The notes under the pieces: model-generated | Seen by the model: only the letters and a program-made list of their open reading frames with translations | What the model was told of the DNA's origin: nothing | Databases searched by the model: none | Shown here: positions 1 to 64,000 of the stretch, in pieces | Layout: each line of letters starts with the position of its first letter | How positions within the stretch are numbered: the stretch's first letter is position 1 | Position numbers and translations under genes: made by a program | NCBI GenBank assembly: GCA_903813345.2 | Contig: CAIIXF020000010.1 | Span: forward strand, 36,879,425 to 36,943,424 | DNA length: 64,000 bases | Direction of reading: 5' to 3' | From: Owenia fusiformis | Taxonomy: Eukaryota; Annelida; Polychaeta; Sabellida; Oweniidae

Positions 1-119
1 ATACACCTTGCGGACAAATTGTCTTTTATTGTATTCTTAAATATCAAACTGAGTACACTTTTTCATTGCGGGTAATATTCATACCTTACCTCATACCATA
101 ACTTTTATGCAAAAACAAA

Positions 120-1170
120 ATGGCAGACAAAGGATTTATTGCTCAAGATCGAGTATCAGCTGAAAGGTCTGACGAGGGAAATATGTCTACAAATAGGAAA
201 ATACCTAGGATATACCGAAGAAAAGCTAGGAAATTTGTGTTTAAAGAATTAGAAAGACTCACCAAAGAACAAGACCGAAAAGAGAGAATAAGCGAAAGAG
301 AACACATAAAGACCATCGAAATAGGTGAACAAAGGCAAAGAGAATTGCAGTTACAGATTAATCTAGAACAGATTAAACGTGATAATGTAGAAGAAGGCAG
401 AACACCTCAAAATACAGAACCGCAGGAATCTACTACGATTTGAACGTTATGCCTCTACTCAAAGATGGAGACAAGAAAACTATGCAATGTACTAAAGCGC
501 ACTCCTAAAAGGTAAAGCACTTGAAGTATACACTCGACTGTCTGATACAGAATGCAATTCATACGAAGCACTGAAGTTGGGACTCTTAAAAAAATACAAA
601 ATGACAGAATATGGCTACAAAAAGAAATTCTACTCATCAAGTCCTGAAGATGGAGAAAGCCCTACCGAGTACATGTCTAGAATTGAGAATTATTTCATGA
701 GGTGGATAGAACTAGCTGAAGTAAATAAAGAATTTGATGATATTCTAGACTTAATAGTCGGAGAACAATTTTTAAATTCCCGTGGAAAAGCCACCGCCAC
801 ATTCATACGAGAACACAAAATAAAATCAAGAAAAGATGTAATCGAAGAAGCAGATAGGTTTTGTAAATCTCGTGGAATGAAAACGTTGACAGAAGATAAC
901 AGTGAATGCAAGAAAATATTTGACAAGTACAAGACATATGAAAAGACCAACCAGAAGAAAATAAAGGCGACAACAACAATGAAAAAGAGACGAAGGCACA
1001 AACAAAAGAACAGAAACTAACAGTAGAAACTGTTATCTATGTTTTAAAGAAGGTCATATCGCAAGAGATTGCCCTAAGTCCATAGCCAACAAAACAATAG
1101 CTAAGCTTGCAGCACTTCTAGTACAAGCAGATGCAGACAGCAACGAAGACTTGGAAACAAATAATCATTG
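120..1170 (+). pseudogene. Ty3/Gypsy-like retrotransposon gag remnant
   Basis: Three reading frames together give a Gag-type polyprotein. Bases 120-443 encode a charged, Glu/Arg/Gln-rich coiled-coil N-terminus. Bases about 440-1020 (one in-frame stop near 494) encode a capsid-like helical domain of the kind seen in invertebrate Gypsy Gags (LLKGKALEVYTRLS, then SPEDGESPTEYMSRIENYF). Bases 1031-1072 in another frame encode a CCHC zinc knuckle, Cys-x2-Cys-x4-His-x4-Cys, followed by a short tail ending near 1170. At least two frameshifts and a stop mean it cannot make one protein. No protease or reverse transcriptase follows, so the element is truncated. It may be the same family as the pol remnant at 20.5-21.8 kb, but I cannot show that. 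Confidence 0.75.
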
Positions 1171-1739
1171 ACATCAATTTCAAAATGAAGAATATCCTTT
1201 AGACCAGAAAAGATTATTTCTAGGTTTACAATAACCAATTCAGTGTCAAATTATTCTTTTGGGAATATTTAAGGGTTTGGAAACAGATAGACTGAATACT
1301 GAATAGTGGTCATTAAGTGACGTGCAGTGACTGCATTATGCCACAAAATGCGTAAACATTTCTAAAATATCTTGCCATACTGCACATGGACCTTTAATTT
1401 CATGTTTTTTGCAGCTGTATATTTTGGTAATAATTCAAGATCAAGTAAGTAATAACGACTTCGGCAAGGCCAGGGCATTCGGAGACCATACGTTTCCCCA
1501 TACCTGGGCTTTAGTTAAAAACTCATGCCTCATATAAACTAAGGAGGGGAGCAAAGTAACATATTTGATCATAGAAAGCGACACAAATATATAATTTATG
1601 CAATAAAAGTATGTTTTGTATGAGAAATCAACAAAAAAATGTATTATGATAAATTAGCATTGTTTTTCTTGGATTCATTGAACAACAGGGGACCAGCTCA
1701 TCAGAGAACGACGCGAAGGTAACGCCTATCATACCAGTT
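1171..1739. other. Non-genic stretch
   Basis: No convincing coding region or RNA gene. Some of it could be the decayed remainder of the Gypsy element to the left. Confidence 0.5.
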
Positions 1740-2790
1740 GAATATCTCACCATCATAATACCCTATATCCCCTTTGGGGTCTACACAGAATCAACTGATA
1801 AACTAACAACATAATACCCTAAACCGACCATTTGTTTCTTAACCTAATAAACACCACACCACAACCTGATCGGACACAGCCCACAACTCGACATATATAA
1901 CCTATTAGAACCAAACACAACCTAGATCACCAATCATGCAACAGTACAATAGAACATAACCCAGTGTCAAAATACACAGAACGCAATAGAGCATAACCCA
2001 GCACCAAAGCCAGCATGGATCAACCTGACTTACAACCACCAAAACACAACCAACTGTGAGATTAACACAATATGTCACAACCCAATAATAAGACAACAAA
2101 GACAAACACAGCCAATTGTTGAATTAACTCAACACAATTGTGCACAATTCAACACTAAACAATAAAAATCAGGCAAAACCAATAAAACACTACTAAACTA
2201 ACAACCATGAAAACACATCGAACTGTTATCACCACACGATTTGGCACAATCCAATGGTAAACCAACAAAAGCAAACACAGCCCATTGTTCAAGTAACACA
2301 ACACAGTTTTTCAAAACCCAAAACCAAACAATCAAAACAAAATCAGGCACAGGCAAAAAAACAAATTAAAATTGTAATACCGAGATACACAACTAACTTA
2401 ACTCAATTGGAGACAACGCCAATCACACAACACAATCAGAGACAACAAGATACCTCACCCGACTAGCCACAACCAGCTAGCCAACCATATAACATATTCA
2501 CAAGAGAAAGCAACCCATTATAAGATTAACATAACACAATTGGACACAACCCAATACTAAATCACCAGACTAACAACCATCAAGAGAACCGAGTGTCAAA
2601 CGTACACAACACAATTCGGCAAAACCTATACCTACTTGACACTAACCCACCATTGCATAACCAGGCTTAACCAAATACTCAGTCGATTTACTCAACCCAT
2701 CAAAACACAATCAGGCACAACCAATAAACCACAACGAAACGTTGATACCGACCCGATATCTACTGAATATGTACTTGAATTACAACCGCC
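1740..2790. repeat. A/C-rich degenerate tandem array (~168-bp period)
   Basis: The plus strand is strongly A and C rich and poor in G. Blocks such as AAAGACAAACACAGCC near 2098 and AAAGCAAACACAGCC near 2266 recur about 168 bases apart, each followed by a CACAAC/CAATA-rich stretch and an AATCAGGCA block; further diverged blocks lie near 2511 and 2700. The open reading frames in it follow from base composition. The array ends near a C10 run at 2790-2799. Confidence 0.55.
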
Positions 2791-2814
2791 CCCCCCCCTT
2801 CCCTATCATCACAA

Positions 2815-2956
2815 GGCTGCTAATGAAGAACACATCATGGACCACTGTCCAAGAGTTAGGAACATCTGGGGCCCCTATCGTGACTCATATGTAAGAGAGA
2901 AGATCCGTTACCATGGTTACAGGATCTGGATGTCAGACCTGTCTTTACAAAAATGA
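2815..2956 (+). pseudogene. Possible LINE ORF2 C-terminal fragment
   Basis: A short reading frame contains NEEHIMDHCPRVRNI, which resembles the His-x4-Cys half of the C-terminal zinc finger of many non-LTR retrotransposon polyproteins (compare EHFILRCP in the LINE at 58.2 kb). Nothing upstream supports a longer match, so this is weak. Confidence 0.25.
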
Positions 2957-4070
2957 AAATAGGAAATGATACGCCAATATCATCATCCTAGGATCAAAGA
3001 AATATACTCTACCTGTTACATAATCACTGACGGTGGTTCGGGGAAGCTTGGGCACTAAGCTTTAGGGCACTAGTCTCCCTGGACCCCCAAACGAGGCCGC
3101 TTACTATTTGACATAGATCGCATGACTTGATTCGTGTTCAAGTCATACCACGGGAAGAAGCTACCTGGCTAGAATTTTTTTCAAAATCATTCAGTTTTTC
3201 ATCATACTGAGCACTTTTCGGGAGTTTTAAGCCAAAAAGCTTCCCCTTGCCACAAGCTGGATACGATATAAGAGTGATGCGGGGCGCCATCTTTAGACCC
3301 AATATCACATGATTCATTGTCGATGTCAGGACCAAGCAACTATACTCAAACTAAGACCCGAAGATATCTGGGTGTCAATCCGACCCCTATCTCCGAAATT
3401 CATCAGCCACAGATATGACACTTTGGCGTAAAAACCAAGTTGATTGGGGGAGAGGGGCGAGAGAGGGGAGAGGGAAGATTGGGAGAGAGAAGTTATGATA
3501 GTTGGCACTTAATGCCAATTAAATTGAAATTCATAAAATATTGAATGTAACCTTGTTTCTAATATTCTAGGAAATACAAAATGATGATTAAGAATTCGCG
3601 AATCACGTTCTCTCCACGAATTTAGAAAAAAACGTTTTTTCAAAGTTTATTTATAGTTTAGTTTAGTTTATTATTTATTTATAGTGTTCAGATTACAATT
3701 CAATATAATATAAAAAATATAAAAATACAATTTTACCCAGCCCACCTTGGGCTTATTCACCACTGTTAACAATAGGAAATACAAAATATAAAAACTACTT
3801 TATGAATATCTTCGAATTTTGGGCATATTCTTGGGTGTCTATACAAACTGTTGAGATAGAATTATGATATGATACCATTTTCCTTTTAGATATTATTTTT
3901 TCTTCTACCATAATTTTTGAATTTCTTTATTTCGATGTTTGTGCCGTTGCTCGTTAGTTCCTAGGCAACACCAAGGACAGAAATTATATTGGAACAGTTA
4001 TACATTCATACATCTGCATACTAAATCACTGATTGGCATTTTTTGTTAATATTAAATTATGAATGCTAAA
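2957..4070. other. Non-genic stretch
   Basis: No gene seen. Contains a short (TTTAG/TTTAT) microsatellite near 3650-3685 and A/T-rich sequence. Confidence 0.5.
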
Positions 4071-4165
4071 GACAAAAACTTCAGTTCTAGAGAAGCTTTG
4101 GCCGTGATTTTGGTTTTATTTGAAAAATAATATATTATACTCTAAGGCAGCGAAGCGTTTTTGGC
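4071..4165 (+). repeat. Dispersed repeat, copy A
   Basis: About 95 bases match 28675-28770 closely and in the same orientation, including the block AAAATAATATATTATACTCT. The second copy directly follows the 3' tail of a LINE. The parent element is not recognised. Confidence 0.7.
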
Positions 4166-5092
4166 AAAACACATTAATTGTGAAAGAAAATTAAATTGGC
4201 AATCTATCACAAAATGTCAAAAATTTAATCTCCCGGGTAACGTTGACCTTGATTTGACCTTTGTTGGTCTACTGTTTTTGAAAAAATACTTCTCTGAAGA
4301 GGTAATTGAATACGTTTATAACAATAACAACAATATTGTTATAAATATCACAGAGAGGGGGTCCAAATGACCCCCCCCCCTTCCTAAATGGTTAGTGTTA
4401 ATTAGGCAACCGGAATATTTCATCGAATAACATATTATCAACCCACTGAGCGGTAGCCAAACTGCGCCCATACCATGACACGTAGTCACGTAGTTTGGAT
4501 AGTCAGTGCGCAGTATGGTTAAAAAAGGCAGGCGACTTTTGTTTATTTTTTTATTATTTCTGTCTAGATTCTAGATTAATTTATGTGTAAATCCTCATTA
4601 GAACGGTGACAAAAATACTATTTATCTTCTCATGTTTTAAAATCTTTTTTTCATTTCACAAAGTTTTTGTTAGTTTTTCTTTTTTTATAATTTTTTTTTA
4701 TTTCAAAGAATAAGCATGTTAAAGCAATTGCAAAAAACAATTACAGTACAGTTACATGGTAAACCTACATTTAACAATTTTACAATACAGTACAGTGGTT
4801 AAATATTTCGTCTAAAGAGACGTTATACCATTGGCATTTTTTTATTTATTTAAAGGAAAAAAATCATCAGTTTCATTTGTTTAATTTTGTTTCCATGATT
4901 TTCCACTTATCGCCTCTGCCAACCCGTTTTTGTTAGTTTTTGATAGATTCGTGTTTTCCTTACAGAATGAACGCATTAAACGGGAAAATAATTCAGTATA
5001 AACGTCTTAGGATTGTGTTGGAAAATACAGACTCTAACTTGTATGATGCAATGTTTCCAGGCACGCAGTTTGTGATCGAAACGAACTGTGTC
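4166..5092. other. Non-genic A/T-rich stretch
   Basis: No gene. Holds a small TTATAACAAT/ATTGTTATAA hairpin near 4316-4345, a C-rich run near 4370 and poly-T tracts near 4680. Confidence 0.5.
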
Positions 5093-5173
5093 ATATTTTA
5101 TTTGCCAATTTATCTCTGCCTATATCAAGCTGCGTACATACTGTGAGCACAGAGAAATTGGCAAATAAAATAT
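5093..5173. repeat. Short hairpin (24-26 bp arms)
   Basis: Arms at about 5093-5118 and 5150-5173 are inverted copies (ATATTTTATTTGCCAATTT and its complement) around a ~30-base loop. Confidence 0.7.
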
Positions 5174-5514
5174 AACCCCGCACCTTTTGTAAACGGCAAC
5201 GTACTCCCGTTAAATCACATAGGCCAGCCTCATCATAAAAAACCATGACATCTAATCTCATCCTACATGTTTCAGATGAAACAGAAAGATGCTACGAGTA
5301 TCAGTTTGGAAGAGTATGCGCGCAGTTAGTGATTTCTGGCTAAAATAAGCGCGCAGTTTGTGTTTTATTACTTTCTCTTTCTCTCATGTTCAACTGATTT
5401 AACACGAACTATTTTGTATTGTACGTGAAAACTGGGTTAAGATTTACCTATGAATCAAAACCGAAGTATTTTCTATGTCTTGGAAAAGAGCGATATCAAC
5501 GTATGTGTCGGTAA

Positions 5515-6450
5515 GGGTGACCATATCTCACATTATTAACTTCCAAAATATGGAGCATATGTATCTCAAATGTGCTCAAAATGTTGTATGTACTCTTGCT
5601 TTGTCATAATATTACTAATATGAAGTAAGAAAATGATTGTACATTTTAGAAATTATTAATTCTCATTTTGGCTTCTGACGTCCCAGGGGTGACCATATCT
5701 CACTTTTATAACTGCCAAAATATGGAGCATATGTATCTCAAATGTGGTCAAAATGGTGTATGTACTCTTGCTTTGTCATAATATTAGTAATATGAAGTAA
5801 GAAAATGATTGTACATTTAAAAAAAATATTAATTCTCATTTTGGCTTCTGACGTCCCAGGGGTGACCATATGTCACCTTAATAACTTCCAAAATATTGAG
5901 CATATGTATCTCAAATGTGCTCAAAATGGTGTATGTACTCTTGCTTTGTCATAATATTACTAATAAGAAGTAGAAAATCATTGTACATTTTAGAAATTAT
6001 CAATTCTCATTTTGGCTTCTGACGTCCCAGGGGTGACCATATCTCACCTTAATAACTTCCAAAATATGGAGCATATGTATCTCAAATGTACTCAAAATGG
6101 TGTATGTACTCTTGCTTTGTCATAATATTATACTAATAAGATGTAGGAATATGATTATACATTTAAAAAATTTTAATTTTAGCTTCTGACGTTCCTGGGT
6201 AATCAAATCGCAACATATAATAATAATAATAACTTCTAAGATATGTAACATATACGCCTCAGATATTCTCAGAAAAGTCTTGTCTTTCATATTACTAATG
6301 AAATGTAGAAAAATGATTGCATTTTTTTAATTTTAATTTTAGCCTCTTGTGTCCCACCTTGATAACTCTCACGATTATGCAACTTATGCATCTCAAATGT
6401 GTGCTCAAAATGGTATACATATAGTCTTGTTTTGTCATATTTATTTAGAA
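5515..6450 (+). repeat. Left arm: ~5.5 tandem units of ~171 bp
   Basis: GGGTGA boundaries recur at 5515, 5687, 5860, 6031 and about 6197, giving periods of 172, 173, 171 and ~166. Each unit carries GGAGCATATGTATCTCAAAT, CTTGCTTTGTCATAATATTA and TTTTGGCTTCTGACGTCCC. Units decay toward the centre, so the outer copies are the most alike. Confidence 0.85.
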
Positions 6451-7429
6451 TCATAAAATCAACAGTTCAGAATCAATGGATTTTGACTGTCTCCTCTACA
6501 GCTACATATAATTCAGGGCAAATAATATCTGCTTTCAAATATTTGCATCTGCTCCCCAAACAACCTTTACAGGTACAATGGATGAGATTATTCCCTTGCA
6601 TAACTTGGACCAAACATCTTTTGTAATCCATACAGGAATCCTTTTAGCCTATCAATAGTGGGAGTACTTTACTCCATTTATGAAGTAATGGCAAATGTTG
6701 ATAAGGTGTTAATATGTTATCCTGTGGCCTGCAATATATGCACCTTGGATCATACACTGAATTAAGGGATTTTGAGTATGTAAAATACGGGAAAAGGAGC
6801 TCTTTGTAATGATAAATCTTTCTAGCCACATTCTCTAGTTTTCATGTTTGTCATACAATATACATTGATTGTATTGAAATATTAATTTATGATCGTGATG
6901 TCCCGCACTTCTAGGGTCCCAGAGAAGAGCTTAGCTTTTGGAACACTTGCATTACTCTTGGCATGATAGGCCATACAGTGAATACAATTGTTGATATGGG
7001 GCAAGAACAATATAGCACATTCGACAAAAGGCAACTTGAAAACCTAACAGTACCATTTGATAGAACCATATCCAGGAACAAAGTTCTTCAGTTTATTAGG
7101 CCTCCAAAACCTCCATTCATAACAGATTATGGAAAACTATAGTTCCTCCATTTTCAGGATATTTTCAAAATTTCGGGTCAGATTTGGGGTTAAGGGGCCA
7201 ATTTTGGTAAATGAGGCTAGGCTACTCACACTACTGATAGGCTACCAGTATACAAAAGATGTTGCATCCAAGGTATGCAAAAGACTTATCGTCCATTGTT
7301 CCTGTAATATATGGAGTGTTTCGGGAGAAGATGCAAATATTTGAAAGTAGATCTTATTGTCTCAGCTGCATCCTTCAGGGGAGACAGTCAAATCCATAAA
7401 TTCTGAACTTCTGATTTTATGAATCTCAA

Positions 7430-8380
7430 TAAATATGACAAAACAAGACTATATTTATACCATTTTGGGCACGCATTTGAGATGCATATGTTGCATACTG
7501 TGACAGTTATATCAAGGTGAGATATAGTTGCCCCTGAGATGTCAGATTCGGAAGCTAAAATGAAAATTTCAATTCAAAAAAGGTGTAATAATTTTTTCTA
7601 CATCTCATGAATAATATTATGACAAAGCAAGACCATATGCCCCATTTTTGGTATATTTGAGTTGTATATGTTACATAATTTTAGAAGTTATTGAGGGACG
7701 TCAGAAGCTAAAATTAAAATTAACATTTTTTAAATGTATAATCATATTCCTACATCTTATTAGTATAATATTATGACAAAGCAAGAGTACATACACCATT
7801 TTGAGTACATTTGAGATACATATGCTCCATATTTTGGAAGTTATTAAGGTGAGATATGATCACCCCTGGGACGTCAGAAGCCAAAATGAGAATTAATATT
7901 TTTTTAAATGTACGATCATTTTCCTATATCTTATTAGTAATATTATGACGAGACAAGATTATATACACCATTTTGAGCACATTTGAGATACATATGCTCC
8001 ATATTTTGGAAATTATTAAGGTGAGATATGGTCACCCCTGGAACGTCAGAAGCTAAAATGAAAATTAATATTTTTAAAATGTACAATCATTTTTTTACAT
8101 CTTATTAGTAATATTATGACTAGACAAGACTATAAACACCATTTTGAGCAAATTTGAGATACATATGCTCCATATTTTGGAAGTTATTAAGGTGAGATAT
8201 GGTCACCCCTGGAACGTCAGAAGCTAAAATGAAAATTAATATTTTTAAAATGTACAATCATTTTTCTACATATTATTAGTAATATTATGACAAGGCAAGA
8301 CTATATACACCATTTTGAGCATATTTGAGATACATATGCTCCATATTTTGGAAGTTAATAATGTGAGATATGGTCACCCC
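7430..8380 (-). repeat. Right arm: ~6 inverted tandem units of ~171 bp
   Basis: Reverse-complement copies of the left-arm unit. The GTCACCCC/GACGTCAG junctions fall near 7530, 7695, 7862, 8033, 8205 and 8373, a spacing close to 171. The inner units are again the most diverged. Confidence 0.85.
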
Positions 8381-9006
8381 TATCCTGAATGATGCCACAA
8401 TTTTAAATTTCAATAATTTTTTTCTCCGAAGGTACAAAAGCTTTTGATCTAATTTTAAGTATGTGGTATGAACATATATAGGTCCTTCAGAATGAATTTT
8501 TTCAGTTCATTTTGTACCTTAACGAATCTAAAATAAGTTATTACACGTGGTAGAAGTACGAAAATAGGTGGCGCCCCTGTAGTGAATTTCAAGATATGCC
8601 TTTTTTCACCCTAATACACACAAGAAAATTCATACTGATTGTAAATAATGTTTTTTGTAAGATTTTATTAGTATTTCAATGTCATTTTACTATTAAAATG
8701 TGTTAAAAAATTATTTTATACCCCTACCCCCTGTTTGAAAATGATTCAAACATGACCGTGCTCTATTCGAATTTCTCAACCAATCAGAATGCAGCATAGC
8801 CAATATAGAACGTTCTCTAATTCTCCATAGATGCACGACCATGCTCTATTCAATCTGCAATTTGCATTGTTTTGAGTGACGTCACATCTCAGCTGCACAT
8901 CTGGGGCTCTGTCCGGGACTCCGACTTCAGAATCTTGACAGCATGCGTATTCTTCCTTCATGCCCGTTCCACAGACACGGCTTTTACTAATTTTTATGTT
9001 TGAATC
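8381..9006. other. Non-genic stretch with short direct repeat
   Basis: No gene seen. CATGACCGTGCTCTATTC near 8751 and CACGACCATGCTCTATTC near 8834 are near-identical; they may belong to the hairpin element that follows. A perfect TGACGTCA lies at 8877-8884 and CAACCAATCAGA near 8778. Confidence 0.45.
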
Positions 9007-9165
9007 GGAATAAATAATGATAGGCCATTCAATATGGTGAAATTCAGCACTCGTTGGACAGAATGTTAGTACAAATGCACTCACCTTCGGTTCGTGCTTT
9101 GTACATCATTCTGTCCAACTCGTGCTGAATTTCACCATATTGAATGGCCTATCATTATTTATTCC
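9007..9165. repeat. Hairpin element, ~65-bp arms
   Basis: Left arm 9007-9072 and right arm 9101-9165 are ~95% inverted copies (GGAATAAATAATGATAGGCC outermost). The 28-base loop, read on the minus strand, contains GCACGAACCGAAGGTGAGTG, a motif shared in outline with hairpins at 33.07 and 41.69 kb. Confidence 0.85.
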
Positions 9166-10443
9166 TTAAATAGATGGCGCCTCTTTAACTGCCCATAGCG
9201 AATTCGTTTACCACACATTTTTATTCCACCCAAGATGAATTTATTCTACAGACTGTCTGGAACAAAATGATACCCACAAACCTTTTTTCAGAGCCGAGTA
9301 ACGAAATCAGACCTAGGGACAGCACTACAAAAGTACTTTCTTTAATCATTTGCTAAAAGACGTTTAGAACAGTGGCACATTACATTGTAGTGCAGCATTT
9401 ATACAATTACATCTATAGTAAATGTCAGGGGTATATAATTTGACTAAAATCGCCTTTAGCAACCATCGAATTGTCTGGCTAGGTCGTGACCCGCTAGGTC
9501 GTGACCTCAACTATCTCTGTTGCAAAAACCCAGTACCCATTTGGTTTTTTCCTGCAGTGATAATTGCAAGACTGTCGAATAGAGTTGTCGGCTGGACATT
9601 CAAACAGTCTATGTTCAAATGTATTATGGTAGTTGAAATCGCATGAAGTACATGAACCTTTGCATTACTACAGCATTACTACAAAGGATAGGTATCGATG
9701 TGGTGAACTAAATTCAACAATGTTTTTCTCTTAAACCAATTATTGTCTATGCCTATGTCAATAATCTGCAAAAGGCTAATAAGCCCAATTATTGAAAACA
9801 TTCTGTAAAAGAACACGATCCTTTACGTAATGTTAACTGATTGATAACAATTAAATGCAAAAATTATTTATATATATTTTACATAACTGTTTTTCTTAAC
9901 ATTTTTTGTTTTTAGTGCAATTTTTTGGTTCCTTTCTACCAATTCTTTAGAATGAAATTAAATGTCTTTCCGAACCTTATTGGAACAAAATAGCATATAC
10001 AACATTTTCTTAGACCTCTCAATATTATAGTTATACACCGGAAATTTTGGTTGATTTAACAAAAAGTATGCAAAAAATTAAAACAAAATTTCCCAAAATA
10101 GTTAAAAATCAAGATAAACCTTTTGTTTTATTAACAAGATACTTGTTTTATAATCAACCAAACTTTCCTTTGTACACTTACAACATTGAGAGACATAAAC
10201 ACGTTGTTTTTTGTGTAATGACCTCTACATAAAAAGGATATTTTCGCTCTAATAAACGCCCAACACAATTTAGAAAAAACGCCTTGTGCACTACAAGGCA
10301 ACATGCAAAATGTCACCACCTCTCATTTGTCACAGACGCCGAACGTCGAACACCAACCGTTGAACGCCGATCACCGTCAATAAAAAACGACTATAACAGT
10401 ATATATGTCACCATTTAAGTATTATTTGTGACATACTATTAAT
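9166..10443. other. Non-genic stretch
   Basis: No gene seen. A direct duplication of GCTAGGTCGTGACC lies at about 9479-9507. The rest is A/T-rich without clear structure. Confidence 0.45.
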
Positions 10444-11213
10444 CACGCCCGGTGATCGTGAAAATGGGACGGAGGGGGGAGCAGGCAATTTCTGCAAGAA
10501 AATTCAACAAATCTGAGAGATTTATTTTTTCAAGAAAAAGTTTACTACTGAATTGCTAAATTGATAGGCGCACGGTATGGTAAAATATGTTAGGTCTTCT
10601 GGGATTTTTTCTGAAACGATAGGCATCTAAGATATGAGATCTATTAAAAAAGGCGCGAGGCAACCAACAGACACAAATCAACGTTTTAGCTATAAATCAA
10701 GCAACAATGGTCTACACGACCTGTATTAAATACTTTTAAGTGACGATATCATAACTAAATTAATGCCATTGCTGAATTTATAAAACAAGTTTCAATACGT
10801 AAAATAAAAAATAATCGAAAATAATTTTGGGACGGAGGGGGGGCATTGCTATTTCACCTTTGGAAACTTATTTTACAAAGTCAGCAATAACATTAATTTT
10901 GTGACGATAATGTCACTTACAAGTATTTATTACAGGTCATGTAAACCATTGTTGCTTCATTTATAGCAACAACATTGACTTTTGCACGTTGGTACGTTGC
11001 GCCTTTTTTAATAGATCTTATACCCTAAAAGAGTATCGGTTGAAAAAAAATCCTAGAATACCTAACATATTTTACAATACCGTGAGCCTATTTATTTAGC
11101 AATTCAATAGTAAACTTCTACTTTAAAAAATAAATCTTCCAGATTTGTTGAAATTTCTAGCAGAAATTGCCTGCTCCCCCCCCTCCGTCCCAATTCTACG
11201 ATCACCGGGTGTG
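10444..11213. mobile_element. Long palindromic (foldback/MITE-like) element, 770 bp
   Basis: Termini CACGCCCGGTGATCG and CGATCACCGGGTGTG are inverted. Beyond them lie a G-rich tract (GGGACGGAGGGG) facing a C-rich tract (CCCCTCCGTCCC). The arms stay recognisably complementary for roughly 350 bases, almost to the centre. A second GGGACGGAGGGG near 10831 breaks the symmetry. No coding sequence. A half-length relative is at 15350-15612. Confidence 0.8.
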
Positions 11214-11392
11214 TAAATTATTATTTTCTTTCAGAAAAGCACACACGTTTTATGATATAATCAACACTTTAGATCACAATAAGTTACCTTTTCTATTCAA
11301 TCATAGCTACAATAAATAATCTCGTAATGAAGTGGATGGAGTGGGATAACGTGTATATAAGACATGTTACTTGAATGTATTCTAATGATTCC

Positions 11393-11934
11393 AAAGGAGG
11401 AGGGAAGTTAGCGCAACAGATTTTGGACAGTCATATGTTGGATTTTGGCCATTTCCTGGGGATTTAAACAGGTGCATATGTTAGGCAAATGCATTACCTC
11501 CAGGAAAATCACTTCTAGAGATGATAAAATACTTTCGACTTTGAGACAGGGTAGATGCAAACAACCCACCCACATGTTTTTTCTGAAATGTTTTCCTGAT
11601 TTTCAACCCCTTCCATCCCTGCTTTTTAAATTTTTTTTATTCCATCCAAGTGATTAACTATGTGTCAAAACGCAACATATTGATGAAAGAAAAATTTTAA
11701 AAAACATGGATGGAAGGGGTCGAAAATCAGGGAAACATTTCAGAAAAAACATGTGGGTGGGGTGTTTGCATCTACCCTGTCTCAAAGTCGAAATTATTTT
11801 ATCATCTCTAGAAGTGATTTTCCTGGAGGTAAAGCATTGGCCTAACATATGTAATTGTTTAAATTCTCAGAAAATGGCCAAAATCCAACATATGACAGTT
11901 CAAAATCCGTTGCGCTAATTTCCCTCCTCCTTTT
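11393..11934. mobile_element. Long palindromic (foldback) element, 542 bp
   Basis: Arms of about 250 bases at 11393-11645 and 11680-11934 are inverted copies around a ~35-base centre. Outer ends are AAAGGAGGAGGGAAGTTAGC on the left and its near complement on the right. Open frames on both strands within it are shadows of the palindrome. It directly abuts a LINE C-terminal fragment at 11935, so it probably inserted into that LINE. Confidence 0.85.
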
Positions 11935-12413
11935 CCCATTTCTCCAGAGATATAATATCTGTTGACCATTTAGGCTTTATTAGCGATATCATGAGTATTG
12001 TCGCAGAGCACAACGTTCTTAAGGAATACGTTGACGGTTTTGTAAAAAGCGGTCAAATCACTCAAAAGAGGCTTTTCAAAAATATCGTAAAAGGCCAAAT
12101 ACTTCTAAAAGAAGAAGAGTCGTGGAAACATCGAGTCAAAGCAAACTCAAACCTTGTTATATTTCAACATATTCATCAAAATATTAAACCGTGTTTCGCA
12201 TGGCAAATAGGTCTTAAGTTTCCAAAATACACGTGGTCACTCGGTAACCTCATAAACCTGGCCACAGATCCAAGTTATAAAATGTATCGTTGTAACAGTT
12301 GCCACGGGTTATGTGAACGTATCGTTGTGCATTATTTGCAGTGTGAGTATTTTTCAATGCGTAAGGACATCTTTGAAAAACTCATCGACCATTTGCCTAT
12401 AAGTGTGGTGTAA
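11935..12413 (+). pseudogene. Non-LTR retrotransposon ORF2 C-terminal fragment
   Basis: An open frame runs from the edge of the foldback element to a stop at 12411-12413. It ends in a zinc-finger-like segment, RCNSCHGLCERIVVHYLQC, with Cys-x2-Cys and a His-x4-Cys pair, followed by FEKL. Spacing and surroundings (basic, Trp/Phe-rich 100 residues before it) match the C-terminus of the intact LINE protein at 57.9-58.4 kb, though identity is low. The frame is open upstream of the first Met, so the Met at 11991 is not a real start. A few bases left of the foldback (about 11310-11385) may encode more of the same protein. It is a truncated, diverged copy. Confidence 0.55.
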
Positions 12414-13191
12414 ACCTGTTTAACCTCACCGATGAAAAACTCACAAACTTCTAGGCAGTAGGTCAGATTTGTTCATGGATGATTTGATGTTTGAGCAATT
12501 CATAATAATGTGTAGCGAAAGCCTGTTTGACATTAAAGGTTTCTTCAGGTTTGTTCCACAGGATTCCATGAGTCTCGAGGAGTATACTTGAATAAACCTT
12601 CATCCTTAAACAATGTAAATAGTCATCTGAAGAACATGCTTCTGTAAATATGTTGAATCTCCTTTTTATACTTTTTACCTTTGTAAATTATTTAATTTAA
12701 TTTAATGTACATTTTTATGCTCTTCCTAACACGGAGGAAAATAAAGAAACATAAACATTGTGATAACCCAACAGATTTACTTTCTTGTTTGCCGCTATTC
12801 AGTAATGTCAGTTCGATGTCTCACCACTGTTGGGTTTCACTTAATGTTGTTTATATACTCACATACATGTTGAGATCGTTATTATCCACTAAAGTGTCCT
12901 ATTCCAGTAATTTGTGGATATTGTTGCTCCCGTTCGTACTTTTGGCGTAATTCTCGAACTATTCTTAGTTCCGTTCGTACTTTTGACGTAAAAAGGTCAA
13001 GGTTACTGTCGTAGTTTTCTGGTCTAAATTTCACCCTGTTTAATATGTTTTATCGTTAATCTAGTAGGATATGCACTTAATACGTAAATTCAGCTCTCTA
13101 TAGGTAGTTTAAACTTTGCAATCGGTCCCGTATTGGCGAAGTAACGGCCGTTTTTGTGGATTTACATAAGTTCGTAATTTATGTAGGGCGC
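12414..13191. other. LINE 3' region and non-genic stretch
   Basis: About 12414-12705 is probably the 3' UTR and tail of the LINE fragment, ending in TTTAATTTAATTTAATG. CCGTTCGTACTTTTG is repeated near 12928 and 12973. No gene seen. Confidence 0.4.
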
Positions 13192-13221
13192 TGCGCATGC
13201 GCAGAAGACAGGTAGCCATCT
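13192..13221 (+). promoter_or_regulatory. Candidate TATA-less promoter: NRF-1 and YY1 sites
   Basis: TGCGCATGCGCA at 13192-13203 is a perfect NRF-1 palindrome. GCCATCTT at about 13215-13222 is the reverse complement of the YY1 core AAGATGGC. Both are typical of TATA-less metazoan housekeeping promoters and sit just upstream of a candidate first exon. Function is inferred from motifs only. Confidence 0.45.
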
Positions 13222-13272
13222 TATGTTTTTCGAGTAAATCATTCGTGATTTGCTCCGCTGTCTTCACTCAAA

Positions 13273-13325
13273 ATGTCGCTATTGTTGACCGTCGAGGTGT
13301 CTAAACTGTCTCACGATTTACACCA
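13273..13325 (+). CDS. Candidate first coding exon of an unrecognised gene
   Basis: An ATG at 13273, about 70 bases after the NRF-1 and YY1 motifs, opens MSLLLTVEVSKLSHDLH. It runs into a consensus splice donor (A|GTAAGT, GT at 13326-13327) that leaves two bases of a split codon. Without splicing the frame would stop one codon later at TAA, so splicing is the only way it is a meaningful exon. I could not find the next exon downstream; a long intron or an exon lost to repeats are both possible. I do not recognise the family. Confidence 0.3.
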
Positions 13326-13653
13326 GTAAGTCGTCCGTCCACATGAGGTGATTACAACAGGATTTGCACGAAGTCTGACCCCCAAATCAGGCTTAAAGTT
13401 TGAGGTTCACCCCTCCCGCATGACTTGCAATTGTCAGCACGTCTGTCAAATGGCGAACTACATACCACCAACAACCAACCACTCATATGCTGATGCAAAT
13501 ACCTCATGTGGATGGACACCCTACACCTCATTTCAAGCTGTAAGCACTCTATGTATCGAGTGTGACAAATTGGCAAGTATTACATTTGGATTTGGATTTG
13601 ACTTGTTAATGCAAAAGCACATTGGAATTATTTGACCCATATTTGGCTTACAA

Positions 13654-13732
13654 TGTTGATGATCAACATACCCAGTTTGATCATGTCAGTTTGCTTCATT
13701 GTTGATGATCAACATACCCAGTTTGATCATGT
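13654..13732 (+). repeat. 33-bp direct duplication
   Basis: TGTTGATGATCAACATACCC plus 13 more bases occurs at 13654-13686 and again at 13700-13732, offset 46. The unit contains the palindrome GTTGATGATCAAC. Confidence 0.9.
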
Positions 13733-14184
13733 TTTGGTAAACTGCAAACTACCCTGTGCAGTTGTATGTTACGTAATGTCTCGCTTGTATATAGTCGGCT
13801 TATGGAGTTCAAGTCTTACTGTTGGGCAACAGTTAGTATCAGATAGATGATGGTGTTGAGTTAAACCCTGATGGAACCTAGTTTATGGTCTAGCCTGATA
13901 CTAGTTTTGAACTTGAACTGTTCTATTGTTTATCGATGGTTGGAGTGTCGGTTTTATTGTATTGTTGCGATAAGGTTGTGCCATAATTTATATACTGTAT
14001 GCATATATGGCTTTCCCCAAAGCCACCCTAGGGAGATACAATTTGTTGCACCCAATATTACCAAAGGGAATACAAGTTGTTGCACCCACCCTTATGTTGT
14101 GTCATGGAATATTATAAGTTGGTGATGTACTACTACCAACTTGGGTCTACAGGTTCACTTATGTTCATGATTGATCACTTACTA

Positions 14185-14350
14185 CATAACATGCACCCAC
14201 TTGTTACATAGCATGTACCCACATGATGTGTAATCGCACCCATATGTCATGTAGCACGCGTCGGCATGTTTCATAGCAGGCGCCCACTTGTTGCGTGACA
14301 TGTATATCCATGTCATGTGATTGCACCCACATGTTATATGACATTAATTT
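14185..14350 (+). repeat. Degenerate ~25-30-bp minisatellite
   Basis: Recurring GCACCCAC(T/A)TGTTACATAGCATG-like units at about 14190, 14213, 14236, 14280 and 14324, each with ACCCA and a CATG-ending half. Related GTTGCACCCA blocks occur near 14045 and 14078. Confidence 0.6.
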
Positions 14351-15349
14351 TCCTAGCATGTTACATAATGAGCAGTCATGTATACATTGTTATCACTAAT
14401 TGGTATGTTGAATCAAATGTTGTACAAGTTATTGTTATAGTCATTATTTGGTATGTTTCACCCAAGCTTGTGAATACGAAATGTTACGTTGATATTTCTA
14501 GTCGGTCTTACATTTTGTCAGTGGTTGTAATTAGGCTCTTTGCGTCATGTCGTACACTCCAAGGTGCCAGTTGTTGTTGTTCTCATTGTCAAAGGTTGTT
14601 GCAAAGTCATGGTAATACATATTGCTATGTATGTTTATTTGGTCACCAGTTGTGTCACACACTCTCCCAGATGAAAGTATTGTATGTTATATGTTTAATG
14701 TAAGATTTATGAATATGAGCTCAATAATGTGTAATAGCAGCATCAGCTTCTTGGTAATTATGTAATCTTACTTGAGTATGTATTGTACTTGATAGGAAAT
14801 ACTATGTATATTATCGTAACCACATTTCAGGGATCTTAGTTGCATAACGATCCACCTTTGTGTGTAATCCTTGAATATGGGTACCCGTTGCCATTGAGTA
14901 ACGCTGCACCATATATCATTCAGGAATCACAATATCAGAACTTTTATTCATATATATATATTTCCACACTATGTGTGTAATTGTCATAATTACTATACTC
15001 ACTTTGTAATCACATGTTAATAAACCCATAATCATGTTATCATTTATATTTAAACTAAATCGTCTGTTTTGTCAATTAGGTGTATGTTTTATGTCGCAGT
15101 GCGACATATTCAGCCATTTTGCCATTCAATCAATCATGTCTGTAAAACCCTCGAGAGCATATACAATCACAACACGGACCCGGTAATAATGTGACGATTC
15201 TTCCACTCTCTCATAAACCCTTTAACGCTACCACTACCTTTTGCGCTTACCACGCAGAGTGAGGGTCGTTACAACATGAACTGAGTTTAGTTTTTTGAAC
15301 GACACAAGTTCTTGTGTATTTGTTCGATCGTAAAGACATATAACCCCCC
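14351..15349. other. Non-genic stretch
   Basis: No gene supported. An AATAAA lies near 15019 and could end a plus-strand transcript, but no coding region leads to it. C-rich run near 15344-15352. Confidence 0.4.
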
Positions 15350-15612
15350 CCTCCAGCCACTCCCCCTCCATCCAATATTAATTTATTTCGATTATTTTTT
15401 GTATAACGCATGGGAACTAACTTTAAAAAGTGAGCAATGTCATTAGTATTGTAATAATAACGTCTCTTATACCTATTTATTACAGGTCGGGTAGACCATT
15501 GTTGCCCGTTTCATAGTAAAAACATTGACTTTTGCACGTTGGTGATGATGCGCCTTTTTCAATAGATCTCATATCTTAGAAAGGTATCAGTTCAAAAAAA
15601 ATACCAGATGAC
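15350..15612 (+). mobile_element. Partial copy of the 10.4-11.2 kb palindromic element
   Basis: Matches the right half of that element (about 10840-11065) in the same order: C-rich start, ATTTATTACAGGTC, ACCATTGTTGC, AACATTGACTTTTGCACGTT, then GCGCCTTTTT and AATAGATCT. The left arm is missing and both ends are lost. Confidence 0.75.
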
Positions 15613-16401
15613 TTAAACCAAAATCTTCATCTCAACCATGTAAAAGACAGCCCCAAATGTTAATGCGGATACCCAACAGAAAGTGCCAAACACTGTTTCA
15701 AAGAATGTACTTTATACCAAAGACATAAAACAATTCTACATTCACTGCTGTTCACAATTACATAAGAGTTACAGTAAGATTCTCAAACAACTAGTTTTTT
15801 TCCTTTCACTCTCTCGTTTCATACCAAGCCTCCCATTCTGCACAAATAAATAAAACTATAACAATTTTCTAGGACAACCAAAGGAGAGGACTTAGAATTA
15901 CTGATTGGATATTCTCCAGAAAGAGGCCAAGGCAGTCTATTTTGACTGGTTAATGACCCCCTCCCCCCTTCTTGTTCTAATATGAATAATATTCATTGAA
16001 TATATCAACATATGTATATCAATATTATTAAGGAGTTTCCCAGAACACAAATAATATGTTATATCATTTGTGCTTAGAGGTGGTCTTTATTAAAGCCTTG
16101 CAAATAACTGGTCAGTTTCCCCTCTACTGAAAAGTGGAAACGATGATTTTGTGCGTTTAATCTAGCTGTATGGGTTATGCAATCACCCACCTCTGACATG
16201 CTCTTTCTTTCCTACTAATAACATAAAGATAATTGTGATAAAGTGGTTGAATATCTCATGTATACATTGTACATGTATAGAGCTTCCTTTTAAGATATTG
16301 TAGGATATACAGTAGGTAAAAGTAAAGTACAAAAGAAAATGAAAGTCAAGCCCAACATTTTAGTTGGTTTCTTTGCGCCAATATAGATATCCAGTCTTTG
16401 T
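15613..16401. other. Intergenic sequence and MFS gene 3' region
   Basis: No other gene seen. The part nearest 16402 is the likely minus-strand 3' UTR of the MFS gene. Confidence 0.45.
16086..16091 (-). terminator. Candidate polyadenylation signal for the MFS gene
   Basis: TTTATT on the plus strand is AATAAA on the minus strand, about 310 bases downstream of the MFS stop codon. Nothing else confirms it. Confidence 0.35.
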
Positions 16402-17834
16402 TTACAAAGAGTCCATTGAAGCTTCGTCTTCTTGTAGTCGTTGATCTTTTTCCATTTTCATTAGACAAAATGTTGCAAAAACTGCACAAGAACATAATAT
16501 TGCCATCAAAACAAAATACCACTTGGTACACATTTCTCCATAACAATCTGTTGATCCATGTGAACTATGAGTTTCATAGTTTAGTGCAAAAAGCTTTTGA
16601 AATACGACTATTCCTATTCCGTGACCCATTGCAACCAGGCCGTAGTTTTGCCCGAAGTATTTCATGCCGAAATAAGATATAGTTAGTAAATTGATTTGTG
16701 GAAAGAAGGACCCATACGCCAGAGACATCAAAACAGAGGATATAATCAAACCAATGTAGCTTTGATTAAAAAATGAAAAAGATAACTGCCCGATAAATGA
16801 TAGAATGCATGGAAATAACAGAATTGACGATTTTGGAACGTCTGGCCATTTCTGAAAAACGTAATCCGGTAGTGCCGGACCAAGAAATCGCGCTGTTGAT
16901 GCAAAAATTGGAATCATGACTGTAAATATTGTTGATTTGGTATCAAACTTTGCGGATTTCACGACAGTCGTGATGTTATTTAAGTATGTACCGCAGGCTC
17001 CACCTATAAGTAAGCAAATTATCCAAGTGAAGTAAAACTTAGGAGTTTGAAGAGTTTCCCAAAATTTCATATCCAATGGTTTTGTTGTCTTCTTTTGAAC
17101 GAGTGTGGTTCTGTCGCTAATTTCCTCTTTTGCTTCCAAGTGAACCTTGTTGAGTTCATATTCTGTTCCATTATTAGCTTTTTCTTCATTTTGATTTGTT
17201 CTGCACAGTCGGGATAGTTCAACATCACCAGGTTTATCTGTTTCTTGTTGGACCGTCTCTAGCATTAATACAGCATATAAATTTATACACGCTGAGAGTA
17301 TGGCAAGCATAATCATATATTCTCCCAACTTCTGATTTTTCGGATCTTCGATATGCCCTTGTACAAACAATGCTTCATAGAGGGCGCTGAATATCGCTGG
17401 ACTCACGCCATATATGACATTTAGTAGCCCCAGAACCTTGCCCATATGTTTTTGGCCAAAGTTTTCGCAGGTTACAAAGGACGTCGATATGATGATAAAC
17501 ATAGTTCCTTCTATGGCCATAAAGTAAAAAATACATAAAAGCCAGCTGTTCGAAGAGAAGAATATTCTGTATTCTGTTGCCAACCACATAAGCGCGAATC
17601 CCATTGTCGTGAGAAAAAGTGAGATTATATTTGCAGCCCTTGGTCCGAAAGTGTCAAAGAAAATACCTGGCGGAAATGATATACATATAGTTCAGTTTGA
17701 GTATAGTTGAATGTCTTTTTAAGGGCAATCGCATATGCATTAAATCCAAATATAATGCCTCCCATGAACCATCCAAGTATACCTACACTCAAAGAAATAT
17801 ACTTCTGGAGTTGTGGATTATTTTTTATTTTCAT
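16402..17834 (-). CDS. MFS transporter, Nodulin-like/NFD4-like, frameshifted near N-terminus
   Basis: Two abutting minus-strand frames make one major facilitator protein. Bases 17834 to about 17690 encode the start and TM1 (GWFMGGIIFGFNAYAIALKK). From about 17685 a second frame continues through FPPGIFFDTFGPR, the MFS loop 2-3 signature, and then 400 residues from the Met at 17604 to the stop at 16402. About a dozen hydrophobic segments are visible, with a long hydrophilic central loop (rich in Glu/Asn/Lys) dividing the halves. The last loop has CYGEMC, like the Cys pair in plant NFD4-type proteins. The family moves small organic solutes across membranes; the substrate here is unknown. The frame changes just after NYTQTEL, and about 12-15 residues usually found between that point and FPPG are absent. 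This could be a small deletion that kills the gene, or an assembly error. There are no introns in this span. Confidence 0.75.
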
Positions 17835-18002
17835 ATTGCTATTCTTGTTCGTTTTATGTTTCTGAAAACTGACCAGTAATTAATTAATCCATTTGTCGAA
17901 CTTATTTGCTAATCTTGCCAACCATTTTCTTTCTATGTGAACTTTACCTTAACATGATTGTAAAGCTGAGCCGAGCATATGTTTTAATGATTTGTACGTA
18001 TA

Positions 18003-18248
18003 TAAGGTTTGGTTAAAAAATGTCCGCCCTTTTTGGCTACGTATAGCGTAGGAATTATGTGGGGATCAAATTATGCTAAATATACAAATTATTCAAACGC
18101 TGGCTGACATACATAATAATTAATCTGAACTTAAAAAATTAAAGATAATTATACTCCCTATCCACTGCTATTTAACATGACATGTTTTCATCATTAAAAT
18201 AAATGTTTATTTTTGAAATACAAATGTCCAATTTTTTGAACCACCCTG
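18003..18248. mobile_element. Mariner-type MITE, ~246 bp
   Basis: Ends are inverted: left TAAGGTTTGGTTAAAAAATG, right TTTTTTGAACCACCCTG (complement CAGGGTGGTTCAAAAAA). TA flanks both sides (18001-18002, 18249-18250). CAGGGTG termini and TA duplication are typical of Tc1/mariner. No coding capacity. Confidence 0.6.
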
Positions 18249-18685
18249 TATATTGAATACATATGCAAGATTTCAAGACACTGTATTTAATAGAAACTAT
18301 TAAATCATTTACCTCAGTTTGGTGTTATATTTTCGCAATGACCTCATTCCCTCTAATGTACACGTGAACTTATGATACATGACATGTTCATGACTGTATC
18401 AGCGGATTTCGACTAGCCACAGTCAAACATAGCAGAGATTTTCAAGGATGTAAGAATGTTTAAGGATGCAAGCTGGTTGTCGGGCAACATTTCATATTTC
18501 ATAAATCCAAAATAATCCTAAAAGCTGATATAGTCAAAACATTCTGATCTAACAATGTGACGCGGAGCGTATATTGTGTTTTTTATAAAAGATGAAGGTC
18601 ATATAAGAGTAAAATAATTGATTGCTGAAGTGTTGGAACATAAGAAGTAAAAGTGAAAGGACTGCAGAGTAATCATAGAAAATAA
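18249..18685. other. Non-genic stretch
   Basis: No gene seen; part is probably the 3' UTR of the minus-strand LINE fragment. Confidence 0.4.
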
Positions 18686-19297
18686 CTAACCATATCTAAT
18701 AATTTGAAATGATGTGTTTTTGAGAGCTGCCTTAAATGGATTAATATTGACACAATCCTTAATTTTATTTGGTATTTTATTGTAGTATGATGGACCAATA
18801 CATTTTAGAGAATCCCAGCCAACCTTAATACGGTACTTGGGCTGGACTAAAAGATATTCTGATCTTGTGTCATGGCTATGTTCAGCAATTTTGAAATAAT
18901 CTTTGAAAATATATAAAGGAAAACCAGATGGTTTATTTAAATATTTAAATATAAACATGGCAATGTTTAAATAGTATATATCAAAAATGGTCAAAAAGTG
19001 TTCCCTTTTGAATAATGGAGCAGTATCCTCTCTAAAGTGGGAATTGGTAATTAATCTGATGCATTTCTTTTGAATTAATTGTATCGGGGCAAGACTTGTC
19101 TTCTTTACATAGCCCAAAATTATGTTAAAGTAGTAAATATGAGAGAGAATCAGGGAATGGTAAATTTTAACTTTAAAATCATAATTGAGAATATCTTTTA
19201 CTCTGTAAAGAATACCAACTATTCTTGATTTTTTGTGATATTGGGTTATCAAGTCCAATACAATACTCTCCCTTTGGACTTCCGAAGCCAGCTTCAT
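18686..19297 (-). pseudogene. CR1/Jockey-like LINE reverse transcriptase, C-terminal part
   Basis: A 203-residue open frame matches the region after the reverse transcriptase active site in CR1/Jockey-group LINEs. It has a thumb-like segment (VGILYRVKDILNYDFKVKIY), HSLILSHIYYFNIILGYV, then LIQKKCIRLITNSHF, PLFKREHFLTIFDIYYLN, a HDTRSEYL block and a GPSYYNKIPNKIK tail. Order and spacing fit this family. Endonuclease and catalytic palm are missing, so it is a 5'-truncated copy, dead but with an unbroken frame. It lies on the strand opposite the larger LINE at 24.7-28.7 kb, whose coding part at 26.9-27.1 kb has the same IYYSLIHAQLNYCNI block. Confidence 0.8.
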
Positions 19298-19339
19298 AGT
19301 TCGCCATTGGACGGTGAAAATAATCTAAACTATAACTGT

Positions 19340-20506
19340 GAATTCATCAGGTCACATTCATCAATTGAGCACAGATTATGCTTTGTATTTCTGTTTTATT
19401 TATAAAAACGCAGCGCTCATTTTTGAAAACTGGCTCCGACTAAAATCGGCTCGATTCATTCAACACAAGCTATATAGGGACAAACTTGCAACCAAAAATC
19501 ATGGGACACTGCCTAACGAGTATGTTGATCCGCGTTATACATGCTATTCTCATATATATTTTATAAAAATGAGAACAAACTAAAAAATACGCAAATTCTT
19601 AAGATATTTCAAGATTTTTTGAAAGAAGTCATTTTATGTCAAAACTATAAGTGTAAATTACATTCTGAACATAAAAAATTGATAAATTGAATCACTTTCA
19701 TCAATTCAATAGAGATTATGCTTTGTATTTCTGTTCAATAAAAACGCAACGTTCATTTTAAGAAAATAGGTATGTCAAAGAAGATATATATGCCTTGATA
19801 GCTCAGAAAAAGTTTTAAAAAAGTTCCTATTTTCTCTCTAACAGGCCTTGTTGCCCCTTTAAGGGACAATGTAGCAACTGGGAATAATTGGGTACTGTGT
19901 CCTGATCATTTTGATGTGCATTACGCATCTTATTCACGTATGATTTGCATTAAAATGAGATAAAAATAAAAAAGACGTAAATTCTTAAAATATTTCAAGA
20001 TTGTTTGCAAGAAGTCAATGGCATAAAGGACTTTTTGCAAAAAATTATTGTTCAGTTTTTTTTCTCATTTCCATGCAAATTATACGAGAATAAGATGCAT
20101 AATGCACATCAAAATGATCGGGAGACAGTATCCCGAGATGCCCAGTTGCTAGATTGTCCCCTAATTGCTGGTGTTAAATGTAAATGGAGCGAACTGATTT
20201 GAAAACTTGGAGCCAGTTTTGAAAAATTAACGGTGGGTTTTTATTAAACAGAAATACAATGCATAATCTGGTCTGAATTGAAGAGCGTTATCCACTCCAT
20301 CGATATTTATGCTTAGAATGCAATTTACACGTATAGTTTTGGCATAAAACGACTTCTTGAAAAATGAAAAAATCTTGAAATATATTAAGATTTTATGTAT
20401 TTTTCAGTTTTTTTTTATTTTCATTCAAATTATACGAGAATAACATGCATAATGCACATCAAAGTGATCTGGAAACAGTATCCCGTGTTTCTCAGTTGCT
20501 AGATTA
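19340..20506. repeat. Nested direct and inverted repeats
   Basis: Several blocks recur in both orientations. GATTATGCTTTGTATTTCTG is at about 19374 and 19712, with its inverse near 20248. AATTCTTAAGATATTTCAAG-like blocks are at about 19592 and 19981, with the inverse near 20365. TTATACGAGAATAA(G/C)ATGCA is at about 20078 and 20428, with the inverse near 19920. It looks like one or two foldback elements with nested or duplicated arms; I could not set clean ends. Confidence 0.65.
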
Positions 20507-20514
20507 AATGTGTT

Positions 20515-21795
20515 TAACATCTATGTCACTCAATGCTTCAAAGGACTCTGTGGGGTGTGCCTTATGGCAAGACCACAATGGCACCTGGAAACCAGTATGC
20601 TATGCACACCAGAGTCTTACCCCTACACAGCAACGATGGGCTCAAATAGAGAAGAGTGTTTTGGTCTCGCGGTAGGATGCCACAAGTTCTCTGATTACAT
20701 TTTAGGGTCTGAAGTAATATTGGAGACGGATCTCAAACCTCTTATCAACATAAGTCTCAAAAATCTCAATGACATGACACCTATGATACAGAGATTGATG
20801 CTCAAGCTTCAGAGATTCAACTATGTCATAAAGTGTGTACCTGGCAGAGACCTTATTGTTGCAGATACCCTTAGTAGGGCTAGATTCACATCTGGTGGTG
20901 AGTCTGAGTGCAACGATGTAACTATAGATGGCGAGATCGACGTGGCTGTCAACCGAATGCTACAGGCACTTAAATATTCAGAGGCGAAACTTACAGAAAT
21001 AGCCAGAGAAACTGCTCATGATCCCTATTTACAGAGAATCATTGGCTATTTGCTCAATGGATGGCCAAAATACAAATGTCCTGAGCGGAAATTCTACCAG
21101 ATATCAGATGACCTTGTGGTTCTCAATGGGTTGCTGTTGAAAAACAAGCAAGTTGTAATTCCTAAATCATTGAGACAAGACATGTTGGCTCGACTACATG
21201 AGGGGCATCTAGGCATTGAAAAATGCAAGAGAATAGCGGGGGAACTTTCTACTGGCCTAACATCAACCAAGACATTACCAACATGATCAACCAGTGTGAA
21301 ACATGTCAGTCACTCCGCTATAAGCAACAAAAACAACCAATGGTTGATAGTGACAACACTACTAAACCTTGGCAGAAAATTGCAGCTGATCTATTTCTGG
21401 TAGATAAGCACTCAGCTAGTACTTGGTTTTGATTGACTACTTTTCAAATTACCCAGAGATGGCGCTGTTGACCAATTCAAATAGTAAAGCAGTAATTAAA
21501 CACTGTAAGTCCATATTTAGCAGACATATGATAGCTGAGATGTTGAGAGCAGACAATGGCACTTTGACTCTGAGGCCTTTAGAAACTTTGCCAATGAGTA
21601 TGAATTCAAGCTATCCTTCTCCAGTCGCTTCCAGAGCCAAGGCAATGAGATAGCAGAGAACGGGGTAAAGGTGGTTAAAACCTAATAAAAAAGTCATTTG
21701 AAGTGGAGGTGACCCATACTTAGCCATGCTAGCTTACAGGGCTGCACCCTTGGAGATTGGAAAATCTCCAGCTGAGCTGCTTATAGGGCAATTTG
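20515..21795 (+). pseudogene. Ty3/Gypsy pol remnant: RNase H and integrase
   Basis: Bases 20515-21225 encode a Gypsy RNase H (EECFGLAVGCHKFSDYILG, then TDLKPL and PGRDLIVADTLSRA) and the linker to integrase. The zinc-binding His/Cys domain follows across a frameshift: HEGHLGIEKCK near 21200 and YWPNI with CETCQ near 21250-21310. The integrase core continues through two more frames: ADLFLVDKH, VLIDYFSNYPE (catalytic Asp) and RADNG (second Asp). The third catalytic Glu would be near 21655, in decayed sequence. DPYLAMLAYRAAPLE near 21710 is the usual integrase tail. Frameshifts near 21225, 21425 and 21580 plus stops near 21684 kill it. The minisatellite begins where the frame ends. Reverse transcriptase and LTRs are absent. 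Confidence 0.8.
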
Positions 21796-22107
21796 GGAAA
21801 GGGACGAAATGGGAAGGGGCGAAATTGGAATAAATGAGGGGCGAAATGGGAATGAACGAGGGGCGAAATGGGAAAGGGCCCAATTGGGAAGGGGCGAAAT
21901 GGGAAGGGGCGAAGGGGGAATGAGGGGCGAAATTGGAAGGGGACATAATGGGACGGGGGCGAAATGGAGGAGGGGCGAAATGGGAAAGGGGCAATTTTGG
22001 AAAGGGGCAAAATGGGAAGGGGCGAAATGGGAAGGGGCCAATTGGGAATAAATGAGGGGCCAAATGGAAAGGGACAAAGTGGGAGGGGGCGAAATGGGAA
22101 GACACCC
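21786..22107 (+). repeat. Purine-rich minisatellite (GGGCGAAATGGGAAG)n
   Basis: About 320 bases of GGGCGAAATGGGAAG-type units of 14-16 bases, with variants that add AATGA or change CGAAA to CAATT. The plus strand is almost purely purine with runs of 3-5 Gs, so G-quadruplex or triplex structures are possible. It is open in several frames on both strands because the unit lacks stops; these are not genes. Confidence 0.9.
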
Positions 22108-22194
22108 TCTGTTTCATACAAGGCTCATTTTCCTGAACTTCATGCTTCCATTAAGTTGTATTGAATTTATATTGAAGTCTAAAGGGGTGTATAC

Positions 22195-22520
22195 GCTGAC
22201 AGGCGAAATGCTTGAAACGGGGGGTGTGTGAAAAGGCCGAAATGATTGAAATGAAAGAGAATGCGAAAATAGCTCCTAAAGGCGAATTAATTGATTATAA
22301 ACGAAAAACATGCATGTTCGTTTTTCTTTTGAATCATTTCGCCCGTTTCTTCATGGATTGGTCGTTTGATTAAAATGCTTGAAAGTGTGAAACAGACGCA
22401 AACAGCGAAACTTTAATAAATGTCAAAGGCGAATCGATTGAAATGTTCGAGATGACGCAAGCATTGAAACGTAGGAAATTGCACAAGCATGGGAACGAAG
22501 AGACTGATTGAAACGATTAA
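22195..22520 (+). repeat. Degenerate GCGAAATG(C/A)TTGAAA repeats
   Basis: Irregular recurrence of GCGAAATGCTTGAAAC, CCGAAATGATTGAAATG, CGAATCGATTGAAATG and CTGATTGAAACGATT. Probably an old minisatellite related in sequence to the G-rich array before it. Confidence 0.45.
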
Positions 22521-24684
22521 AAAGTTATTTATAGTGTATACAGGGCTTTACAGTATATACAATTGTATAATACCCGATCTATCCATCTTTCTCCTATACA
22601 TTCTGGTTCGTTTATTTTGAAATCCATGGATGGATGCAACTCTTTAAAATGTCCGACAAAATCTTTCTTCTCTGGTGACTTGAAGTTGCAATAGAAACAT
22701 TTCAAACGTGGCCTTAGAATGAAACAGTATAATATGATTATTAGAAATACTTAGCTTGGTCTTTCGTGTAAGTTTATTTGAAGAACCTCAAAATTTCATG
22801 GAATAGTAATGAAGCTTTCCTCGTGATCGAAGCGAGTACTCGTGAAATCTGCTCCTGGTTTCAGCGGGACTTCCTCATGTTTTCAGCGGGGCTTCCTCAT
22901 AATTTCAGCGGGGCCCCTGGAACACCTTCAATGGTGAATTTCACCCCCCCCCACAGTAGATGATATTGAAGACTAACTTATCAATACATACAATGTTGAT
23001 CCAATATTCATTATGAGGTATGTATATCGAAGTTCTTGTCTCTATTTTAACGATAAAAGTAATATGTTAACAGTAAATTATGCAAACGTGCATATTGACG
23101 CCCGTTTCTTTCATGCCAGTGAAAAAATATACATTTCCTTTCACTGCTTGTGAAGATATACTGTTCACAAACTATACCCAAAGTATCAAAGAACTGTTAT
23201 AAGTATTCTTAGCTTTTTGGTCCATATTTCAAGGTGAAACAAATAAAAATGACTTTGCTCGTGATTTCAGCGGGAACTTGCTCGCGACCTCTAAATCATA
23301 ACGGGGCTCGAGATACAACCCGTGGTCTAATGCATGAATAACACTTTTATAAAAAAAAATAGAATTCAGACCGAGAGCATTTCTAAAATCTAGACTTTAT
23401 ATTGTCTAACATTGTGCCAAATTATAATCTGCAACATGACTTATACGTAAGTTTAAATCGAGAAAACAAAAACCTCGTATTCTAGATGTTCATCCATTTT
23501 GTTACATTGACGTTCCGTCAAAGTAACTAGTTGTGGAACAGTGTTTATAGGGTAAAACGTACAAAACATCTCAGGATGTGTGGAATTCATCTGTTATGCG
23601 GTCGGTTTTGAATACAGGGTTTATTTCTCTATTGAGAATTTGAGGATTTACGGTTAAAATGATAAGATGCAAAAATATGTTTATTATGATGCATGTGTCT
23701 GCCTAAATCGATAATATGACGTGCACGGACCTGGGGACAATTCGGGAAATACGGGCTGATTTCAGCTTTGAGCGTTAATCTCTGCATCATTTAAAAAGCT
23801 AGCTATGTGTTTTATATATCATTTTAAAGTACTTTTTATTCGCATTTCAGTGAAATTATTTTTTATTCAAAATTTTGATGGGATCCAACATATTTTTAAA
23901 GTTAAACATATCCCAAAATCGTCAAATACGCTGTAAGACGTAACACTTTACACTCACAGGGCTCGTTGAAATTGGGATAACTTTTGAAATAATGATCAAA
24001 ACCTCACTAAAATTTCACAATTTATTCAATGGAACATGTTCATTTATGACGTCACAATTGCTTAACGGCTACAGTTCAAATTATCGTATGTGAACGCTTT
24101 TAAAATTTTCAAAATTGTGTAAGGTTTTGAAGGCGGATGGGACGAGCAATAAGTTTACCTTCATTTAACCTTCTAATTCAAGTCTGATTTGAAAGAAAAA
24201 TTAACTGCACAATATTGTCATGGCGAAATTTACAAAACAATAACCAGTTTGTTTATTTTGCAAATAATATTAAAATAAGAGCTGGTTTTCGAGACTTGAA
24301 AAAATGTGACGCATCGATTTTCTACCACAAATTCCATACATATCAATTTTTACCAACGCCCCAAGTGGATTTCTTGACCGTTTTCCAAAATTCAAAAACA
24401 TTTTAGAAATATTGTCCTCGAGATCTTGCTACCCTGTGAATTTTGTCATGATTAGATAAAGATAAAGTATTTTATTTTTAGGTTGACTAAACTTGACAAA
24501 AAATGTGACGCTTGTCGTTTTTGACGTTGTAGGGCTGTTTGCGCCCTATGCTGCTCATTGTTTTGTCTTGGTTTTTTGACGTCATAATGTTACGCTAATT
24601 GTCCCCAGTTTCGTGCGACGTGTATAAGTAATATGTCAAGAAAAACAAGCTTGACACTTTAATCGATTTAGTAACATTTTAATA
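22521..24684. other. Non-genic stretch
   Basis: No gene. TTTCAGCGGG(A/G)CTTCCTCAT is repeated two and a half times at 22859-22914 and a related TTTCAGCGGG is near 23264. TGACGTCA occurs at 24047-24054 and 24577-24584. C-rich run near 22945. Confidence 0.45.
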
Positions 24685-25040
24685 AGTCTTGGTCTATCAT
24701 TAATGAACTACTTGGAAAAAACAAAAGAACTGCATTGCCATCTAAATTCACTATAAATGGAAAGGAAACAACAGATCATAAAATCATTTCTAATGGATTT
24801 AATAATTTTTTACCAATATTGATAAAAATCTAGCCAAGGAGATTCCAAGATCCAAAAAATGCCAAAAATGCTGTAATGAATACCTAGCAAGAGCTCAAAA
24901 CGTCTATCTCAAAAATACCTCAAAAACTGAGCTTGAATTTGAAATGTGTCTTCTAAAATCTTCCTCGCCTGGACCTAATGGGATTCTACCATCACGTATT
25001 AAGTTTGCAAGACAGTTTTTAATTGATCCACTCTTGTATA

Positions 25041-26084
25041 CAGGGTGTTCCAAAAGTAACAGGACTGGTGCTGGCATTTTGTCAATTTTGCACCGAGTGT
25101 GTTCAAATTTTCACAAATTGTACTTTGACGTAGTGCAACTAAAATTGTAAAGTTTCAGAAAAAATGATAAAATGCGGGTAAAGTTATGGTTACTATAGTA
25201 ACGTGACATCACAATACCCGGGGCAACTTTTTCATGAAAATGTAATATCTAACATTTTTTTATTATCGAAGAAAGTATCTTATTCACCTATTACAAAACA
25301 ACATTTCTTGTTTGTTTTATTAGTTGCTTTGTAGTTATGGTGTTGCTATACAACTCAGATTCAAGTATGATTTCATTACAATAATAATATTTATTCAATT
25401 TCCTGAAATATCATTTTGTATAATAGTTTGCACAATTCACTGTTGAGTTTTTGAAAAGACCCAATTTGAAGCCAGTCATCTACCTTGATAAGGCACCTGC
25501 CCGCAAGTCAGCATTAAAGACCACTGCAGCTATAGCGGAGCTGGTATTGAGGTCTAAGACCATGCACCATACTCTTCTGATCATGCAATATCTTATTTTT
25601 ACTTTTATATGGAGAATGGAATGCTAATCAGGGCGGTAAGACCTTTAAAGATGAGAATGACATTCTCTAAGTTGTCCAATCGACCCTGCGTGACATGTCA
25701 TCAAATGGGTTCACTCATGTGTTTGAGTCATGGATACAGAGTGCTACTCTTGGACTGACCAAAGAGGACCCTACTTTTCAAAGTAGAAGATACATAGGAA
25801 TATCAAATGATGTATTTAGCAAATGTAATTCCCACCAGTTGTTGGATTCTAACTTTGATATGGGATGTACAAAATGCTTAAAGTCTCTGCGTGGAATGTT
25901 GCCCCGGGTATTGTGATGTCATGTTACCATAACAACCATAACTCTACCCCAGTTTCATAATTATTGTCGAAACTTAGCTGTTTTAGTAACAATACATGAA
26001 AGTACATTATGTAAAATTTTGAAGACGATTGGTGCATATTTAACAAAATGCCAGCACCAGTCCTGTTACTTTTGGAACACCCTA
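25041..26084. mobile_element. Mariner-like element, ~1.04 kb, decayed
   Basis: Ends CAGGGTGTTCCAAAAGTAAC and its inverse with TA on both sides (25039-25040, 26085-26086). The inverted arms stay similar for about 180 bases, including GGCATTTTGT and a CCCGGG(G/T)(C/A) inner block. The plus strand between them keeps transposase C-terminal traces: YLDKAPARKSALKTTAAIAE (second catalytic Asp region) near 25480, GKTFKDENDIL near 25645, and SSNGFTHVFESWIQ near 25700. It is too short for a full transposase, so it is an internally deleted copy. It sits inside the LINE reverse transcriptase gene. Confidence 0.85.
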
Positions 26085-27259
26085 TATATTTAACTTATCT
26101 TTTAAATCTGGTATTTTCCCAGACGCCCTCAAATTGGCCAAAGTAACACCGTCCTGTATTTAAAAAAGGTGTCACGACAAATCCTTCTAACTATAGACCA
26201 ATTTCAGTTTTATCGGTCTTTTCTAAATTGTTAGAAAAGCTCATGCACGCCAAACTCACTGGTTTTTTAGAACGTTTTGAAATTATTTTCACTTATCAAT
26301 TTGGATTTCAGAAATTCGATTCTACCTACATGGCCATTTTATATTTAATTGAACAAATTCGAAAATCAACTGATTTTGGAAAACGAGCATTGACATAACA
26401 TTAGATTTTTCCAAGGCCTTTGACACAATTAATCATGACATTTTGATACATTAACTTGAATATTATGGCATCAGAGGAAAAGCTAAGTCCTTGTTTAAAA
26501 GTTATTTAAAAGACCGCAAACAATATGTCACCATTAACAATAATGAATCTAAACAATCATCTCTAAACTGGGTGTTCCGCATGGCTCGGTACTTGGACCA
26601 CCATTTATTTATTCTTTACATAAATGATCTGCCTATTGTTGCCCCTTATCTAAAATTTATTATGTTTGCTGATGGCAGCAATCTTCTTGATAGTGATTAT
26701 GATTTAAATGAACTTATGACTTGAACTAATGCAAACTTGAATTCAATATATGACTGGATAAAAGCAAACAAACTTTCACTTAATATTGGCAAAACCAATG
26801 GTATTCTATTTGGACCCAAAAAAATCAAACAAATCTGAATTTTAAAATACGCAATGAGAACATAAATTTCCGGGAAAGAATTGACTTTCTTGGAATTATT
26901 AATGATCAAAACCTGAAATTCAAAGAGCACATAAAATCTGTTGAAACAAAGATTTCTCGCGTTATTGGTTCTCTTTATCACATTAAACATCTATATCAAA
27001 TAGACAATTTCAAAACAATTTACTACTCATTGATACACGCTCAATTAAATTATTGCAACATAACACATGGGGTAACACATTTAAATCATTTCATGATCGT
27101 CTACATAAACTGCAAAAACAATTCTTAAGGCTAGCTTGAAATAAGGATAGACTTTCTCACTCCACTCCTCCACTTTTTACATTGTACATCCTTAGATTTA
27201 TTGTTAATACCATTTTTATATAGTACCTACATGTAACATAATATTTATTCATTTATTAA

Positions 27260-28067
27260 CCCTACTATCACACCAAACTAGTTCTCACTACGTTCTCGAA
27301 AACGGGCTTCAACTGTGTACGAACGGACTGGACCTACTAAGAACCGTTTGGGATCTATTTACAAACTTCATCGAACGTACTCGAACGGGTAGGTCCTCTA
27401 GAACTTAGACAATGCTCAAAATGTTCTCGTAGTCGTCACGTTCTACAATTAGAACGAGTGACAACGTACTAACGACGAGCTGGACGTACTACGAACGGAA
27501 CCGTCGTACTTTAATCCTACTAGGGACGTTTTAACAACGAGTTGAACTGTCTGAGGACGTGTTGAGAACGAGGTAGAACAAATTGCAAACGGGTTTAAAC
27601 TGATTAAGAACGTATTTAAGACTGCTTATGAACGAGTTAGCAAAAATATAGCTATCACACCAAACAAGTTGCCACTGCGCTCTTCAAAACTGGTTTTAAA
27701 CTGTGTGCGAACGGAATGAACGTAGCTGCAACTTTCTAGGGTCTATTTACGAACTTTATGAACGTTCTCAGACGGGAATGTGATTTTAGGATTTTGAATC
27801 CATTCAAAATTCGATGGCGACCATACCGTTCTGTAATCAGGTCATGTTGACCTTCTAGACTAAGGGACGCGTTCTACGACGTTGCACACCGACGTGGTGC
27901 GACCTGAACGAACTGCGAACAAGATGGACGTATTGAAGACTGTTTAAGAACGAAGAAGCTAATTATTTCAGACATATTTCCCGACCACAGCCAGATTGAG
28001 CCCGTTTTACGACGTTTTCGTAGGACTGGCAAGAACGGGTAAGAACTAGTTTGGTGTGATAGGGGGG
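27260..28067. mobile_element. piggyBac-like MITE rich in GAACG motifs
   Basis: Termini CCCTACTATCACACC and GGTGTGATAGGGGGG are inverted, followed inward by AAACTAGTTCT on both sides. The flanks are TTAA on the left (27256-27259) and TTAG on the right (28068-28071), fitting a once-perfect TTAA target with a CCY terminus, as in piggyBac. Internally two ~390-base halves are related: the CTATCACACCAAAC start recurs near 27652. GAACG, AACGAG and GGACGT are extremely frequent. A decayed relative is at 39965-40072. Confidence 0.65.
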
Positions 28068-28674
28068 TTAGATATACACTTTTTTAACAGTGGCACTCTT
28101 ACATTAAGGCGCATCTAATCGAAAGTATCCACAATGCCATGTTGGTTAAAAACAGCACATTTTATCAAACTAAAATGAGTCTTAAAAAGAATTAACACAT
28201 AGGTATGTTAATATTTACTTAAAATCTTATTTACGAAGCTTTTTACTAAAGAGTCGAATAAAACACCATATTCGTGCCCCCAAAGATGTATGCCTCATCT
28301 CCCAGTAACCATTTCAATTTTGTGTCAGTTGGGGCGCTAAAGAATATCCCTGTTAAATGTATGGGAATTTTATTTTATAAAATTTGGATCTTTCCCCTGC
28401 AAAATTAGAACAAAATAGTAATCTATGTTCTATATTCTCTTCTCTATCAGAGCAAAAATTCACAGAATGGGCTATTAACTTGAACATTTGCCCATTTATA
28501 TGTTTCATCTTTAAGTGCATCTATAAGTGCTTTATTTTATATGTAGTCTAGATGTCATTTCAATAATTTCTGTTAAACCGCAACATATACCCACTAGGGT
28601 GTCTAGCGGCTTGTTTTTATAGTGTATATTATATAAGAATTATGAAATAAATAAAATTGAAATTGAAATTGAAA

Positions 28675-28770
28675 GACAAAAACTTCAGTTCTAGAAAAGC
28701 CTTTACCTTGATTTTGGTTTTATTCGAAAAATAATATATTATACTCTAAGGCAGCGACGCATTTTTAGGC
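28675..28770 (+). repeat. Dispersed repeat, copy B
   Basis: Partner of 4071-4165, starting directly at the LINE tail. The LINE may have inserted into this repeat, or the repeat may be part of a larger unit downstream. Confidence 0.7.
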
Positions 28771-30811
28771 ACACACAAAAGAGCACGTAAGATATGGCAA
28801 GCCATTTTCAAAGGGCTATATCTTTAGTTCTTAACCACAAAATCAAATGGTTCTGTTAGATCCATGTCTCATCTTCAATAAATGACATTAGGATGATAAT
28901 CAAGTTGATTGGATTATCCCTAATCCACCCATCCTCACCAATTTTCCCTTATTCTGACGCAATTTTCACCAAAAATGCAGGCCTTTTTAATAATTTTTAA
29001 AGCAAAGTTGTATTGAACTTTCAGACATGATTAAAACTGTAAAGGGGAAAAGTTAATTGTAAACCTACTTTTTGATATTTTTTTCGTGATTTTTTTTTCG
29101 TATTTTTCTGATATTATAAAGTGCTTCATACTAATATTATACAATTACAAAATAGAAGGCAGCTAAGTGTCATAAATAATTTTTTTGTTTCAAACACTGT
29201 TTCAAACACTTGGATAGTGACTTACTCAGCGTTTTAATTCTGTATTTTACCTTGTATTGTTTTGTATAAAACAGTTGTGTCATTCACGTAGAGCTATTTA
29301 TATACTTCTTTGTAATTACATGTAACTGGTTTTGGCTATTCAACCTAGATTTTTTGTTTGGGCAGGCTGAAATGAATAAGTGTGAAAATAAAACGAATTA
29401 CAGGGTGAGGCAAAAAGGTCATCCAAAGAAATGTTATTAACTCATTCTTCCAGGATGAGTTGAAATCTTATTTAGTTAATTTTACCATGTAAATTTTTTT
29501 AGCATTTTACCATGTTTTACCTCAAGGTCACAATTCTATGGCCATTCTACAAATTTCAGCCTCGTCCCTTCAGACAGACCTGCACTGGTCGGTTGAGGTT
29601 GTAAGTTCACCGTCACACAAATTGTTTTCCTACTTGTTGTAGGGGTTGACATTATCTCAGAGATAGCCCGAAGTCATGAGATGAGGTTGGCATTTTGGAC
29701 CATGTTTCGTTTTATAGCCATAAAATCCTGACTATTTGGGCAGGGCCAATTAAACTTAGTAAAATTAAAGAACATTAAACAAGGTTCTATTATGCGAAAT
29801 AACACTTTAACAGATGCAGAATTTGTTTGCGCTACATTTTTGGCTCACTCGGTATTAAACTGCACTTTGGTAGTATTCATGATGTCATATGTTGGGTAAA
29901 AGGCGATGATTTAACCTACTTTTGATGGCAAATTCATTTTAATATGAATGAAATAGTGGCAGTTACTATTTATATTTAATGAGCCATAAAATAGTAGGTT
30001 GATCTGGCAGCTGAATTCGCGAATACTACTTGTAATGGGGTTTCAAAGCCCGTGGTCACCTATGTAGTTTCTTCATCCTTGGTCAAATCCACTCAAGAAT
30101 GGTGTTATATTAGATGCAGCATTTATTAATTTCTGGAATCACAGCACCCCTAAGCGTAATCATAATTCCGTCGATTGACCTACTGCATAGGCCTAGGGAA
30201 AAGTAGTAGGAAGTCAGCTTATGATCGCTCTCGATGTTCATAAGCTTACTACTACTTTTACATAGGCCTATGGCCTCAAGATAAGTTTGGGATCCCTTAT
30301 TAAATCCAAGACCTCTATTTCTAATTACAGCCCCTAAAAGCAACAATCCCGAACCAAGTGGCAGTCATTTAACCCAAAAGCATTTTTATATATGTGCCAA
30401 CCTATAATGAGACTCCCTTTAGTGAATAACAACCAGGTAGTCGTCTAAGATATAGCAACAGTTCAGTTTGTAATTTTATAGAATGTCACTGAATCCTCTA
30501 ACTGTTCATTCAGTGGGTTTGTTTAATTGGTTCAGCTTAAATGCACTGCATGTATCAGGCAAGGTACAGTTAAAAATTGTATTTATTTTGTGTTTACAAT
30601 TCAACTATTGAGTGCTTGAAAATGGTTTAATAAGAACAGCTTCGGTGCACTGCATGTGAAAGTCAATGTGTTAATATTGAGCCAAACACTGTCAATCATA
30701 TTTTGTGCCACACTGGTTTTATATAGCTGCAGTGTCCATTCTTCAAAAACAATACAACACTAATGCACTCCTCTTTCTGACTACTTTACATTCTTTGAAA
30801 AAAAAGGTGAA
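28771..30811. other. Non-genic stretch with a lone mariner end
   Basis: No gene. At 29399-29400 TA is followed by CAGGGTGAGGCAAAAAGGTC, a typical mariner terminus, but I find no matching inverted end downstream, so it is a truncated element. GCACTGCATGT is repeated near 30542 and 30646. Confidence 0.45.
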
Positions 30812-31065
30812 AAAGGTCTTCAAATTGACCATTTTTTCAAAATAATCGTCAAGGTCTCAAAAATTCAAATCTGACTTTAGATTTTACAATTGACCTTCAA
30901 TGACCTTCTCAAAGTAAGAGGGTCTAAAAGGTATTTTTCAACTTGCTTCGAATTGACCGAATTTTCAAAATCACCTTCAAGTTCTCAGAAGTCAAATCTG
31001 ACTAAGTTCAAAAAGGCATTTTTCAACTTGCTTCAAATAACCATTTTCTTTTCAAGATTTGACTT
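30812..31065 (+). repeat. Degenerate ~90-110-bp tandem repeat, three copies
   Basis: Blocks built of (A/T)TTTTTCAACTTGCTTC, AATTGACC, a TTTTCAAAAT segment, (A/T)CAAGTTCTCA and TCAAATCTGACT recur at about 30812-30885, 30915-31000 and 31003-31065. The open frame through them is incidental. Confidence 0.55.
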
Positions 31066-31238
31066 GAACTACAAGGTGGTGACATTTTGTAATGTTAATG
31101 CCTTGTTCTTATACATGTTGTTATTTCATGATTTCTTTACGAAGTATTGGCTTCGTACCTCATACCCATGTACGTGGGTGGTGATACAGTTTTTTAAGAG
31201 TTCAATTTTTAAAGTTTTAAAAGATTATTCAATCTTAA

Positions 31239-31779
31239 TCACTGGTGATCCACTCGATTACGCTGGTTACCAAAACGGTTCGTTTTGGTAACAAAATGTC
31301 GGAACATCCGGAAGGTACGATTTTTCTCGTTTCCTTATTTTACACGTTGTAGGCAGAATTCCCACGACATTTTTTAAAACAAACGTGTATCAGTACCATA
31401 TGTTTAAGAAATTGTACATATTTGCGAACAAATAGTTCAGAAGACAACAGAATCGTCGATTTACTTCCTCACTTAAGTTACATAAACGGTTCGGGTTAAA
31501 AGTGCAGATCTTAACTGTTTTTCGAAAAAACCGTTTATGTAACTTAAGTGAGGAAGTAAATCAACGATTCTGTTGTCCTCTGAGCTATTTTTTCGCAAAC
31601 ATGTACATTTTCTAAAACATATGATACTGATGCACGTTGTGAGAAAAAACGTCGTGGGGATTCTGCCTACAACGCGTGAAATAAGGAAAAAAGAAAAATC
31701 GTGCCTTCGACGTTCCGACATTTTGTTACCAAAACGGTTCGTTTTGGTAACCAGCGTAATCGAGTGGATCACCAGTGTT
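31239..31779. mobile_element. Foldback element, ~540 bp, family F
   Basis: Arms of about 240 bases are inverted around a short centre (near 31490-31530). Ends are CACTGGTGATCCACTCGATT and its inverse. Each arm carries its own small palindrome, TTACCAAAACGG facing CGTTTTGGTAA, around position 31275 and again near 31735. The same family, more diverged, forms the outer layer of the nest at 53.7-59.7 kb. No coding sequence. Confidence 0.85.
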
Positions 31780-33010
31780 AATGCTATCTGTGGTATAAAT
31801 ACATTCATAGTATCCATAGATGTGAATTTCGTCTAGTCAAAGATAGATAGATATAGAGTCATAAAATGAAGCCAGAATTTTTAATTCTAGTTTTTCATTG
31901 TTTGTCAAAATAGCGCCATTCAAAGGACTTTTCAATAGAGAAAATCCATTCTAAATATGTTTTAAATAAGTTTTAAATATGTCAGGGTATTCTATGTATC
32001 ATTTTATTTAATCACAGCATGACTAAAGATAATTGTAGTCTCAGGAATCGTAAATTCACCCCAACACACGACAGTGTAATGTGTGCTGAAATTTCCCAGC
32101 AAATAAAAAACGTTTTAGTGTAGATTGGTTCTATAGTGAACGAGCATTTCAACTAGGCATTTTTATCGAGGATAAAATAGCAAAGGTAAACAATTTTGCA
32201 ATTCTGGCCTTATTTATGACTAGAAAAATCTCAGATCTATAAGACATACACGTAGGTCTACAAGTGCATTAATGCACCTACAATTCATATAATCTGAATA
32301 ATCTGAAACGTTAGAATTGAACTCTTCAAAGAATTATCATGTCCTAAGTACGCGGGTATGTGGGTACGAGGTATAAGGTTTTTCATACAAAGCCCGAAGT
32401 TTTGACTGAGAATATAGAGTGATCGAGTGACAATATCATAATTACACAAGGCAATATACCTATTGTCAAAGGGTAAAACCCATAGCATTAAACTGTGTAT
32501 TCCATAAAAATCCCAATCAGCAAAAACAATCTAATAAAATCTGAAATGAACAAAAAATGCAACAAATGTTTGGCCAAACCATTGGAGAAAATTATAATTT
32601 GCATGTACTTTGTATACAGTGGTACCTGTATCAATACCTACTACATATAACACTATTTGAAAGATCATTTACAGCAAATGAAGTTTATTCCATTTGGAAT
32701 AATGTTTTTAATGAATCTGAATGCCATATATTTATCACGTAATTGTTTGTCCATTTATCTTTTGGATAGTTTCCAGGTTTTCTAATCCTTTAGCGGGTAG
32801 TGTAATTGGCATATTTTCAATTTATATGAATGCATGGTTGACCCCAGTTTCACCAGTTTACTTTATAAAGACATTCAGTTCAGTATGTAAGACAGTCCAC
32901 AACACGTGGAAATTTCAACACCCTCTTTAAAATCCCTCCCACCCAATGTTATCATTAATTAATATAATTAATTATACATTTAAATAAGTGAAAACAAGAG
33001 ATATTTATAG
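31780..33010. other. Non-genic stretch
   Basis: No gene or clear repeat structure seen apart from a short GATAGATAGATA run near 31840. Confidence 0.45.
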
Positions 33011-33150
33011 GATATCCTATGATTTTGAGGAATATCATTTTTATCTACGAGGTGATATTGATATCTGCACGAGAGAGCGAAGCGAACGAGTGCATATATC
33101 AATATCACCGAGTAGATTAAAATGATATTCTGAAAAAAATCATAGGATGT
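33011..33150. repeat. Hairpin element with GCGAAGCG loop
   Basis: Arms 33011-33070 and 33090-33150 are inverted (ATCCTATGATTTT outside, TGATATTGATAT inside). The 20-base loop is GAGAGAGCGAAGCGAACGAG, closed by GCAC/GTGC. Confidence 0.8.
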
Positions 33151-33155
33151 TCTTA

Positions 33156-33423
33156 TTATCCTACACTTACAAGGAGTGTACTGAATGTATAATATCATTG
33201 TAAAATGAATTTCATGCCAAATAGAGTCAGTTTGGCGGGAAATCAACTAGCGGAGTATATCGTCACAATATCCTCCGTATATTGGGTTTTCCGGAGGATA
33301 TCGTCACGATATCCTCCGCCCGGAGTATATCGTAACGATATCCTCCGGATATTCATTTTGCCAATAAATATCAAATTTATTTTTTCATGTTATTATACAT
33401 TTAGTACACTAAGTGTAGGATAA
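33156..33423. mobile_element. MITE, 268 bp, with three internal dyads
   Basis: Ends TTATCCTACACTTA (33156-33169) and TAAGTGTAGGATAA (33410-33423) are a perfect 14-base inverted repeat. Inside are three ~27-base near-palindromes of the form CGGAGTATATCGTCACAATA...CCTCCG at 33251-33277, 33292-33318 and 33321-33347. It nearly touches the hairpin to its left, so the two may be one unit. Confidence 0.75.
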
Positions 33424-35434
33424 TGTTTTTTATGTGTGTCTTTGTATGTGTTTTTATTTCATTCGTTCTAATGTATGATATGTTATTTAAGTTCAGTATG
33501 TATTATATGTTATTTTATAATCAGGCCGTGTTCATTTACGCTAAATGCTCATATTTAATGTTTTGATAGTAAATGAATAAATAAAAGCCTACTTTTAGCC
33601 CAAACATCAGTTTTCTCTGTGTTATATTATAATGAAGAGTGTACATTAACCCCTTTACAGAATTGAAGGCACTTTGTTGAAACATCGTAAATGTGTAATA
33701 TTTCAAATATTCATTTACCCTATACAATACACATACTTGTATATAAACAAGTATTTCCTCTTATGTGTTTTACTAGGTGTTAAACACATTTATGTTTTAC
33801 TGTGCATACTTTACACGACACAGTCATGTTGACATATCAATGCTCATTTCTACCAGGTCGTTCAATAAGTTCCCGGAAAAACGCTCTCATTTTGTTAGTT
33901 TGTAGTATTTTTATTGAAATTTTCACAGTATGTGTAAAATTTATTTAGAATTTATGTATAGAAATATTTTTTATACAGTATTTCATATTTATTAACTTAT
34001 CCTTGATAACGTGACGTCATAAATGGGTATGCGGGGCACTATTTTGACGTTAAAATTTCACAATTTTCAATTTATTCATCATATGTTCACGTTTTTGTAT
34101 TTGTTTTATTTCAACTGAATAAACAGTCCTGTTGCCATGGTAACTATGTGACATCATATAACTGCTGTACAAGATGCAAAAATTCTTGGATTGAAGACAT
34201 CATACATCTTTGCATGACATCACACAACCAATGCATGACATCTGTCATTAGTCAGACACTGAAAGAAATACAGATTATCTACTGGGAGGGATTCGATAAG
34301 GGTTTTATTCCGAAGGACATATCTGATTTTTGGATGAAACAAAACCAGACTATATCGTGAGATAAGTGCCAATTGACCCAAGGGAAAGATCAATACCCGG
34401 TGATTTCAGCGGGAAGTGGCGTTTCGTTCAGTGGATGAGCTGCGCGCGCACGCATAAATGTGATTATCCAATATAATTAGGGGAGGGCTATTTGAAGTAG
34501 TTTTTGGTCTCAGGCGCGACCCAGGGCTGTTGTCTTAAGGACATTTCGTTGAAAATGAGCCATTCGGCTGATAATTGGTAAGAGTTTGCGATCTTATAAT
34601 GTATAACTGTTACTCAGACACATATTTTGACACGATTCTGTTGGAAATAAGCTTTGAACCGAGAGATATTCACGATTGATATGCACATTTTTGATTGTGC
34701 CATTGCTTTTCTATTGCACAATCCATGTATTGATAGTAGAAACATTAATAATGCAGATTGGTTTACCTTCAATACATGGCAGACACTACATATCGGTCTA
34801 TTAATACCAGTTTGTGCCTTAAATAGTTTTATATTTCCATCCACGGCCTGGAGCCTGGGTGTGTTTGTCTCTTATGTGTATGCTTGTGCATGGACTTCTA
34901 ATCACTAGCAGAATTTAACATGATGCAAACTCGACATTATAACTCATGCTGTAACATTTTGACTTCGCTGGAAAACAATAGGAATTATTTTTCTTGCCAA
35001 TCAATCATGAATCACAATCAAAATTTCAGAATGATCAATCAGGCAATTGTCCGAATCAAGTTATAACATTATATGATATTCAGCAAGAAGTCCGGTAGAA
35101 ATACAGAATATTTAAACATCAAAGCTGAAAGTTAAAAGCTAATCTGTCAATTTTCTGTCTGCAAAAGAGCGTTTACATTTGACACAATAACAGACTGAGG
35201 CTTTGAAATCTAGGATTCCCCAGGAAAATATGACGTCATACTAATTAGCATAAGGATTTCCCTATTGGTATGGGTCGAGCCTTGTTCGAAAACACAATCC
35301 ATAAATACATGCTAATTTCTAAGGAGATAGGAAGTGTATAACGTGTTTATCGATTTTGTTTAAAGATTTAATCAATTATCAATTGAAATTGTTTAATTTA
35401 AAGCAGATATGAAATGGTATTTTTTAACCTAAAC
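33424..35434. other. Non-genic stretch
   Basis: No gene supported. GGTCGTTCAATAAGTTCCCG near 33857 resembles a mariner terminus, without a partner found. TGACGTCA at 34012-34019 and 35231-35238. TTTCAGCGGGA near 34406 echoes the repeats at 22.9 and 23.3 kb. Confidence 0.45.
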
Positions 35435-35627
35435 CAGTTGTCCGAAACCCAGTTGTCCGAAACCCAGTTGTCCGAAACCCAGTTGTCCGAAACCCAGTTG
35501 TCCGAAACCCAGTTCTCCGAAACCCAGTTGTCCGAAACCCAGTTGTCCGAAACCCATTTTTCCGAAACCCAGTTCTCCGAAACCCAGTTCTCCGAAACCC
35601 AGTTGTCCGAAACCCAGTTGTCCGAAA
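35435..35627 (+). repeat. 15-bp minisatellite CAGTTGTCCGAAACC, ~13 copies
   Basis: Thirteen units of exactly 15 bases. Most are CAGTTGTCCGAAACC; three carry CAGTTCTCC and one carries CATTTTTCC. Because 15 is a multiple of three it reads as an open pentapeptide repeat on both strands, with no sign of a gene around it. The same unit, inverted, forms the array at 40869-40989. Confidence 0.95.
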
Positions 35628-36981
35628 AATTTAGTCATAATTTACCAGATAAAGGGGGACGCACCTCAAGCCAGTTTCATGTCATGTATTTGGCAAAATT
35701 AATGGCATGGACGCATTCTGATGTATAGATCTCTCTCTCACTTTGAATTGCATCCATTACACGGCGTTACCAGAATGACAGGAACGGGGGGTTTATTTTA
35801 CATTGTGATTCTAAAAAAGGTCATCAAAACACAATATATATTACGGAACAGTTGATCTTATCTTATTCAATACATTTTATATAGGCAAAATAAAATGAAA
35901 CATTTTGAAACCGATAAAATAAGTTAACGCATAAAACTTTAAGAATAAACAGTACACATAGACGTCTATTACGTTGTCAAAATGTTTCGTCGCATTTAAT
36001 TTCTTAGTCTCTGTCTCTTATCAAATCGTAAAATGTAAAAGAACAAAACATTCTAAACGTAATCACTTGGGATTAACTGGAAACGAAGACAGGCTGTCCT
36101 CGTATCAAATTGGATGTTCTCCCATTCGCAAGAAGTTTCATTTTCGCCATGTACTCACTTCATCTTTTTGAATTTAATCTCTATTTCTCGAACAGAGTAC
36201 CTAAATGAAGAATAATTTTTGGTTTCAAAAGATGAACACGACGTCAACTTTACTAAATAAATGCCCACTGGCTTGGGAAAACTATTTCCCTTTTATGAAC
36301 GCCCATCACACATTGGAAAAATGTTGTTCCCTCTCAAAAAGCCCCATGGGGCATAAAGAAAATTGGTTTAGAAATTGTAGACCCCTATGTATGTTAATAT
36401 GTAAACGCCACTTTGCAATGAGAATAGCATAATTTAACTTTGTTTATTTGAAGATCTGTATCACCTGTATTTTCATCTTTCGACAGTTTTTATTAGGCTA
36501 AATACTAGCCCATGGAGGAATCGTTCAGTTGATATTTACTCTCAAATACACCCTTTACCAATGAAAGAGTGCTCGTTCATAGAGCTAGATGGATTGGAGT
36601 GAAATATGTCAAGTGGAACATTTCAGAGTGCCAAGACCAACTCATTTATGTTAAATGGACCTCTATAAGTGGGATACCTCCCATCCCACTTCATCCATTA
36701 ACGATTAAGGCATTAACATTTACATTGTTACAGCCTGCCATTTGTTACAAACACCGGGTGCTGACCCCTTAAATATAGGGTCTGAAGCTCAGATCTAGGG
36801 TCAAACGGATGGCAGAATATATAACTGTTAAGCAATCTTTGCCATTTCAATATATAGTTAAAATATTTAGTGAGGCAAGCAGATGTACGTATATGTTAAT
36901 ACAAATGTAAGTTTAAGGTTTTATGACTGTAAATTGAAGCATTATAGATTTTTGGATAAGCATGCAAGTCCTAGAGACATA
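35628..36981. other. Non-genic stretch
   Basis: No gene or notable repeat seen. Confidence 0.45.
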
Positions 36982-38054
36982 CAGGGTGTCCGGAAAGTAA
37001 AGATACAAATGGTCTCATTTCAAGAGATTTACGTGTTATGAGATGAAATTGCTACAGATTGTAGAATGACATTATAAGAATATATCCTACAACTGTCATG
37101 AGTTTTAGTTTCAAAATGAAAAAAGTTATGGTTGTTATGGTAACGAGAGTCGAGGGTAAGTGGAGCAACGTCACAACTGTGTTCAACAAATCTCTTTCCT
37201 TCTCATATGATCTTGGCACTCTATCATCTATTCCTATATTATATCAAATTATGTACCACAACAGCATAGGGATTAGTAATGTAACATTATTTGATCATTT
37301 CATATTAGTACTATTACTGAATATTCAGTATTTTCCCCATTATCTATACATTCTTGGTGCATCTTGACCGGCGGTTCAAAGACCTGACAAAACCGCTGAT
37401 GTTCATCTCTCAGATTGCTGATAACATTGGCTTCCAGCTGAGTCTCATTTGTATGTTGAACTTTTTACAAATATTGCTTTCAAATAGTCATTAGGGTAGA
37501 AGTCTAAAGAAGCTTTATCAAGTGAATATGTGACATTTTATAGAAAGGTTTAATGTCAAGACACTCCATTGTAAGATTTGTTTTTTGCTTTGTGAATTGG
37601 TGCATTGTGGAGATGCAATATTGACTTTCCTACTAATGGCCAGGGACCATTCTTCTAGGCACTTGTATAATTTTTTTTTTTCATTATACTGGTTAGTGAC
37701 ATAACATAGTTCTGATATGTAGCAATGATATCATTATACAAAAGAAAACACTATGGCAGCAATAATCCAATGATGAACATAAAAAACAAAGATAAAAAAT
37801 ACAACAAAAAAACACTGTTTCAAATGGTTGTCTTTTAGCAATTTTTCACTTTTATCGTTGTTCTGGAACTGCTCCACATACCCCTCACATCCGTAACCAT
37901 AACAACCGTAACTTAAACACATTTAGACTATATGTGATGAAAGTTGGTAGATATATTGTAATATTGTTTCTCTACAATCTGTAGCAATTTCATTTCAAAA
38001 AATCCAAATTTCTAAAAATAAGAGTATTTGTATCTTTACTTTCCGGACACCCTG
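36982..38054. mobile_element. Mariner-like element, ~1.07 kb, decayed
   Basis: TA-flanked ends CAGGGTGTCCGGAAAGTAAA and the inverse TTTACTTTCCGGACACCCTG. Arms remain similar for roughly 190 bases, including GTTATGGTTGTTATGGTAAC facing CCGTAACCATAACAACCGTA. The minus strand keeps a transposase trace, SLDFYPNDYLKAIF-like (around the third catalytic Asp), near 37440-37520, with several stops. Same size and layout as the 25.0-kb mariner but a different subfamily. Confidence 0.85.
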
Positions 38055-39044
38055 TATATTCAATCTTGCTGGAACTTATAGCAACTAAACATATTTGGAA
38101 TCATTTTGAATTAATCTTTGTGAAATTCAAAATAGTCAAATGCTGTTTCAACATACTTGGATTCTTTTAAAGCGATCCAAAAATAAAAAGTGGCCAATTT
38201 CAAATACAAACGTTTACATTACATTCTACCATGCAAACAATTACTTCCAGGGGCGGATCTGGGAACCAACAAGGGGGGCAAATTCAGGTCAGAGAAAAAA
38301 CTTCCCTAAAACCCAAAAGTTGGCCAAAATTTTGAAATTTTGAGGACCGTTTTCTTAAAAATTTGGCCTGAAATTGAAATATAAGGCCTTAAAAGGCCCA
38401 GTATTGACCAAAAGGGTCTTTTTAGGCTTTTTTCTGGGTTCACCAGTGACTCCTAAGATCATGATGGAAACTAATTGTAATGACAAGTGTGATATTTTCA
38501 GACAAGTAGAATCAGGCCCGTAGCCAGGATTTGCCAAGGGGGGGTTCAGTTTTCAAAAATTTCCAGGGGGGGTTCACATTTGACAATTTAGGCCCAAATA
38601 TGGTCAAAATCACTTGAAAAGTGCTAAAATGGTGAAAAACTGCACGATTTTGAAAGAATTTTTGGCCAGGGGGGGGGGGTTCGCCCGAATACTATAAACA
38701 TTTGTTCTTTCAATATCATAGAGTAGGCCTACTAATGTAATAGACCCACTTGACAATTATATTTTAGATGATTTTAAAATTGAATTAAGCTTGAAAAAGT
38801 ATAAAACTCTTGTCTTTGGCTATAAGGTACAAGACACTAAGTATACTTATTTTGATGAATGGTTAAACAACTTATGTTACATTATATTTGTAAACTATTG
38901 TAATAATGTTTTAAATAATTGCAATTGTATCTATTTAAAAAAAATATTGCAATATTGTAAAATGACCTGATGTATACAAAGTTATAAAATAAGAAATATA
39001 TACATGATTTAAAAAGAAAAAAGGAGTGCTGTCTCTGACTTTCT
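38055..39044. other. Remnants of hAT-like MITEs with G-tracts
   Basis: CAGGGGCGGATCTGGGAACC near 38250 and CCCGTAGCCAGGATTTGCCA near 38518 followed by G6-G10 runs (to about 38690) look like termini of degraded hAT-type non-autonomous elements. No gene. Confidence 0.4.
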
Positions 39045-39462
39045 GCAATCACGCGGTCTTCGACCGTTATTTGGAATTTTTGACCTACCAGATGCTTGAA
39101 AATCAAGGATTGCGAGTCTCATAGTGCACCGTTTTTCTTCCATTATACCATTAAAAGCAAAACAAAATTGCACTTCTGTCAGTGCATTACTTTATTGTAA
39201 AGAGTCCCTCGTTCTAGCAGCGTTTTGGTCCCCACTCCCCAGCTGTTAGAAGGCCTTCTTACAGCTGGGGACCAAAATTACGCTGGAAGTAGGAACTCTG
39301 TTTAAGATAATAACGTACCATCAGAAAGAGATTTTTGTCATGCTTTGAATGGAACAAGTTTGAAGAAAAACGGTGCAGTATGAGACTCGTAATTGATTTT
39401 CAAATATCCGGTAGGTCAAAAATTCAAATTAACGGTCGAAGTTAGGACCGCGTGGCAATAGG
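39045..39462. mobile_element. Foldback element with inner hairpin, ~420 bp
   Basis: Outer arms of about 100 bases (CAATCACGCGGTCTTCGACC and its inverse) at 39045-39143 and 39362-39462. In the centre a second, tighter hairpin has arms near 39203-39243 and 39262-39301 (GGTCCCCA.TCCCCAGCTGT against ACAGCTGGGGACC). No coding sequence. Confidence 0.8.
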
Positions 39463-40868
39463 ATAGTTTCTAAATAGCAGAAAAATCAATGAAATCTCGT
39501 GCTGCCATCTTTTATTCAGCTTTTAACTTGGGCTAGAGCTCCATTCATTTACATGTTAAAATCTTGGAAAATGGCTTAATTTCATGATTTATCAAAGTGT
39601 GTTTGTTGAATCTGTATAAAACTTGAATGATATACCACATGATGACCCTGTTTATGTACATGATGTGATTAAACATGCAAATGTTGATTGACATACAAAT
39701 AATCCACGGATTTAAAGAATTTTAGCATTGCATCTATGGACATTTGGCCCAAGTTATTTTAAATTGTCATAGAAAATTATTCAAATTACATAACTGTGTA
39801 AATCAAAGCTATTAAAGGAGAAAACATTTCACTGAATTCAAATATGCCATTTAAAAGAAGGTAATGTAAGTCATTAGAGGTCTAATATGCAAGTCTCTTA
39901 AAATCTCACGAAAAACGAGATTTAGCGAGATTTCAAAAACTATATGGAAACTATACTATTATATCGAGTGACAACATACTAACGACGAACATGACGTGGG
40001 GCAAAGGTTGAACTGTCTCAGAATGTATAAGGAACGAGGTAGAAATAAAGAATTCATATGAACGAGTCATGCAAGATACTAAAGGGATACAAATGCATTT
40101 TGATACTCAGTTTTTGGGCAATTAAAACTCACAAAACATTTTTTGATTCTGCAATAGTTAATGGTTGACATCTATGGCACACTAAAAACGAATTTTTTTA
40201 TGCAGGGTACGTACATGATACAGATCAAAGCTTGGCTCTACTACAAACTATTACACACTTACTTCAACAGTTCAATATATCGCAAAAACAAAAACGCAGT
40301 TTTGATTTTGAACAATATCACCAATGGGAGAAATTCTTAAATCTAAATGTTTGGAAAGGAATACGTTTCTACTAAAACATACAAACCTCTTATATTATGA
40401 TGAAAAAAGGATAGACATCTGATATGTATATATGCCACATATATAAGTTATACGAAATGAGCATATTTTATTGATTTATCGAAAATTTGGACGAAATCAA
40501 TGGGTGGTACTGAACAACCAAAATCTTCTTTTTAGATATTTTTCAGGGTAGAAATATTATCAATTGATATTGGAAAACATAATTAACCATATTTTATTGA
40601 GAAAAGGGAATGAAAAAATTATCAAATGTTGGCGGCAGTCTTGAATTTTCACCAAGAAGGAGTGCGATTCGTGCTGGACAATGCGGTTCAAAATTTGTAG
40701 AATGTCCATATAAGTCTATGTGCCGAGGATCTTGTAAGAATATATATATGATCGTGAACTTTCGGACCCATTATTGACCGGGCTAACCGATGTCAACGTG
40801 ATACCAATGCTGTCCTGATTCGCGAAGTTGCGACAAGATTCGTTACTAAGACATTTAATTTTTTAATT
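39463..40868. other. Non-genic stretch with piggyBac-like MITE fragment
   Basis: Bases 39965-40072 match the interior of the 27.3-kb MITE (CGAGTGACAACATACTAACG, then GAACGAGGTAGAA). Otherwise no gene. Confidence 0.5.
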
Positions 40869-40989
40869 TTCGGAGAACTGGGTTTCGGAGAACTGGGTTT
40901 CGGACAACTGGGTTTCGGACAACTGGGTTTCGGACAACTGGGTTTCGGACAACTGGGTTTCGGACAACTGGGTTTCGGACAACTGGGTT
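40869..40989 (-). repeat. 15-bp minisatellite, 8 copies, inverse of 35.4 kb
   Basis: Eight units of TCGGACAACTGGGTT, two of them TCGGAGAACTGGGTT. This is the exact reverse complement of the 35435-35627 unit, including the same G/C variant at the same position. Confidence 0.95.
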
Positions 40990-40995
40990 GACCCC

Positions 40996-41173
40996 ATTGG
41001 CCCCCACGTGATCTCTCACTGGTCCCCACATGGCCCATAACGTCATAATGCCAAAATGTTTTGTTTTGGTTTACACTACAATCCTATGGTTGCCGTGACG
41101 TTGTGATTACTAAGGAACCAATAAACCAAAGCTATATTTTGTATATGACGTTACTTATCACGTGGGGGCCAAT
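40996..41173. mobile_element. 178-bp MITE with CACGTG in its ends
   Basis: Perfect 17-base inverted ends: ATTGGCCCCCACGTGAT and ATCACGTGGGGGCCAAT. TAACGTCATAATG (left) and TATGACGTTA (right) form a second inverted pair inside. It begins seven bases after the minisatellite. Confidence 0.75.
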
Positions 41174-41620
41174 TTGATTGATCAGTTAGTTTTATTTCGT
41201 TATTTATGACCGTTAGCAGTTATCTAACATTTATTTTATAATGACTATCGCAAGAACTCTACGTTGGGCTTACAAAGGAGAAAACCGCATTTTTGTAGCT
41301 GCAAGTTGAGAAAAGCTATTTCAGTTGTCCTTTAAGTGGATAAAGTGGTCACACTTGCTTCAATTCATAGCGAAATTGACGGATAGAAACTGACCGAATT
41401 CCCGATATCCTACCCCGTATTACTGTAGGCTATAAGCACAGTGACCTACAGAGGGCGCTATCACAAACAAGTACTGCACGAACCGATAAATTCCCGGGTA
41501 TTGTAACGCCCTTGATTGACCTTTTGCGATCAGAATTCAGGAATTTTGTTTATGGATACTGTTGTCACGTATTTCGTCTTATTGGTATGACGTCATATAG
41601 AAATGATATTAGACTATCAG

Positions 41621-41762
41621 TTATCACACGTTTCAGCATGTGATACAGGAAATATTCCACGAAAGGTAATATTGTATCATCCACGAAAGCGAAGCTTGAG
41701 TGGTGATACATTGTTACCCGAGTGAAATATTTCCTGTATCACATAAGCTGAAACGTGTGATG
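41621..41762. repeat. Hairpin element with GCGAAGC loop
   Basis: Arms 41621-41684 and 41699-41762 are inverted (TTATCACACGTTTCAGCA outside, GATACAGGAAATATT inside). The loop reads CCACGAAAGCGAAGCTTGAG. A second CACGAAAGGTAA facing TTACCCGAGTG lies inside the arms. Confidence 0.8.
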
Positions 41763-42195
41763 ACGATTTTATCACATGTCTAGGAATTTTGAAGCATTTT
41801 GATTTGGTCAGTTATGATTGTGTTCAGAACCCCGTGTACTTCTGGTAACTATTATAATTTTTGATTTCGCTTTGAAACAATATGACGTCATACCGTTGTA
41901 TTCGTACTTGTTTGTGAAATAGTATGACGTCATATTGTTTTCCTTAGCTAGAAGTGATATAATCAGTGACGTCACATCGTTGCTATCGATCATCACTGGT
42001 TGCCTCTAGTAACGTATGAGACGGCCGTGTGAGACGGGAAAACTCACACGGTAATCAACCAATCAGATTACTGGAATTTTACAGAGCATGTGATAAATGA
42101 TGGAATCACGAAATGGCGGACACGTGGCAGTTTTGAGCTAAAAATATTGTCGTTTCTTATATAAAAACCATGGGTCGGATATTTACCAGGTATGC

Positions 42196-42388
42196 CTATT
42201 TGACTAGATCATGAGTATGTTTATATATATGCGAAGTTTGGGTGAAATTCATACTAAACATCGATGCCTATAAGCGCCCCCCGTTTTTGTCAAAATCGGG
42301 GGGGGGGCGCTAAACCGCTATCTAAATCATGTCAGTAAGACCTTAGACTTGGTATGTGCTTAGCATGAATGTTGATCTAGTCAAATAG
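42196..42388. repeat. Palindromic element with C/G-run hairpin
   Basis: Outer arms CTATTTGACTAGATCAT (42196-42212) and TGATCTAGTCAAATAG (42373-42388). A compact inner hairpin at 42274-42310 pairs GCGCCCCCCG with a G9 run. MITE-like, no coding sequence. CAACCAATCAGA lies 130 bases to the left. Confidence 0.65.
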
Positions 42389-43283
42389 AACGCTTTCGTG
42401 AAAAATAAATCAATAAAGCACGAAATATAGAAGATAATCTCTCAAAATCAAGCATCTAAAGCTGTGTGACCTAATTATGACGTCACTAAAAGACAGAATC
42501 CATTCGGTGATCGCAAATCATCAATTGATAGGCTACACACGCATCCTACTCTACAATACAGGGGATGGTAAATTTTGACCGGAATATGAAAATTATGGGT
42601 GCAACGTCGATCCCAAAGCTTTTCACCGAAGTTGCGCAGGACTTTCTCAAGCAATACGACATTGTATCCATTACTTTTGAACCACTCCTCGTATAACCAT
42701 TAGTTCTACCGTGCGTCATAAAAAACACCTTACATTCTTTAAAAATATTTGTTTAAATGAAACGCACATATACGTTTTTCCATGACATTTGATGAATTCT
42801 GATTTGGACAACTTTTAAAATACAAAGTATTTATAGGAGAACAAGAGACAACTGTAGTTTCAAACTTAGATGTAATTACACTTGGGCCATACTGAATTTG
42901 ATTAAAAGGTGAGTAACGTGTTAAATGTGCATAAAGAAAGTTATACTAAGAAGATAAGTGTATTTAGCAAAAAGTATAAATATTTAAAACTGACATGACA
43001 AGTCTATTGCGGATTTGTTTTGTTTTTTACTCAAATAGGAACTGTTCATATAAAATACGGGACATTTAAGTATTTTAACGGAAATTCTTAAAGGGTGACG
43101 CATATCGTTTAGCAAATCGAAGGCTCGTTTCTGGTGTTGCTCACCGTTTAGTATAAAAGGCCCGATCCCGGTATAATACTCAAGGGTTCACAGGTTCGAG
43201 GTCGTTGTGTCAACACCTCTAACTGTTATATAGCATAAGTATATTATAGATCGTCACACATTTATAAAAGGGTGATTTTTATT
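42389..43283. other. Non-genic stretch
   Basis: No protein gene. Holds the SINE-like segment described separately at 43149-43203. Confidence 0.45.
43149..43203 (+). repeat. Possible tRNA-derived SINE head (pol III A and B boxes)
   Basis: TAGTATAAAAGG at 43149-43160 fits the A-box consensus TRGYNNARNNGG. GGTTCGAGGTC at 43193-43203 fits the B box GGTTCGANNCC with one mismatch, at tRNA-like spacing, and GTCGTTGTGTC follows as in several invertebrate SINEs. GGTGTTG (43133) and CAACACC (43211) could pair like an acceptor stem, but the T-arm does not close, so it is not an intact tRNA. Confidence 0.35.
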
Positions 43284-43372
43284 TTGACAAATCAATTCCA
43301 CATTTATGGGTGAAGTTTCAGGATCTTCTATTTGTGTATAATAAGGAAAAATTGGCATCTAAATTTCCCCAT
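43284..43372 (+). repeat. Left copy of inverted repeat R, outer piece
   Basis: Matches the reverse complement of 51049-51122 (GAAACTTCACCCATAAATGT is shared when read on the same strand). It is separated from the rest of its copy (46598-46893) by about 3.2 kb of other sequence. Confidence 0.65.
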
Positions 43373-46300
43373 AACGTAATACAGTGAAAACAAATAAGTG
43401 TTAAAAATAGGCATTTTTCATGTAATTGAACATAGCTGAGACAAAACGTATTTTTGCTCAACATTTTATGTATTCTAAAATAGAATGCCTTTAAGTAGTA
43501 AAGGGTGCGTNNNNNNNNNNNNNNNNNNNNNNNCTAACCCTAGCCGAAAAGAAGTCCTAACGTGAGGACTGTTAGTTTTCTTTTACGCACCCTTTACTAC
43601 TCCTTTATCTGAAGAACGTCAGCATACTTTTTGATCGTTTCGATTGTAAGTAGCGTTGATATCTGGCTCCAAAATTGTGAATTTCGGTGAAATTGTCAAT
43701 GTAACAGGACAACACGCTTTTGAAAACATGTCATATCTCAATAATAAATGGTCGCATCTTTTAATTTTGGTTATGCTGGCATAGAGAACATTCATTCAGA
43801 GTGTGATGAGAGCACCGGATTTGATCTCCACCTATTACCGAATATATAGACTCAATAAAGTAAATGTAAAATTTATTCTGTGAAAATCGACATGGTCGTT
43901 AAAACACACCCACGGGGCATTAGGGGAATCCGAGAACAATAGGTTATATATGGTTAGCAAGTCCTTGATTCAGTTTATCAGACCATCATATTCCAAATCG
44001 TGATAATAATTGTGATTGAATTATAATGAGCATTATCTGAAAATTTCTGAAAATTCACAATTTTTCTTGTGAAAAACGACCAAGATGTAATTCAAACATG
44101 GGCAGCATTCTTGTGTAAAGATGGACACTATTCAAGAAAACATTATATCCACAATCTATTTTAACGAAAAGATTTTACGAAATAACCAACACGACCCCAT
44201 CTATGCGCGATTATGGTGTGAAACTGTGACAATCGACATGCGTGAAAATCGACATGGTTATACCATTGAACTCAAATCAGTAAATTAGTCATTTGTATAA
44301 ATCAAAGATGGATTAATTTGATTTTATATGATTACCAATACTCTGATAACACATTTATAACAGTTTTTCGGCAATTTACGCATAACGATCAATTGATAGA
44401 CATTGGAAAGATAACAGCTAAACAGTTTTCTCTTTGTTCAGCGTACCTTTTCCATTTTATACGTCTTTACAAAAATACGTGTTTCGTTCAGTGCATTCCC
44501 GGGGATTGCTGACTGCAATCATAAAGTCTATTAGCGTTTGGAATCAGTTTCCCTTTCAATGAATGCATCATTCTCAATGGTGAACAGCATAAACAGGCAT
44601 CTCTAATTTGTAATATGAAAGATTTTATAGCCTTTCAACGATGTTTATTTGCTTATTATGTTTTAATTACGATCTCGGATCTACTACTCGATACATTATT
44701 ACGATCTGATGTACAATATTCAGTATCCCTTCGTGAAACGTAATTCTTTGCAAAACATACAAAAAGAAAAACAAAAAGTAAGCAATGCTCGAGAATAAAA
44801 AATCAAAAAATCAAGACATGCGGTGCATAAAATTACGCTCCTCTTTGAAAAATATCGCCAATTGAACTAGCATAGAAACATAAAGCACGAGATACGCATG
44901 TGACGATAGAGGCAACAAAAGCAAGATGATTTTTCCCCTCTTCGAAAAATAAAACCGGGGGTAGATCACTAAAAATATATAGACTTCAATAGTTTCAACG
45001 AAAAACAAAACATCAGAAGAAACAAGTTTGATAGCGAAAGTTATGCGAAATCAGAAATCCGAAAAAGAATCGAGTCTGACACGAAAGAAATTTGTTTCTC
45101 TAAAGCGGAAATTTTAGCGACTAAAACAAAAATCTCAGAATAAACCAAAGCATAGTAATAAAAACACTTCCAGTTGCCATGGAAAAGGGTTCTTGTGATA
45201 GGAACTTGGAGAGGGAGAGGGGGGGGGGTCATCGGCGAAGCGCTCCGCAGATAATGGTGTCAAGAGAAACGTCTCTACACCAGTGCAGATGATTTCTATG
45301 ATTGAACTATACGTCATCCTTAATGGACTGGACTCGACATCAATATCATGTTTCAATTGATAACGTAGACTCGAGTAGAATAAGGACCGGCTTCTTGATT
45401 TGGAATATGTTAAAGGGACATTTCAGATCATATCTCGATAGATGATGTTTGTACTCCAATATGACGTAAATGGTTGTCCTGTTGTGATACATGCAGGAAA
45501 AACGTCACTACGTCAACCTGCAACTGGTTAAGCATGCATTAAAAGCTAAACCCAAAGGAAAAATTACTCAAATTGTAAAAACAAGTCAAAGAACCATACC
45601 AGGTATGTGAGATAAAAAAGAAAACATATGCCAAGTGTGTCAAAAAATTATTTTGACGACATGGCATCTGTCATCCCATTGTCTTTCAATCTAAAAATGT
45701 AAATCTTGGTTTCATGAATCAGTGCGATGTTTTGGTAAAGTTGGTGTGAAAAGAATGTAGAAAAGATTTGTTCAGTGCATATAAACTTTGCGGACGTAAT
45801 ACGTACATGTACATATACTTAGTTTATTCTCTTTGACGATATTTTAGAATAAAATGTGAAACACGACAGGGTTTTGACGGAAAATTTTACATAAACGTGG
45901 TCATATTTGGATACAAATGCACACTGGTTGTTTCTCAGTTCAGCTTGTTATATCCTACATATCAAAAATGTCGATTCGTGAAGTTAGCGGTCCCTAAAGT
46001 GAACTTTGTAACTCATTGCCATTTGTTTCTAATTGTCTTGTGAAAATCGACATGCGGATGAATAGTGAACTAGCCTAATGATCAATTCTTCACAAATAAA
46101 ACTGTTATCATTTTCTTATCGTCTTAAGCATCATTTTTCATGATCGCATCAATTCATGTTTCAAAAGAGTAGACTCTTTCAATTTTATTCAAATGAAAAA
46201 CAAAGGGGAAGTTAAAAATTGAGAAAAACTATAGATTTTATTGGTTCATGTTGACAAAGTGATGCACATCAAAAAGAAAAAGCTTGCAGTCCAAATCCAT

Positions 46301-46597
46301 TTGCGATTTTAAACGACAGTTAAGTACCATGAGGAACGTTCTTGGTTTTTTGAAAATGATGCATTCTAATTTGAATAGCTTGACACATTAATCAGGGGGT
46401 CAAGGTGTGAAAATCGACATGTTTGAGACGGACCCTAATTTCAATTTGAAAATTCGCCTATTTTTCCTTGGAGTTTACTTTAATGCCTTGGGTAACGAAT
46501 GTACAAATGTATGAAGATATATACTATATATATATTTGAAAAAAACATTTTAGGATTTTTTCACTTTTTAACAAAATTAATTTTACACTTAAGCGGT
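43373..46597. other. ~3.2-kb segment splitting repeat R
   Basis: No recognisable gene. GTGAAAATCGACATG recurs at 43880, 44242, 46040 and 46407, with a one-base variant at 44226. By comparison with the unbroken right copy of R this segment looks like an insertion, but I do not see clear terminal repeats or coding capacity. It includes the assembly gap. Confidence 0.45.
43511..43533. other. Assembly gap (23 N)
   Basis: The gap sits inside a hairpin: AGTAAAGGGTGCGT immediately before it and ACGCACCCTTTACT at about 43584-43597. CTAACCCTA follows the gap directly. Confidence 0.95.
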
Positions 46598-46893
46598 TTT
46601 AAATGAATAGCACACAGCTTGGCATATGAAATATCCTACAAATGAAACAAAGCAAGACAAACCGGTTTCTAATACAAGGATTTATATTGGCTGTTGTACA
46701 TGTATTCTTTGAACACAATCACTCTTTGGATAACGTTTTCAAAATCATTATAAACGGATTACTTTATCTCAAAGACAATTTCAATAAACTGGATTTTACA
46801 GAACTCCCCTTATTTCTTAAAAATGGACTGATCCAGTTGATTCGCCTGGAGCCGCCATATTGTTTTTATACGGGATGCTAATCGGAACCCTTT
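46598..46893 (+). repeat. Left copy of inverted repeat R, inner piece
   Basis: About 85% identical to the reverse complement of 50765-51043, including TTTCTTAAAAATGGACTGAT and GAGCCGCCATATTG. It lies about 1.07 kb upstream of the methyltransferase ATG. The short frame in it is incidental. Confidence 0.85.
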
Positions 46894-47156
46894 AAGATAA
46901 CAATTTTCATGCAATTTTCATTCTCTAAAAATTACAAGAAACTACCTGAAATACATGTAAATAATGAATAGTACTATAACGTCATTTCGAAGGGCCTTTG
47001 GCCCTCGGTCCAATATTTCATAGACTGTTATGGGGGATTTGCGAAGCAGGGTGACACACATTAGCAGAAAACACGATCGCCACTTAAATTATAATGTTTA
47101 TTCTGTCCGTTTCAACCCTTTTTACATGTTTACACCATTGTCTAATGAAGACCAAA
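46894..47156. other. Non-genic, with short GGGCC hairpin
   Basis: A tight hairpin CGAAGGGCCTTTGGCCCTCG lies at about 46990-47010. Otherwise nothing seen. Confidence 0.5.
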
Positions 47157-47284
47157 CAAAGCCCCGGATGTCGTGCCGTTTCTCGTTTCGTTTGGTACAC
47201 AACTAAGCCCCGGGTATTAACAAAGCCCCGGATGTAGTGTCGTTTCTCGTTTCGTTTGGTACACAACAAAGCCCTGGGTATTAA
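47157..47284 (+). repeat. 64-bp tandem duplication
   Basis: Two units, 47157-47220 and 47221-47284, nearly identical (CAAAGCCCCGGATGT, then CGTTTCTCGTTTCGTTTGGT). Confidence 0.9.
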
Positions 47285-47593
47285 ATAAGCCCTTGGTTGT
47301 ATCAAGAAGTCCTCCCAAGAAAATGTTCAATACTGCATAACAAACGCTGGATAAAGATTTTACAAATGCATTCAAAATGTCAACTTATCAAAGCACGAAG
47401 ACTATGGACTTTAACATGGAAGATCTTAATCTAATTTTTATGGTGTGACAGAGATCGTCATTTGTAACAGAATATTGGCAACCGTTTGGAAACTAAACGT
47501 CATATCATAACAATATTGTGTACTTCTAATTTTAATGCTGTGTGCTACTTTAATACATCATAAAACAAATATTGAATTCTGTGATCGTTTAAT

Positions 47594-47673
47594 ATCTGTA
47601 TACATTTCTTGGGGATGTATTCACCTCGCCCTTCTGGCTGCGGTGAATACCCCTTCAGAAATATATGCAGATA
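47594..47673. repeat. Hairpin element, ~32-bp arms
   Basis: ATCTGTATACATTTCTTGGG...GTATTCACC on the left pairs with GGTGAATACCCC...ATATGCAGAT on the right around TCGCCCTTCTGGCTGC. It sits about 290 bases upstream of the methyltransferase start. Confidence 0.75.
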
Positions 47674-47960
47674 TTTAACTCCACAGAATTCAAAATTATT
47701 GCCCGCAGAAATGACGTTATTAGTATTATTACCACCGTTTATGACCAGGGCTGAAATAGCAAGAAAATCTTTCGCACTGAACGATATCTAATTTCCCGGG
47801 GAAAATTGACGGTCGTTATTGCATTATTGGCCGGTATTATGGCCCGCCACTATGACGACACATCTGCTCAGGTCGATACAGTAAAATAAATGTCTTCTAA
47901 ACTAGCACTTATACCCGGCCCTAGGACAGGCCCGATAAGGTGGTAATAATATATTGAACA
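47674..47960. promoter_or_regulatory. Presumed 5' flank of the methyltransferase gene
   Basis: The sequence before the ATG has several GGCC/CCGG-containing blocks (47828-47850, 47914-47938) and no clear TATA box at a fitting distance. Promoter function is inferred only from position. Confidence 0.25.
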
Positions 47961-50670
47961 ATGTATCAAAATGTCTCTCATGCCAATGAATCAATTTTCC
48001 AGATGCGGGACCAAGCGTGGAAATTGACTGTAATTGTTGTGGCTGTCCTTGTTGCATTTGTTTTACTGACAGTAACCATGAGAGACGAGCGTCACAACAA
48101 GGTGGCAGTTCCTACATTTGTGCAACAAACTCCAGCAGGTCATCAGAATCTGAAGTCGTTAAGAGATATCTATTTGAAAACTTTGAAAGTGACATTGACA
48201 GGATATGCCTTTAAATCAAAATCTATTAAAGTGGGTGCTGGTGAGATTGCAATCGGGAACCAAGCAATGAATGATGACGCACGAAAGCGAGGTGCTGATT
48301 GGCCAAGCGTTGGGTAAGCATATATCTTGGTTCATATTCAGTTGAGCTTATCGGGGGTTGTCTATTTTATGTCCCCACCATATAGTCTAGTATCGTGTCA
48401 TACTACTGTCTAGCCTAGTATTGTCAGTCTAAGCGCGTCTGTCTGTCTATCCATCCATCCATCCATCCGTCTGTCCGTCCGATATTTTCTCCAAAATTGC
48501 TCTGGCTATTGTTTTTAGTTTTGATAGTTATTTTGACTCTCAATAAAAGGTTAGATATGCATCAAAACTCACAAAATTGTCACAAAATGTAGCTTAATTT
48601 AGGTCAAATTTGTAAATATGTAGCAGTTTAGAAACCAATGTCAGATTGTAGCGAAGACATATTAGGGATGTTGATGGTATTCGTAATCTGAAAGTGAGCT
48701 TTACTGGGAAAGTGAAAGTTAGATTTCAGGGATCATGTCATAAGGGTTTAGAAAAGACAATTTATTTCAAAATTTATTTCAGATCATACCCAAAAAAGTT
48801 TAGGCCAAAAAGGCCCCAATATGTGGGCCTTTTGGGCATTTCCCCAAAGAACTCAGTTGTTTTATTAGTATAAATTATATCAATGACGATATCTACTCAT
48901 TAGGAAGTATAAAAGTTCTGAAATATGGAGAAAACCCCTACTTTTACGTAAAAAAATATAGCGGCTAAACAGAAAAATTGGGAGTAGGCGTAGTTATGTA
49001 GAGCAAGTGATTGGTAACATTAAGGTTTTCAAGGTTATAGGTAAACTTTTTCGCCACCCACTACAACATCTGGCAAAGCTCAAAGAATTGTGTGCCGGTC
49101 TGAGTATAAGGAGGGTTAATCTCTTTGAGACTATTTAAACTGGTCAATCAACTGTTCTATTAATAAAATCCATGACAAGAGAATTTACTTTGTGTCATAT
49201 TTCTATTTAAATGTGACCCACTGTAAATAACTAATAAAAGGATCTTGAAATGTTTGTTTTGGTTAAATTGTGTTCAGTTGATATGTTCGTATGTTGCTAT
49301 TCTCTAAAGAGTTCACATTTGTGTTTTTTAGCTTTTAAACAATTGATTTATCAATTATACGTATAATAAGGTTTTAATGCTATTGAACTAATGATATGAC
49401 CCCTGAAATCGGACTTTCACTTTCCTTTTAAAGCTCACTTTCGGGTTCCGAATAGCTTCAAAGTAGGGATATTGAAGCTATTCGAAATTCTGAAATGATT
49501 TTATTGTCTAAATCTTTATGACATGATCCCTGAAATCTGACTTTCACTTTCCCTGTAAAGCTCACTTTCAGATTACGAATAGCTTCAAGTTCCCTATTAC
49601 CCTGAACAAAAATATTTATATTTAAGTGTCATAAATTGTTTCTTGTTAAAGTATGCATTTCATGAGCAGACTCTTGTTGCATATTTTTCTACAGCACATA
49701 GAAGTAGGTGATAAAAATGTGTGTGGGGTCATAGGCGTAGCCATGGGGGGGGGGTGCGATTGCTTTAAAATTGCTTAAAATGCTTTCTATTTGAAGCTTC
49801 TAGTTAAATTTTGAAGGAAGTTGCATCAGTTTTTGTAAAATTCAAATCAAATCTTTTTTTGCCTTGCTTATGCGAGCAACGATCGCTCCCCTTGACTGAA
49901 AACCGAAAAATGGCGATCGCACCCCCTGGCTACGCCCCTGGGTGTAGTAATATAATATTTCTTAATTATAATATTTGTTTAATTGATACAGGTACACAAT
50001 GATTGGCACAATTGGTTTGGAGAATGTCCAAGAGCTGTTAGAACATGTAATCCAAGATGGCGTCCCTGGAGATTTCCTGGAGGCGGGAGTTTGGAGGGGT
50101 GGGGCTAGTATGTTTGCTAAGGCAATAATGAATTCTTACAACCAACAAAATCGTCAAACTTGGGTTTGCGACTCATTTGAAGGACTACCACCAGCAACTC
50201 AGGCAAAGGATAACGATCACTGGTCAAAAATGAAAGCTCTAGCCGTCAGTAAAGAAATTGTAAGAGGACATTTCGACGAATTTTTCTTACTTGATGAAAC
50301 GGTACATTTTATACAGGGATATTTTGTGTACTCATTACCATGTTTGAGAAAAACACTAACTGAAAGAAATAACAAAATAGCCGTTCTGAGGGCTGATGGA
50401 GATATGTATGAAAGTTTGATGGATATCTTATTTAATCTTTATGAGTTTGTTCCTGTCGGAGGGTATATCATTATTGATGATTGGGGAATTCAAGTTGCTA
50501 AAAAAGCAGTTCAAGAATTCAGGGCAATGCATGACATTAAGTCAACAATTTTTCCATTCCGGGGTATATCTATGTACTGGAAAGTGGAATCAAAGATTCC
50601 TGTAAAGTACAGCTGGTATGAAGAATTCATGAAAACTAGGAAACTTGATGCATCGAAAAAACAATGTTAA
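47961..50670 (+). CDS. TylF/macrocin O-methyltransferase family protein, membrane-anchored, two exons
   Basis: Exon 1 is 47961-48313, ending in donor G|GTAAGC. Exon 2 is 49992-50670, after acceptor TTGATACAG. The join keeps frame and gives 343 residues. It restores WPSVGYTMIG, matching the start of the catalytic domain in this family. Residues ~21-40 are one hydrophobic segment (KLTVIVVAVLVAFVLL) after a short polar N-terminus, suggesting a type II signal anchor, so the enzyme probably faces the secretory lumen. SAM-binding motifs: GDFLEAGVWRGGAS (144-157, acidic Glu148), CDSFEGLPP (177-185). Metal-site motifs: RADGDMYES (251-259), IIIDDWG (277-283, Asp280/Asp281). Bacterial relatives (TylF, MycF) are Mg-dependent sugar O-methyltransferases in macrolide biosynthesis; the animal substrate is unknown. 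The C-terminus after ~320 is short and basic. The 1.68-kb intron is full of repeats. Met15 is an alternative start; an upstream non-coding exon is possible. Confidence 0.85.
48440..48482 (+). repeat. CTGT/CCAT microsatellite in the methyltransferase intron
   Basis: (CTGT)n, (CCAT)n and (CCGT)n tetramers in a row, about 43 bases. Confidence 0.85.
48650..49600. repeat. Intronic inverted repeat with duplicated right arm
   Basis: A left arm at about 48655-48750 (TAATCTGAAAGTGAGCTTTA, then GATTTCAGGGATCATGTCAT) is inverted relative to two right arms in tandem at about 49394-49470 and 49520-49600. Transcribed as part of the intron, it could fold into a long stem of about 80-90 pairs. Confidence 0.75.
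49730..49940. mobile_element. hAT-like MITE in the intron, 211 bp
   Basis: Ends CATAGGCGTAGCCATGGGGG and its inverse CCCCCTGGCTACGCCCCTG. The CAGGGGCGTAGCCAGGGG terminus is typical of hAT-type MITEs. The flanking eight bases match only partly (TGTGGGGT against GGTGTAGT). It lies 51 bases upstream of the exon 2 acceptor. Confidence 0.65.
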
Positions 50671-50764
50671 AGTCTATCTCAATGAATAAGGAATGAGGAT
50701 TTTACGATACTTTGCGATAAAAAATGAATGCAGATGAGATTTGTGATGACTGGGTCCATTTCCT

Positions 50765-51122
50765 TAAAGGTTCCGATAAGCTTCCCGTATAAAAACAATA
50801 TGGCGGCTCCAGTCAAGTCAACTGGATCAGTCCATTTTTAAGAAATAAGGGGAGTTTTGTACAATCCAGTTAATGGAAATTGTCCTGGAGATAAAGTAAT
50901 CCGTATATAATGATTCTGAAAACATTATGTTATTGAGATAGTGATTGTTCAAATAATACATGTATAAAATCCAATATAAATCCTTGTATTAGAACTGCTT
51001 TGTTTCATTTCGATGATATTTCATATCAAGCTGTGTACTAATACCTTGTGGGGAAAATATGTCAATTTTTCATACACAAACAGAAGGTCCGAAACTTCAC
51101 CCATAAATGTGAAATTGATGAT
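50765..51122 (-). repeat. Right copy of inverted repeat R, unbroken
   Basis: Reverse complement of 46598-46893 plus 43284-43372, joined here without the 3.2-kb segment. It starts about 95 bases after the methyltransferase stop and would lie in the 3' UTR. Confidence 0.8.
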
Positions 51123-51477
51123 ATTCTGTGAAGAATTGAGATTAAATATGGATGGATGGGTGGGTTGTGCCAGGTGCCTGATTGTGCTAAAACGCAATAT
51201 GAATATTCCTAACCAGTAACAACTTTTGTACAGGAAGTAAAAAATTCAGCCCCCCCTCCCACCCTTTTGTCATATTATACATAAATGTGTAGTTGCATCA
51301 GTAGTTCCACAAGTTAATTGATGTTTTCTGCTTTATAAATAGGGATCATACTGTGTTGACATAATGACATGTGTTGTGAGTTTTATTTGTTAAATATGTC
51401 TGTGTTTAAGGAAATAAAGTTATGATCTCTTAGACCCAAACACTGGTGTTAATAGTTATTATAGGAAGAAAGGATTT
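51123..51477. other. Probable methyltransferase 3' UTR and flank
   Basis: No other gene. C-rich run near 51251. Contains the candidate polyadenylation signal listed separately. Confidence 0.4.
51413..51418 (+). terminator. Candidate polyadenylation signal for the methyltransferase gene
   Basis: AATAAA about 745 bases after the stop codon, in GGAAATAAAGTTATG. An earlier variant, AATAAG, lies near 50684. Not confirmed by transcript data. Confidence 0.35.
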
Positions 51478-53192
51478 AAAGGATCCGTTACCTAATGTAC
51501 CTGAAGGTGCCCCCAAAGGTTTTTGAAAATAATATGAAAATAGTTACTTTTATCAATTATGAAGTTGAACACATCAAAACTGAAATTAGGTCATTTGGAT
51601 TAAAACTAAGGTCATTCAGTGCATTTAAGTTTGACTACGCAAATCATTCTAAATATCATTTTAAGGGTATGTTAGTCTTCATTCATGATCATTTTAACTA
51701 TGTTGACCATTCTTCAATCGATATATCAGAACATCATTAAGGTAGAACACGAAGAGCAACATATTGAAAACACATATCATAAAAAAAACGAAAACTTAAT
51801 ATATCTTTTGAAAAAATGAACCTTAATAAATGTGTTCTCAACAATAGTACCATGATCACCTCAGTTGTTTAACAGTAGGCATTCAACCTAGAGGGTATAT
51901 TAATATATCATTAAGCTGGGACACAAAGGCCAACATACTGAAAACACAAACCATAAAATAACCCCTAAAAATAATCTATCATTTGATAAAACAAACCTTG
52001 TTAAATGTGTTCTGAACAATAGTACCATGATCACCCTTTTTGTATATACTGTAGCTTTAACCTAGGTATTCAACCTAGATACTATGTCAAAACATCATTA
52101 AAGATAAGGTAGAATACAAAGAGCAACAGTTGAAAATACAAAGCCTAAATTCAAGCTGAATCTCGTTGCGACTTTCCATTGCATTATACATGTACTTTCA
52201 TTGTCAAAGAAATTGAAAGAATAATAGATGACATAATAGTCTTAGTTTATTTCACATGAACACTTAACAAGCAATATTCATTTGAACTAATGACTAGCGG
52301 AAACATATTTTTTCGATTATCAGGCTCATTGCTTACATATCACATGTTCTAATAGTATACCCCTTGAACAGATTTCTGAAAAACATTATTTTAAGTTACC
52401 TGTGATTAATTGCTTTATTGCAAATGACACGTTTTCTTTGTTTCTTGTTATCATTGAAAATTGAATACAAATCTGTTTCGAGGTTTGAACATGGTGCTCA
52501 GAATTATCTATGGGAACCCGGGTTGGATGTCTCTGTGGCTTGATACATTGACACAATAGTTATTGTAAATGACAGAGTTTGTTGGAAGGTTCATAATGGC
52601 AATTTCAATATGGCCTCCCTTTTGAAACTAAAATTTTTGCTATACTTTCATATTGTGTATCTTCCACACTTACGACCCTCTCTTATTTTATGTTTGAATT
52701 ATAAAATAGTGTCAATACTAAACAATAAAGGTAAATTCAGAGGGGGTCTGGTTTGTGGAAGTACCTCAATCTGTCAATGAATGGAGAAGGTCATTCACTG
52801 TTTACAACAAAAACACAATAGAGTGTCTTTCAATACAATAGGATAACTAACTATTTATGCATGAATGGTACATGAAATGAAGCTTAGTAGATTAGGACAC
52901 ATTGTAGTTCTTATATTGAAAAGTGAAATTAAGTCTATCTACAAAACTCAAGATTTTAATCAAGGTTCTGTGAAAATATGTCAAAATTACTCATTTGAAG
53001 AGTCAACATGACATGTGTTAAGAATCACTGTAAAAAACACCTTTTTACCATTTTTTCACACTATTTTTGTAATTTGTTGAAAATATACTTAATAAAGATT
53101 CAAATTGCATAAAAATAATTCTGGAATTCCATTTTACCCTTTTCAATAATTTTCTAAGTTCTTATAGGTACACTAATAGGTACGGATCCTTT
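51478..53192. mobile_element. Candidate TIR element, ~1.7 kb
   Basis: AAAGGATCCGTTACCTAATG at 51478 and its inverse counterpart ending GGTACGGATCCTTT at 53192 form ~25-base inverted ends, with small gaps in the match. Inside are a tandem repeat (51738-52150) and A/T-rich sequence without a recognisable transposase. Target duplication is unclear. Confidence 0.45.
51738..52150 (+). repeat. ~180-bp tandem repeat, about 2.3 copies
   Basis: Units start near 51738, 51911 and 52097 with TTAAG-(G/C)-ACACRAAGRSCAACA-like blocks. They share AATGTGTTCT.AACAATAGT, ACCATGATCACC and ATTCAACCTAGA. Confidence 0.75.
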
Positions 53193-53694
53193 GTCAAAAT
53201 AAAAATCTCCCGTTTATAAATGTGTGACGGCCCATAATATACTAATGTTTGGCACACTGTACGCCGTCTTAACTTATCGTGTTTTGTGGGACGATATCAC
53301 GAGATGTGTGGTTAAAATAACAAATGAGTTGTTTTACATGTTAGTACAAGCTAATGAGAGATTTTGAGAATGGTTTTTAGGTACGCTGTTCATATCTGGA
53401 CTATGCATGCCCTACGACGATAAGCGTCACTCCACACAAAATCAGGATCAGTCGTGGGTTCAATTCCCGCCGAATGACTTTTACATTAGCCATTGGCATA
53501 GGAGTCGATCGTGTATCAAATTCAACAAGCAAAATGAACCAAGGACTCCTTTTATAACAAAATGATTATCTAATCAAATTTTGAGATTTTTGATTTACCC
53601 AATATAATGTGGGTGTTAGAGATACACAAAGGGATTAGACCTCAATATTTAGCAATATTTTATACATCATACTATGTATAACATCTGTATCATC
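53193..53694. other. Non-genic, with tRNA-like SINE remnant
   Basis: No protein gene. At about 53455-53472 GTGGGTTCAATTCCCGC forms a tRNA T-arm with a B box GGTTCAATTCC. CTGGACTATG upstream (~53396) resembles a tRNA anticodon-arm segment of invertebrate tRNA-derived SINEs. A clear A box is missing. Confidence 0.4.
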
Positions 53695-54311
53695 ACTGGT
53701 ACTGCACTCGATTACGCTGTTTTTAGAAACGGATCCGTTTCAGTGACAAGAAGGCTAAGGTTCCATTAAGAAAGTTCGGGAAGATTTTTCCTTTTCTTTG
53801 ATTTTTAAGATCTGCACTTTTAACATGTTCTGTTTTCGTAATAATATAGTGAGATAGTGAGGTATTAAATCGATCTAATTGTTCTCAAACGTGTATATTT
53901 TCTTAAAACATACTGGCACACGTTTGTGATGAATAACCCAGATGCTAGTAACGTCATTATAAATTCAAAATTCAGTCAAAGTAATATCATATTTGAAATC
54001 TACATGTAAAATTACATCTAAAAATGTGGTTTTAAAAAGTGTTTATCAACTTTGAAAAATTAATTTTCTTTGAAAATGTGACTTCTAGCTCGGGGAGATT
54101 ACCCATAGACCCCATGCTATAAAATGACAAAAAATGAAATACAGGGTGACCGGAAAAAAAGGAGACCATTGAAATAGGCAATATCTCCTAAAATAGACTA
54201 GTGACATCAATGAAATTTTGCATACATCAGGACAGTTCTATGGAAATTTGTTCCTGAAAGTGTCAATACAAGCAGTCAACTGGTTCAGGAGCTATGATCA
54301 TTTACATAACA

Positions 54312-54806
54312 ATACAATCCACCGCCCCGACTGCTGCAAAAGGAATTGTGAAACTCCGTGGAGTAAAAGATGTACGGGGATCGTTTGTATATGTGAATAA
54401 CCTGAGGATGGAACCTGATGTATCTGATGTCTCATTACGCGATGCAGTCGTGCAGCACGCTCGTAACTCTGGGGTGCGTGTAATGCGTGCTGAGATTGTG
54501 AAGAATAAATTCTGCGACGACAAAGTGGGATGCAAACTTTGCGTTCCCGAGACTGATGTACATGTTTTACTATCAGAAAAATTTTGGCCCGACCCATCAA
54601 TAGTCTGCAGGCGCTGGGAACGACGGGCACCTAGAGCAGCCATGCGACGAGAAAAACCGATTCCAGTTATAACTGGATACCGACGACAGGCTACCCATGC
54701 CGATGATCAGTCCGACTATGACTGTGGAATCGACAACCTAGACAGGATGAATGACGCCTACAAGTCACAGATTGATTGGTATGAATATGATAATAATGGC
54801 CTATAA
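54312..54806 (+). CDS. LINE ORF1 protein, C-terminal part
   Basis: About 164 residues from the LINE, open to a stop at 54804-54806. It holds a conserved-looking segment VSLRDAVVQHARNSG, RAEIVKNKFC, VGCKLCVPETDVHVLL, and KFWPDPSIVCRRWE. Similar VGCK...FWP...R.W blocks occur in ORF1 proteins of invertebrate LINEs, where they follow RNA-binding domains. The N-terminal part is lost by truncation. By chance the frame stays open into the mariner flank and picks up an ATG at 54294, which would add six foreign residues. ORF2 begins 56 bases before this ORF ends, in the +1 frame, so coupled or re-initiated translation is likely in the full element. Confidence 0.65.
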   Translation: MQSTAPTAAKGIVKLRGVKDVRGSFVYVNNLRMEPDVSDVSLRDAVVQHARNSGVRVMRAEIVKNKFCDDKVGCKLCVPETDVHVLLSEKFWPDPSIVCRRWERRAPRAAMRREKPIPVITGYRRQATHADDQSDYDCGIDNLDRMNDAYKSQIDWYEYDNNGL

Positions 54807-57800
54807 TAAAACAATGATAAATTCTTACACTTTCCTATTACTTGTTGTGACACTACACATTTGCACATCAGCCCCGAGCGCAGAATTTCACTCCGTGTTA
54901 TCATTAACAATGTCACCTCATGAGAACAAATTACGATTTGGGCAATGGAACTGTAGAGGTCTTGGGGCCTCTAACCGCTATATATTGGACATTTTGGCGA
55001 AATGTGATTTTTTCGCACTAAGCGAACATAAACTCTATGAATGTAATCTCCACAAGTTAGATGATTTGTCAAATGATTTTGTATGTTTGGCTAAAAGCAG
55101 TAGTATTTTGGATCCTATGCAATGTGGGACTGTTTGGGGCAGTGGCGGTACCGCCATTTTTTGGCGAAGATCCTTAGACCATATGGTCGTGCCTATGCTA
55201 GAGCTGTGCTCGGATAGGATTTTATGTGTTAAATTAGTGTTTGATGATTCTGCATTATTTATATTTTCTGTGTATCTGCCACAGCAAAATTGTCATCATA
55301 CCACTTTTACTGAAACTTTGGATATTTTGAATGATTTTGTTGAGCGTATATCTAATGATGGTAATGTTGTGATATTTGGCGATGTGAATGCAAATTTAGG
55401 TACTTTACAGGGATCACATGGTGTAAGGGATACACAGACGCAGAGTGGCATAGAATTGCACAATTTTTGCCTGAGTAATGAGCTATGGGCAGTTGATACA
55501 AACAGAGCTACTTTGGGTCCTGTGCATACATTTGAAATGTTGAGAAATGGTAATTACTATAGGTCATATATTGATCATATTATTGTGTCCCTTCCTCTAT
55601 GCGGTAATGTTTCCGAATGTGTTATATTAGACAATGAGCCTGGCAACACGTCAGACCATCTCCCCATAATCACGACTTTTAGAGACCTCACTAGTGTTAA
55701 GCATGTAATTCAAAGAAATGATTGTGTTGGATATGCGTGGAATAAATTATCATCTGATGAAATTAAATCAACGTACACATCATCTCTTGATTTGCAATGT
55801 AAGGGCATTCTGAATGATTTACGGTTAATTGGTGTAAATAATTTGGAAAACTGCCAAATTGATAGTTATATCTTGAAACTGGTAAATGGCCTGATTGAAT
55901 GCTCTAATGCACATATCCCCATTAAGAAGTTCTCAAAGCATGTAAAGCCATTCTGGAATGATGAATTAACCAGATTAGTAAAGTTAAAGAAGAAAAGATG
56001 GCGTGAGTGGGTGTCGGCTGGTCGACCTCGAAATGCGGATAATGTAATTAGGGCCCAATATAAATCTGCCAAATGTGCTTTTAGAAAATGTTTTAGATGT
56101 AGTGAGTTTATGTATGAACAAAATGAGCTTAATCGTCTATACAGGTCAGAATCACTTGATCAGCGTTACTATTGGCATCTTCTCAATAAGAGCCGAAATA
56201 GGGCTTCTAGGCGTCTGTCTCCAATTAAATCTGATAATGACGTCATCGTAAGTGACGAGGCTGGAATAAGGGATGAATGGCGCACTCACTTTGCTCGTTT
56301 GGCAACCCCTTCTGATAAGCCTCATTTTCACAGCCATGCCAAGTGTGAAATTGAAAATGAAATTATGCATATTAAGCAAACATCATATTTTGAAGATAAT
56401 ACTTTCTTTGATGAACCATTTCAGGATAGTGAAGTGAGTAATGCCATATCACGGTTGCATAATAATCGTGCATGTGGATCGGATACGATATGTGCCGAAC
56501 ATTTAAAATATAGCAATGACACTGTAATTTCGATCATATGTACCCTTTTTAATGCAACCATGTTAAACGAATACACTCCCATGAATTTTAGGTTTGGTAT
56601 ACTGATACCTATACTAAAGGCAGGAAATAAAGATCCTTGTAATAAAGACAATTCCAGAGGCATCACTCTGATGAACATGTTGCGTAAAGTGTACGATCAT
56701 ATTGTGTTAAAAAGAATTGGATCCCTTGCAAAAAATATTATGCCTAACTTACAAGGTGCTTCTCAGAGTCATTGCTCTGCTGTTCATACTTCCCTTTTAG
56801 TTCAGGAAACCATTGCCCACAATGTCGAAAAGCATAGAAATGTAATATTAGCCACATTAGATATTAGAAAAGCATTTGACACCGTTTGGTTAGATGGATT
56901 GATGGTCAAACTACATAAACTTGGTATCCGTGGCAAACTGTGGCGTATGCTTTATGATAATTACCATAAATATGAATGTGCCGTTCGTGTAGGAAGTTCA
57001 AATACACTTTCTAAACCTTTTAATGTCATGCAGGGCGTCCACCAAGGGGGTGTCCTATCTATGCTATTTTATCAGTTGTACATGGCTGACCTTATTCAGG
57101 ATCTATGTGAAATGAATATAGGTGGCCACATTGATGATGTAAATTGTGTATGTCCTTCTTATGCGGATGACATGACCATTATTGCCACAAATCAAAAGGA
57201 TATGCAACTTATGTTAAACGCTGCCTTTGAACATAGTAGAAGATGGCGATATGAAATCCATCCAGCGAAATGTAACTTTCTGACATTTAATGATATGGTC
57301 ACTGATTCAAGTGTTAAAGGTCATGTCGTTCTCAAGATAGGTGACACGAGAATTCCAAAGGTCAATTTCACTGTTCATGTTGGTATTCCAATATCTAGTA
57401 AAAATGATATCTCACAATATGTTAATGATCGCTGCACTAGTGGTAAGCGAAAATTCTGCTCACTTTTGGGACTGGGGCACAAAACAGGTGGTTTGTCACC
57501 CTTAACAGCATCAAAACTGTACTGGGCCTTTTCTATTCCAACCATGCTGTTTGGGGCACCAGTTATAAATTACCAAGCGTCAGATGTTGAAAAGCTTGAA
57601 TTGACTCATAGGGAGATTGGCAAACGTATCCAATTTTTCCCCAAAACCTCAGCCAATCCTAGTGCAACGATGCCGTTGGGATGGTTGTCAATAGACGGCT
57701 ATATTACAGTGTTGCAGATGATGTATCTCTGGAGTTTACTTAGGTTTAATAATATTTACAGGGATATAACTATAACACGGTTAGTAAAGATGTTTCATGT

Positions 57801-58410
57801 CACTTATGACAACCATGCCGATATTTTCTCTCCTATCCGGCGCATTTTCCTTAAGACCAAAATGCTAGGAATTGAAAATCTGGTTAAAAATGCGCTGGAC
57901 TCAGGATATCTTCCGTCGAAGAGGTCATGGAGACTGCAAATTGTCAATGCTGTAAGATCCGTCGAGGTCAAGCAATTTTTCTTGCAATGCTCATGTTATG
58001 GCAAACTTTTATACCTACGTGACTATGTCACAGACTTAAAACCTTGCATATGGTGGTTGATTTGTCAGAAATATCCTAAATGTCAAAGCCAGTGTAAAAC
58101 TATGATGCAATTGATATGTAACGCCCATGTATTAAATACGAACAACTTCAATGGTTCAAAACGATGTATATTGTGTAACCTCTGTGAAACTGAAACAATT
58201 GAACATTTTATATTAAGATGCCCTATGTATGAACCATATAGGCATAACATATTTGAAGCCCTTGGCTGTCGTGGTGACAGTATGGGTGTTATTATGAAGA
58301 AAGTTTTAGGTCTCTCAGATGTTTCATGTGAGACGTTAATAATTGTATCATCATGTGTACACAAAATGTACAATCACAGAGCCAACCTGTTGGCTCTGCT
58401 TGACACATAA
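54751..58410 (+). CDS. LINE ORF2: AP endonuclease and reverse transcriptase, 1219 codons
   Basis: One unbroken frame. An AP-type endonuclease starts at residue 61: RFGQWNCRG (Asn67), SEHK (Glu92), GDVNAN (Asp211, Asn213) and SDHLPI (Asp302, His303) are the expected catalytic positions. The reverse transcriptase follows: NSRGITL (634-640), LDIRKAFDTVW (catalytic Asp704), QGVHQGGVLS (761-770) and SYADDM (Asp806, Asp807). A C-terminal zinc finger has Cys1139, Cys1142, His1152 and Cys1157. All key residues are present, so the enzyme could be active. It would nick target DNA and copy its own RNA there. The Met at 54751 overlaps ORF1; Met54 (54910), just before the endonuclease, is another possible start. 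I see no RNase H. The clade is not certain; L1-like/RTE-like features are mixed and a tree is needed. Confidence 0.9.
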   Translation: MTPTSHRLIGMNMIIMAYNKTMINSYTFLLLVVTLHICTSAPSAEFHSVLSLTMSPHENKLRFGQWNCRGLGASNRYILDILAKCDFFALSEHKLYECNLHKLDDLSNDFVCLAKSSSILDPMQCGTVWGSGGTAIFWRRSLDHMVVPMLELCSDRILCVKLVFDDSALFIFSVYLPQQNCHHTTFTETLDILNDFVERISNDGNVVIFGDVNANLGTLQGSHGVRDTQTQSGIELHNFCLSNELWAVDTNRATLGPVHTFEMLRNGNYYRSYIDHIIVSLPLCGNVSECVILDNEPGNTSDHLPIITTFRDLTSVKHVIQRNDCVGYAWNKLSSDEIKSTYTSSLDLQCKGILNDLRLIGVNNLENCQIDSYILKLVNGLIECSNAHIPIKKFSKHVKPFWNDELTRLVKLKKKRWREWVSAGRPRNADNVIRAQYKSAKCAFRKCFRCSEFMYEQNELNRLYRSESLDQRYYWHLLNKSRNRASRRLSPIKSDNDVIVSDEAGIRDEWRTHFARLATPSDKPHFHSHAKCEIENEIMHIKQTSYFEDNTFFDEPFQDSEVSNAISRLHNNRACGSDTICAEHLKYSNDTVISIICTLFNATMLNEYTPMNFRFGILIPILKAGNKDPCNKDNSRGITLMNMLRKVYDHIVLKRIGSLAKNIMPNLQGASQSHCSAVHTSLLVQETIAHNVEKHRNVILATLDIRKAFDTVWLDGLMVKLHKLGIRGKLWRMLYDNYHKYECAVRVGSSNTLSKPFNVMQGVHQGGVLSMLFYQLYMADLIQDLCEMNIGGHIDDVNCVCPSYADDMTIIATNQKDMQLMLNAAFEHSRRWRYEIHPAKCNFLTFNDMVTDSSVKGHVVLKIGDTRIPKVNFTVHVGIPISSKNDISQYVNDRCTSGKRKFCSLLGLGHKTGGLSPLTASKLYWAFSIPTMLFGAPVINYQASDVEKLELTHREIGKRIQFFPKTSANPSATMPLGWLSIDGYITVLQMMYLWSLLRFNNIYRDITITRLVKMFHVTYDNHADIFSPIRRIFLKTKMLGIENLVKNALDSGYLPSKRSWRLQIVNAVRSVEVKQFFLQCSCYGKLLYLRDYVTDLKPCIWWLICQKYPKCQSQCKTMMQLICNAHVLNTNNFNGSKRCILCNLCETETIEHFILRCPMYEPYRHNIFEALGCRGDSMGVIMKKVLGLSDVSCETLIIVSSCVHKMYNHRANLLALLDT

Positions 58411-58530
58411 TTTCTCTATCACTTTATTTTTATGTTTTCCAAAACAACAACTTTTTTATCACATAATTTAATCTTATCCTTGTATTTTATATTTTATATG
58501 TAAACCATATGTATACTAAAATGTATTCTC

Positions 58531-58764
58531 TCATATAAATGAGGCAATAAATATACAATACAATACAATAACATGCTCCAAATAGGCGCAATTGAGACCA
58601 ACGCAGAGCTGGATACATTTGGCAAATACCCTTACATATTCCGACCTTGTTATGGCATTACATTTAGCATTTATTGCCACCTTTAGGTCAGCAATTGTCT
58701 CAGGATTGTTTTGGTACACATTGTCTTTCAAATTGCCCCACAAAAAGAAATCAGGTGGATTCAA
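58531..58764 (-). pseudogene. Mariner transposase C-terminal fragment, minus strand
   Basis: The frame contains NPPDFFLWGNLKDNVYQNNP and TIADLKVAI, then CVGLNCAYLEHV. NPPDFFLWG with its Asp is the third catalytic motif of mariner transposases. It lies in the left arm of the palindromic mariner; its last codons come from the LINE junction. The N-terminal DNA-binding part is absent. Confidence 0.8.
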
Positions 58765-59019
58765 ATTTGAGGTGTATGGAGACGAAGCTTATCTGACCTA
58801 TGGCTTCTGACTCAGTGGTCCCACTCAGTTACAGTATCATCCTAAGGAGGTTTTGGGCAGCCCTTGGTTTCCATATGGGATTTAATTGTGCCATATAGTG
58901 GTTTTAGTAACATGGCACTATGCCCAATACCTAAAGTGACTCTTAAGATTGGGTAAATCAGCACTTTGGCAACAGGATGATGAACCACATGTCAGATAAC
59001 CCTTCATTGCCATTACAGC

Positions 59020-59215
59020 CTAGACTTGAATCCTGCTGATTTCTTTTTGTATGGATATTTGAAAGAAAATCTATACCAAAACAATCCTCAGACTATTGTT
59101 GACCTAAAGAAGGCAATCACTGCTATATGTAATGCCATAATAATGCCATAGAGGGCAGAACATGTAAGGGTAGTTTGCCATATGAATCCAACTCTGCGTT
59201 GGTCTCAATTGTGCC
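59020..59215 (+). pseudogene. Mariner transposase C-terminal fragment, plus strand
   Basis: Inverted partner of the minus-strand fragment. It reads SLDLNPADFFLYGYLKENLY, then NNPQTIVDLKKAI, with a stop after NAIIMP. It is more decayed than its partner. Confidence 0.75.
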
Positions 59216-59738
59216 TATTTGGAGCATGTTATGTAAATGATCATAGCTCCTGAACCAGTTGAATGCTTGTATTGAAACCTTCAGTAACAAATTTCCATAT
59301 AACTGTTCCAGTGTATGCAAAATTTCATTGATGGCACTTGTCTAGTTTAGGAGAAATTGATTACTTCAATGGTCTCCTTTTTTTCCGGTCACCCTGTATC
59401 TTTTCTTTTAGTGGATAGATAATATTTTGCTTTCCTGGACATATTTTCATGAGTATAAGTATCAGACACATAAGGGTTATATGAAAATTGAGCCACTTAA
59501 ATTGATAATATTCAAGTTTAAGGGAACTTTCTTATATACCTGCCATGTTAATTGACCCGAATCAGCCACCTGGTGGTGAAACTGGTAACTACCTACTCGC
59601 ATTTGGGTAATTCAATGTTGTGTGAATTCTGCCTACAACATGTGATATATGGAAAAGAAAATCGAAATTCGAGGGTCCCACATTTTGTTTCCGAGACGGA
59701 TTCGTTTCGTTAACTAGTTTGAAGAGTGCAGTACCAGA

Positions 59739-60296
59739 GATCATGTAAGCATATCCAATCTAATAAGTTTACTAAATCTAAACAAAGAGCCATGTATATT
59801 ATTGATTATTTTTATATTTCATATCTTAATTGTTATTTGGAATCGTTATTTACTCGTATATATACCACATATAACACCTCGTTCTCATTCTATGATGTAC
59901 AGAATTAATGAATACCTATGCATCTTTCACGAGCAATATTCTCCGAAGCACATGAGGAGCTAAGGGAATATTGAACTTGTGAAGGGTGCAGGCCATTCAT
60001 CGAAATAATAAAATAGATGAGATATTTGTTTATTCACTGTTCTTATTCCTCACTCCCAAGATCTATGTCTAATGTCTATATCAATAATCTGTAATAAGCT
60101 CATTTAAAACAGATATATAGTTTAACAATGATACAATTTGAACAAAATACAATTGAACCCTTTAACATTTAAAACCAGATCGATGGTTTAAATTCATTTT
60201 AAAATTGGATGGATAAGATACACTTGTGACGACTGTCAGGCTACTGCGTTGACATCGCCACTGTTTACCAGTATACACCCCCAAAATGCAATCTGA
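59739..60296. other. Non-genic stretch with one hairpin
   Basis: A hairpin lies at 59919-59990: TGCATCTTTCACGAGCAATA against AATATTGAACTTGTGAAGGGTGCA, with a CCGAAGC-containing loop. TATATCAATAATCTGTAATAAGC near 60080 resembles TGTCAATAATCTGCAAAAGGC near 9756. No gene. Confidence 0.5.
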
Positions 60297-60445
60297 TTTT
60301 CGACGCCATTTCGGTGCCGTTTCTGCACCAGATGGACTGATTAGTCCGGTAGAAAATTATGGTGTCGAAAGGTTTCGATGCCGGAACGGTGTCGAAACGG
60401 TGCCGGAACAGTGCCGAATTTTTTCGATGACGAAACGGCGTCGAA
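60297..60445. repeat. Degenerate CpG-rich repeat
   Basis: GGTGTCGAAACGGTGCCGGA-type units recur imperfectly, with inverted versions (TTTCGACGCCATTTCGGTGCC) at the left end. Confidence 0.55.
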
Positions 60446-61084
60446 TTATATTGGCTGTCTAGTACATGCTGTCTGCCCTGCACTGGGGACCATATACAAG
60501 TTAAAATAATGATGAGTTGAGTCTTCTTCACTGATGCTTTTGTTTCCTGTACAGTTTTACCTAAATGGATGTAACCATGAATTATATCAATTTCGTGTAA
60601 CACACCGGAATAGACCGACAACGGTAAAGTCAGATACCGCTGTCACAAATGGCTGACATAACCGTCACTTTCAACTCTTATCACTTGTCCTTATTTCATT
60701 GGATTTTATTGTCGCTAATTCTGTGCATGTATTAAGCTCTTGTGAACATGTAGCATATGAAATTTCAATTTCGATCAAATTGGTTCGTGAATCGCCACAA
60801 TAAAGCGTCTTCGATATGACTGTATGAATATGAATAGTACTCGCCAGTATTCCATTGGCATTCATACTTAAATGAGTTTCCAACCAGAACAACGGCAACG
60901 CCAAAGCGTAGCGAATCCCATCGAACAGAAATGGCTGGCATTTTTACAAACGAAATATATAGCAAATATCATAAAACAACACACCAGAAAGGCCACCATT
61001 TTCAAAATGGTTAGCCAAGTTGTCATCAGAAGAAATAATATGCTTTTAGTAGCCACCTATAAAATTTTTGAAAAATCGCACACA
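60446..61084. other. Non-genic stretch
   Basis: No gene supported; short frames on both strands have no recognisable motifs. Confidence 0.4.
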
Positions 61085-61985
61085 TGTACTTGTGAAATAA
61101 GTAAAAAATGTAAAAATGACAGCCATTTTTTTAAATGGCCGCCTACTATCCAAGTGTCATGAGACAGTGTGCAAGGCTCGTGAGTATTCACATATCAAAT
61201 ATGAACAAAATCGCTTCACTACTTTTCAAGTTATAGTAAAAACGTAAAAACGGTGGTCATTTTTCAAAATGGCCGCCTACTACCCAAAGTGTCATTAGAC
61301 AATGTGCCATGCTTATAGTATTCACATATAAAATATGAAACATACCAAATATGAACAAAATCGCTGAACTACTTTTCGAGTTATAGTAAAATACGTTAAA
61401 ATGGCAGCCATTTTTCAAAATGGCCACCTTCTACCAAAAGTGTCATTAGACAATGTGACATGCTTATAGTATTCACATACCAAATATGAACAAAATTGCT
61501 TCACTACTTTTCGAGTTATTGTAAAATACGTTAAAATGGCGGCCATTTTTCAAAATGGCTGCCTTCTACCAAAAGTGTCATAGGACAGTGTGCCATGCTT
61601 ATAGTATTCACATACCAAATATGAACAAAATTGCTTCCCTACTTTTCGAGTTATAGTAAAATATGTTAAAATGGCGGCTATTTTTCAAAATGGCCGCCTT
61701 CTACCAAAAGTGTCATAGGACAGTGTGCCATGCTTATAGTATTCACATACCAAATATGAACAAAATCGCTCCACTACTTTTCGAGTTATAGTAAAATATG
61801 TTAAAATGGCGGCCATTTTTCAAATTTTTTTTCAAAATGGCCGCCTTCTACCAAAAGTGTCATAGGAAAGTGTACCATGTTTATAATATTCACATACCAA
61901 ATATGAACAAAATCGCTCCACTTCTTTTCGAGTTACAGCAAAAATCGTAAAATAACGAGTAAAGGCCGCCATTTTTCAAGATGGC
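61085..61985. repeat. ~140-bp satellite, about six units, with YY1-like palindromes
   Basis: Units of about 137-148 bases carry TTTTCAAAATGGCCGCC, a CTACC.AAAGTGTCAT block, GTATTCACATACCAAATATG and ACTACTTTTCGAGTTATAG. AAAATGGC(G/A)GCCATTTT at the unit junction is a palindrome built of two opposed YY1-type cores (AAAATGGC). The last unit decays near 61985. Confidence 0.9.
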
Positions 61986-62236
61986 TGCCATGTGCTTTTT
62001 AATATCTACATTTGCAGCTTTATTAATGTCCTTTATAATTTTTTTACACTTAAAACATATTGCTATTACAGTTTTACATATTGTACCTAAATTACTGTAA
62101 AATCGGCACTAAAATGGCCGCCATTTTGAAATGAGCGGCCATTTTGAAAATTGGCTTTTGAGCAGAACTTCTACCCCCATAGGGTATATGTGTACAAAAT
62201 ATGAACAAAATCGGCCAACGGTATTTGAGTTATTGC
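61986..62236. other. Satellite-flanking sequence
   Basis: Further ATGGCCGCCATTTTG and GCGGCCATTTTG blocks near 62113-62146 and ACAAAATATGAACAAAATCG near 62195 show it is a diverged extension of the satellite. Confidence 0.6.
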
Positions 62237-62361
62237 CCGGACGGACGGACAGACGGACGGACGGACGTACGTACGGACGGACGTACGTACGGACGGACGG
62301 ACGGACGTACGTACGTACGGACGGACGTACGTACATACGTGCGGACGGACGGACGGACGGA
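62237..62361 (+). repeat. (GGAC)n/(GTAC)n microsatellite
   Basis: About 125 bases of GGAC and GTAC tetramers. It is followed by TATCCCTCCGAACTTCGTTC and TATGGGATAAT, a small hairpin. Frames through it read as Arg/Thr/Asp repeats and are not genes. Confidence 0.95.
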
Positions 62362-62875
62362 GGCGTTCCCTATATCCCTCCGAACTTCGTTCTATGGGAT
62401 AATAAAATAGTAGTTCAATCCAGTAGCCGACAGACGTTAGTTGTATTCGGGAATACAAGCTTAGTTTACAACGGACAAACTCAAGCCAATAAATTTGGCT
62501 TTATTTTTCCTAGTCACATGTAGAACATAGACCAATCAGAAAGTGGGGAATGTGACGGTGATATCATAAGAAATTATTCAACATAGTTTTATGTCTTTTC
62601 ATTCTTAATTTGTAACAAATTTCATACTTTTCTGGCATTTATATGGACATAGAGAAAACATCTCTATTTACTAATAAAAAAATGACATGTTCTTTAGGCT
62701 GTTTTGTAATTTTTTATACAATTTCATTATACTAGTATTCATAGGCATGTAGCCAGGCATTAGGCAGGCCAAATTTTATAGAAAAATATCAATTCAAATG
62801 TTCTTTTTCAATCAAAAGTGTGAAATGTTATTTGCTTTAGACACTTTGGGATCCTGCCTTTGCCCCTGATATCAT
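62362..62875. other. Non-genic stretch
   Basis: No gene seen. ACCAATCAGAAAG near 62529. Confidence 0.45.
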
Positions 62876-63031
62876 TGAATCATATTAAATCGAATCATAT
62901 TAAATTGAATCATTAAATTGAATCATATTAAATTGAATCATATTAAATCGCATCATATGAAATTGAATCATATCAAATCGAATCATAAAATTGAATCATA
63001 TCAAATTGAATCATTAAATTGAATCATATTT
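62876..63031 (+). repeat. 16-bp minisatellite ATTGAATCATATTAAA
   Basis: About ten units of TTGAATCATATTAAAT or shortened forms lacking CATAT. T/C and A/G changes create TCGAATC variants. Confidence 0.9.
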
Positions 63032-63420
63032 AACTAAGTGTAGCATGAAGTTGCTTTATATTATACTATTTTCCCAAGTTCAACTGTCAATTTGTGTCTT
63101 TCAAAAATGTATATGCCATATAAAAAACCACTAGGCTACAAATCAAGTCAAACAAGGACAAGAATTGGAAGTCTTTATCAAAACTCGATCTTACATAATT
63201 TGGTAACAATATTACCATATTTTGAAGATTAGCCCTGCCACGAGGGTTCAAATATTACTCAAACAGCCTAATTTTAATGCTATAACATTTTAATGAAATG
63301 TTTGGTACAAAAAATGAACTTTATATATTATTAACAAATTATTTCATGCGTGGCAATGGAAGATCGAGATTTAATAATGGCTTTCAACACTCCTTGTGTG
63401 TAACATTACAATTGTCATTC
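63032..63420. other. Non-genic flank of the terminal satellite
   Basis: No gene; the last 100 bases may be a diverged first unit of the array. Confidence 0.45.
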
Positions 63421-64000
63421 AGTTCCAACCATACTCCCTTAGCCTATAATATGTATAAAGTTAGTCCTTCTTTCACACTCTTAGAGAATGTCCTTCAAGC
63501 TGTGTGTGAAACTCTATTTCCATTCAACATGATGAGTGAGTGCCCATAAGGCATTTAGTTCCAACCCTACTCCCTATAATATGTATAAAGTTAGTCCTTC
63601 TTTCACACTATTAGAGAATGTCCTTCAAGCTGTGTGTGAAACTCTATTTCCATTCAACATGATGAGTGAGTGCCCATAAGGCATTTAGTTCCAACCCTAC
63701 TCCCTATAATATGTATAAAGTTAGTCCTTCTTTCACACTATTAGAGAATGTCCTTCAAGCTGTGTGTGAAACTCTATTTCCATTCAACATGATAAGTGAG
63801 TGCCCAAAAGGCATTTAGTTCCAACCATACTCCCTTAGCCTATAATATGTATAAAGTTAGTCCTTCTTTCACACTTTTAGAAAATGTCCTTCAAGCTGTG
63901 TGTGAAACTCTATTTCCATTCAACATGATAAGTGAGTGCCCATAAGGCATTTAGTTCCAACCCTACTCCCTATAATATGTATAAAGTTAGTCCTTCTTTC
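63421..64000 (+). repeat. 130/136-bp satellite, at least 4.3 units, runs off the window
   Basis: AGTTCCAACC starts at 63421, 63557, 63687, 63817 and 63953. Units are 136 or 130 bases; the difference is a six-base TTAGCC/TAGCCT segment before TATAATATG. Units are more than 95% alike, so the array is young. Confidence 0.95.

Follow-up and report, generated by a model that had tools for sequence, protein, structure and literature searches.

A nest of mobile elements, at least three and probably four deep, at one locus of Owenia fusiformis

Introduction

According to the sections of PMC2517846 that deal with nested clusters, younger elements interrupt older ones in such clusters, the clusters have served to order families from older to younger, and mammalian genomes hold many of them; the paper's reference list includes Giordano et al. 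2007. The question raised by the locus described here is of the same kind: how many mobile elements are stacked in it, and in which order did they arrive? The locus lies in a 64,000-nucleotide stretch of contig CAIIXF020000010.1 (GCA_903813345.2) from the annelid Owenia fusiformis, hereafter the window, whose numbering is used throughout. The initial annotation, made from the sequence alone, had described it as a three-level nest, with a LINE inside a palindromic mariner inside a foldback element.

We found that the locus is a nest of mobile elements at least three deep, with four levels likely. Our main reading, to which we assign a probability of about 0.8, is that four transposition events are stacked at one locus, in the order foldback, a ~430-bp element with terminal inverted repeats (TIRs), mariner and LINE. 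For the arrival of the foldback, then the palindromic mariner, then the LINE, support comes from the target duplications of these three layers together with an empty site for the LINE. The surrounding window is repeat-rich (31 tandem-repeat rows and 74 inverted-repeat pairs of at least 40 nt within 8 kb), has a GC content of 31-41% in 2-kb steps, and gave no Rfam match at the gathering score.

Results

The outermost layer is a foldback-type element, for which a second copy of the family in the window served as reference.

53694-59739: outer foldback-type element, with the 5-bp target duplication ATCAT on both sides
53689-53693: left ATCAT duplication
59740-59744: right ATCAT duplication
53694-53929, + strand: foldback left piece, in which the left end and centre are followed by most of the right arm; it lacks some segments present in the 31-kb copy
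59615-59739, + strand: foldback right piece, corresponding to the distal part of the right arm; identity to 31648-31754 is 76% over 108 columns
31240-31777: second copy of the foldback family, a near-palindrome with TTAAT on both sides

At 53694 the outer arms carry CACTGGTACTGCACTC, whose inverted counterpart ends at 59739. Their assignment to the foldback family at 31.2 kb was borne out to within 1-2 bp, and the score of each of the two outermost pieces against 31240-31777 was reached by none of 1000 mononucleotide shuffles. The ATCAT duplication is an addition to the initial annotation; random pairs of 5-mers in the window are identical with a frequency of 0.0016. The family is called foldback-type on the strength of the 31-kb copy, which combines long inverted arms with a target duplication and whose halves are identical at 256 of 285 aligned positions, flanks included and 32 gap columns aside. 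No autonomous relative of the foldback was seen. Little is gained by aligning one outer arm against the other, because the left piece contains part of the right arm in addition to the left end and the centre; aligned end to end (481 vs 371 bp) they scored 0, and local alignment (453 vs 346 bp) scored 84, the largest shuffle reaching 69.

Between the foldback pieces and the mariner lie two stretches that would form a further layer.

53930-54141, + strand: left half of the probable fourth layer, ending in the mariner TA, with TIR TGAATAACCCAGATGCTAGTA
59397-59614, + strand: right half of this probable layer, with the TIR as reverse complement, TGAATTACCCAAATGCGAGTA, at its right end
Ends of the putative ~430-bp element: TGAATWACCCARATGC

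With a three-level nest, taking out 54142-59398 had been expected to leave a foldback that aligns with 31239-31779. The alignment does not close. This removal leaves 789 bp with scores of 174 (forward) and 170 (reverse complement), whereas removal of 53930-59614 leaves 361 bp with global scores against the 31-kb copy of 209 and 232, a comparison in which the unmatched part of the longer remainder costs gaps. The 428 bp adjoining the mariner are not recognisable as foldback sequence, since scores as good against the 31-kb copy were obtained by 95 of 1000 shuffles for 53930-54141 (212 bp) and by 845 of 1000 for 59399-59614 (216 bp). Both breaks of foldback homology are adjoined by an imperfect 21-bp inverted repeat, one copy starting at 53930 and the other at 59594-59614, alike at 18 of 21 positions (3 mismatches). 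By itself this repeat is weak, as an equally good score, sought anywhere in two such stretches, was reached by 25 of 2000 simulated pairs and by 66 of 2000 pieces drawn at random from the window, and the inner stretches beyond the 21 bp pair with a score of 41, against a mean of 39 and a maximum of 63 in 200 shuffles.

Judged on these alignments, the ~430 bp between foldback and mariner probably belong to neither and would represent a further TIR element. Its exact limits can be drawn in two ways: if the boundary is shifted inward so that the element starts at CCC, it would be flanked by a 3-bp TAA duplication and its target would be TGAATAATTCA, and under this model the foldback alignment scores 211 and 230, about as good, so that alignment does not decide between the boundaries. 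No clean target duplication of the ~430-bp element was found, and no second copy of the stretch occurs in the window (BLAST at E 0.001; pattern search with up to 3 mismatches).

The nest would have three levels if the 428 bp were instead part of a longer foldback form from which the 31-kb copy had been internally deleted. Foldback families do vary in length, the window yielded only one foldback copy for comparison, and the inverted repeat is both weak by itself and confined to the edges. We nevertheless consider this unlikely, because in the 31-kb copy each arm continues across the break with the 428 bp missing, which calls for two matching deletions or for one that preceded formation of the palindrome, and because the inverted repeat adjoins both breaks. 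A separate ~430-bp layer thus remains the preferred reading, and the level count of the initial annotation is probably one short, while the order that it gave stands on the duplications and the LINE empty site.

The next layer is a palindromic mariner-type element, interrupted in its left arm.

54142-59396: mariner-type element, between TA dinucleotides
54140-54141: left TA target duplication
59397-59398: right TA target duplication
54142-54311, + strand: left arm, outer part, with TIR CAGGGTGACCGGAAAAAAAGGAGACC, 91% to the reverse complement of 59227-59396
58574-58803, - strand: left arm, inner part, with a transposase-like C-terminal reading (NPPDFFLWGNLKDNVYQNNPETIADL...)
58804-58984: unpaired centre of the palindrome
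58985-59396, + strand: right arm, uninterrupted; the LINE empty site lies here, as does another transposase-like C-terminal reading

A TA-flanked mariner had been placed between the outer arms, and we recovered it within 1-2 bp: the TIR TACAGGGTGACCGGAAA occurs at 54140 (+) and 59398 (-) with 0 mismatches, where 0.06 sites per window would be expected by chance even if 3 mismatches are allowed, and the inverted ends are identical over TACAGGGTGACCGGAAAAAAAGGAGACCATTGAA. Once the LINE is removed the two arms align, as had been anticipated, with 355 of 400 positions identical (16 gap columns aside); with flanks included the figure is 387 of 438 (144 gap columns aside). Matching TIRs and a TA target duplication are the features of Tc1/mariner elements, and the two arms contain transposase-like C-terminal readings in opposite orientation, NPPDFFLWGNLKDNVYQNNPETIADL (-) on the left and NPADFFLYGYLKENLYQNNPQTIVDL (+) on the right, which we take to resemble the DFFLWGYL motif of the mariner group. 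The name mariner is a provisional class label, based on TIR, TA and this C-terminal motif. Neither Pfam nor PDB confirmed it: in Pfam the left transposase-like piece had no match and the right piece only DUF261 (E 0.14), which was taken as chance; the sole PDB match, searched for with the left piece, was the unrelated Pre-hexon-linking protein IIIa (E 1.9), also taken as chance; and a text search of the literature for the motif words returned no match.

Our preferred reading of the mariner-type element is a palindrome composed of two 3' ends. Two separate mariners inserted in opposite orientation would be another way to obtain such arms, and the arms do diverge more toward the centre, with 17 mismatches in the outer 231 positions and 28 in the inner 169 (Fisher p 0.006), for a split at 231 that was picked after inspecting the repeat pieces, a pattern that two different copies brought together might leave. 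Several observations make this improbable, more so than a three-level nest. The region contains only 2 TIR sites at up to 3 mismatches, both facing outward with TA outside, among 4 in the window. Two other long-armed elements of mariner type are present in the window, at 36980-38056 (77% over 188 columns) and 25037-26088 (194 nt, 81%). Differences between the arm readings fall on the three codon positions 5, 6 and 7 times in 38 codons, with no sign of two constrained coding lineages. That the arms are two transposase genes diverged under selection was rejected on these same counts; dN was 0.16 and dS 0.25, with differences that are too few and not skewed.

Given the two further TA-type long-armed elements in the window, long arms seem to be a habit of this mariner-type group there. 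By its TIR sequence the element presumably belongs to a group other than Bari. In the parts of PMC4877112 devoted to Bari elements with LIRs, which are Tc1/mariner elements with long TIRs, some copies are described as interrupted by nested elements of unrelated kinds, and D. rhopaloa is reported to have two long TIRs that are identical. Those elements share with the present one the TA target and the long inverted ends (same parts of PMC4877112). It differs from Bari in that each of its arms extends into transposase-like coding sequence, and in it we saw no intact transposase.

The innermost layer is a LINE within the left mariner arm.

54312-58567, + strand: LINE (APE-type non-LTR retrotransposon), 4256 bp
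54306-54311: left ATAACA duplication
58568-58573: right ATAACA duplication
58553-58567: 3' tail of the LINE, three ATACA units, ATACAATACAATACA
54312-54806, + strand: ORF1 remnant, whose frame is open between the LINE's 5' edge and its stop codon
54751-58410, + strand: ORF2, 1219 codons from the first ATG, open

A LINE with a perfect ATAACA duplication in one mariner arm had been reported, and the sequence agrees: the duplication is exactly 6 bp, and the overlap between the flanks is exactly ATAACA. The further claim that the intact right mariner arm displays the empty site applies to the LINE, for which TTTACATAACATGCTCC is found there on the other strand, base-exact and with ATAACA once; it does not extend to the mariner and the foldback. 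ORF2 matches Exo_endo_phos at residues 64-303 (1.4e-10) and RVT_1 at 629-845 (5.5e-30) in Pfam, plus a weak zf-RVT at 1108-1160 (0.0062, under its cut-off), and the solved structures most like it are chains of the LINE-1 ORF2 protein (E 1.3e-18; query 54910-58410). The ORF1 remnant had no Pfam match at E 0.01. Because the ORF1 frame is already open at the 5' edge of the element, we infer that the LINE is 5' truncated.

An endonuclease and a reverse transcriptase in ORF2, with a target duplication and a 3' tail, identify the element as an APE-type LINE. With other APE-type LINEs it has in common the two domains in a single ORF2, the ORF upstream, the short target duplication and the 3' tail of simple repeats; the tail of ATACA units is its particular feature among them. 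The open ORF2 may indicate that the LINE comes from a recently active family.

The order of events can be set out from the outside inward. Target duplications with exact boundaries are ATCAT for the foldback, TA for the mariner and ATAACA for the LINE, so that steps one, three and four each have a duplication of their own, while step two, the small TIR element, is deduced. LINEs move by target-primed reverse transcription and the other element classes found here by cut-and-paste. First, a foldback-type DNA element entered ATCAT, presumably by cut-and-paste, and the 5-bp duplication is present on both sides. Second, a ~430-bp element with imperfect terminal inverted repeats would have entered the right arm of the foldback, as suggested by the loss of foldback homology and by the inverted repeat at both breaks. 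Third, the palindromic mariner-type element inserted into a TA, which would have lain in the ~430-bp element; its TIRs and the flanking TA are in place. Fourth, the LINE entered the left mariner arm, presumably by target-primed reverse transcription; its 6-bp duplication and tail are present.

Preservation is poorer in older layers: the foldback pieces are 73-83% identical to the 31-kb relative (6 of 7 BLAST pieces, the seventh being 20 nt at 100%), the mariner arms are 89% identical and the LINE ORF2 is open, although these values come from different comparisons and are not usable as a clock. In favour of an assembly artefact joining unrelated pieces is one run of N in the window (23 N at 43511-43533), which marks a gap or mask in the record. 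Such an artefact can be set aside as most improbable, since there is no N in 53.5-60.0 kb and the duplications close base-exact at three levels, as a random misjoin would not.

Relatives were sought in collections of viruses and prokaryotes, which have little bearing on animal families: the LINE ORF2 pattern gave 10 stretches in viral contigs and 5 in prokaryote genome contigs, none confirmed, and the exact foldback end and the exact mariner TIR gave 0 and 0 in viral contigs. Candidate relatives of the transposase fragments (8 pattern matches; 2 loci, 19 residues, 63%) were both taken as chance; in the one locus of the two that was examined, it falls within an ORF of 380 aa that by eye resembles a phage head-region protein.

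Discussion

Nested transposons, and the reading of order from them, are long known and standard, and the locus is a neat but ordinary genomic fossil. It shares with the clusters treated in the relevant sections of PMC2517846 that younger elements interrupt older ones, and differs from the interruption analysis there in being one locus, with different families and no genome-wide counts. What it provides is the relative order of four element families in one genome, along with the point that a closing test at each level can expose an overlooked layer. As a unit the nest is most likely without function. It reopens no long-standing question, and its main use is in starting a repeat library for the host. 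A limited literature search, made without a repeat library, found no description of these particular element families.

Galileo, of the P superfamily, and Tm1, of the Mutator/foldback group, are both foldback-type DNA elements. The outer foldback resembles them in its long inverted arms with little between, and differs in its 5-bp target duplication and its CACTGGT ends, the duplications of Galileo and Tm1 being 7-9 bp.

A short target duplication and CAC at the termini are also known from Transib/RAG elements, whose ends start with CAC and whose target duplication is 5 bp. The foldback family (31240-31777 and 53694-59739) could on this basis be a non-autonomous passenger of a Transib/RAG-type transposase, a long shot by our estimate; were it so, the family would be a foldback made of two RSS-like ends. 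Three of its four ends start with CAC, that at 59739 reading CTC, and both copies have duplications of 5 bp. Each arm of the 31-kb copy has a nonamer-like ACCAAAACG that agrees at 7/9 positions with the RSS consensus, at a spacer of 22 behind the heptamer position (six spacers tried), and 413 of 127992 9-mers in the window also reach 7/9. Nonamer agreement in the outer copy is 5/9 at both ends, and the heptamer CACTGGT agrees with the consensus CACAGTG at 4/7 positions, counted by eye.

The nonamer-like motif of the 31-kb copy also lies within a local palindrome.

Mariner-type elements and the LINE 5′ junction

The LINE nested in the left arm of the palindromic mariner-type element begins with ATACAAT (its bases 1-7, 54312-54318), a motif that also starts its 3′ tail of ATACA units (58553-58567). 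This repetition may be due to chance or may be the mark of template jumping where the 5′ junction formed.

A further mariner-type element, flanked by TA and with the terminal inverted repeat TACAGGGTGTCCGGAAA, was found at 36980-38056, where inverted arms of ~188 bp are 77% alike. Its relatedness to the nested mariner-type element (54142-59396) by BLAST was limited to the terminal 17 bp. A third mariner-type element, at 25037-26088 (TACAGGGTGTTCCAAAAG), has inverted arms of 194 nt that are 81% complementary.

Other inverted and tandem repeats

At 46608-51040, two inverted repeats, one 289 bp and the other 278 bp long, enclose a stretch of ~4 kb with the following open reading frame:

49999-50670, TylF-type O-methyltransferase ORF (Pfam TylF, 1.9e-61)

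The locus is either a large terminal-inverted-repeat element enclosing a gene or two small, oppositely oriented elements, and no clear target duplication was seen.

We also observed a 15-bp unit (CCAGTTGTCCGAAAC) arrayed twice in opposite orientations, at 35434-35627 and 40868-40989. The two arrays are spaced ~5.3 kb apart and are 98% complementary over 122 nt, and they are possibly the two ends of a single element. A run of 23 consecutive N occupies 43511-43533. Elsewhere, a unit of 171-173 bp forms two oppositely oriented tandem arrays, at 5515-6178 and 7698-8381.
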